Origin: Ignavibacteriota bacterium
Lineage (GTDB): Bacteria; Bacteroidota; Ignavibacteria; UBA10030; SZUA-254
Direction of reading: 5' to 3'
Assembly: GCA_016212665.1 (NCBI GenBank)
Contig: JACREZ010000041.1
Coordinates: 1-34,933 of the forward strand
DNA length: 34,933 nt
The notes under the pieces were generated by a model, which had not been told where the DNA came from, made no database searches, and saw only the letters and a program-made list of their open reading frames with translations. Positions 1 through 34,933 of this stretch are shown here, piece by piece. Position 1 is the first letter of the stretch, and each line of letters opens with the position of its first letter. The position numbers and the translations under genes were made by a program.

Positions 1-3000
1 ACATGGACGGAGACGGTGTAAAAGACGAGGGAGATAATGGTGTGAGCGGTTGGAAGATTTATATTGGCGGAGACCGGGTTGATTCGACGACAACAGATGC
101 GAACGGAAATTATTCGTTCGTGAATCTTGCGCAAGGGAATTACACCATCACGGAAGAAATGCAGAGTGGCTGGTTATTGACAGCGCCTGTCGGTGGAACG
201 TACAGCGAGACAATTGCAACAAGTGGCACAAACCTGAGTGGAAAGAACTTCGGGAACTTCGAGAAGGTGAGCATCAGCGGGATGAAGTTCAATGATATGG
301 ATGGCGACGGAACAAAAGATGCTGGAGACCTCGGACTTTCCGGCTGGAAGATTTATCTGACCGGTTCAGCAACAGATTCGGTGACGACCGATGCGAACGG
401 AAATTATTCATTTGCCAACTTAGGACCCGGCACGTATTCGTTGAGTGAGGGGGTGCAAGCGGGTTGGGTGCAGACAACAGCAAATCCATCGGCAATCACA
501 ACATCAAGCGGTACGGATGTTAGCGGACAGAATTTTGGAAACTTTGAGAAAGTCTCTATCAGCGGGATGAAGTTCAATGACTTGGACGGAGACGGAACGA
601 AAGATGCGGAAGATACCGGACTTTCAGGTTGGAAGATTTTTCTGAATGGTTCAGCGACCGATTCAGCGACGACGGATGCGAATGGAAATTATTCGTTTGT
701 TGGAATGGGACCCGGCACGTACAGTTTGAGTGAAGAATCACAGAATGGCTGGGTGCAGACAACAAGTAATCCATCCGCGATAACGACATCAAGCGGCACG
801 GATGTGAACGGACAGAACTTCGGGAACTTTGAAAAGGTCAGCATCAGCGGGATGAAGTTCAATGACATGGATGGTGATGGAACAAAAGATGCGGAAGACC
901 CCGGACTTTCCGGTTGGAAGATTTATCTGACTGGTTCAGCGACTGATTCCGCGACGACAGATGTTGATGGAAATTATTCGTTCACCAACTTGGGACCCGG
1001 CACGTACTTGTTGAGTGAGGGGGTGCAAGCGGGTTGGGTGCAAACCACTGCAAATCCGTCATCAATTACCACCTCAAGTGGGACGGATGTGAGCGGACAG
1101 AACTTTGGTAACTTCCAACTTGCTTTCGTCAGCGGAATAAAATTCTCAGACGCGAACGGTAACGGCGTGAAAGATGCGTTGGAGAGCGGTTTGGAAGGTT
1201 GGATTATCTTCCTTGATGCGAATGATAATTCACTCTTTGAGAGTGGAGAACGTCATGATACGACTGACAGCAATGGTAATTATCAAATAGGAAATTTATT
1301 TACCGGAACGTACAAAGTCCGTGAAGCGAACCAAGCAGGATGGACACAGACGACTCCGAATCCGTCGGATGTGGTTGTCACAACAAGCGGGCAAACATTT
1401 ACGGGAATTGAGTTCGGGAATTTCCGTCAGGCAATTATCAGTGGTGTCAAATATGAAGACATGAACGGTGATGGAATTCGGCAAGCCGAAAGTGAACCGG
1501 TATTGAGCGGGTGGGAAATAACCGCCTCGAAAGATCTCGCAGTAAAGAAGGATACGACTGACGCGAACGGATTCTATGAATTTGCGTTTGCATCGGATGA
1601 GAGCGGCACGTGGAATATCGGAGAAACGGCTCAGGAAAATTACACGCAGACTGAACCGGCGAGCGGAACGTATTCAATTGAAATTACTTCCGGTGTTCAA
1701 TCAACAGGAAATAATTTCGGAAACTTCTTCCGTTCTAAAGTATCGGGTTATAAATTTGATGATACAAATGGCAACGGCATCTGGGACGATGGTGAAACGA
1801 CACTTTCCGGTTGGGAGATTGTTGCTTCAAAAGGATTGTCAACAAAGAACGATACGACGGATGAACTTGGTTACTATGAATTTTCATTCGATGCAGTTGA
1901 TGCAGGCATGTGGACTGTTTCTGAATCCAATCAGGCAGGTTGGGTACAGACACTTCCGGGTAATAACGGAAGTTATTCACTCAACATCGTTTCCCATGTT
2001 GATACACAAAACGTAAACTTTGGAAATTTCCAGGCAGCGAGCATTTCCGGTTATAAATATTATGACCGGAACGGCAACGGTGTTTGGGACCAACCGCAGG
2101 AAAGCGGTTTGGAAGGATGGGAAATCATCGCGACGAAGAATGAAGCAGTGAAGAAAGAGACGACCGATGCGAACGGTTATTATCAATTCGTCTTTACAAC
2201 TTCGGAGATTGGCGATTGGGTGATTTCTGAAACCGTTCAGTATGGTTGGTTTGAAACTCAGCCGCAATTTCCCGGAACGTACACTGTGACGGTTTTTTCC
2301 GGTACGAATTCAACCGGGAAGAATTTCGGCAACTTCAAACAGCCAAAAGTCAGCGGTGTGAAATTCAATGACCTGAATGGAAATGGCGCACGCGATGCCG
2401 GTGAGCCGGGATTGGTTGGCTGGTTGATTCTTGCTTCGCGTGATATCTATTCTGTCGAAGCGGTAACATCTGAATCGGGATATTATGAATTGCTCTTCGG
2501 TCCGGGTCAGTTGGGATTGTGGACAATCGGTGAAGTGATGGAAATCGGATGGGAACAAACCTATCCTCCGTCCGTTACCTATTCACAATATGTTGACATT
2601 GATACGAACGCACAGAACAAGGATTTCGGAAACTTCAAGAATCCTTCAATTTCCGGTTATAAGTTCAACGACTTCGATGCTGATGGAACTCAGGATGCAG
2701 AAGATGTCGGAATGATGAACTGGGTTGTTCGTGCAACGAAAGGACTTGATGTCCGTTACGATACAACCGATGAAAGCGGATATTATCAATTCACTTTCAC
2801 AATCTCCGATATCGGTCAATGGCTGATTGAGGAGCAATCGCAAACGGGTTGGACGCAGACTGCCCCGACGGGTGGGGTCTATACAATACAAATTCTGTCA
2901 GCGATTGATTCGATAAATGTTAATTTTGGAAACTTCCAAAATGTGAACATCAGCGGAGTGAAGTATAAGGATACAGCGGGTGATTCATCAGTCGTTAATG

Positions 3001-5378
3001 ATACTCCGTTAAGCGAATGGACAATTAAATTATTTAAGAATGCTCAACTTGTCGGAAGAACAAGCACGTCGGGAAGTGGTGATTTCTCCTTCTCAAATAT
3101 TTCTCCCGGAACGTACATTCTTCAGGAAAGTTTGAAGACGAACTGGGCGCAAACATATCCGCAGGTTGCGAATTCTGTTTCTCCCGCTTCTGATGTGAAT
3201 GCCGGACCCCGTGCGTATCAAATTATTGTTGGTAGTGCAGGTGTGCAATCCGGTGGCAGTTCGACGAATAATGATTTCGGGAACTTCGAGATGGGAACAA
3301 TCAGCGGAATCAAGTATAATGATTTGTTTGAAGACAGCGCGACCGTCGGTGATTCTGTACTGCAAGGTTGGAGAATTAAATTGTTCAAGAACGGACAATT
3401 ACAGTCGAGCCAAACAACCGCCTCGAATGGTTCTTATCTGTTCACAAACTTGCTTGCCGGAACATATATCGTACAGGAAAGTTTGAAAGCGGGATGGATT
3501 CAAACATATCCGCGTGTTACAAATTCTGTTGCGCCGGTTTCGGAAATGAATGCAGGACCGAGGGCGTACTCGGTCAGCATTGTCTCAGGTACTAATGCAA
3601 TAGGGAAAGACTTTGCAAACTTCAAACTTGGAACAATTAGTGGCGTCAAGTATGAAGATATGACTGGCGATTCGACATACAACGCGGGTGACAGAACGCT
3701 TTCCAATTGGCTTATCAAATTGGAAAAGAATAACACTGTCGTTGATAGTATGTTTACCGATGAGGCGGGCGAGTATTCGTTTGTCGGATTGGTTGCCGGA
3801 ACATATACCGTGAGAGAAGTACAGCAAGCAGGATGGACGTTCACGCAACCATCGAGCGGTTCTTATACATATCTTGTTACTTCGGGAATGGACCTCGTGA
3901 ATGTGAATTTCGGGAACTTCAAGTTCGGTTCAATCAGCGGACTAAAGTTCTACGATTACGACAGTTCAGGAGCGAAAGGAAGCGGCGAAATTGGTTTGCG
4001 GAACTTTACCATTCTCCTTGTGGATCAAAACGAAAATGTTGTTGATACTGCCAAGACGACAACATATGGCACGTACTTCTTCGATTCTGTGTTTGCCGGG
4101 AACTACAAAGTTCAGGAAGCGGCAAAGAATATGTTCACGAAGACGTATCCGGATAGTTATTATTCGGTCTCGATGACGAGCGGACTCGATACTTCCGGTT
4201 TGGATTTCGGTAATGCGTACGATGGCGATACGGTGAAAATGCGAACGTTCTTAGTGGATGATTACAACAGCAACAAAGGACGTTTCAAAGGGTTGCGTGA
4301 TACGATATTTTCGAAAATACTTGATAAAGGTCGTTTACTTGTAGGTGTTCCAATGCCTGATAGCGCCGATTTCTATGGATGGTTGCGTTCACCTCTATCG
4401 AGATACCATTCAGCATCCACTCGATTCTGGTCGTTTAATACATCTATTATCAGGAATTACCTTTTAGATAGAAATAAACCTGTCAACAGGAGAAGAAAAG
4501 ATTGGAAGAGATATGTTCCAGGACCGTTAACCTTCACCGGCGAAGGCTCGACAGTAACGTACTTCGGGAACTTCGGGAACGCACTCTCTGCAGAGATGAC
4601 GGCTGCGAAAACAAACATTGCGGCAAGCGATAGCGGCATTATTCCGGGTGGGTTTGGCGACCTGCTCTATAACAATGATTCTGCTGATGTGATGAACCGT
4701 GCAGATACTCTGTTCAAACATTGGTCTGTCAGAGAAATTCTCACGTTTGCCGATTCCGTGTTAACATTGAGCCGGCGTATTCACTTGAACGGAGATACGA
4801 CATTCCGTTGGCCCTCGTATTATTATGAACTCCTCTATCGAACCATCAGCAAGATTGATAGTGCTTTCTATAAAAAATCTTCGTTGTTGTTGAATGAATT
4901 GGATACCATTCACATACAAAATCCGAAGTACCCGACGAATCCGTCGAAATATCTTATCGTAATTAAGGGTGTGAAGGGTGTGAAGCGGTTGCGTGATGTG
5001 AAGTTCCTCTATCGTGACCCGAACAAACTACCGTTGCTCAGGCAAAAACGGGATTACATTATTTCACTTGGTGAAGTTCCGCTTGAATATTCTCTCTCGC
5101 AGAACTATCCAAATCCGTTCAACCCGGCAACGAATATTCAGTTTGCACTGCCTGAACCTTCGGTCGTAACGCTGAAGATTTACAATATTCTCGGACAGGA
5201 AATCACGACACTCTTCAATCACGAAGCGCTTGATATTGGAAACCATGTTGTCGAGTTTAGCGGCAACGACCTGCCTTCGGGTGTGTATTTCTATCGCCTG
5301 AAAGTAGAGAGTGTAAACGAACTTGGACAAACATCGGAAGTGTTCACGGATGTGAAGAAGATGTTGATGATTAAGTGA
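1..5378 (+). CDS. Giant SdrD_B-like repeat surface protein with T9SS sorting domain (5' truncated)
   Basis: The reading frame is open from the left edge, so the methionine at base 3 is internal and the N-terminus is missing. About 1,791 residues are visible. They begin with roughly 14 tandem domains of about 95 residues, the first cut by the edge. Each has an SG(M/Y/V)K(F/Y) opening, an acidic DxDGDGxKD loop that resembles a calcium site, a TTDxNGxYxF strand, and an NFGNF close. This is the SdrD_B/Cna_B-like stalk fold of surface proteins. From about residue 1415 to 1690 follows a non-repeated region I do not recognise. The last 90 residues are a type IX secretion C-terminal sorting domain: QNYPNPFNPAT, a LKIYNILGQE strand, and LPSGVYFYRLKV. 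The protein is therefore probably exported to the outer surface as an adhesin or matrix protein. The domain architecture is clear; the ligand is unknown. Confidence 0.9.
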   Translation, partial: MDGDGVKDEGDNGVSGWKIYIGGDRVDSTTTDANGNYSFVNLAQGNYTITEEMQSGWLLTAPVGGTYSETIATSGTNLSGKNFGNFEKVSISGMKFNDMDGDGTKDAGDLGLSGWKIYLTGSATDSVTTDANGNYSFANLGPGTYSLSEGVQAGWVQTTANPSAITTSSGTDVSGQNFGNFEKVSISGMKFNDLDGDGTKDAEDTGLSGWKIFLNGSATDSATTDANGNYSFVGMGPGTYSLSEESQNGWVQTTSNPSAITTSSGTDVNGQNFGNFEKVSISGMKFNDMDGDGTKDAEDPGLSGWKIYLTGSATDSATTDVDGNYSFTNLGPGTYLLSEGVQAGWVQTTANPSSITTSSGTDVSGQNFGNFQLAFVSGIKFSDANGNGVKDALESGLEGWIIFLDANDNSLFESGERHDTTDSNGNYQIGNLFTGTYKVREANQAGWTQTTPNPSDVVVTTSGQTFTGIEFGNFRQAIISGVKYEDMNGDGIRQAESEPVLSGWEITASKDLAVKKDTTDANGFYEFAFASDESGTWNIGETAQENYTQTEPASGTYSIEITSGVQSTGNNFGNFFRSKVSGYKFDDTNGNGIWDDGETTLSGWEIVASKGLSTKNDTTDELGYYEFSFDAVDAGMWTVSESNQAGWVQTLPGNNGSYSLNIVSHVDTQNVNFGNFQAASISGYKYYDRNGNGVWDQPQESGLEGWEIIATKNEAVKKETTDANGYYQFVFTTSEIGDWVISETVQYGWFETQPQFPGTYTVTVFSGTNSTGKNFGNFKQPKVSGVKFNDLNGNGARDAGEPGLVGWLILASRDIYSVEAVTSESGYYELLFGPGQLGLWTIGEVMEIGWEQTYPPSVTYSQYVDIDTNAQNKDFGNFKNPSISGYKFNDFDADGTQDAEDVGMMNWVVRATKGLDVRYDTTDESGYYQFTFTISDIGQWLIEEQSQTGWTQTAPTGGVYTIQILSAIDSINVNFGNFQNVNISGVKYKDTAGDSSVVNDTPLSEWTIKLFKNAQLVGRTSTSGSGDFSFSNISPGTYILQESLKTNWAQTYPQVANSVSPASDVNAGPRAYQIIVGSAGVQSGGSSTNNDFGNFEMGTISGIKYNDLFEDSATVGDSVLQGWRIKLFKNGQLQSSQTTASNGSYLFTNLLAGTYIVQESLKAGWIQTYPRVTNSVAPVSEMNAGPRAYSVSIVSGTNAIGKDFANFKLGTISGVKYEDMTGDSTYNAGDRTLSNWLIKLEKNNTVVDSMFTDEAGEYSFVGLVAGTYTVREVQQAGWTFTQPSSGSYTYLVTSGMDLVNVNFGNFKFGSISGLKFYDYDSSGAKGSGEIGLRNFTILLVDQNENVVDTAKTTTYGTYFFDSVFAGNYKVQEAAKNMFTKTYPDSYYSVSMTSGLDTSGLDFGNAYDGDTVKMRTFLVDDYNSNKGRFKGLRDTIFSKILDKGRLLVGVPMPDSADFYGWLRSPLSRYHSASTRFWSFNTSIIRNYLLDRNKPVNRRRKDWKRYVPGPLTFTGEGSTVTYFGNFGNALSAEMTAAKTNIAASDSGIIPGGFGDLLYNNDSADVMNRADTLFKHWSVREILTFADSVLTLSRRIHLNGDTTFRWPSYYYELLYRTISKIDSAFYKKSSLLLNELDTIHIQNPKYPTNPSKYLIVIKGVKGVKRLRDVKFLYRDPNKLPLLRQKRDYIISLGEVPLEYSLSQNYPNPFNPATNIQFALPEPSVVTLKIYNILGQEITTLFNHEALDIGNHVVEFSGNDLPSGVYFYRLKVESVNELGQTSEVFTDVKKMLMIK
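276..1130 (+). repeat. Near-identical 285-bp tandem DNA repeats within the adhesin gene
   Basis: The sequence AGCGGGATGAAGTTCAATGA starts at 276, 561 and 846, giving an exact 285-bp (95-codon) period. The three units are very similar at DNA level, including at third codon positions. Repeats further downstream in the gene share the protein pattern but have diverged in DNA. This suggests recent duplication or gene conversion of the first units, and length variation by recombination is possible. Confidence 0.85.
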
Positions 5379-5388
5379 CGCAGTCACT
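5374..5388 (+). other. Small hairpin across the adhesin stop codon
   Basis: AGTGAC-GCA-GTCACT forms a 6-bp stem with a 3-nt loop and contains the TGA stop at 5376-5378. A second weak GC-rich hairpin (CCCC...GGGG) follows near 5400-5416. Neither has a T-tract, so they are more likely mRNA 3'-end structure than the terminator, which lies further on. Confidence 0.4.
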
Positions 5389-5706
5389 AAATCAGAAATC
5401 CCCACAAAGGCGGGGTTGAACCTTAAGTGATTTGTGAAGGATAACCGGAATCAACTCGCTCCAATAAATTTGTTTGATGGAGTTGAATCTGGAGAGTTAC
5501 TTGTCAATTAATGAAAGAGCGAAGTGTTGTACTTCGCTCTTTTTTATTCACTATCTCACTCATGACACCCCTTGTTTTGTTTCTTCTCAACTCTGAAAGG
5601 ACAGACTATGGAATTGATGTATTATCTGTTAATTACATAGAAAATGTATATTTCATCTGGCATAATAGTTGACAAATTCAGAGCGGGAACAATCAAAAAA
5701 AATGTT
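5379..5706 (+). other. Intergenic region between adhesin and alanine dehydrogenase
   Basis: This 328-bp stretch holds the small hairpins after the adhesin stop, the strong terminator at 5514-5546, and then about 160 bases that should contain the promoter and leader of the alanine dehydrogenase gene. A TTGACA lies near 5669, but no convincing partner box was found. No further gene is evident. Confidence 0.5.
5514..5546 (+). terminator. Rho-independent terminator after the adhesin gene
   Basis: A perfect 12-bp stem (AAAGAGCGAAGT / ACTTCGCTCTTT) with a 5-nt loop GTTGT is followed by a run of T. It is the strongest terminator-like structure in the window. It separates the adhesin from the metabolic block. 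Confidence 0.9.
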
Positions 5707-6825
5707 ATGAATGTAGGAATCCTCAAAGAAAACCCATCGTTTGAACGCCGTGTTGCACTGACACCTGCGGGTGTACAATCGCTTGTTAGTAATGGTCACG
5801 CTGTGTATATCGAAAAGAATGCGGGCGATGCATCACACTTTGCCGACGAAAAATATGAAAAAGTCGGAGCGAAGATAGTTTATACGAGCGATGAAATTTT
5901 TGGTCGCTCGGATATCATTCTTAAAATTTCTCCGCCGAACGAAAACGATTGCGAGCGATTGGAAGAAGACCAAACGCTTCTCTCGTTCCTACACCTGCCG
6001 ATTGCAAAACAGCGAGTCATCGAGTTGCTTCTTGAAAAAAAAATATGCGCGGTCGGGTATGAACTGATTGAAGATGCGAACGGAGATTTACCCATTCTCC
6101 AGGTGATGAGTGAGATTGCGGGACAAATGTCAATTCAAATTGCCGCACGATTTTTGGAAAGTACGAATTACGGACGCGGGATTGTTCTCGGCGGCATTAC
6201 CGGAATACCCCCTGCGACGGTTGTCATTCTCGGCGCGGGAACTGTCGGTGCGGCGGCAACGCGTGTCGCGCTTGGTGTCGGTGCCGAAGTAATTGTGCTT
6301 GATAAAGAGTTGAGCAGATTACGAACTCTGGAAAATCGTTTCAATCATCGTGCTGTAACGGCACTGATGAATGAATATAATCTTCAGAAGGCGTTGCCGT
6401 TTGCCGATGTTGTTATTGGTGCGGTATTGATTAAAGGAGAGCGCGCACCGCATCTTGTTACTTCGGAAATGGTTCAGCAGATGAAGCCGGGTTCGATTAT
6501 TCTCGATATTTCCATTGACCAAGGAGGTTGCGTTGCAACAAGCAGACCGACTTCGTTGGAGAACCCGGTGTATGTCACTCATAATGTCATTCATTACTGT
6601 GTTCCGAATATTCCGGCAAACGTAGCACGAACAGCAACCAATGGTTTAACGAATGCGATGCTTCCGTATTTATTGGAGATTACGGGAAAGGGTTTGCATC
6701 AAGCCATTGCAGAAAATAAAGGATTAGCGCACGGCGTCTCCACGTTTCAGGGAAAATGTACAAGTGAATCAATTGCAAAACGATTTGAGTTAACAGCAGT
6801 TGATGTTGAAGAATTAGTCAAATGA
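5707..6825 (+). CDS. ald: Alanine dehydrogenase
   Basis: Predicted NAD-dependent L-alanine dehydrogenase, which interconverts alanine with pyruvate and ammonia in the cytoplasm. The chosen start gives 372 residues, the usual family length, beginning MNVGILKE and followed by ERRVALTPAGV, the conserved substrate-site stretch. An LSFLHLP segment carries the expected catalytic histidine. VVILGAGTVGAAATRVALG is the NAD-binding Rossmann loop, and LDISIDQGGC carries the conserved aspartate. The frame is open upstream to an ATG at 5644, which would add 21 residues unlike family members, so 5707 is preferred. The closely related transhydrogenase alpha subunit is the main alternative, but length and the HNV(I)HYCVPNIP segment favour alanine dehydrogenase. 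It may work with the malic enzyme downstream around pyruvate. Confidence 0.9.
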   Translation: MNVGILKENPSFERRVALTPAGVQSLVSNGHAVYIEKNAGDASHFADEKYEKVGAKIVYTSDEIFGRSDIILKISPPNENDCERLEEDQTLLSFLHLPIAKQRVIELLLEKKICAVGYELIEDANGDLPILQVMSEIAGQMSIQIAARFLESTNYGRGIVLGGITGIPPATVVILGAGTVGAAATRVALGVGAEVIVLDKELSRLRTLENRFNHRAVTALMNEYNLQKALPFADVVIGAVLIKGERAPHLVTSEMVQQMKPGSIILDISIDQGGCVATSRPTSLENPVYVTHNVIHYCVPNIPANVARTATNGLTNAMLPYLLEITGKGLHQAIAENKGLAHGVSTFQGKCTSESIAKRFELTAVDVEELVK

Positions 6826-6858
6826 AAAATCAGAATATCAAATTTCAAAATCCTAAAC

Positions 6859-6976
6859 AAATCCTAAATACGAATTTTCAAATGTTGCTTATGAAATTTT
6901 GTTTAGCAATTCGGGATTCGAATTCCCGCCTGCTGCGGGCAGGTGTTTAGAATTTCGAAATTAGAATTTAGGATTT
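6859..6976. repeat. AT-rich inverted-repeat element with GC-rich central hairpins
   Basis: The 19-base arm at 6859-6877 is the reverse complement of 6958-6976 at 17 of 19 positions. Between them lie a palindrome CGGGATTCGAATTCCCG (near 6912-6928) and a hairpin built on CCTGC...GCAGG (near 6929-6943). It fills most of the 188-bp gap between alanine dehydrogenase and the CoA-transferase. It looks like a non-coding MITE-like or REP-like intergenic repeat. It could also end the first transcript, but there is no good T-tract. Confidence 0.6.
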
Positions 6977-7013
6977 ATTAATAGGGATACATTGCTGAGT
7001 TAAAAAATATATT

Positions 7014-8381
7014 ATGAATTGGTTAGGACGTTATAAATCGAAATTGAGAACTGCTGATGAAGCAGTAAGAGTAATACAGTCGGGGCAACGAGTGTATGTG
7101 CATCCGGGCTGCGCAATGCCCGAAGTGTTGGTTGAGGCGATGTGTGGAAGACACAACGAACTCGAAGATGTTGAAGTCATTCACCTGCTCACGGTCGGAA
7201 AGACCGGTTATTCAAATCCCGAAATGGAAGGACATTTCCGGCACAATGCGTTGTTCATCGGGAAGAATATGCGCGAAGCGGTGAACGATGGTCGGGCGGA
7301 TTTCACACCGATTTTTCTTTCGGAAATTCCCGGATTGTTTTATCGAGGTATCCTCCCGATTGATGTTGCGCTTATTCATGTTTCGCCGCCGGATGAACAT
7401 GGCTTTTGCAGTTTCGGCGTTGGAGTAGAGTGTACGAAGCCCGCGACGGAAGTGGCGAAAGTCATTATCGCTCAGGTCAATCCGCAAATGCCGCGAACGT
7501 TGGGTGATTGTTTCATTCATATTGATAAGTTCACGTACGCGGTTGAAGCGGATGTTCCGTTGAAAGAATTGCCTCAGGTTGATAAAGATACATCACCGGA
7601 AGAAGCCACGGTGTATGAAAAAATCGGAAAGAATATTGCCGATTTGATTGAAGACGGTTCGACGTTGCAGTTGGGAATCGGCGCAATTCCCGATGCGGTG
7701 CTGAGATTCCTTCACGGCAAACGGGACCTCGGAATGCACACGGAAATGTTTGCCGACGGCGTCATCAAATTAGTGGAAGAAGGAATTTTGACGAACGAAA
7801 AGAAGACACTCCATCCCGGAAAAATTATTGCTTCGTTTGTTCTCGCATCGAAACCGTTATTCAATTTTATTAACAATAATCCTATTATCGAGTTCCATCC
7901 ATCGCACTACACGAATGACCCGTTCATCATCTCACGAAATGATAAAATGGTTGCCATCAACTCAGCGATTGAAGTTGACTTGACCGGGCAAGTTTGTGCT
8001 GATTCTATCGGCAGATATTTTTACAGCGGTTTCGGTGGTCAGGTTGATTTTATCCGGGGCGCATCGCGTAGCAAAGAGGGGAAACCGATTATCGCTTTGC
8101 CTGCGACCGCAAAGAAAGGAAATCTCTCTCGCATCGTTCCCGTACTTGCAGAAGGCGCAGGAGTGACAACCTCGAAAGGCGATGTCCACTTTGTCGTGAC
8201 GGAATACGGCGTTGCCGATTTGTACGGCAAAACTATCCGGCAAAGAATGAGAGCATTGATTGACATCGCTCATCCGGATTTCCGCGAAGAACTCGAACGT
8301 TATGGAATCGAAAATAAGTTTATGCCGATGAACGGCAATGGAAGAGTATATTCTCGCTCACTCGCTGAAGCGAATCCCTGA
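7014..8381 (+). CDS. Acetyl-CoA hydrolase / 4-hydroxybutyrate CoA-transferase family protein
   Basis: A 455-residue class I CoA-transferase of the acetyl-CoA hydrolase family, the group that includes 4-hydroxybutyrate:acetyl-CoA transferase, succinate:acetate and butyrate CoA-transferases. Sequence marks are an N-terminal SGQRVYVHPGCAMP segment, a glycine-rich LQLGIGAIPDAVL loop, and HTEMFADG, whose glutamate at about residue 244 is the expected CoA-thioester nucleophile. A C-terminal VVTEYGVADLYGKT motif is typical of the family. Length is normal. It probably moves CoA between acetyl-CoA and a small carboxylic acid in the cytoplasm. The exact acceptor cannot be read from sequence. The next two genes follow closely and the block centres on acetyl-CoA and pyruvate, so a fermentation or acetate-recycling role is likely. 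Confidence 0.85.
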   Translation: MNWLGRYKSKLRTADEAVRVIQSGQRVYVHPGCAMPEVLVEAMCGRHNELEDVEVIHLLTVGKTGYSNPEMEGHFRHNALFIGKNMREAVNDGRADFTPIFLSEIPGLFYRGILPIDVALIHVSPPDEHGFCSFGVGVECTKPATEVAKVIIAQVNPQMPRTLGDCFIHIDKFTYAVEADVPLKELPQVDKDTSPEEATVYEKIGKNIADLIEDGSTLQLGIGAIPDAVLRFLHGKRDLGMHTEMFADGVIKLVEEGILTNEKKTLHPGKIIASFVLASKPLFNFINNNPIIEFHPSHYTNDPFIISRNDKMVAINSAIEVDLTGQVCADSIGRYFYSGFGGQVDFIRGASRSKEGKPIIALPATAKKGNLSRIVPVLAEGAGVTTSKGDVHFVVTEYGVADLYGKTIRQRMRALIDIAHPDFREELERYGIENKFMPMNGNGRVYSRSLAEANP

Positions 8382-8407
8382 CTCAGAAACAATTCATTGG
8401 AATCATC

Positions 8408-8821
8408 ATGGAAACAACAGAATCCTGCAAGCAATGTGAAAAAATTGAACTGAAGATTGAGACAAACAAAGCAATCTCCAAGCCGCTTGATTTGCCAAAC
8501 ACGTACAATACAAAATCGAAGAAGTATGTTTGGAAGCATACGGATTTGATGGCGTATGCTCTTATCCCGCGCACGATGAACAACCATTCGGCGGAAGTGG
8601 ACCTGTATTTGTGTATTGATGAGGATGTGCTTGATGATATTGATGTGTATGGTTTCGCAACGAAATTTCTCAATGACCAAATTCTTCCGAAGTGGAAAAA
8701 TGTGAAAAATGTTCAGTTGGTGGAACCATTGCTTTCATCCGCAGAGGAGCTTCTGTGTTGGAAATATCGTCATGAGTCGTTGAGCGAGGAAACCGGAATG
8801 ATGTCTCCGATGCAAGAATAA
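8408..8821 (+). CDS. Hypothetical protein (137 aa)
   Basis: I do not recognise this family. It starts 26 bp after the CoA-transferase and ends 44 bp before the malic enzyme, so it is probably co-transcribed with both. The N-terminus has a CKQCEK pair of cysteines. The middle has KYVWKHTDLMAYALIPRTMN and an acidic stretch CIDEDVLDDIDVYGFATKF, followed by WKNVKNVQLVEPLLSSAEELLCWKYRHE. There is no signal peptide and no membrane segment, so it is probably cytoplasmic. The codon pattern and the tight fit between neighbours argue that it is real. Confidence 0.7.
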   Translation: METTESCKQCEKIELKIETNKAISKPLDLPNTYNTKSKKYVWKHTDLMAYALIPRTMNNHSAEVDLYLCIDEDVLDDIDVYGFATKFLNDQILPKWKNVKNVQLVEPLLSSAEELLCWKYRHESLSEETGMMSPMQE

Positions 8822-8865
8822 TTTATTTGCCTTATACTGAAGAATAAAAATTTAGGAATACAACA

Positions 8866-11166
8866 ATGATACGGAAACAAGAAGCGCTTGATTATCACAT
8901 GCAGGGAAGACATGGAAAGATAGAAGTAATTTCATCAAAGCCCTGTCAAACCCAACGGGACCTCTCGCTCGCGTACACTCCGGGTGTTGCCGAGCCATGT
9001 TTAGAAATAGAAAAGAATCCTGATGATGCGTACCTCTACACATCGAAAGGCAATCTCGTAGCAGTTGTTTCAAACGGAACAGCAGTGCTGGGCTTGGGCG
9101 ATATCGGGGCGCTTGCCGGCAAGCCGGTGATGGAAGGGAAGGGCGTTCTCTTCAAACGCTTTGCCGATATTGATGTGTTCGATATTGAGTTGAACACGCA
9201 CAATGCCGATGAAATCATCAGAACTGTGCAGTTGCTGGAGCCGACATTCGGCGGTATTAACCTCGAAGATATTAAAGCGCCGGAGTGTTTCTACATCGAA
9301 GAAGAATTGAAACGTACGATGAACATTCCCGTCTTCCACGATGACCAGCACGGAACGGCAATCATCAGCGGAGCGGCATTATTGAACGCGTTGGAAATTG
9401 TCGGCAAAAGCATTTCGGAAGTGAAAGTTGTGTTCAGCGGCGCGGGCGCGGCGGGAATTGCGTGTGCGAAGTTTTATGAACGGCTCGGCGTCCGCAAAGA
9501 AAATATTCTTCTTGTTGATACAAAAGGAATTGTCTTCAAAGGAAGAACGGAAGGAATGAACCCGTACAAAGAATACTTCGCAGCGGAAACAGAAAAGCGA
9601 ACGCTCGTCGAAGCAATGAACGGAGCGGATGTCTTCTGCGGCGTTTCCATCAAGGATATTGTCACGAAGGAAATGGTGAAGTCCATGGCAGACAACCCGA
9701 TTGTGTTTGCAATGGCAAATCCGGATCCGGAAATAACATACCCCGACGCGTGCGATGCGCGTGATGATATTATTATGGCGACCGGTCGTTCCGATTATCC
9801 GAATCAGGTGAACAACGTGCTTGGGTTCCCGTTCATTTTCCGCGGAGCGCTGGATGTTCGCGCAACAGCAATCAACGATGAAATGAAAATTGCCGCGGCG
9901 ATGGCGCTTGCCAAACTCGCGAAAGAAGATGTTCCCGATTCTGTTATCCGTGCGTACGGCGGAAAGAAAATTGAATTCAATCGCGAGTATATTATTCCGA
10001 AACCGTTCGACCCGCGCGTATTATTGTGGGAAGCGGTAGCCGTTGCAAAATCGGCAATCGAATCGGGTGTCGCCCGGCGACCGATTAAGGATTTTGAAGC
10101 GTACCGCGATTCGTTGGAAGCGCGCCTCGGCAAACATCGCGAGGTGATGCGGTTCTTCATTCACAAAGCGCAGAGCGAACCGAAACGCATTGTGTTCCCA
10201 GAAGGCGAGGAAGAGAAAATACTTCGCGCCGCTCAGATTATTGTAGATGAAAATATTGCGACGCCGATTCTGCTCGGAAGCCGTACGCTCATTCATCAGC
10301 GAATCAACGATTTGGGATTGAGTCTTGATGGTATTGAAATCATCAATCCGTCTAAATCTGAAAAGTTGGATTCTTACATAACTTCTTATTATAATGCACG
10401 GCAACGAAAAGGGGTCACGCGTTCCGATGCCGAACGACAGGTGAAGACGCACAATATCTTCGGAATGTTGATGGTAGAACGTGGTGATGCCGACGGGTTA
10501 ATTTCTGGTTTAACGCAGCATTATCCCGACACGGTTCGCCCCGCGTTGCAAATCATCGGCAAGAAGGAAAGCGTTGATACGATTGCGGGCTTATATATGC
10601 TCGTGTTCAAGAATCAAACTATTTTTATTGCTGATGCAACAGTGAACATTGAGCCGACAGCAGAGCAACTTGCAGAGATTGCACTTCTGACGGCTGAGAA
10701 AGTCCGTCAATTCAGTATTGAGCCGCGTATCGCCATGCTCTCGTTTAGTAATTTCGGTAGCACAAAACATCCGTTGGTCGAAAAAGTCCAAAAGGCTGTA
10801 AAACTCGTCAGGCAAAAAGCCCCCGATGTAATGATTGATGGTGAGATGCAGGCAGATTCTGCCGTTGTTCCTGAAATAATACATGAATTATATCCGTTCA
10901 GCAATCTGAAGAGCGGAGCAAATGTGTTGATTTTCCCTGACTTGACGTCTGCGAATGTTGCGTACAAGTTACTTTCACGACTTGGTGGCGCAACAGCCAT
11001 CGGACCGATGCTGATGGGGATTAAAAAGCCCGTGTATCTTCTTGTGCCCGGGAACGATGTGAGTGACATTGTGAACATCACCGCTATGGCAGTGTTTGAA
11101 GCCCAGCATCTTGTTCCGCAGGTTCGCATTACACCAAAAGTTTTTGAACCGGTACCGGTTCTTTAA
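8866..11166 (+). CDS. maeB: NADP-dependent malic enzyme with phosphotransacetylase-like domain
   Basis: A 766-residue fused malic enzyme of the MaeB type, which oxidatively decarboxylates malate to pyruvate and CO2, usually with NADP. Residues 1 to about 420 are the malic domain: [14 protein letters not shown], then HDDQHGTAI for the metal and substrate site, and [16 protein letters not shown] as the dinucleotide loop. From about residue 430 ([23 protein letters not shown]) to the end lies a phosphate acetyltransferase-like domain. In known MaeB proteins that domain is regulatory, sensing acetyl-CoA or similar ligands, rather than catalytic. Length matches the family. It follows a CoA-transferase and an alanine dehydrogenase, which fits a pyruvate/acetyl-CoA node. 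Confidence 0.95.
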
Positions 11167-11185
11167 AAAAGTTCTTTTTTCAATT

Positions 11186-11446
11186 ATGAAACCCAAAAAT
11201 ATGATCATCAAAGTTGCCGGTTTGCCGGGAATTAAGACCCAGCAAACACTCATGAACACAGAAGAAGCCGTCGCTCAGTTTCCGACCGAAGCCGAGGTCG
11301 AGTGGATTAGTGATATTTACAAAATCGCCCGGCTTGGTACGGTAAAAACTCCATCACTGTTTATCAATGATGAGTTGAAGACGAGCGGCAGAATTCCCAG
11401 CGTTCATGAAGTAAAAGTTTGGCTCGAAGAAGCGCGAAAAAATTAA
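11186..11446 (+). CDS. Thioredoxin-fold (redox-active disulfide protein 2-like) protein lacking its CxxC
   Basis: An 86-residue protein that matches the pattern of the small thioredoxin-like family known as redox-active disulfide protein 2 (MTH895/TM0996 type). It has an initial strand IIKVAGLPG, a helix, then VEWISDIYKIARLGTVKTPSLFINDE with the conserved cis-proline TP, and SGRIPSVHEVKVWL at the end. Family members normally carry a CxxC just after the first strand. Here that place reads GLPGIKTQQ, and the whole protein has no cysteine, so it cannot do thiol-disulfide exchange in the usual way. The frame is open upstream to 11096 inside the malic enzyme gene. I chose the ATG at 11186, 20 bp after the malic enzyme stop. 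It may have become a binding or structural protein. Confidence 0.7.
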   Translation: MKPKNMIIKVAGLPGIKTQQTLMNTEEAVAQFPTEAEVEWISDIYKIARLGTVKTPSLFINDELKTSGRIPSVHEVKVWLEEARKN

Positions 11447-11482
11447 CAGTCGTTCTTCTTTTGTGAGGTATCAATTCTAACA

Positions 11483-11524
11483 AGGAGACTGCTTTTCTTT
11501 AATTTTGGAGAAAAGTAGTTTCCT
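11483..11524 (+). terminator. Probable terminator after the metabolic block
   Basis: A 16-bp stem, 11483-11498 with 11509-11524, has two G-T pairs and a 10-nt loop. It is followed by a T-rich CTTTTCG. It lies about 35 bp after the thioredoxin-fold gene and before the nar promoter region. The T-tract is short, so it is less sure than the one at 5514. Confidence 0.6.
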
Positions 11525-11569
11525 CTTTTCGTTTCCGTTCGATAGAACGTCTTGGTAAAATAATTAAAA

Positions 11570-11627
11570 TTGACAGATATTTTTTTCATTTATGAAATGA
11601 TAAAGATTGTTTTCTTATCATAAATGA
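11570..11627 (+). promoter_or_regulatory. Twin palindromes TCATTTATGA / TCATAAATGA with TTGACA, candidate Rrf2-family operator
   Basis: TCAT-TT-ATGA (11586-11595) lies within the longer palindrome TTTCATTTATGAAA. TCAT-AA-ATGA (11618-11627) lies within TTATCATAAATGAGATAA. Their centres are 32 bp apart, about three helical turns, so bound dimers would face the same side. TTGACA at 11570-11575 would put its -10 box on the first palindrome. Position directly upstream of an Rrf2-type regulator gene suggests autoregulation and control of the nar genes. Binding is inferred, not shown. Confidence 0.45.
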
Positions 11628-11749
11628 GATAAAAATGTCTTTAATTTCATACATACCCATTAAAAAATATTAAAAAACAGGGAAATGATTTTCCTGCTCA
11701 ATGGCATAATGATTGAATAGGACAATAATATCTAAAATGACTTTTATTC

Positions 11750-12226
11750 GTGCCAGTATTATTTTCTAAATCATGCGAGTATGCTTTTCAGGCAGTACTT
11801 TACCTCGCCAAGACAAAGAACGGGAAACCGATTCATTTGCTTGATGTCGCATCTTCGCTTCGCATTCCATATCATTTTCTTAGCAAAGTGCTTCAAGTGC
11901 TGGCCCGGCATGAAATAGTTGCATCGTATAAAGGACAGAACGGCGGGTTTGACCTTGGACGAAATGCCACGCAAATCAAGTTGATTGATATCGTTCGTGC
12001 AATAGACGGAGAAGCATTTCTCAGTCATTGCGTAATGGGATTTCCGAGTTGCGGTGATGAGAAACCTTGTCCCGTTCATACCGATTGGAAAGATGCAAAG
12101 GGAATTATTTTCAAAATGTTAAATGAGAAAACCATCGAAGACCTCAGCAAACACATTGACGATAAATTGAGCGTGTTAGAGGCGATGAATCAAATACAAG
12201 CGACAGAAATTGCTTCGGTAAACTGA
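11750..12226 (+). CDS. Rrf2 family transcriptional regulator with Fe-S-type cysteines
   Basis: A 158-residue winged-helix regulator of the Rrf2 family (relatives NsrR, IscR). The start LFSKSCEYAFQAVLYLA, the recognition region VASSLRIPYHFLSKVLQVLARHEIVASYKGQNGGF and IKLIDIVRAIDGE are typical. Three cysteines lie in CVMGFPSCGDEKPC, with spacing X6 and X5. This closely resembles the X5/X5 cluster-binding cysteines of IscR and NsrR, so an Fe-S cluster that senses NO, oxygen or redox state is likely. The start is a GTG at 11750 that fits the family N-terminus; no clear ribosome binding site is seen. It ends 2 bp before the cytochrome gene of the nar operon, so it probably controls that operon and itself. 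Confidence 0.85.
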   Translation: MPVLFSKSCEYAFQAVLYLAKTKNGKPIHLLDVASSLRIPYHFLSKVLQVLARHEIVASYKGQNGGFDLGRNATQIKLIDIVRAIDGEAFLSHCVMGFPSCGDEKPCPVHTDWKDAKGIIFKMLNEKTIEDLSKHIDDKLSVLEAMNQIQATEIASVN

Positions 12227-12228
12227 AT

Positions 12229-13098
12229 ATGAGAAATGCTATGAGACATTTTTTTTGTTTGAAACAAATAACGGTAGTCATTCTCCTTGTTATTGGAATT
12301 ACGTCACTTACCATCGCACAGGAGACTGCAGATTACTTCAAACAGAATTGTATGAGTTGCCACACCATCGGCGGCGGACGATTGACGGGACCTGATTTGA
12401 AAAATGTACAGGAACGGAAAGACCGCGCATGGCTCGTCAAGTTTATGATGGACCCGAAAGGAATGATTGAGGCAGGCGACCCGTACGCTCTGCAATTGCA
12501 GAAAGATTCACGTGGCGCAATCATGGCAACGGTTGTCGGGATGAACAAAGCCCGCGCAGAGGCATTGCTTGATTTAATTATCGCCGAATCGAAATTGGAA
12601 AAATCGCAGTTTGCCGGAATGCAATTGAGCGACAGACCTTTCAACCAAAACGATATTGAAACAGGACATCAGATTTTTCTCGGGACGATTGCTCTCAAGA
12701 ACGGCGGACCGGCGTGCATTTCCTGCCACAGCGTGAATGGCATCGGCGGACTCGGAGGCGGATTACTTGCACCGGAATTAACAACCGTCTTTGAACGATA
12801 TGAAGGACGGAAAACACTTGCAACATGGCTTTCCGCTCCCGCAACTCCAACCATGCAATCAGTATTCAAAAAACAAGCGCTCGACCCTGAAGAAGTTCTT
12901 GCACTCACAGCGTACTTTCAACACACGTTGCAACGTGCACCGGAAGACCCCGCGACAGCGAGATTGAATTTTGTTCTGTTCGGGCTTGGCGGAGCGATAT
13001 TAATGCTTGCTGTTTTTGATGTCGTGTGGAACAAACGTTTCCGCGCAGTAAGACGACCATTAGTTGAAAAACGTAAATCGGAGATTATCCATGAATAA
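12229..13098 (+). CDS. narC: Dihaem cytochrome c, NarC-like subunit of the nitrate reductase operon
   Basis: A 289-residue c-type cytochrome with an N-terminal hydrophobic signal or anchor (residues 13-30, [18 protein letters not shown]), two haem motifs CMSCH (41-45) and CISCH (163-167), and a C-terminal membrane helix [20 protein letters not shown] followed by a basic tail. It should face the periplasm and be held by one or two helices. A dihaem cytochrome in front of narG is the arrangement of the Thermus nar operon, where NarC takes part in electron transfer with the nitrate reductase. The final ATGAATAA overlaps the narG start by 8 bp, implying translational coupling. A second ATG at 12241 is an alternative start. 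The NarC assignment rests on haem count, topology and position. Confidence 0.8.
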
Positions 13099-16000
13099 AA
13101 CCGGAATCATCCCCTGGATTAAAGATGAAGAAGACCCAAAACTTCGGAGTTGGGAAGAATTTTACCGCAATCGCTGGCAACACGATAAAGTCGTTCGCAG
13201 TACGCACGGCGTAAACTGCACGGGTAGTTGCACGTGGATGATTCATGTGAAAGACGGAATCGTTACGTGGGAAATGCAGGGACTCGATTACCCGTTGCTC
13301 GAAAAAAGTTTGCCGCCGTACGAACCACGCGGCTGTCAACGAGGGATTTCATACTCGTGGTATTTGTACAGCCCGTTGCGAGTGAAGTATCCGTATATTC
13401 GCGGCGCATTGGTTGACCTCTGGAGAAAAGCACGTGCCGAATACGAAGACCCGGTAGATGCGTGGAAGTCGTTGGTCAATAATCCCGAAGCGCGGCAACG
13501 TTGGCATCGTGCACGGGGCAAAGGCGGATTCCGTCGCACAAGTTGGAATGAAGTGTTGGAAATTATGGCGGCAGCGAACATCCACACAATCAAGTCGCAC
13601 GGACCCGACCGGATTGCCGGGTTCTCTCCGATTCCCGCGATGTCAATGGTTAGTTATGCCGCAGGCGCGCGCTTGATGCAATTGATGGGCGGAATCTCTC
13701 TTTCATTTTATGATTGGTACTGCGATTTGCCATCCGCTTCGCCCGAAACGTGGGGCGAACAGACTGACGTGAACGAGTCTGCCGATTGGTACAACGCGAA
13801 ACTTCTTGCCGTTATGGGTGCGAACCTGAACATGACGAGAACGCCTGATGTACACTTCGCCGCAGAAGCGCGGCACAACGGAACAAAGATGTATGTCTTC
13901 GCTCCCGATTTCAATCAAGTAGCAAAGTACGCCGACCATTGGATTTCTGTCAACGCGGGACAGGACGGCGCATGGTGGATGGCTGTGAATCATGTTTTGT
14001 TGAAAGAATTCCATCACGAAAAGCAAGTTCCCTACTTCATTGATTACACAAAGAAATTCACAGACGCTCCGTTTCTTGTTGAACTGAAGGAAGACGGCGC
14101 ATCATTCGAGGCGGGACAATTACTTCGCGCGAATCGTTTGCAAAAATATTCTGCTATCGAGAATGGCGAGTGGAAATTCCTCATGTGGGATGAAACAGCA
14201 TCTCAGCCGAAAATGCCGATGGGAAGCGTTGGCGACAGATGGGGAACCGCAAAAGGAAAATGGAACCTCATTCTCAAGGACGGACAGGACGGAACAGACA
14301 TCGCACCGAAAATTACATTCCTCAATTCGGGTGATGGTGTTGTGAAAGTTCGCTTCGATAATTTTGCGGAAGGAACATCACTTGTCCGTGAAGTGCCTGT
14401 GAAGAAAATTCAAACAGCAGACGGAAAGACTATTACTGTCGCAACAGTGTATGATTTGTTGATGGCACAGTACGGTGTTTCCCGCGGGCTCAAAGGTGAC
14501 TACCCGAAAGATTTTGATGATGAAAATTCTCCGTACACGCCTGCATGGTCGGAGAAGTACACAGGCATCGGGCGGAAAGATTTGTTACAGTTTGCACGTG
14601 AGTGGGGTTCAACCGCGCAACACACGAACGGCAAATGCACGATAATCATTGGTGCAGGAATCAATCACTGGTATCATGCAAACCTGATGTACCGGGCGGG
14701 AATTCATGCGCTCATGTTCTGCGGTTGCGTTGGCGTGAACGGCGGCGGACTTGCTCACTATGTCGGTCAGGAAAAATTAGCGCCGGGCGAACCGTGGGGT
14801 GCGATTGCGTTCGCGAAAGATTGGTATCCGGCATCGCGTCAACAGAACGCTCCGAGTTGGCATTACGTCAACACCGACCAATGGCGCTACGAAAAAGACT
14901 TTACCGATTATCACACGGTTCCACAGAAGCAACCGAAAGATTCGCTCGCTCACGGGCACACGATGGATGTACAGGTGAAGGCAGTGCGAAACGGCTGGCT
15001 TCCGTTTTATCCTCAGTTCAATAAAAATTCAATTGATTTGATTAAAGAGGCAGAAGCGGCTGGCGCGAAAACGAACGAAGAAATTATTAAGTATGCAGTC
15101 GAACAACTCAAATCGAAGGAGTTAAAATTTTCGGTTGAAGACCCGGACGCGCAGGAGAACTGGCCCCGTGTTTGGTACATCTGGCGCGGGAACGCGCTGA
15201 TGTCGAGCGCGAAGGGACATGAGTATTTCCTCAAACATTATCTCGGAACGCATACCAACACAATTTCTGAAGACATGGCAAAAGACCATGTGAAAGAAGT
15301 TGTCTGGCATGAAGTCGCCCCGCAGGGGAAAATGGATTTAGTGGTTGACCTCAACTTCCGCATGGATACGTCGGCATTGTATTCCGACATTGTGCTTCCG
15401 GCGGCGACGTGGTACGAGAAAGCAGATTTGAATTCAACCGACATGCACTCGTTCATTCATCCGCTTTCTGCCGCAGTTCCTCCGTGTTGGGAATCGAAAA
15501 GCGACTGGGATATTTTCAAAGCAATTGCCAAGAAGTTTTCTGAACTGGCGAAGAAACATTTCCCTGAACCGGTAAAAGATTTAGTCGCAACACCGCTCGC
15601 ACATGATTCTGCCGCGGAGATTGCTCAGCCATCTATCAAGAATTGGATTGATGGAGAAATCGAAGCGACACCCGGAAAGACGATGCCCGGCTTTGCCATT
15701 ATGAACAGAGATTACAAGAATGTGTTTCATCAATATATATCCTTCGGTCCGATGGCGCGCCAAAACGGACTTGGCGCGCACGGGACGAAGTATGCGATTG
15801 ATGATTTCTACGACCAAATGCTTATCACGCATCCGACTGTCGAGTTTGACGGAAAAAAATATCCTTCATTGAAAGATGATGTTCATGTGTGTGACACGAT
15901 TCTCCTTCTGGCAACGGTAACGAACGGTGAACTCGCGTATCGCTCATACAAAAATATGGAAGAGAAAACCGGGTTGCCGCTTGTTCAACTTGCAGAAAAG

Positions 16001-16735
16001 AATCGTGGTACAAGAACATCATACAAGGAATTACAAAGTAAGCCGACTCGATTGTTGAATAGTCCGATGTGGTCGGGCTTGGCGGAAGATGGTCGAGCAT
16101 ATTCGCCGTTCACCTACAATAAAGAAGCATTGGTTCCGTGGCGAACATTGACGGGACGTCAGCATTTTTACCTTGACCATCCCGGATATATTATGTTCGG
16201 TGAACATCTTCCGACGTACAAACCGAAACCGCTTCCTACACAGTACGCAGACTTGCGGTTCAGCAAAGAAGTCGGGAAGACGATGATGCTCAATTACCTA
16301 ACGCCGCACGGCAAGTGGCACATCCACTCGACCTACGGCGACAACCAACGCATGACAACACTTTCCCGCGGAGTCGAACCGTTCTGGATGAACGACAAAG
16401 ATGCGGAAGAACTCGGCATCTTCGATAACGATTGGGTAGAAGTGCATAACGACCACGGAGTTGTGGTTACTCGTGCGGCAGTCAGTGCGAGAATTCCACG
16501 CGGCATTTGCATCATCTATCACTCGCCGGAGCGAACGTACTCAGTCCCGAAATCGCCTCTGAGAAATAACAAGCGAGCAGGCGGACATAACTCGCTTACC
16601 CGGACACGTCTAAAACCAAACCTCATGATTGGCGGCTACGGACAGTTTACGTTCCACTTTAATTATTGGGGACCGATTGGATGTAACCGTGATACACATG
16701 TGTTGGTAAGAAAATGCCCGGAGTTGATATGGTAA
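13091..16735 (+). CDS. narG: Respiratory nitrate reductase, alpha subunit
   Basis: The 1,214-residue molybdenum catalytic subunit that reduces nitrate to nitrite. Near the N-terminus, His39, Cys43, Cys47 ([12 protein letters not shown]) and Cys82 (PRGCQRG) match the His/Cys ligands of the FS0 [4Fe-4S] cluster. The stretch [20 protein letters not shown] contains the aspartate expected to bind molybdenum. C-terminal [16 protein letters not shown] and WVEVHNDHG segments fit the cofactor-binding domain. Length is normal and no Tat signal is visible, so it should act on the cytoplasmic side. The frame extends upstream to 13064, but ATG 13091 has a GGAG motif in front and begins with the family-like [18 protein letters not shown], overlapping narC by 8 bp. 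NarH, NarJ and NarI follow in standard order. Confidence 0.97.
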
Positions 16736-16865
16736 CTCATTCAATTTGCATTATTGGAATCGGAACATCATCAGGAGTTATGGAGTGTTGGAGTTATGGA
16801 GTCATAGCAACTCACAACTCACCACTCACGACTCACCAATCACGAATTCTAAAACGAGAAACTTT
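16736..16865 (+). repeat. narG-narH spacer with GAGTTATGGAGT and ACTCACNACTCAC repeats
   Basis: This 130-bp spacer is unusually long for this operon. It contains GGAGTTATGGAG twice (near 16776-16802) and then a run of degenerate ACTCAC/CAATCACGA units (near 16810-16848). The sequence resembles, in reverse orientation, the GTGAGTAGTGAAT repeats near actA-actB. It can be read through in frame with narH, giving 40 extra residues, but that segment does not resemble NarH. Confidence 0.6.
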
Positions 16866-18356
16866 ATGAACGTACGCTCTCAAGTATCAATGGTGTTTCA
16901 CTTAGACAAGTGCATCGGCTGTCATACGTGCAGTATCGCATGTAAGAATATCTGGACGGACAGGCGCGGCGCAGAGTATATGTGGTGGAACAATGTCGAA
17001 ACGAAACCGGGAACCGGTTATCCGACGCAATGGGAAAATCAGGAAAAGTACCGAGGCGGTTGGGAAAAGGACGGAACTCGGTTGCGATTGAAATCAACAA
17101 GCAAGTCGCGGGTGATTACGGAAATTTTCCACAACCCGTCTCAGCCGAGTATGGATGATTACTATGAGCCGTGGACATACAAGTATTCTGACTTGTTCAA
17201 CGCGCCGGAAGGTTCTGACCAACCGACTGCTCGCCCGATTTCTATGGTGACCGGCGAGTACATGAATGTCGAAGCGGGACCGAATTGGGACGATGACCTC
17301 GGCGGTTCTCCTGTGTACGCAGAGAACGACCCGAACCTGAAAGGTCTGACTGAAGAACAACGTCAACAATTGTTTGCCATCGAACGACTTGTCTTTTTTT
17401 ACTTTCCAAGAATTTGCAATCACTGTTTGAATCCCGGTTGCGTAGCGGCGTGTCCTTCGGGTGCGCTCTACAAACGGGGCGAGGATGGCATTGTATTGAT
17501 TGACCAAAAACGATGTCGCGGCTGGCGTTCGTGCATCGCCGCATGTCCGTACAAGAAAACATTTTACAACTGGTCAACAGGAAAATCGGAGAAATGCATT
17601 CTCTGTTTCCCGCGACTCGAAACCGGTCAGGCACCTGCATGTTTCCATTCCTGTGTTGGTCGTATTCGTTACCTCGGAGTTCTTTTGTATGATGCTGACC
17701 GACTCGAAGAAGTTGCAAAACTTCCCGATGACCAATTGGTTGAGGGACAACGCTCGCTCATACTCAACCCGAACGACCCGGCAGTAATTGATGCCGCGTT
17801 GCGAAATGGAATTCATGAATCAGTAATTGAGTTCGCACAGAAATCTCCGGTCTATAAATTTGTAAAAGAGTGGAAGATTGCTCTTCCGCCGCACATCGAA
17901 TTCCGCACGTTGCCGATGTTGTTCTATGTTCCTCCGATGTCGCCCGTGATGGCAAGTCAGAACGAGGACACCGTGCATAGTGTTTCGGATAATTTCTTCC
18001 ACGATATCGAACAATCACGCGTGCCTCTTGAATTTCTTGCAAACATCTTTGGCGCGGGACATCAGGCAAAAGTTGTCTATGCTCTGAAGAAACAGAAAGC
18101 AGTTCGCATGTATCGCCGTACAGTAACCGTCGGTGATATTGATATGAAAACTGCTGAGAAAATTTTGCACGAAGCAGAATGTAGCGTTGAAGAAGCCGAA
18201 GGAATTTACAAACTCACTTCGCTTTGCACATTCGATGACAGGTTTGTCATTCCGCCGATGCACCGCGAAGAAGCAATCGAAATGATGAAAGAACCGCACG
18301 AACACAGAAGCGAAACCGGCTTCGGATTCGTGCAAGCGCCGGAGCGAGGACTCTAA
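16866..18356 (+). CDS. narH: Respiratory nitrate reductase, beta subunit
   Basis: The iron-sulfur subunit that carries electrons from NarI to NarG. The chosen start gives 496 residues beginning MNVRSQVSMVFHLDKCIGC, which fits the family. The first cluster motif is CIGCHTCSIAC (Cys16, 19, 22, 26). The middle has CNHCLNPGCVAACP and CRGWRSCIAACP, where the tryptophan in place of a cysteine marks the [3Fe-4S] site. Then follow EKCILCFPRLETGQAPAC and FHSCVGRIRYLGV. In total four clusters are expected. The open frame continues 40 codons upstream to 16746, but that part is built of short repeats and is rejected as coding. The stop overlaps the narJ start by one base (TAATG). Confidence 0.96.
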   Translation: MNVRSQVSMVFHLDKCIGCHTCSIACKNIWTDRRGAEYMWWNNVETKPGTGYPTQWENQEKYRGGWEKDGTRLRLKSTSKSRVITEIFHNPSQPSMDDYYEPWTYKYSDLFNAPEGSDQPTARPISMVTGEYMNVEAGPNWDDDLGGSPVYAENDPNLKGLTEEQRQQLFAIERLVFFYFPRICNHCLNPGCVAACPSGALYKRGEDGIVLIDQKRCRGWRSCIAACPYKKTFYNWSTGKSEKCILCFPRLETGQAPACFHSCVGRIRYLGVLLYDADRLEEVAKLPDDQLVEGQRSLILNPNDPAVIDAALRNGIHESVIEFAQKSPVYKFVKEWKIALPPHIEFRTLPMLFYVPPMSPVMASQNEDTVHSVSDNFFHDIEQSRVPLEFLANIFGAGHQAKVVYALKKQKAVRMYRRTVTVGDIDMKTAEKILHEAECSVEEAEGIYKLTSLCTFDDRFVIPPMHREEAIEMMKEPHEHRSETGFGFVQAPERGL

Positions 18357-18916
18357 TGAACGAGCGTGTTCAGATGTACGATTGGTTCGCGAGGATGCTC
18401 TCGTATCCTAACGATATGCGATATGGGATATGGGATATTGGACTTGAGATAGATAATTTACATCTCACATCACATATCTCACATCACCTCGACAAGTTCA
18501 AGAAAGGTGTAGAAGGATTGACTGTTGAAGAATTGGAAGAACTCTACACGCGCACGTTCGATATCAACCCGATTGCAAATCTGGAAATCGGTTGGCATTT
18601 GTATGGCGAGCAATATGAACGTGGAGAGTTTCTCGTTATGATGCGTTCGGTATTGCGTGAACATGCCGTCGAAGAATCATCCGAATTGCCCGACCATCTT
18701 ACGCACATTCTTCTTGCGCTCGGCAGAATGAAAAAAGAAGAAGCCGACGCGTTTGCAGTGAAGTATATTTCTCCATCAATTGAAAAAATCGTCGAGGCGT
18801 TTGGCGAGACGGATAATCCGTACGTCCACTTGCTTCATGCAATAAAAAGTTTTCTCGAACAACAACATCAGTTCAACACATCGAAGTATCAACCGGAAGT
18901 TGTAGCCCATGAGTAG
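18356..18916 (+). CDS. narJ: Nitrate reductase molybdenum cofactor assembly chaperone NarJ, with an in-frame repeat insertion
   Basis: A 186-residue NarJ-type chaperone that helps mature NarG before membrane docking. The N-terminal YDWFARMLSYPND and the segment LTVEELEELYTRTFDINPIANLEIGWHLYGEQYERGEFL are characteristic. Between them, residues about 19 to 43 (MRYGIWDIGLEIDNLHLTSH onward) are encoded by repetitive DNA of GATATGGGATAT and ACATCTCACATCAC type and have no counterpart in the usual NarJ pattern. They look like an in-frame repeat insertion. The insertion lies where NarJ proteins have the first helices, so effect on function is uncertain, but the frame is intact. The ATGAGTAG at the end overlaps narI by 8 bp. 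Confidence 0.88.
   Translation: MNERVQMYDWFARMLSYPNDMRYGIWDIGLEIDNLHLTSHISHHLDKFKKGVEGLTVEELEELYTRTFDINPIANLEIGWHLYGEQYERGEFLVMMRSVLREHAVEESSELPDHLTHILLALGRMKKEEADAFAVKYISPSIEKIVEAFGETDNPYVHLLHAIKSFLEQQHQFNTSKYQPEVVAHE
18417..18487 (+). repeat. Repeat-derived insertion inside narJ
   Basis: The left part repeats GATATGGGATATGGGATAT and the right part ACATCTCACATCACATATCT. The reverse complement of the right part resembles the left (GATGTGAGATATGTGATG), so the two can pair as an imperfect hairpin. The composition contrasts with flanking narJ codons. Its length keeps the narJ frame open. Confidence 0.6.
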
Positions 18917-19619
18917 TTCAAGTCCGTTTTTTCTTGACCAAGTTCTCTTTATCGTCCTGCCGTATCTGGCATTCGCGTTGTTTCTTCTTGTTTCCATCAG
19001 AAGATACATTCGCGAATCATTTACGTTTTCAAGTTTGTCTTCTCAGTTTCTTGAGAATCAACATCATTTCTGGGGACTCGTTCCGTTTCATTACGGAATT
19101 ATCTTCGTTCTCACCGGTCACTTCGTCGGGTTCCTGATTCCGCGGGAAGTGTTGTGGTGGAACAGCGTTCCGCTTCGCTTGTATGTACTGGAAATTTCAG
19201 CGTTCATTTTCGGATTGCTGACGTTGGTTGGACTCATCAGTGTTGTTGTACGAAGACATTCCGTTCCGAAAATGAAAATGGTAACAAGCGCAGCAGATTG
19301 GGTTCTCTTTGGCATTTTTATTTATCAGGTTGTGACGGGATTGTACACAGCAATTTTTCATAGTTGGGGCTCATCATGGTTTGCTGCAACAGCTGCACCG
19401 TACCTTTGGTCGTTGTTGATGTTGAATCCGGATATTTCTTTTATCACCGCGATGCCATGGATGGTAAAACTTCACATCATCGGTGCATACGTGATGATTG
19501 CGTTCTTTCCGTTCACGCGATTAGTACACGCGCTCGTTGTTCCGAATCCGTATCTCTGGCGCAAGCCGCAGGTTGTGCGTTGGTACGGAAAATGGGTTGA
19601 AGCGAGACAACTCCGTTGA
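18909..19619 (+). CDS. narI: Respiratory nitrate reductase, gamma subunit (cytochrome b)
   Basis: The 236-residue dihaem b membrane anchor that oxidises quinol and feeds electrons to NarH. It has about five hydrophobic helices, starting with VLFIVLPYLAFALFLLVSI. The first helix pair contains FHYGIIFVLTGHFVGFLIP with candidate haem histidines, and near the C-terminus KLHIIGAYVMIAFFPFTRLVH provides the second set. The usual ending HALVVPNPYLWRKPQVVRWY is present. Length is normal. It overlaps narJ by 8 bp and is followed after 38 bp by the first narK gene. Confidence 0.95.
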   Translation: MSSSSPFFLDQVLFIVLPYLAFALFLLVSIRRYIRESFTFSSLSSQFLENQHHFWGLVPFHYGIIFVLTGHFVGFLIPREVLWWNSVPLRLYVLEISAFIFGLLTLVGLISVVVRRHSVPKMKMVTSAADWVLFGIFIYQVVTGLYTAIFHSWGSSWFAATAAPYLWSLLMLNPDISFITAMPWMVKLHIIGAYVMIAFFPFTRLVHALVVPNPYLWRKPQVVRWYGKWVEARQLR

Positions 19620-19657
19620 TTATTTTTTTCGTTTGGTAACTTTCTAACAAAAAGACA

Positions 19658-21352
19658 ATGGTAAAAATTAAAGAATTTTTGAAGTCAGGACATCCGCCGA
19701 CGCTCTTCTCGGCGTTCCTGTATTTTGATTTTTGTTTTGCCATCTGGGTGTTGAACGGTGCAATGGCGCCGTTCATCAGTGAGCAATTCAATTTATCTCC
19801 CGCAGAAAAAGGATTCATGATTTCCGTTCCGATTATCGCTGGCGCAGTGATGCGATTTCCTCTCGGTGTTCTTGCGCAATACATCGGAAGAAAAAATGCC
19901 GCGCTGGTTGAAATGAGCATGATATTTTTTGCCATGCTGTACGGCTACTTTATGGTGGAAACGTACAACGATGTTCTCATCATGGGCGTTTTGCTCGGTA
20001 TTGCCGGAGCGAGTTTCGGAGTTGCTCTTTCGCTTGGTTCGGGATGGTTTCCTCCCAAGTACAAAGGGTTGGCGATGGGAATTGCCGGAGCGGGAAACAG
20101 CGGTACCGTTCTTGCCGTGTTGTTGGCTCCTCCGCTTGCAACTGCGTATGGCTGGCAGACGGTCTATGGATTCGGTGCGTTGTTCATGCTTTTCCCGATT
20201 ATCGTGATGATTATTTTTGCAAAAGAACCGCCGGACCGAGAACATCAAACATTGAAAGAACATGTGAAGTGTTTGTGGGATAAAGATGGTTGGGTGTTCA
20301 ATCTCGTGTACATTGTTACGTTCGGTGGATTTATCGGACTAAGTAATTTTCTTCCGACATATTTTCATGACCAATTCGGCGTGACGAAAGTTGAAGCAGG
20401 ACAGTTGACAATGTTTGCCGCGCTGATGGGAAGCGGCATCAGGGTTCTCGGCGGACACATCGCAGACAGAATGGGCGGGATTACAACCCTGACACACGTT
20501 ATCGGTATTGTTATTTTTATGATGGTAATAACCGGATTTCAATCAAATGTCTGGGCAACAACAATTTTCTTTATGATTTGTTTCGCGATGTTGGGCGCCG
20601 GAAACGGAGCGTTGTTCCAACTCGTACCGTTGCGATGGCCCACCACTACGGCGGTTGCCGGAAGTATGATTGGAGAAATCGGTGCGCTCGGTGGAAGTTT
20701 TCTTCCCAACGCGATGGGACTTTCAAAACAATATTCCGGAACATTTATCTGGGGATTTGTCGCATTCAGTTCTATAGCGCTGATTGCATTTATCGTCATG
20801 CGCGTTGCTCAACGCAAATGGACTAAGACGTGGGTTGATAAAGGAGGAAAAGCAAGAACAAAACCGCCGACGGAAGTAGTCGGTGTCGCGGCGGATGGAA
20901 CGAGTGGCACAAAGTTTCTGAAAACATTAATTTATCCTGTCGGAAATTCTCAACTTGCAGAAAAGGCAACACAGGTTGCAGGCAATCTTTGCAAAGTTTC
21001 GGGAGCCAAACTTGTTTTATTATATGTTGAAAACAGATGGCACGGCTCGGAAACAATTCTCACAAACTCAAAGGAGTGGGACCAAATTCGCGATAACTGG
21101 GTGAACGAAGGAAAGAAAATCCTGGAAAAAGAATCACAACGGTTACAGGCGATGAATGTTCCGAATATTGAAATGGAAATCCGTCACGGCGATGTTGCTC
21201 AGGAAATTGTCGAGGCGGCGAATGAACGGAAAGCAGAAATGATTATCCTTGCAAGTCACAACATGTCGCCGATGGGGAGTTTATTAATGGGCAGCAGAAC
21301 GTACGATGTGTTCAAAAAAGCTTCCTGCCCGATTCTCAGAATAGTACGATAA
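19658..21352 (+). CDS. narK: NarK-type nitrate/nitrite transporter with C-terminal universal stress protein domain
   Basis: A 564-residue fusion. Residues 1 to about 400 form a major facilitator transporter of the nitrate/nitrite porter family, with about 12 membrane helices and both nitrate signature motifs: MGIAGAGNSGTVLAVLL and MLGAGNGALFQLVP. From about residue 415 (TKFLKTLIYPVGNS) to the end is a soluble UspA-like domain with AEMIILASHNMSPMGSLLMGSRTYDVFKKASCPIL. Its nucleotide loop deviates from the classic GxxGxxxxxxxxxGS at the first glycine. The domain should lie in the cytoplasm and may gate or sense ATP or stress. It is followed 16 bp later by a second NarK. One of the pair is probably a proton-linked nitrate importer and the other a nitrate/nitrite exchanger, but which is which cannot be told here. 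Confidence 0.9.
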   Translation: MVKIKEFLKSGHPPTLFSAFLYFDFCFAIWVLNGAMAPFISEQFNLSPAEKGFMISVPIIAGAVMRFPLGVLAQYIGRKNAALVEMSMIFFAMLYGYFMVETYNDVLIMGVLLGIAGASFGVALSLGSGWFPPKYKGLAMGIAGAGNSGTVLAVLLAPPLATAYGWQTVYGFGALFMLFPIIVMIIFAKEPPDREHQTLKEHVKCLWDKDGWVFNLVYIVTFGGFIGLSNFLPTYFHDQFGVTKVEAGQLTMFAALMGSGIRVLGGHIADRMGGITTLTHVIGIVIFMMVITGFQSNVWATTIFFMICFAMLGAGNGALFQLVPLRWPTTTAVAGSMIGEIGALGGSFLPNAMGLSKQYSGTFIWGFVAFSSIALIAFIVMRVAQRKWTKTWVDKGGKARTKPPTEVVGVAADGTSGTKFLKTLIYPVGNSQLAEKATQVAGNLCKVSGAKLVLLYVENRWHGSETILTNSKEWDQIRDNWVNEGKKILEKESQRLQAMNVPNIEMEIRHGDVAQEIVEAANERKAEMIILASHNMSPMGSLLMGSRTYDVFKKASCPILRIVR

Positions 21353-21368
21353 CATAGAAAGAAACAGT

Positions 21369-22712
21369 ATGGCAACATGGTTAGAACGTTGGGACCCCGA
21401 AGATACTAAACTCTGGGAATCGGAAGGAAAAAAGATAGCGTGGAGAACGTTGTGGATTACCACAATCACGCTGACGCTTTCCTTTGCAACGTGGTTTATG
21501 GTGAGCGCAATTGTAACAAAACTTCCCGGCATCGGATTTAAGTTTGATACACAACAACTCTTCTGGCTTGCAGCGATGCCCGGTCTTGCCGGAGGAACGC
21601 TTCGTATCATTCACACATTTCTCCTCCCGATTTACGGAACGAGACATGTCATCACAATCGCTACGTTGATAAAATTAATTCCTTGTGTCGGAATTGGTCT
21701 TGCTGTGATGGATCCATCTACGCCGTACTGGGTATTCATGGTTCTTGCAATAACGGCGGGATTCGGCGGTGGAGATTTTTCCTCGTACATGCCGAGCACA
21801 AATTTATTTTTCCCGAAACGGTTGAAAGGAACCGCGCTTGGAATTCAGGCAGGTATTGGAAACTTCGGTGTGTCGCTCGCGCAATTTATGACACCGGTAA
21901 TGCTTGGTATAGCAACCTACGGCGCGGCGGAAGTCTTCACAAAAGTCAATCCTAAAACGAAAGAGGTTCTCGGAACATCAGAAATATTTCTTCAGAGCGC
22001 GGCGTTCTGGTACATTCCGTTGCTGCTTATTATGACGGTTGTTTGCTGGTGGTTCCTCCGAAGTGTTCCAATCAAAGCGTCATTCAAAGAACAACTTGAT
22101 ATTTTTAAGAACAAGCATACATGGTTCTGCACTATTACATACATGATGACCTTTGGAACTTTTTCCGGTCTTTCCGCCGCGTTCCCGATGATGATAAAAA
22201 GTTTGTACGGAAACTTTCCTGACGCCCCCGAACCTTTGAAGTATGCGTTTTATGGACCGCTTATTGGCTCAGCAAGCCGTGTTATTTTCGGGTTTGTCTC
22301 AGATAAAACAGGCGGTGGAATTCTCACTACCATCACCGGCATCGGGCTCATTCTCGGTTCAATTTTGATGATAACGCTGGGACTCGTCGCTCCGACAGGT
22401 GTCGAACAATTTCCGATGTTTGTTACCATCATGCTCGGAATGTTTTTCTTCGCGGGAATCGGAAACGCAGCAACGTTTCGACAATACCCGATTATTTTCT
22501 CGCACAACCCGCGGCAAGCGGCAGGTGTGATTGGATGGACGTCAGCCATTGCGGCGTACGGACCGTTCATCTTTTCGTCGGTCATCGGCGCGATTATCGG
22601 GGCGACCGGTGTTGCTACAAATTTTTATTGGGGATTGATTGTGTTCCTCGTGTTCGCCACGTGGATAAACTGGTGGTATTATAACCGCAAAGGATGCGAG
22701 AAACCGAGTTAA
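21369..22712 (+). CDS. narK2: NarK-type nitrate/nitrite transporter, second copy
   Basis: A 447-residue major facilitator protein with about 12 helices and nitrate-porter signatures LGIQAGIGNFGVSLAQFMTPV and FFAGIGNAATFRQYPIIF. It has no stress-protein domain. N-terminal residues LERWDPEDTKLWESEGKKIAWRTLWI are typical of the NarK subgroup that pairs with a second NarK in nar operons. It should sit in the inner membrane and exchange nitrite for nitrate or import nitrate. It lies 16 bp after the first transporter and only 10 bp before actA, so the transcript probably continues into the alternative complex III genes. Confidence 0.9.
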   Translation: MATWLERWDPEDTKLWESEGKKIAWRTLWITTITLTLSFATWFMVSAIVTKLPGIGFKFDTQQLFWLAAMPGLAGGTLRIIHTFLLPIYGTRHVITIATLIKLIPCVGIGLAVMDPSTPYWVFMVLAITAGFGGGDFSSYMPSTNLFFPKRLKGTALGIQAGIGNFGVSLAQFMTPVMLGIATYGAAEVFTKVNPKTKEVLGTSEIFLQSAAFWYIPLLLIMTVVCWWFLRSVPIKASFKEQLDIFKNKHTWFCTITYMMTFGTFSGLSAAFPMMIKSLYGNFPDAPEPLKYAFYGPLIGSASRVIFGFVSDKTGGGILTTITGIGLILGSILMITLGLVAPTGVEQFPMFVTIMLGMFFFAGIGNAATFRQYPIIFSHNPRQAAGVIGWTSAIAAYGPFIFSSVIGAIIGATGVATNFYWGLIVFLVFATWINWWYYNRKGCEKPS

Positions 22713-22722
22713 GGAACTTTCG

Positions 22723-23379
22723 ATGAGCGGTCGTGTTTTGACAATAATACTTTTTGTAGCATTGCTGATGAGCATGGTAATTTTTCTCGGTTCGTACGCG
22801 AACAATTATATGATGCCGGGAAATCATCAGGGCTACGAACCGGTGCAACCGATAGCATATTCGCATCGTTTGCACGCAGGAGAACTTGGGATTGCGTGCT
22901 TGCATTGCCATACTGCGGCTGAGCAGGGAAAGCATGCAGGTATTCCTTCGACAAATGTTTGCATGAATTGTCACAAGTTTGTTAGCGCTCCCTGGGTTGA
23001 TGTCAAAGCCGAAAACGATTTGGCGGATAAAGAGAAACGAAAACCGAATCTTGTTGTCTCTTCCGAAATCAGAAAGATTTACAACGCGATGGCGTTAACC
23101 GATGAAGCAAAACCGGATTCTACAAAATCTACCTCACCGGTTGTCTGGAAGAAAGTTCACAACTTGCCCGACTTTGTTTATTTCAATCACAGCGTCCACG
23201 TAAGCGCAGGAGTTGATTGTCAGAAATGCCATGGTGCAGTTGAAACGATGGAACGAGTTCGTCAGGTTTCCGATTTGTCCATGGGTTGGTGCGTGAACTG
23301 CCACCGCGATGCAAATGCAAACGGTATCAATGGAAAGTCTGTACACGCATCAACTGATTGTAGCGCGTGTCATTATTAG
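22723..23379 (+). CDS. actA: Alternative complex III pentahaem cytochrome c subunit ActA
   Basis: A 218-residue membrane-anchored multihaem cytochrome. One hydrophobic helix (residues 5-24) is followed by a periplasmic part with five CxxCH motifs: CLHCH 59-63, CMNCH 80-84, CQKCH 166-170, CVNCH 190-194 and CSACH 213-217. The ending DCSACHY is typical of ActA, so the gene is not truncated in spite of the cassette just downstream. ActA carries electrons from the Fe-S subunit toward the mono-haem subunit or external cytochrome c. It begins 10 bp after narK2. The next subunit gene, actB, starts about 800 bp later because a toxin-antitoxin pair lies between. Confidence 0.92.
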   Translation: MSGRVLTIILFVALLMSMVIFLGSYANNYMMPGNHQGYEPVQPIAYSHRLHAGELGIACLHCHTAAEQGKHAGIPSTNVCMNCHKFVSAPWVDVKAENDLADKEKRKPNLVVSSEIRKIYNAMALTDEAKPDSTKSTSPVVWKKVHNLPDFVYFNHSVHVSAGVDCQKCHGAVETMERVRQVSDLSMGWCVNCHRDANANGINGKSVHASTDCSACHY

Positions 23380-23411
23380 TGAGTAGTGAATTGTCAGTGG
23401 TGAGTAGTTAT
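23377..23411 (+). repeat. GTGAGTAGTGAAT repeat, left flank of the toxin-antitoxin cassette
   Basis: It begins at the actA stop codon and ends at the toxin stop codon. It aligns without gaps for most of its length to 24100-24130 (shared TAGTG-GTAGTGAAT-GT core). With that copy it brackets the cassette as an imperfect direct repeat. Confidence 0.55.
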
Positions 23412-23773
23412 TTCAATATGATAGTGGAAGTGAACGTTAAGAATTGTCGAACGCTTTCAACCGGAGCCAAATTCAAATCGCTTTCACGAACATCCGTATC
23501 GGATTTGAAATGGAAGTGATGAGGAAATGAACGTAAATGTTTCCACGGAGAATGTGGTGCGTTATCATAGCGATAGATTGAACCATCAACATGTCGCCGC
23601 TCCCAATGATGAGCATAGCGTCCGTTTACTTGTTCGGACCACCAAAAGTCAATGTATGACTCATCAATCAGAACTACTCGAAGTTTGTGTTCTTTGATGG
23701 AAACAACTCGAATGATTTCGGGAAATTCAGTTGTGGCAATAACTGACAACTCAATTAAATCAGTGATTGCCAT
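23408..23773 (-). CDS. TumE-like (DUF6516) toxin of a type II toxin-antitoxin system
   Basis: A 121-residue protein on the strand opposite to the act genes. The pattern INEKN-like N-terminal strands, then YAHHWERRHVDGSIYRYDNAPHSPWKHLRSFPHHFHF, matches the DUF6516/TumE family, in which a W..DG..IRYDNAPH...TFPHHxH core is diagnostic. Family members are encoded beside a small helical antitoxin, as here. The molecular target is not known to me. The start at 23773 overlaps the end of the antitoxin gene by 14 bp, so the two are translated together with antitoxin first. The stop lies in the left flanking repeat. Confidence 0.7.
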   Translation of the reverse strand: MAITDLIELSVIATTEFPEIIRVVSIKEHKLRVVLIDESYIDFWWSEQVNGRYAHHWERRHVDGSIYRYDNAPHSPWKHLRSFPHHFHFKSDTDVRESDLNLAPVESVRQFLTFTSTIILK

Positions 23774-24053
23774 TCAATTGGTTGAGCCAATGTTTGATGT
23801 CGGAAATACGAGAACTCAAAAAATCAGCATGTTGAAAATCAGACAACAAAGCCGACTCGCGTTCAGGATGTGCAATCAGTAGTTTATCAAATTCTTCAAA
23901 GGAATGAACCCGATGCTGCGCGAGAAGAGATTGAAATTCGGAGTTGAGCAATGCAAGTTGGTCAAGCAAAAATGCTTTCAATCCTTGTTCGACTAAAGCA
24001 TCCGAACTCAACGAAAAAGATTGTGCAACTGTATTTAGTAATTGATTAGACAT
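23760..24053 (-). CDS. Antitoxin partner of the TumE-like toxin
   Basis: A 97-residue, mostly helical protein (MSNQLLNTVAQSFSLSSDAL at the start, then VEQGLKAFLLDQLALLNSEF). The middle has HRVHSFEEFDKLLIAHPERE. Small proteins of this look, with a helical N-terminus that may bind DNA or dimerise, are the usual upstream partner of DUF6516 toxins. It precedes the toxin gene and overlaps it by 14 bp, consistent with antitoxin-first order and autoregulation. Assignment rests mainly on the neighbour. Confidence 0.65.
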   Translation of the reverse strand: MSNQLLNTVAQSFSLSSDALVEQGLKAFLLDQLALLNSEFQSLLAQHRVHSFEEFDKLLIAHPERESALLSDFQHADFLSSRISDIKHWLNQLNGNH

Positions 24054-24099
24054 AGAATATCACCGGAAGAATATAATAAGGACTGAGTAGAATATCAAT

Positions 24100-24130
24100 T
24101 AGTGTGTAGTGAATCGTGAATAGTAATTAT
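24100..24130 (+). repeat. GTGTGTAGTGAAT repeat, right flank of the toxin-antitoxin cassette
   Basis: Imperfect copy of 23377-23411 in the same orientation. A short inverted partner, AATCACGAATCACTAATTA, follows at about 24159-24177. The pair could form a hairpin in the actB leader. Confidence 0.5.
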
Positions 24131-24196
24131 TCGACTATGCAATCATTAAAAGGCACAAATCACGAATCACTAATTAACAAAATAACTAAATCGAGA

Positions 24197-27184
24197 ATGC
24201 AAGAACAATACGATAACATATTACTCGACAGGTCAGCAGACGAAGCGCCGCCGTTACGCGGAGTAAATCGTCGCGACTTTTTGAAGATTGCCGGATTTTC
24301 ATTCGGCGGAGCGCTTGTTGCCGGATGCAAGCCCGGAAAAGTTGAGAAAGCCATTCCGTTTGTTGTCAAACCTGAAGAAGTAACGCCCGGCGTTTCGACG
24401 TGGTATGCGACGACGTGCGGCGGTTGCAGCGCCGGTTGCGGCGTGATGGCAAAGAACCGTGACGGGCGACCGATAAAAATGGAAGGCATTACGTCTCATC
24501 CTGTTTCGAATGGCGGATTGTGTGCGGTCGGGCAGGCGCATCTTCTTTCGTTGTATGATTCTCAACGCACTCAGCATCCGATGAAGAACGGACAACAAGC
24601 GACATGGGAGGAAGTTGACCGGGTTATCATCGAGAAACTTCAGTCAGTAAAAGAAAAAGCCGGAGCGATTCGGTTTCTCACCGGAACAATCACGAGTCCG
24701 ACGACGAAATCGCTCATCAAAAAAATTCTTGAACAATATCCAACGGCGAAGCATGTTCAATACGATGCGCTTTCCTGTTCTGCAATTTTAGATGCACATG
24801 AAAAGACGCACGGTGCCCGGTTGCTGCCTCATTTCAAGTTCGACCAAGCAGAGGCCATCGTCAGTTTCGATGCGGATTTTCTCGGAACGTGGATTTCCCC
24901 GGTTGAGTTTACCGCCGCGTATCAGGCAGGAAGAATGTTAAATGAGAAACAACCACGATGTTCGTATCATGTTCAGTTCGAGTCGAGAGTTTCTCTGACC
25001 GGAAGCAACGCCGATAAGCGTGTTCGGCTTTCTCCGAATGGAATCAGGAAAGCAATTCAACAAGTAGCATCATTGCTTGCAGAGAAAGCAGGAATAACTT
25101 CGATTCCATCAACTTCCATCGGTGAAACAGATTCTTTCATCAAACAACTTGCAGAAAAACTTTGGAACGCACGAGGAAAAAGTTTGGTCGTTGCCGGTGT
25201 GAACGATGTTCAATCACAAATGCACATCAATACCATCAACCATCTGCTTGGAAATTACGGAACGACGGTTGACATTGAACATCCATCAAACCAAAAGCAG
25301 GGGAACGACAGCGAGTTACAAACGTTACTTGATGAAATGAAGAGCGGACAGGTGGCGGCTTTGTTCATACAAGGAGTGAATCCTGTGTATGATTTGCCTG
25401 TCGGTTCACAGTTCGGCGAGTGGATGAAGAAGTTGGAACTCTCTGTGAGTTTCGCGAATCAATCGGACGAGACAGAAAGTTCTTCACAGTTCGTTTGTCC
25501 TGAACCACACGCGCTCGAATCATGGATTGATGGAGAACCGGTTGCCGGAACATTTACGATGACGCAACCTGTTATCAAACCATTCGGAGATACGCGAACG
25601 TTTGCAGAAAGTATTTCGGCGTGGTTGGGCGAGAAGAAATCTTCGCTCGAACTCATCAAAGTAGAATGGGAAAAATCTGTTTACGGTTTACAGTCTTCAG
25701 TTTCCGGTTTTCAGTTGTTTTGGGATAAGACGGTGTACGATGGTTTTGTGAAGATTGAAGTTCCTGCACAGAAGAGTTTAGTTTTCAATGAAAATAATGT
25801 AGGTCGGGACGCCGTCCCGACAAGTCGAGTCAGCGACTCGAACTATAATCTTGTTCTCTATCCGAAGGCGGCGATGTTGGATGGACGACATGCTCACAAT
25901 CCGTGGTTGCAGGAACTTCCCGACCCGGTCACGAAAATTGTTTGGGATAATTATGCAACAGTATCTCCGGCGATGGCAAACAATCTTGGAATCGCCGAAG
26001 CCGATGTTGTACGAATTGATGTTGAAGGAAAATCGGTTGAACTGCCGGCGCATATTCAACCGGGTCAACATGATTCGGTGATTGCAATTGCGCTTGGTTA
26101 TGGACGCAAAGGGACAGAGAGATTTACGAAGATTGGTCCGCAATGGTTTGAAGCGAAGCCGACCGTTGAAGCAGGTGAATTGGTAGGAAAGAATGTCGCT
26201 CCGTTTATCAAATTGGAAAACGGCTCGCTTTCGTATGATACGCAAGCGGTAAATATTTCAAAGACGGGAAAGAAACACACGCTTGCCTGCACGCAGGAAC
26301 ATCACTCACTCCACGTTCCGAAACATCTCGATCCCGGTCATGGAGAACGACGACCAATTATTCAGGAAACTACGTTTGCTGCCTTTGTGAAGAATCCCAA
26401 AGCAGGCAGTTTCAAAGAACATGAACTCACGACGATGTGGACGAGCGAAGACCACAAATATACAGGTCATCATTGGGGAATGGCAATTGACCTGAGCAAA
26501 TGTACCGGTTGTTCTGCGTGCGTTGTCAGTTGTCAGGCGGAAAATAATATTCCGCTTGTCGGCAAGGATGAAGTGTTCCGCAACCGTGAGATGACATGGA
26601 TTCGCATTGACCGGTATTATGATGAATCACCGGGCGGTGACATCGCTGTTCAACATCAACCGATGATGTGTCAGCATTGCGGCAACGCACCGTGCGAAAC
26701 GGTTTGCCCTGTGCTTGCGACCGTTCACAGCGATGAAGGACTCAATCAACAAGTCTATAACAGATGTGTCGGTACACGCTACTGCTCGAACAACTGTCCG
26801 TACAAAGTTCGCCGCTTCAACTGGTTTGATTATGAGCATGGCGATTCGATGCAGAAGTTGGTGTTGAATCCCGACATCGGCGTGCGTGAGCGCGGCATCA
26901 TGGAAAAATGTTCGCTCTGTGTTCAACGAATTCAGGAAGCGAAAATTCAGGCAAAGAAAGAAAGACGCGCAGTGCGTGACGGAGAAATTCTGCCTGCCTG
27001 TGCTCAATCGTGTCCGGCAAAAGCAATTGTATTTGGAGATATGAACGACCCGAAGAGTGAACTTGTCAAACAAATGAATAATCCCCGGCACTATGGTGTA
27101 TTGGAAGAAATCGGCGTCCGCCCGTCTGTCGGATATATGACGCTTGTTCACAATCGTGAGGAAGGAGAATCGGCGCATGTCTGA
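24197..27184 (+). CDS. actB: Alternative complex III molybdopterin-like/iron-sulfur subunit ActB
   Basis: A 995-residue fusion of a molybdopterin oxidoreductase-like domain and a ferredoxin-like domain. A twin-arginine signal [20 protein letters not shown] starts at residue 24, so it is exported and faces the periplasm. The N-terminal half resembles molybdopterin enzymes; in known ActB this half lacks the cofactor. From about residue 769 the C-terminal part has [37 protein letters not shown] and CSLCVQR...CAQSCP, giving the expected four Fe-S clusters. The frame extends upstream to 24116, but that stretch overlaps repeat DNA, so ATG 24197 is preferred; 24137 is also possible. Residues about 535-550 are encoded by an inserted palindromic element. 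The stop overlaps actC by 8 bp. Confidence 0.93.
25801..25845 (+). repeat. Double palindromic element in frame inside actB
   Basis: Two adjacent hairpins: GTCGGGAC-GCC-GTCCCGAC (8-bp stem) and TCGAGTC-AGC-GACTCGA (7-bp stem). They are translated in frame as [13 protein letters not shown]. The position is the loop between the molybdopterin-like body and the C-terminal beta domain, where an extra loop would be tolerated. It resembles REP or Rickettsia-type palindromic elements that spread into protein genes. Confidence 0.75.
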
Positions 27185-28544
27185 AGTATTTTCAATTCTC
27201 CGCAAGCCGCTTATTCTCGGCAACAAATCGTATGCTGATGTAACAAGCGACATCGCGAATCCGCTCGACAGAAAACCGTCGCTTCCATGGTGGATTGCAT
27301 TTCTTGTTTCATTCTCGATGTTTGTTCTTGGCGCAACCGCGGTTATCTATCAATTATTCACCGGCATCGGAACGTGGGGATTGAACAACACGGTCGGCTG
27401 GGCGTTTGACATCACGAACTTTGTTTTCTGGATTGGTATCGGTCACGCAGGCACACTCATCAGTGCAATTCTCTTTTTGTTCAGACAAAAATGGAGAACC
27501 TCGGTGAACCGTTCTGCAGAAGCGATGACGATTTTTGCCGTGATGTGCGCGGGCATCTTTCCGATTATTCACATGGGCAGACCGTGGCTGGCATTCTGGG
27601 TGATTCCGTACCCGAACATGCGCGGTCCGTTGTGGGTGAATTTCCGTTCCCCGCTTGTGTGGGATATGTTCGCCATCAGCGCGTACTTTACTATCTCTCT
27701 TGTATTCTGGTATGTTGGATTGATTCCTGATTTGGCGACGCTTCGCGACAGAACAGTTTCAAACATTAAAAAGAAACTCTATGGTTTTTTCAGTCTCGGT
27801 TGGAACGGTTCGAACAAAACATGGAGGCATTATGAAACTGTCTATTTGCTTCTTGCAGGATTGGCAACGCCACTCGTTGTTTCAGTTCACACAATTGTCA
27901 GTTGGGATTTTGCAACGTCAGTAATTCCCGGATGGCACGCGACAATCTTTCCGCCATACTTCGTTGCAGGCGCGGTTTTTTCCGGCTTCGCAATGGTGTT
28001 GACTCTAATGTTGATTGTCAGAAAAGTGATGCATCTTGAAGAATACATTACATTGCACCACGTTGAAGCGATGTGTAAGATTATCATCGCAACTGCCGGT
28101 ATTGTCGGCATGGCGTATATGACGGAATTTTTTACAGCGTGGTATTCCGGCAACGAGTACGAGCGGTTCACGTTCATCAATCGCGCGTTTGGTCCGTATG
28201 CTTGGGCATACTGGATGATGTTCAGTTGCAATGTGTTTGTGCCGCAACTTCTCTGGTCAAAAAAAATCAGAACGAATCTCGTTTTCGTTTTCTTCATCGT
28301 CATTTTCATCAATGTCGGAATGTGGTTCGAACGGTTTGTCATCATTATGACTTCACTGACTCGCGATTATCTTCCTGCAAGTTGGGCAAGTTACTCTCCG
28401 ACTTCGATTGAAGTAGCCACGTTCATCGGCAGTTTCGGTTTGTTCTTCACACTCTTCCTGTTGTTTGCAAGATTGCTTCCGATGATTTCTATTGGAGAGG
28501 TGAAGGCAGTTCTTGGATATGGAAAGGTCTCCAAGCATGAGTAA
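27177..28544 (+). CDS. actC: Alternative complex III quinol-interacting membrane subunit ActC (NrfD-like)
   Basis: A 455-residue polytopic protein of the NrfD/PsrC family with about ten membrane helices. It is thought to bind quinol and may conduct protons in alternative complex III. Helical segments include [20 protein letters not shown] and [21 protein letters not shown], a conserved [24 protein letters not shown] and the [16 protein letters not shown] stretch are typical of ActC. The start ATG 27177 has GGAG eleven bases before and overlaps the actB stop (ATGTCTGA). An upstream in-frame ATG at 27144 is inside actB and rejected. The end overlaps actD by 8 bp. Confidence 0.94.
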
Positions 28545-29097
28545 GAGATTATTAGTATCTGTATTTGAACACGAACACGACATTCTCGGTGCGACGAATG
28601 CCGCGCGGGAGAACGGCTACAAGATTGTTGATGTGTTCACTCCGTACGCTGTTCACGGACTTGATGCCGCGCAGGGTTTGAAGAAATCAAAATTGCCATT
28701 TGTTTGTTTTGCGCTTGGATTGACAGGTGCGGTGGCTAAGTTAGGATTTCAAATCTGGACTTCTGCTTCGAGTTGGGCGTTGAACGTCGGAGGCAAGCCG
28801 TTCAAGTCGGTGCCTGCGTTTGTTCCGGTGACGTTTGAAATTATGGTGCTCTTTGCCGGGGTAGGAACAGTGTTGACATTCCTCATCATCAGTAAATTAC
28901 AACCGGGGAAGAAACCCAAAGTGAATTTTTCCGGCGCAACTGATAATCGTTTTGTGCTTGTGCTTGAACAAACAGACGCCGCGTTCGATATCCGAAAGAT
29001 ACGAGACATGTTTCAGCCGTTCCATCTTGTAGAGATGGAAGAGCGGATTGAAACTTCCGGCGGATTGTTGAATGTGAAGGAGGCGTTTCAATCATGA
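28537..29097 (+). CDS. actD: Alternative complex III subunit ActD (DUF3341)
   Basis: A 186-residue membrane protein of the DUF3341 family. The N-terminal soluble part [20 protein letters not shown] and [18 protein letters not shown] is a family signature. Two membrane helices follow: [20 protein letters not shown] and [20 protein letters not shown]. The C-terminal [26 protein letters not shown] completes the fold. ActD is a structural subunit next to ActC and ActF. The start overlaps actC as ATGAGTAA and the stop overlaps actE as ATGA. Confidence 0.92.
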
Positions 29098-29735
29098 GAG
29101 CAATGCTCAATATGGTGTTACTCGTCATGCTTGTTGTGGTTGTCGTTTCGATTTGGTTTTTGAAGCGGGATTACACACAACGCAATCAGGAATTTATTCC
29201 CGGTATGGTCGAATCTGTACCATATGATGCCCAAGCCGAGAACAATCATTTTGCAGATGGAAAAACACTACAGTCGCCGGTCGAAGGAACTACCGCACAC
29301 GAATATTTTCCGATTCATTACAAGGCAACCCCCGAAGATGCAAAGCGTGCCGGGGAAGAACTAACGAACCCGGTTGCCAATACACTTGAAAAAGAAATAG
29401 AGCGGGGTGCGACCGTATTTGCAAACATTTGCTCGCCTTGTCATGGCGCGGGTGGCTTGGGTGATGGCAATGTTGTGAAGAAAGGATTTCCGCCGCCGCC
29501 TTCTCTGTTTGCCGAAAAAGCGATGAATATGAAAGACGGACAAATGTATCACATCGTCACGTACGGACAGAATAATATGCCGTCACTTATTGCACAGGTT
29601 CAGCGGATGGATAGGTGGAGAGTCGTCTCGTATGTCCGTTCGTTGCAGAAGAAAACGTTTCAACAAATGAAGGATACTGCTTCTACTACTTTGAACAAGG
29701 GAGTAGAGGGCGTGGGAGCGACGGTGACAAAGTGA
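29094..29735 (+). CDS. actE: Alternative complex III mono-haem cytochrome c subunit ActE
   Basis: A 213-residue cytochrome c with an N-terminal membrane anchor (LNMVLLVMLVVVVVSIWFL) and a single CSPCH haem motif at residues 113-117 in ANICSPCHGAGGLGDGNVV. GQNNMPSLIAQVQRMDRWRVV supplies the axial methionine and the closing helix. In known complexes ActE hands electrons on to soluble cytochrome c or an oxidase. It overlaps actD by 4 bp (ATGA). The 46-bp gap to actF has CCAATAACCGAATCACC, which resembles the small repeats seen elsewhere in the cluster. Confidence 0.92.
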   Translation: MRAMLNMVLLVMLVVVVVSIWFLKRDYTQRNQEFIPGMVESVPYDAQAENNHFADGKTLQSPVEGTTAHEYFPIHYKATPEDAKRAGEELTNPVANTLEKEIERGATVFANICSPCHGAGGLGDGNVVKKGFPPPPSLFAEKAMNMKDGQMYHIVTYGQNNMPSLIAQVQRMDRWRVVSYVRSLQKKTFQQMKDTASTTLNKGVEGVGATVTK

Positions 29736-29781
29736 AGCCGACACAAATTAACCAATAACCGAATCACCATTTAACGATACC

Positions 29782-30960
29782 ATGATATCAAATATTCATA
29801 TCAAACGATTTACTCCATCACCGCAATTGATGAAGAACTTGCTGTTGCTGACCATCATCGGCTCGGTGGTGACGGTGGTTGGAATTGTGTTTGTTCCGCA
29901 ACGGACGTGGGCGAGTTTGCTTCTCGCGAATTATTATGTCCTCGGAATCGGTGTTGCGGCGGTTGTGTTTATGGCGTTGTTATATGTTTCGAATGCAGGA
30001 TGGGCAACAGCAATCCGACGTGTTCCGGAATCCATGACAGCGATTCTCCCTGCTTCGGGGATTGTTATGTTATTGACGATGCTGGGAATTCATTCTCTCT
30101 ACGAATGGAGTCATACCGATGTTGTTGCAGGCGACCACATTCTCAGAGAAAAAACTGCTTGGTTGAATGTTCCGTTCTTTGTGATTCGGACAGTCATTTA
30201 TATTGCACTTTGGATTGGATTTGCATTCACAATTGTCAAACTTTCGCGCAAACAAGACGAGAACGGAGAAATCAAATACACGAAGCGAAGCAAGACCGCA
30301 TCGGCAATATTTCTTGTGGTGTTCGGGTTGACGTTTACGCTCGCGAGTATGGATTGGATTATGTCTCTCGAGCCGCACTGGTACAGCACAATTTTCGGCA
30401 TCTACAATTTTTGTGGCTCGTTCCTGAACGGACTTGCAGTCATTACGCTTATTGTTCTCCTTCTCAAGCGGATGGGACCGTTCGAGCATCTTCTCACCGA
30501 ACAACATCTTCATTCACTCGGTAAACTCATCTTCGCGTTCAGCACCTTCTGGATGTACATCTGGTTCAGTCAGTACATGCTTATCTGGTATTCCAACATT
30601 CCCGAGGAAGTAACCTACATGGTAAATCGCGAAAAAGGGAGTTGGCTCATTTTTACCATCATCAATGTTGTGTTCAACTGGGTGATTCCGTTTATAGCGC
30701 TTCTTCCCGCATGGACGAAGATGCGCGAAGGATTTCTTCTTCGCGTTTGCATCATCGTCATGATTGGTCACTGGATTGATTTGTTCTGGATGATTCTTCC
30801 TCCGTTCATGCCCGATGCGCCGGTATTGAACGTCTGGGAACTCGGTCCATTTCTTGCGGCGATTGCCGGATTCTTTTATCTTACGTTCAAATCACTTGCG
30901 AAACATAATCTCATTCCGGTCAAAGACCCGATGTTGGTGGAGAGTTTGCCGCATACGTAA
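29782..30960 (+). CDS. actF: Alternative complex III quinol-interacting membrane subunit ActF (NrfD-like)
   Basis: A 392-residue polytopic protein with about ten helices, the second NrfD-like subunit of the complex. Segments FTLASMDWIMSLEPHWYSTI, FWMYIWFSQYMLIWYSNIPE and VIPFIALLPAWTKMREGFL, followed by IGHWIDLFWMILPPFMP, are hallmarks of ActF. The last gene of the co-directional run; no actG, SCO or haem-copper oxidase gene follows, unlike many complex III clusters. No clear terminator is seen after it, only a run of eight T at 31011-31018. Confidence 0.93.
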   Translation: MISNIHIKRFTPSPQLMKNLLLLTIIGSVVTVVGIVFVPQRTWASLLLANYYVLGIGVAAVVFMALLYVSNAGWATAIRRVPESMTAILPASGIVMLLTMLGIHSLYEWSHTDVVAGDHILREKTAWLNVPFFVIRTVIYIALWIGFAFTIVKLSRKQDENGEIKYTKRSKTASAIFLVVFGLTFTLASMDWIMSLEPHWYSTIFGIYNFCGSFLNGLAVITLIVLLLKRMGPFEHLLTEQHLHSLGKLIFAFSTFWMYIWFSQYMLIWYSNIPEEVTYMVNREKGSWLIFTIINVVFNWVIPFIALLPAWTKMREGFLLRVCIIVMIGHWIDLFWMILPPFMPDAPVLNVWELGPFLAAIAGFFYLTFKSLAKHNLIPVKDPMLVESLPHT

Positions 30961-31007
30961 TCGGCAAGTATATTCTTGTTGGAGGGAGGTCTGAAAAATG
31001 TGTAGAA

Positions 31008-31121
31008 TTATTTTTTTTCCAGAAACACAGGTGACTGCTCGTATCGGTACGTCGTGTCAGTGAGTTTCTTCAGTTCCTTATTCTCCCAGTTCAGAAGAAT
31101 TATTAAGTATAAGCAAAGTCT
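31008..31121 (-). pseudogene. Short coding-like fragment (38 codons)
   Basis: Reads LIILLNWENKELKKLTDTTY and then RYEQSPVFLEKK to a TAA. The residue mix and hydrophilic pattern look like real protein. It lies just downstream of the broken gene ending at 31103, in another frame, so it may be that gene's lost C-terminus or a separate remnant. No start codon is evident. Confidence 0.3.
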
Positions 31122-31426
31122 TTACGCAGAGGTTTCCTGATTTTTGAAAACGAACCGGACTGTTTTGCAAGTCGTTGCCATGTTTTCAGGTTCCACCACC
31201 AATTCTCTGTCATCGGCTGTTCAAAAATAGATTTGTGTTTGAGAATTTCCCTTGCGTTCATTTGTAATACGCTGTCCAAATCCCCTAAACTCATCTTTGC
31301 TTCCTCAATACGGTCGCGTAAATGAAACATGTAATCCAATTCCTCGGCGGTTATTTCTTTTTCCAACAACCACTGAAGATATTACAAATATTCTTTGACA
31401 AGGTTTTGTATTTGAAGGTTACTCAA
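31103..31426 (-). pseudogene. Unknown small gene with an in-frame stop at codon 15
   Basis: From a TTG at 31426 the frame reads MSNLQIQNLVKEYL, then TAA at 31382-31384, and continues without change as YLQWLLEKEITAEELDYMFH to a stop at 31103. The continuity across the stop, with charged-helix character on both sides, suggests a single ~107-residue protein broken by one base change (for example AAA to TAA). A TTG at 31369 could re-initiate translation and give an 88-residue protein ending SKIRKPLRKDFAYT. The central part has ENWWWNLKTWQRLAKQSGSF. I do not recognise the family. The TTGAGTAA overlap with the frame upstream suggests a former two-gene unit. Confidence 0.45.
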
Positions 31427-31580
31427 AGTTAAATTCTTTCAGTCTGAGTTCTTTCCAATACTTTCTATCAGTTTTTCTTTCTACATATTTTTTTTCTGTA
31501 ACAGTAAACATTGTTTTGATTGCATGGTCTCTTTTGCTAAGAATCACCAATGCTTTTCCATCAAAAATATTAATGAATCT
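31419..31580 (-). pseudogene. Small coding-like frame overlapping the broken gene
   Basis: Reads INIFDGKALVILSKRDHAIK, then TMFTVTEKKYVERKTDRKYW and a short tail ending NFE. Its stop overlaps the TTG start of the next frame as TTGAGTAA, the same 8-bp overlap used in the nar/act operon. There is no ATG near its beginning, and an in-frame TGA lies just before it at 31581-31583, so the N-terminus is lost or elsewhere. The tight pairing of two small genes recalls toxin-antitoxin modules, but no family match is evident. Confidence 0.35.
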
Positions 31581-31629
31581 TCAAGAAATGTTGAATGTTG
31601 AAAAACTCTTGTGGTTTAAGTGATGACAG

Positions 31630-31790
31630 ATCGAATTTGTCGAATGATTTCGTCACGGGAAAATGTTCTCTGTTCGGGAACCCAAATTCCCGGTAATGCT
31701 TTGGAATATGTTTCTCAGCATTGTTTAATAACCGTGCTTGTAATGCAAACTGTATTAGATTCGTTTTCTGAGTGAAAATATAGATTTAGT
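31630..31790 (-). pseudogene. Frameshifted coding remnant
   Basis: One frame reads QKTNLIQFALQARLLNNAEK and HIPK; a different frame continues as ALPGIWVPEQRTFSRDEIIR to QIRSVIT and a stop. The two join sensibly at the sequence around 31700, suggesting an indel in a former gene end. No family is recognised. Chance similarity to coding sequence cannot be excluded. Confidence 0.25.
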
Positions 31791-31819
31791 TCAGTTCATG
31801 CAAGCGAAGGAATATGGGG

Positions 31820-34681
31820 TTATTTTGCATCCAACGCAAGCGTTATTTGAATTTTCCCGTCAACTATTTCTGCGTCAGATTGAGCATCAAGCAAAAAGAT
31901 ATTTGATTCGGTTACATTTCCGAATGCGACAAGACGATTTTTAATTTCCGTTGACCGTTTGATTGCAAGAGCGCGAAGTTCTTCGTTCGAAATTTGAACG
32001 GAAGCAAGAAGTCGGTGTAACGCAGACTCTGCCAATTTCTGCTGGCGTTCCTGAGGTTGAAGTTCGTTGCCGACTGCATCTTTTTTCGGAATCAAACTAT
32101 CGGCGCTGATACCGAATGTTGTTCGGTAAAGTTCAAGCACGCGAAGTTGTTCCGTCTCCGAAAGCCGTTCTTTTCCTGTCACGTCTTTGTTGGTGCGTAG
32201 TTGTCTTTGTAATGCTCGAATCACCATCGCTTTTTTATCAAGCGAGTCTGAATATAGTCCGCGTATATCGAGCCGGAGTTCCGGTCGTTCGGAGAGCGCC
32301 TTTGCGACAGTAGAAAGTTTCGAAACCTGTTCTGCTTCGAGTGAATCTGAACCGGGCTGAAATTGAACGTAACTCAAATCTTCACCGCCGCCAAACAAAC
32401 TTCCGATGAATGCAAACGGCGCCATCACTGCTTTCGTTACGGTATTCACCAGCACTTTTATGATGATCGGGAAAATACTGAATTCCGGGTCGTTGAGATT
32501 TCCTTCGACAGGTAAATCAAGGTCAATCACTCCGTGACGGTCTTTGAGCAAGGCAATTGCCAATTTCACAGGCATTCCTGTTACATCCGGTCCTTCGACT
32601 TCTTCGCCGAGTGTGAGTTGGTCAACAACGACACGATTTTCGCCCTGCAAATAATTTTTGTTGAGTTTGTACCGGAGGTCGAGCGACAACTTTCCTTTGT
32701 CAATTTTATATCCTGCAAATTTCCCGGAGTAAGGAGTGAAAGTCGTCAACTCAATATTTTGAAATTGCATGATAATATCGGTATAAACATCCTCACTGAG
32801 CGGGTTGATTTCTCCTTTGATGTTGACAGGAGCGTATTGGTCAACTTTTCCTTTGATGTCAACGGTTGCATGTGTGAGTTGTTCCGAACTCAATTCTGTG
32901 ATGGTTCCGTTGAGTTCATGAATTCCGGTTGCAAAATTTGGAGTGAGCGAGAGGTCGGTAAAATTCATTGAGCCGTCGGCAATTGTTATTCCTCCGATTT
33001 TTGTTTTCATCTGATTCTTGGGCTTGCTCGTATCGTGCATTGCACTATCGCTTCCCATCGCCATTATGTAATGGAAGTTTGTCTTTCGGCTTGAATCAAT
33101 AATTGCCCGGAGATATGGTCTTGTCAAAATGATTTCATCAATGGTGAATGAATTTGTATTACTCTGAAAGTCAATGCTGTTCAATTCAAGCCGGCTCCAT
33201 CGGAGAAAATCTTCCTGAAGTTTCTGGTCAGTCGCTCTGAACGAATCAACTGCTACAGAGCCACGAAATGTTTTATCTGCGTCGCTTCCTTTCTCTTTGT
33301 AAGTGAAGTTTCCATCAAGCGAAAGGCTTCCCGATTCGATAGTAAGGTGTGCAAACTTATCTACAAATAATTGAAACGGTTGCAGGCCAACGTTGGAAAA
33401 ATTCAATTCAAAGTCGGAGGAAATCGGTAACGGAATCATCGTCCCTTTCACTCTGATTGTTCCCGCCTTATTTATTCCGGTGGCAATAGTCAACTTCGAT
33501 GGTTCATTCGAATCCATGTGAAAATTTTCCATTGTCAGTTGGAGCGGTGAGAGTAAAATTGTTGTTGCGGGAGTTGTGTTTTGGTCAAACACAAAACAGG
33601 TAGAGTTGCGCAACTCGGTTTTGTCTAAACGAAAATCCCACACAGAACTCTCTTGCTGTGATTTGTCGGGAATTGGTTTGAGTACCGTTTTGATGCTGAA
33701 GTTGTTTTCCGAATCCCGCCGGGTGAACAGCAATGCAGAATCTGCAATAATGCTACCGATACGGACGCTTTGCTTTTGAAAATCAAATTCAAATCCGCTC
33801 AGTCCGACATTGGGAACCGAGGCAATACTATCTCGCGTATCCTTTTCGATGATTGTCAACGCGCTTGCAATTGCTTCGCTCTTGTTGATGCGAAATTCCG
33901 GTTTCTCGTTCTCGAAAGAAAAATCGTAGTTGCCCTTTATCGCGAGTACTCCGTCGGTAATTTCAAAAAGAAAGCGATGTTGCATGAACTCCCATATCCG
34001 ACGCGCCTTTACACCGGACAAGTTGAACGAACCGGAGGAACGGGGCGGAACAGTTGTCACCGTTCCTTTCCATGAAAGATGTTCTCCCTGTTCGGTTTGC
34101 GCATCGAATGAATACAATCCGTTTTCCTGCGGGCGCGTGGTAAAATCAGTCAAAGAAAAACTCAACGAATCAAACCGAGCGGAGAACGGAGTCGGGCGTG
34201 TCTGGTCTTCAAACACTGTACTGCCGCGACGAATGCTGAATTTCTCGATGACAAGTGGAGTTGATTCTTTCTGTTCAGGTTGCGCCGGTTCGGCAGGAGT
34301 AAGATTGGTAAACGTCGTTGTGCTGTCGGGAAATATTTTGAACAGGACATACGGACTATCAATGCTGATTTCCGAAAAGGTGTATGTTCCGGTAAAGAAG
34401 GATTTGAGTTCGATGTTGACATACAGTTCATGCGCACCCAAAAATTTGTTCGATTGTTTATCGGCAAGACCGAAATCAGTCAATGTAAGAGAAAGCGCAA
34501 AAGGATTGATGCGAAGTTCTCGGACATGCACTTGCCGACCTGTGTAGTTGGAAACAGTATCAATCAATTTCGGTTTGATATATCCCGGAAGAACAAAGAA
34601 CCCGACGATTGCAAAAAGCGAAGTGAGAATTGCAAAAGTGATAAGAAGAATTTTGACGCGTTTACTTGTAAACAGTTTCAT
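31820..34681 (-). CDS. AsmA-like DUF748 domain protein
   Basis: A 953-residue protein with one N-terminal membrane helix (about residues 9-30) followed by VLPGYIKPKLIDTVSNYTGR and VHVRELRINPFALSLTLTDF, the standard opening of DUF748/AsmA-like proteins. The long beta-rich body repeats the pattern of these elongated envelope proteins. Near the C-terminus GVIDLDLPVEGNLNDPEFSI and FQPGSDSLEAEQVSKLSTVA are family signatures. The chain should span the periplasm from the inner membrane. Relatives are implicated in lipid transport between membranes and in outer-membrane integrity; the precise cargo here is unknown. It is a lone gene on this strand, running toward the act operon. Confidence 0.88.
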   Translation of the reverse strand: MKLFTSKRVKILLITFAILTSLFAIVGFFVLPGYIKPKLIDTVSNYTGRQVHVRELRINPFALSLTLTDFGLADKQSNKFLGAHELYVNIELKSFFTGTYTFSEISIDSPYVLFKIFPDSTTTFTNLTPAEPAQPEQKESTPLVIEKFSIRRGSTVFEDQTRPTPFSARFDSLSFSLTDFTTRPQENGLYSFDAQTEQGEHLSWKGTVTTVPPRSSGSFNLSGVKARRIWEFMQHRFLFEITDGVLAIKGNYDFSFENEKPEFRINKSEAIASALTIIEKDTRDSIASVPNVGLSGFEFDFQKQSVRIGSIIADSALLFTRRDSENNFSIKTVLKPIPDKSQQESSVWDFRLDKTELRNSTCFVFDQNTTPATTILLSPLQLTMENFHMDSNEPSKLTIATGINKAGTIRVKGTMIPLPISSDFELNFSNVGLQPFQLFVDKFAHLTIESGSLSLDGNFTYKEKGSDADKTFRGSVAVDSFRATDQKLQEDFLRWSRLELNSIDFQSNTNSFTIDEIILTRPYLRAIIDSSRKTNFHYIMAMGSDSAMHDTSKPKNQMKTKIGGITIADGSMNFTDLSLTPNFATGIHELNGTITELSSEQLTHATVDIKGKVDQYAPVNIKGEINPLSEDVYTDIIMQFQNIELTTFTPYSGKFAGYKIDKGKLSLDLRYKLNKNYLQGENRVVVDQLTLGEEVEGPDVTGMPVKLAIALLKDRHGVIDLDLPVEGNLNDPEFSIFPIIIKVLVNTVTKAVMAPFAFIGSLFGGGEDLSYVQFQPGSDSLEAEQVSKLSTVAKALSERPELRLDIRGLYSDSLDKKAMVIRALQRQLRTNKDVTGKERLSETEQLRVLELYRTTFGISADSLIPKKDAVGNELQPQERQQKLAESALHRLLASVQISNEELRALAIKRSTEIKNRLVAFGNVTESNIFLLDAQSDAEIVDGKIQITLALDAK

Positions 34682-34888
34682 GCTGTGACTGCTGAATGAA
34701 AAACATTAGAATTGAATTGAGGATATTCCACACGAGTGGAAAGGTAAGAAAAAAGTGGGGAAGAGAAAACTTAAATGCCTGCAAAAAAAAGATGTGTAAT
34801 AGCACTTTAGAAATGTCAGGGTTTCGCCACTTTAGAAATGTCAGTATTTCCGACATTGGAGAATTTGCACCAATGAAGGAACATTCAC
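34682..34888. other. Intergenic region at right edge
   Basis: About 200 bp between the DUF748 start and a possible transposase start. The first 110 bp should carry the DUF748 promoter on the minus strand; no clear boxes were found. The rest holds the tandem repeat at 34803-34852. The overlapping minus-strand frame at 34662-34856 has no family features. Confidence 0.4.
34803..34852 (+). repeat. 25-bp tandem direct repeat, possible insertion-sequence end
   Basis: CACTTTAGAAATGTCAG occurs at 34803-34819 and 34828-34844, a 25-bp period with a partly conserved remainder (GTTTC / ATTTC). Such repeats of TTTAGAAATGTCAG type next to a transposase start are a feature I associate with ends of some insertion sequences, where they bind transposase. 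The other end of the element is outside the window. Confidence 0.5.
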
Positions 34889-34933
34889 ATGAACGGAATT
34901 CTGATTATGACTCACAACGAACAAGAACGATTG
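34889..34933 (+). CDS. Start of a possible transposase gene (3' truncated by the window)
   Basis: Fifteen codons, MNGILIMTHNEQERL, run off the right edge. An AAGGA lies at a good distance upstream (34876-34880). The wording MTxxEQERL is like the start of ISNCY-type transposases (helix-turn-helix plus DDE), and the tandem repeat just upstream supports an insertion sequence. Too little is visible to be sure; it could be any gene. Confidence 0.35.
   Translation, partial: MNGILIMTHNEQERL

What the first reader, a model, noticed from the sequence alone, without database searches (positions are those of the whole stretch)
11570..11750. Paired palindromes before an Fe-S-type Rrf2 regulator: candidate new operator
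TCATTTATGA and TCATAAATGA lie 32 bp centre to centre, about three turns, and the first would cover the -10 region of a TTGACA promoter. The regulator has three cysteines spaced much like NsrR/IscR. Together they suggest an NO-, oxygen- or redox-responsive switch for the whole respiratory run, with an operator unlike the classic NsrR site as I know it.
Basis: partly seen in the sequence, partly recalled or inferred. Interest (0 to 1): 0.5.

Follow-up and report, generated by a model that had tools for sequence, protein, structure and literature searches.

The report
Activator sites before nitrate respiration operon
The two palindromes are real and conserved, but they look like paired docking sites for a distant activator of a special promoter (sigma-54) rather than the binding site of the neighbouring iron-sulfur type repressor, and the same paired sites appear before a set of anaerobic-metabolism genes in related bacteria.

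Summary
Observation confirmed: TCATTTATGA (11586-11595) and TCATAAATGA (11618-11627), 32 bp apart, before an Rrf2 gene heading a nar/alternative-complex-III operon. The proposed Rrf2 operator over a TTGACA promoter is not supported. Relatives show another anatomy: (1) the palindromes are two copies of TTnTCA-N4-TGAnA; (2) a sigma-54-type promoter lies at 11702-11718; (3) the likely Rrf2 operator, RGAY-N6-RTCT, lies at 11720-11733 and is kept by orthologues with sigma-70-type promoters that lack the pair. In 391 class genomes, pair plus promoter occurs at 29 places (reversed control 0), 27 of them in two families; target genes include Rrf2-nar, PntA-like/CoA-transferase/malic enzyme (second copy here, 5556-5674), gdhA-like, hemerythrin, korAB, hemN and ccmF. 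The likeliest reader is a PAS-kinase/NtrC-type pair ('EBP2'), present in all 12 genomes of those families with a hit, beside such promoters in four, and with a recognition helix that differs where adjacent palindromes differ. Best explanation: phased enhancer sites of a sigma-54 anaerobic/redox regulon, with Rrf2 as local repressor. In G016 the Rrf2 protein is fused to hemerythrin, hinting at an oxygen or NO signal. Binding, signals and direction of control are inferred, not shown.

The parts
11583..11598 (.). Enhancer (UAS) site 1 of the nar operon, TTTTCATTTATGAAAT, fits TTnTCA-N4-TGAnA; centre about -137 from the inferred start of transcription (near 11727)
   Evidence: identical in the sister species while flanks diverged
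11615..11630 (.). Enhancer (UAS) site 2, TTATCATAAATGAGAT; 32 bp from site 1, centre about -105 from the inferred start
   Evidence: two of 16 bases differ in the sister species
11702..11718 (+). Sigma-54-type promoter TGGCATAATGATTGAAT (GG at 11703-11704, ten bases, GA at 11715-11716)
   Evidence: 9 of the Rrf2 upstreams scanned carry TGGCAY-N5-WTG (L023 included); per-sequence chance in shuffles about 0.001
11720..11733 (.). Candidate Rrf2 operator GGACAATAATATCT (6 of 8 to AGAC-N6-GTCT), overlapping the inferred start of transcription
   Evidence: same place as CGACATTAAAGTCT in the sister species
11750..12226 (+). Rrf2-family regulator, GTG start, C-X6-C-X5-C-x-x-H
   Evidence: PF02082 104.7 bits against cut-off 30
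12229..30960 (+). Respiratory run: cytochrome c, narGHJI, two narK-type MFS genes, cytochrome c7, alternative-complex-III genes (ActD by Pfam; ActB as Fe-S/molybdopterin-like, ActC as NrfD, ActE as cytochrome c; ActF no Pfam match, label mine)
   Evidence: same order after Rrf2 in relatives
5553..5568 (.). Second UAS pair of the window, site 1 (core TCACTCATGA 5556-5565)
5584..5599 (.). Second UAS pair of the window, site 2 (core TCAACTCTGA 5587-5596), 31 bp from site 1
5658..5674 (+). Sigma-54-type promoter TGGCATAATAGTTGACA
5707..11166 (+). PntA-like gene (start about 5707, not 5644), CoA-transferase-like gene, small ORF, malic enzyme with phosphotransacetylase domain: second operon of the regulon in the window
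   Evidence: pair and promoter also precede this operon in G016 (L109) and G002 (L075)

Best explanation
The paired palindromes are the upstream activating sequence (enhancer) of a sigma-54 promoter. Two dimers of a phosphorylated NtrC-type activator bind TTnTCA-N4-TGAnA sites on one face of the helix about 105 and 137 bp before the start. They loop to RNA polymerase with sigma-54 at 11702-11718 and use ATP to open the promoter, switching on the Rrf2-cytochrome-nar-narK-ACIII operon. The activator is most likely the response regulator 'EBP2' (G000:C39:42235-43581), encoded behind its PAS-domain kinase and hemN; the same kind of promoter stands before PntA/malic enzyme, gdhA-like, hemerythrin-nfnA-like, korAB, hemN and ccmF genes. 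The Rrf2 protein, probably with an iron-sulfur cluster, acts locally: it binds RGAY-N6-RTCT over the transcription start and represses its own operon until its signal changes. Shown: conservation of pair, promoter, operator and operon, and the regulon pattern. Inferred: sigma-54 use, EBP2 as reader, cluster, signal, direction of control.
For: Pair plus TGGCAY-N6-TG: 9 places in 6 of 391 class genomes at 32 bp, 20 places in 14 of 391 at 29-31 bp; reversed control 0 in both; 27 of the 29 places are in families f1/f3. In 29 promoters (58 sites) positions not fixed by the search are near-invariant: -2 T 57/58, +11 A 56/58. The genome has one RpoN match and 19 Sigma54_activat matches, 15 strong. 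EBP2 stands beside such promoters in G000, G005, G007 and, with one ORF between, G021. In f1/f3, 12 of 14 genomes with EBP2 have a hit and 0 of 4 without (p 0.005; genomes). EBP1, the other candidate, is absent at the cut-off from G004, G008, G016 and G021, which have hits. EBP2 helix TLYRR or SLYRK goes with different palindromes behind the gene. Operator: at least 7 of 8 in 12 of 37 upstreams, chance about 1.4% each; only spacing 6 stands out of 2 to 11.
Against: The second -12 base is A in 19, T in 7 and C in 3 of 29 promoters, unlike the classical GC. Spacing is 28 in G007's nar promoter. Three of eight Rrf2 upstreams with the promoter lack the pair. EBP2 does not adjoin a pair everywhere: of 18 TLYRR loci 9 have a promoter and 12 a single core within 260 bp; 5 of 28 SLYRK loci also have the core and 3 the full TTnTCA-type site; TTCC-N8-GGAA was picked after looking at those loci. 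G001 and G011 have EBP2 but no hit (83% and 61% complete). Two hits lie outside f1/f3, and one of the 27 repeats another on a second contig. The window's operator scores only 6 of 8. Genomes compared are related, and the other activators of the genome were not tested for co-occurrence.
Confidence: 0.72

Rival explanations
1. One reading: the pair is the operator of the Rrf2 protein, covering the -10 of a TTGACA promoter.
For: The pair lies upstream of the Rrf2 gene; Rrf2 proteins bind palindromes (family knowledge).
Against: 0 of 28 Rrf2 upstreams without the sigma-54-type promoter have the pair; the pair occurs before many genes with no Rrf2 gene beside them; another palindrome at the start codon is conserved in Rrf2 orthologues, sigma-70-type ones included; TTGACA has no reported -10 and is not conserved.
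Confidence: 0.06
2. Sigma-54 enhancer as proposed, but read by a different NtrC-type activator of the genome than EBP2.
For: 15 strong activator matches exist; EBP1 lies in the operon behind one such promoter in G007.
Against: EBP1 is absent at the cut-off from four genomes with hits, one of them only 77% complete; EBP2 is present in all twelve f1/f3 genomes with hits and adjoins such promoters in four; helix and motif differ together. The other activators were not tested for co-occurrence.
Confidence: 0.18
3. Not sigma-54: the pair is the site of some other dimeric regulator and TGGCAY-N5-TTG is part of another promoter type.
For: The second -12 base is A in 19 of 29 promoters and C in only 3.
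Against: GG and G keep the sigma-54 spacing in all 29 (required by the search, but at 29 places against 0 for the reversed control); promoters of the same arrangement with the classical GC exist (L100, L141, L143); RpoN and activators are present.
Confidence: 0.08
4. Chance AT-rich palindromes or a transcript hairpin of no regulatory role.
For: AT-rich intergenic DNA; the region forms an imperfect 41-nt inverted repeat, 71% complementary.
Against: Geometry conserved across diverged species whose site pairs differ in sequence; reversed-pattern controls 0 in 391 genomes twice.
Confidence: 0.02

Closest known systems
NtrC-type sigma-54 activators with paired upstream sites (NtrC, NorR, ZraR and others)
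   Same: Receiver, Sigma54_activat and Fis-type HTH_8 domains; phased pairs of palindromes before a -24/-12 promoter; best solved relative by sequence is an NtrC-family protein, 4l4u
   Different: Site TTnTCA-N4-TGAnA is not one I recall for a characterised activator (their sites are recalled, not looked up); targets are anaerobic redox, fermentation and nitrate respiration genes; second -12 base mostly A
NsrR
   Same: Rrf2 fold family, three cysteines, linked to nitrogen-oxide metabolism
   Different: NCBIfam NsrR 48.8 bits against cut-off 182; motif gATGyAT-N5-ATrCATc (PMC1274295, passages) resembles neither the pair nor the operator; heads a nar operon, where the passages seen make hmp the most conserved NsrR target
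IscR
   Same: Best solved relatives by sequence; C-P-V-H after the third cysteine sits where IscR has its fourth ligand (recalled); GAC..GTC core recalls type 1 sites (recalled)
   Different: 69.9 bits against cut-off 207.55; first cysteine spacing X6 instead of X5 (IscR spacing recalled); operator spacing 6, not 7 (recalled); no isc/suf genes recognised beside it in the window
Rrf2 protein proposed to control the nos operon of Melioribacter roseus (Mros1101)
   Same: Rrf2-family gene proposed to control a respiratory nitrogen-oxide operon in the Ignavibacterium/Chlorobi-type lineage (PMC3534657, passage)
   Different: nos rather than nar; no operator or activator in the passages seen; not compared by sequence here

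Membership tests
Sigma-54-dependent promoter with enhancer | -24 GG and -12 G(C) ten bases apart | tested here: inconclusive
   Spacing and TGGCAY present; second -12 base is A in 19, T in 7, C in 3 of 29 promoters; window has GA
Sigma-54-dependent promoter with enhancer | Genome encodes RpoN and AAA+ activators | tested here: met
   PF04552 196.9 bits; 19 PF00158 matches, 15 strong
Sigma-54-dependent promoter with enhancer | Phased palindromic pair upstream within about 80-150 bp | tested here: met
   Spacing 31 (16), 32 (9), 30 (3), 28 (1) in 29 promoters; second site starts 71-113 bp before TGGCA; the ranges are those allowed by the searches, the controls were 0
Sigma-54-dependent promoter with enhancer | Transcription depends on RpoN and ATP-driven activator | not testable with these tools
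   needs experiment
NtrC family response regulator (EBP2) | Receiver + Sigma54_activat + HTH_8 | tested here: met
Rrf2 superfamily | PF02082 / TIGR00738 over cut-off | tested here: met
   104.7 against 30; 108.9 against 73.3
NsrR | NCBIfam equivalog cut-off | tested here: not met
   48.8 against 182
NsrR | NsrR-type operator | tested here: not met
   Neither the pair nor the operator fits gATGyAT-N5-ATrCATc (compared by eye; motif)
NsrR | NO-sensitive Fe-S cluster | not testable with these tools
   needs experiment
IscR | NCBIfam equivalog cut-off | tested here: not met
   69.9 against 207.55
IscR | Heads or adjoins isc/suf genes | tested here: not met
   Heads a cytochrome-nar operon
RirA | NCBIfam equivalog cut-off | tested here: not met
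   65.4 against 193

The most novel reading that the evidence does not exclude
A class-wide PAS-kinase/NtrC-type pair (EBP2) working through sigma-54 is a master switch for anaerobic energy metabolism in Ignavibacteria-like bacteria, a job done by FNR-type proteins elsewhere. Its DNA code shifted with its recognition helix between families (TTnTCA-N4-TGAnA to TTCC-N8-GGAA), and the nar operon swapped promoter type (sigma-54 against sigma-70) between lineages while keeping its Rrf2 operator; hemerythrin, fused to or encoded next to the Rrf2 protein in three relatives, supplies its oxygen or NO signal.
Probability: 0.35. Interest if true: 0.7.

Novelty: new variant of a known kind. Interest (0 to 1): 0.55.

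Why it matters
It gives a concrete, testable regulatory code (enhancer motif, promoter, candidate activator, separate repressor operator) for nitrate respiration and redox metabolism in a group of bacteria known here mostly from assembled genomes. [quoted passage not shown] A sigma-54 promoter and an Rrf2 repressor on one nar operon is, as far as I recall, unusual, and the joint difference of recognition helix and site offers a natural experiment in how activators change DNA specificity.

Tried and rejected
Rrf2 operator on the TCATWWATGA pair: rejected because the pair tracks the promoter type and not the regulator. TTGACA promoter at 11571: no -10 reported and not conserved. EBP1 (whose kinase in G007 carries a CxxCH motif) as reader: first favoured because it lies in a pair-controlled operon in G007; rejected because it is absent at the cut-off from four genomes with hits. 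Exact TCATWWATGA as the motif: too narrow; of the loci scanned only the sister species (two records of one contig) keeps one exact copy. NsrR, IscR and RirA membership: cut-offs not met. Hits in f17 and f18 (L190, L189): treated as chance because no site has both flanking T's and the genes behind do not fit. L203 repeats L191 on another contig and was left out of the 29 promoters. The odds of the most novel reading were lowered from 0.4 to 0.35 because the check added the hemerythrin clause and brought out the 3 of 28 SLYRK loci with a full TTnTCA-type site. Scope: composite scans cover 391 genomes drawn evenly from a larger class. One search gives 151 Rrf2 matches in 88 of 120 genomes (sum of its match column); I read 38 upstreams, 34 of those 151 plus L050, L052, L053 and L094. 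L050 (same contig as L021) was dropped from counts, L023 (297 bp upstream) only, and L051 has no upstream. EBP2 flanks were examined for 48 gene copies, a part of those found. The single genome-contig scan gave 4 loci. Structure prediction was not used.

Full report
What is there. Two exact matches in the window against 0.24 expected is modest on its own; the pair geometry is unique in the 3.9 Mb genome. The Rrf2 gene (11750-12226) belongs to PF02082 and carries C-X6-C-X5-C; 37 of 38 rows of relatives and paralogues show the same spacing (one row is a second record of the sister contig). It heads a run of cytochrome c, narGHJI, narK-type genes, cytochrome c7 and alternative-complex-III genes. 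Rrf2 followed by this cytochrome and narG, with more of the run where the fetched stretch allows, is found in G002, G016, G007, G095, G021, G019 and G033. The nearest named record is an Ignavibacteriae MAG contig with a 92% identical regulator.

Two elements, not one. I read the upstream DNA of 38 regulator loci. Element A is a palindrome just before the start codon, AGAC-N6-GTCT: 12 of 37 upstreams match at least 7 of 8 positions where shuffles give about 1.4% each, and only a spacing of 6 stands out among 2 to 11. By eye it lies after or within TTGACA/TATAAT-type promoters in several f6 loci and some others (L022, L027, L029, L030, L031, L045, L048) and after TGGCAY-N5-WTG promoters in the window's family and others. 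In the window it is GGACAATAATATCT at 11720-11733; this copy matches only 6 of 8, but aligns with CGACATTAAAGTCT in the sister species. It occurs in 5 of 8 upstreams that have the TGGCAY promoter and in 0 of 28 that lack it (p 1.5e-4; per-sequence chance in shuffles about 5e-4). L023, left out of that count for its short upstream, has both. Site pairs in diverged relatives differ in sequence (TCACAATTGA..TCAATAATGA; TCAGTTCTGA..TCAAACTTGA; TCAATCTTGA..TCACGCATGA) but keep TCA-N4-TGA and 32 bp; G007 has 28 bp; L032, L038 and L078 have the promoter but no pair. So A goes with the regulator and B with the promoter.

The promoter. TGGCATAATGATTGAAT at 11702-11718 keeps the sigma-54 layout: GG, ten bases, G. 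The genome has one RpoN match and 19 Sigma54_activat matches, 15 of them strong. In the sister species the DNA beyond the pair is different (a 1218-residue protein gene lies there), while site 1, the core of site 2, the promoter and the operator align.

A regulon. I asked 391 genomes of the class for pair plus promoter. With 32-bp spacing there were 9 places in 6 genomes; with 29-31 bp, 20 places in 14 genomes; the reversed pattern gave none in either scan. All but two of the 29 places are in families f1 and f3. Leaving out the two outliers and one duplicate (L203) and adding three cases from fetched loci (L026, L141, L143) gives 29 promoters. Bases outside the searched letters are nearly invariant: T at -2 in 57 of 58 sites, A at +11 in 56 of 58, so the full site is TTnTCA-N4-TGAnA. 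First genes behind them: Rrf2 6, PntA-like 10 (often followed by the CoA-transferase-like gene), CoA-transferase-like alone 1, gdhA-like 4, receiver-like or hemerythrin ORF 4 (an nfnA-like gene seen behind two), a small ORF followed by korAB 2, hemN 1, ccmF with kinase and EBP1 1. Pfam backs one or more of each: AlaDh/PNT, CcmF and POR, acetyl-CoA hydrolase/transferase and ELFV dehydrogenase, hemerythrin and HemN; the receiver-like ORF scores below its cut-off and the small ORF before korAB has no match. The names gdhA and nfnA are mine. The window holds a second example, 5556-5674, before its PntA-like operon.

The reader protein. EBP2 is a receiver-AAA+-HTH_8 protein behind a PAS-domain kinase; in G000 the two follow hemN. 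It stands beside a pair-plus-promoter in G000, G005 and G007, and in G021 one ORF of unknown kind separates it from the pair and the Rrf2-nar operon. In f1 and f3, 12 of 14 genomes with EBP2 have a hit and none of 4 without (p 0.005; genomes); the two misses are 83% and 61% complete. EBP1, the other candidate, is missing at the cut-off from G004, G008, G016 and G021, which have hits. Of 48 EBP2 copies whose flanks I examined, 32 have a T/CGGCAY-type promoter within 260 bp behind the gene (23 of 28 with helix SLYRK, 9 of 18 with TLYRR, 0 of 2 others). Behind TLYRR genes the core TCA-N4-TGA is found in 12 of 18 and TTCC-N8-GGAA in 0; behind SLYRK genes 5 of 28 (3 with the full TTnTCA-type site) and 14 of 28. 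TTCC-N8-GGAA was chosen after looking at these loci and the genomes are related, so this is support, not proof. The hemN-kinase-EBP2 operon of G000 has a possible pair 30 bp apart, one site with a mismatch, 110 bp before TGGCATAGCCTTTGCCC, which would fit self-control.

A hint at the signal. In G016 the Rrf2 protein of the nar operon continues into a hemerythrin domain (Rrf2 111.8 bits, Hemerythrin 78.4 bits, both over cut-off), and in G021 and G007 a separate hemerythrin gene follows Rrf2 directly.

Mechanism and limits. Sites at about -137 and -105 from the inferred start, on one face of the helix, suit two activator dimers that loop to a sigma-54 polymerase. The Rrf2 operator over the start suits a local repressor. 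Nothing here shows binding, a cluster, a signal or the direction of control. Weak points are the -12 box (second base A in 19 of 29), the 28-bp spacing in G007, the three promoter-bearing Rrf2 upstreams without a pair, and the activators other than EBP1 and EBP2 that were not tested for co-occurrence.

Literature. I searched for Ignavibacteria with sigma-54, regulon, Rrf2 and nitrate terms, for Rrf2 motifs and for NtrC-family upstream sequences. Of up to 437 papers per search I saw only the 4 to 20 listed; no listed title or abstract start describes this motif, regulon or activator, and only open-licence papers are held. Passages read: PMC8510549, PMC1274295 (NsrR motif), PMC12316311 (sigma-54 consensus; 'ignavi' does not occur in its main text), PMC3534657 (Rrf2 gene proposed to control nos in Melioribacter), PMC9338935 and PMC5701242 (background).

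Noticed in passing
window 5644-5707: The PntA-like gene's listed start (5644) lies upstream of the promoter found here; comparison with relatives puts the ATG near 5707.
   Followed up: yes
L077 14565-15617 (G016): Rrf2 regulator fused to a hemerythrin domain at the head of the nar operon; in G021 (L083 10894-11457) and G007 (L081 3319-3888) a separate hemerythrin gene follows Rrf2.
   Followed up: partly
window 11483-11524: Terminator-like hairpin with T-rich tail after the thioredoxin-like gene, separating the two operons.
   Followed up: no
window 3-5378: Long protein of repeated modules (SdrD-like by eye); in the sister species a 1218-residue protein with similar modules is encoded between the thioredoxin-like gene and the UAS pair (L050 1941-5597), where the window has about 140 bp.
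   Followed up: partly
window 19658-21352: NarK-type transporter fused to a universal stress protein domain (MFS_1 + Usp).
   Followed up: no
L084, L086, L088: In three relatives the Rrf2 orthologue precedes genes only 24-34% identical to NarG/NarH, perhaps another molybdoenzyme.
   Followed up: no
L078 3441-10360: G016 has three Rrf2-family genes within 7 kb; a UAS pair plus promoter follows the first and precedes hemN.
   Followed up: partly
L065 (G000:C19) and L108 5423-6946: EBP1 and a partner kinase occur in this genome too; in G007 that kinase has a CxxCH motif, perhaps heme-binding.
   Followed up: partly
f5 loci such as L155, L158-L163, L185, L186: Several f5 loci have a second TGGCAT-type promoter about 0.7-1.2 kb behind EBP2 with other palindromes (such as TTCTCGCAGTTTTGAGAA); in L185 and L186 multiheme-cytochrome-like genes (by eye) follow it.
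   Followed up: partly
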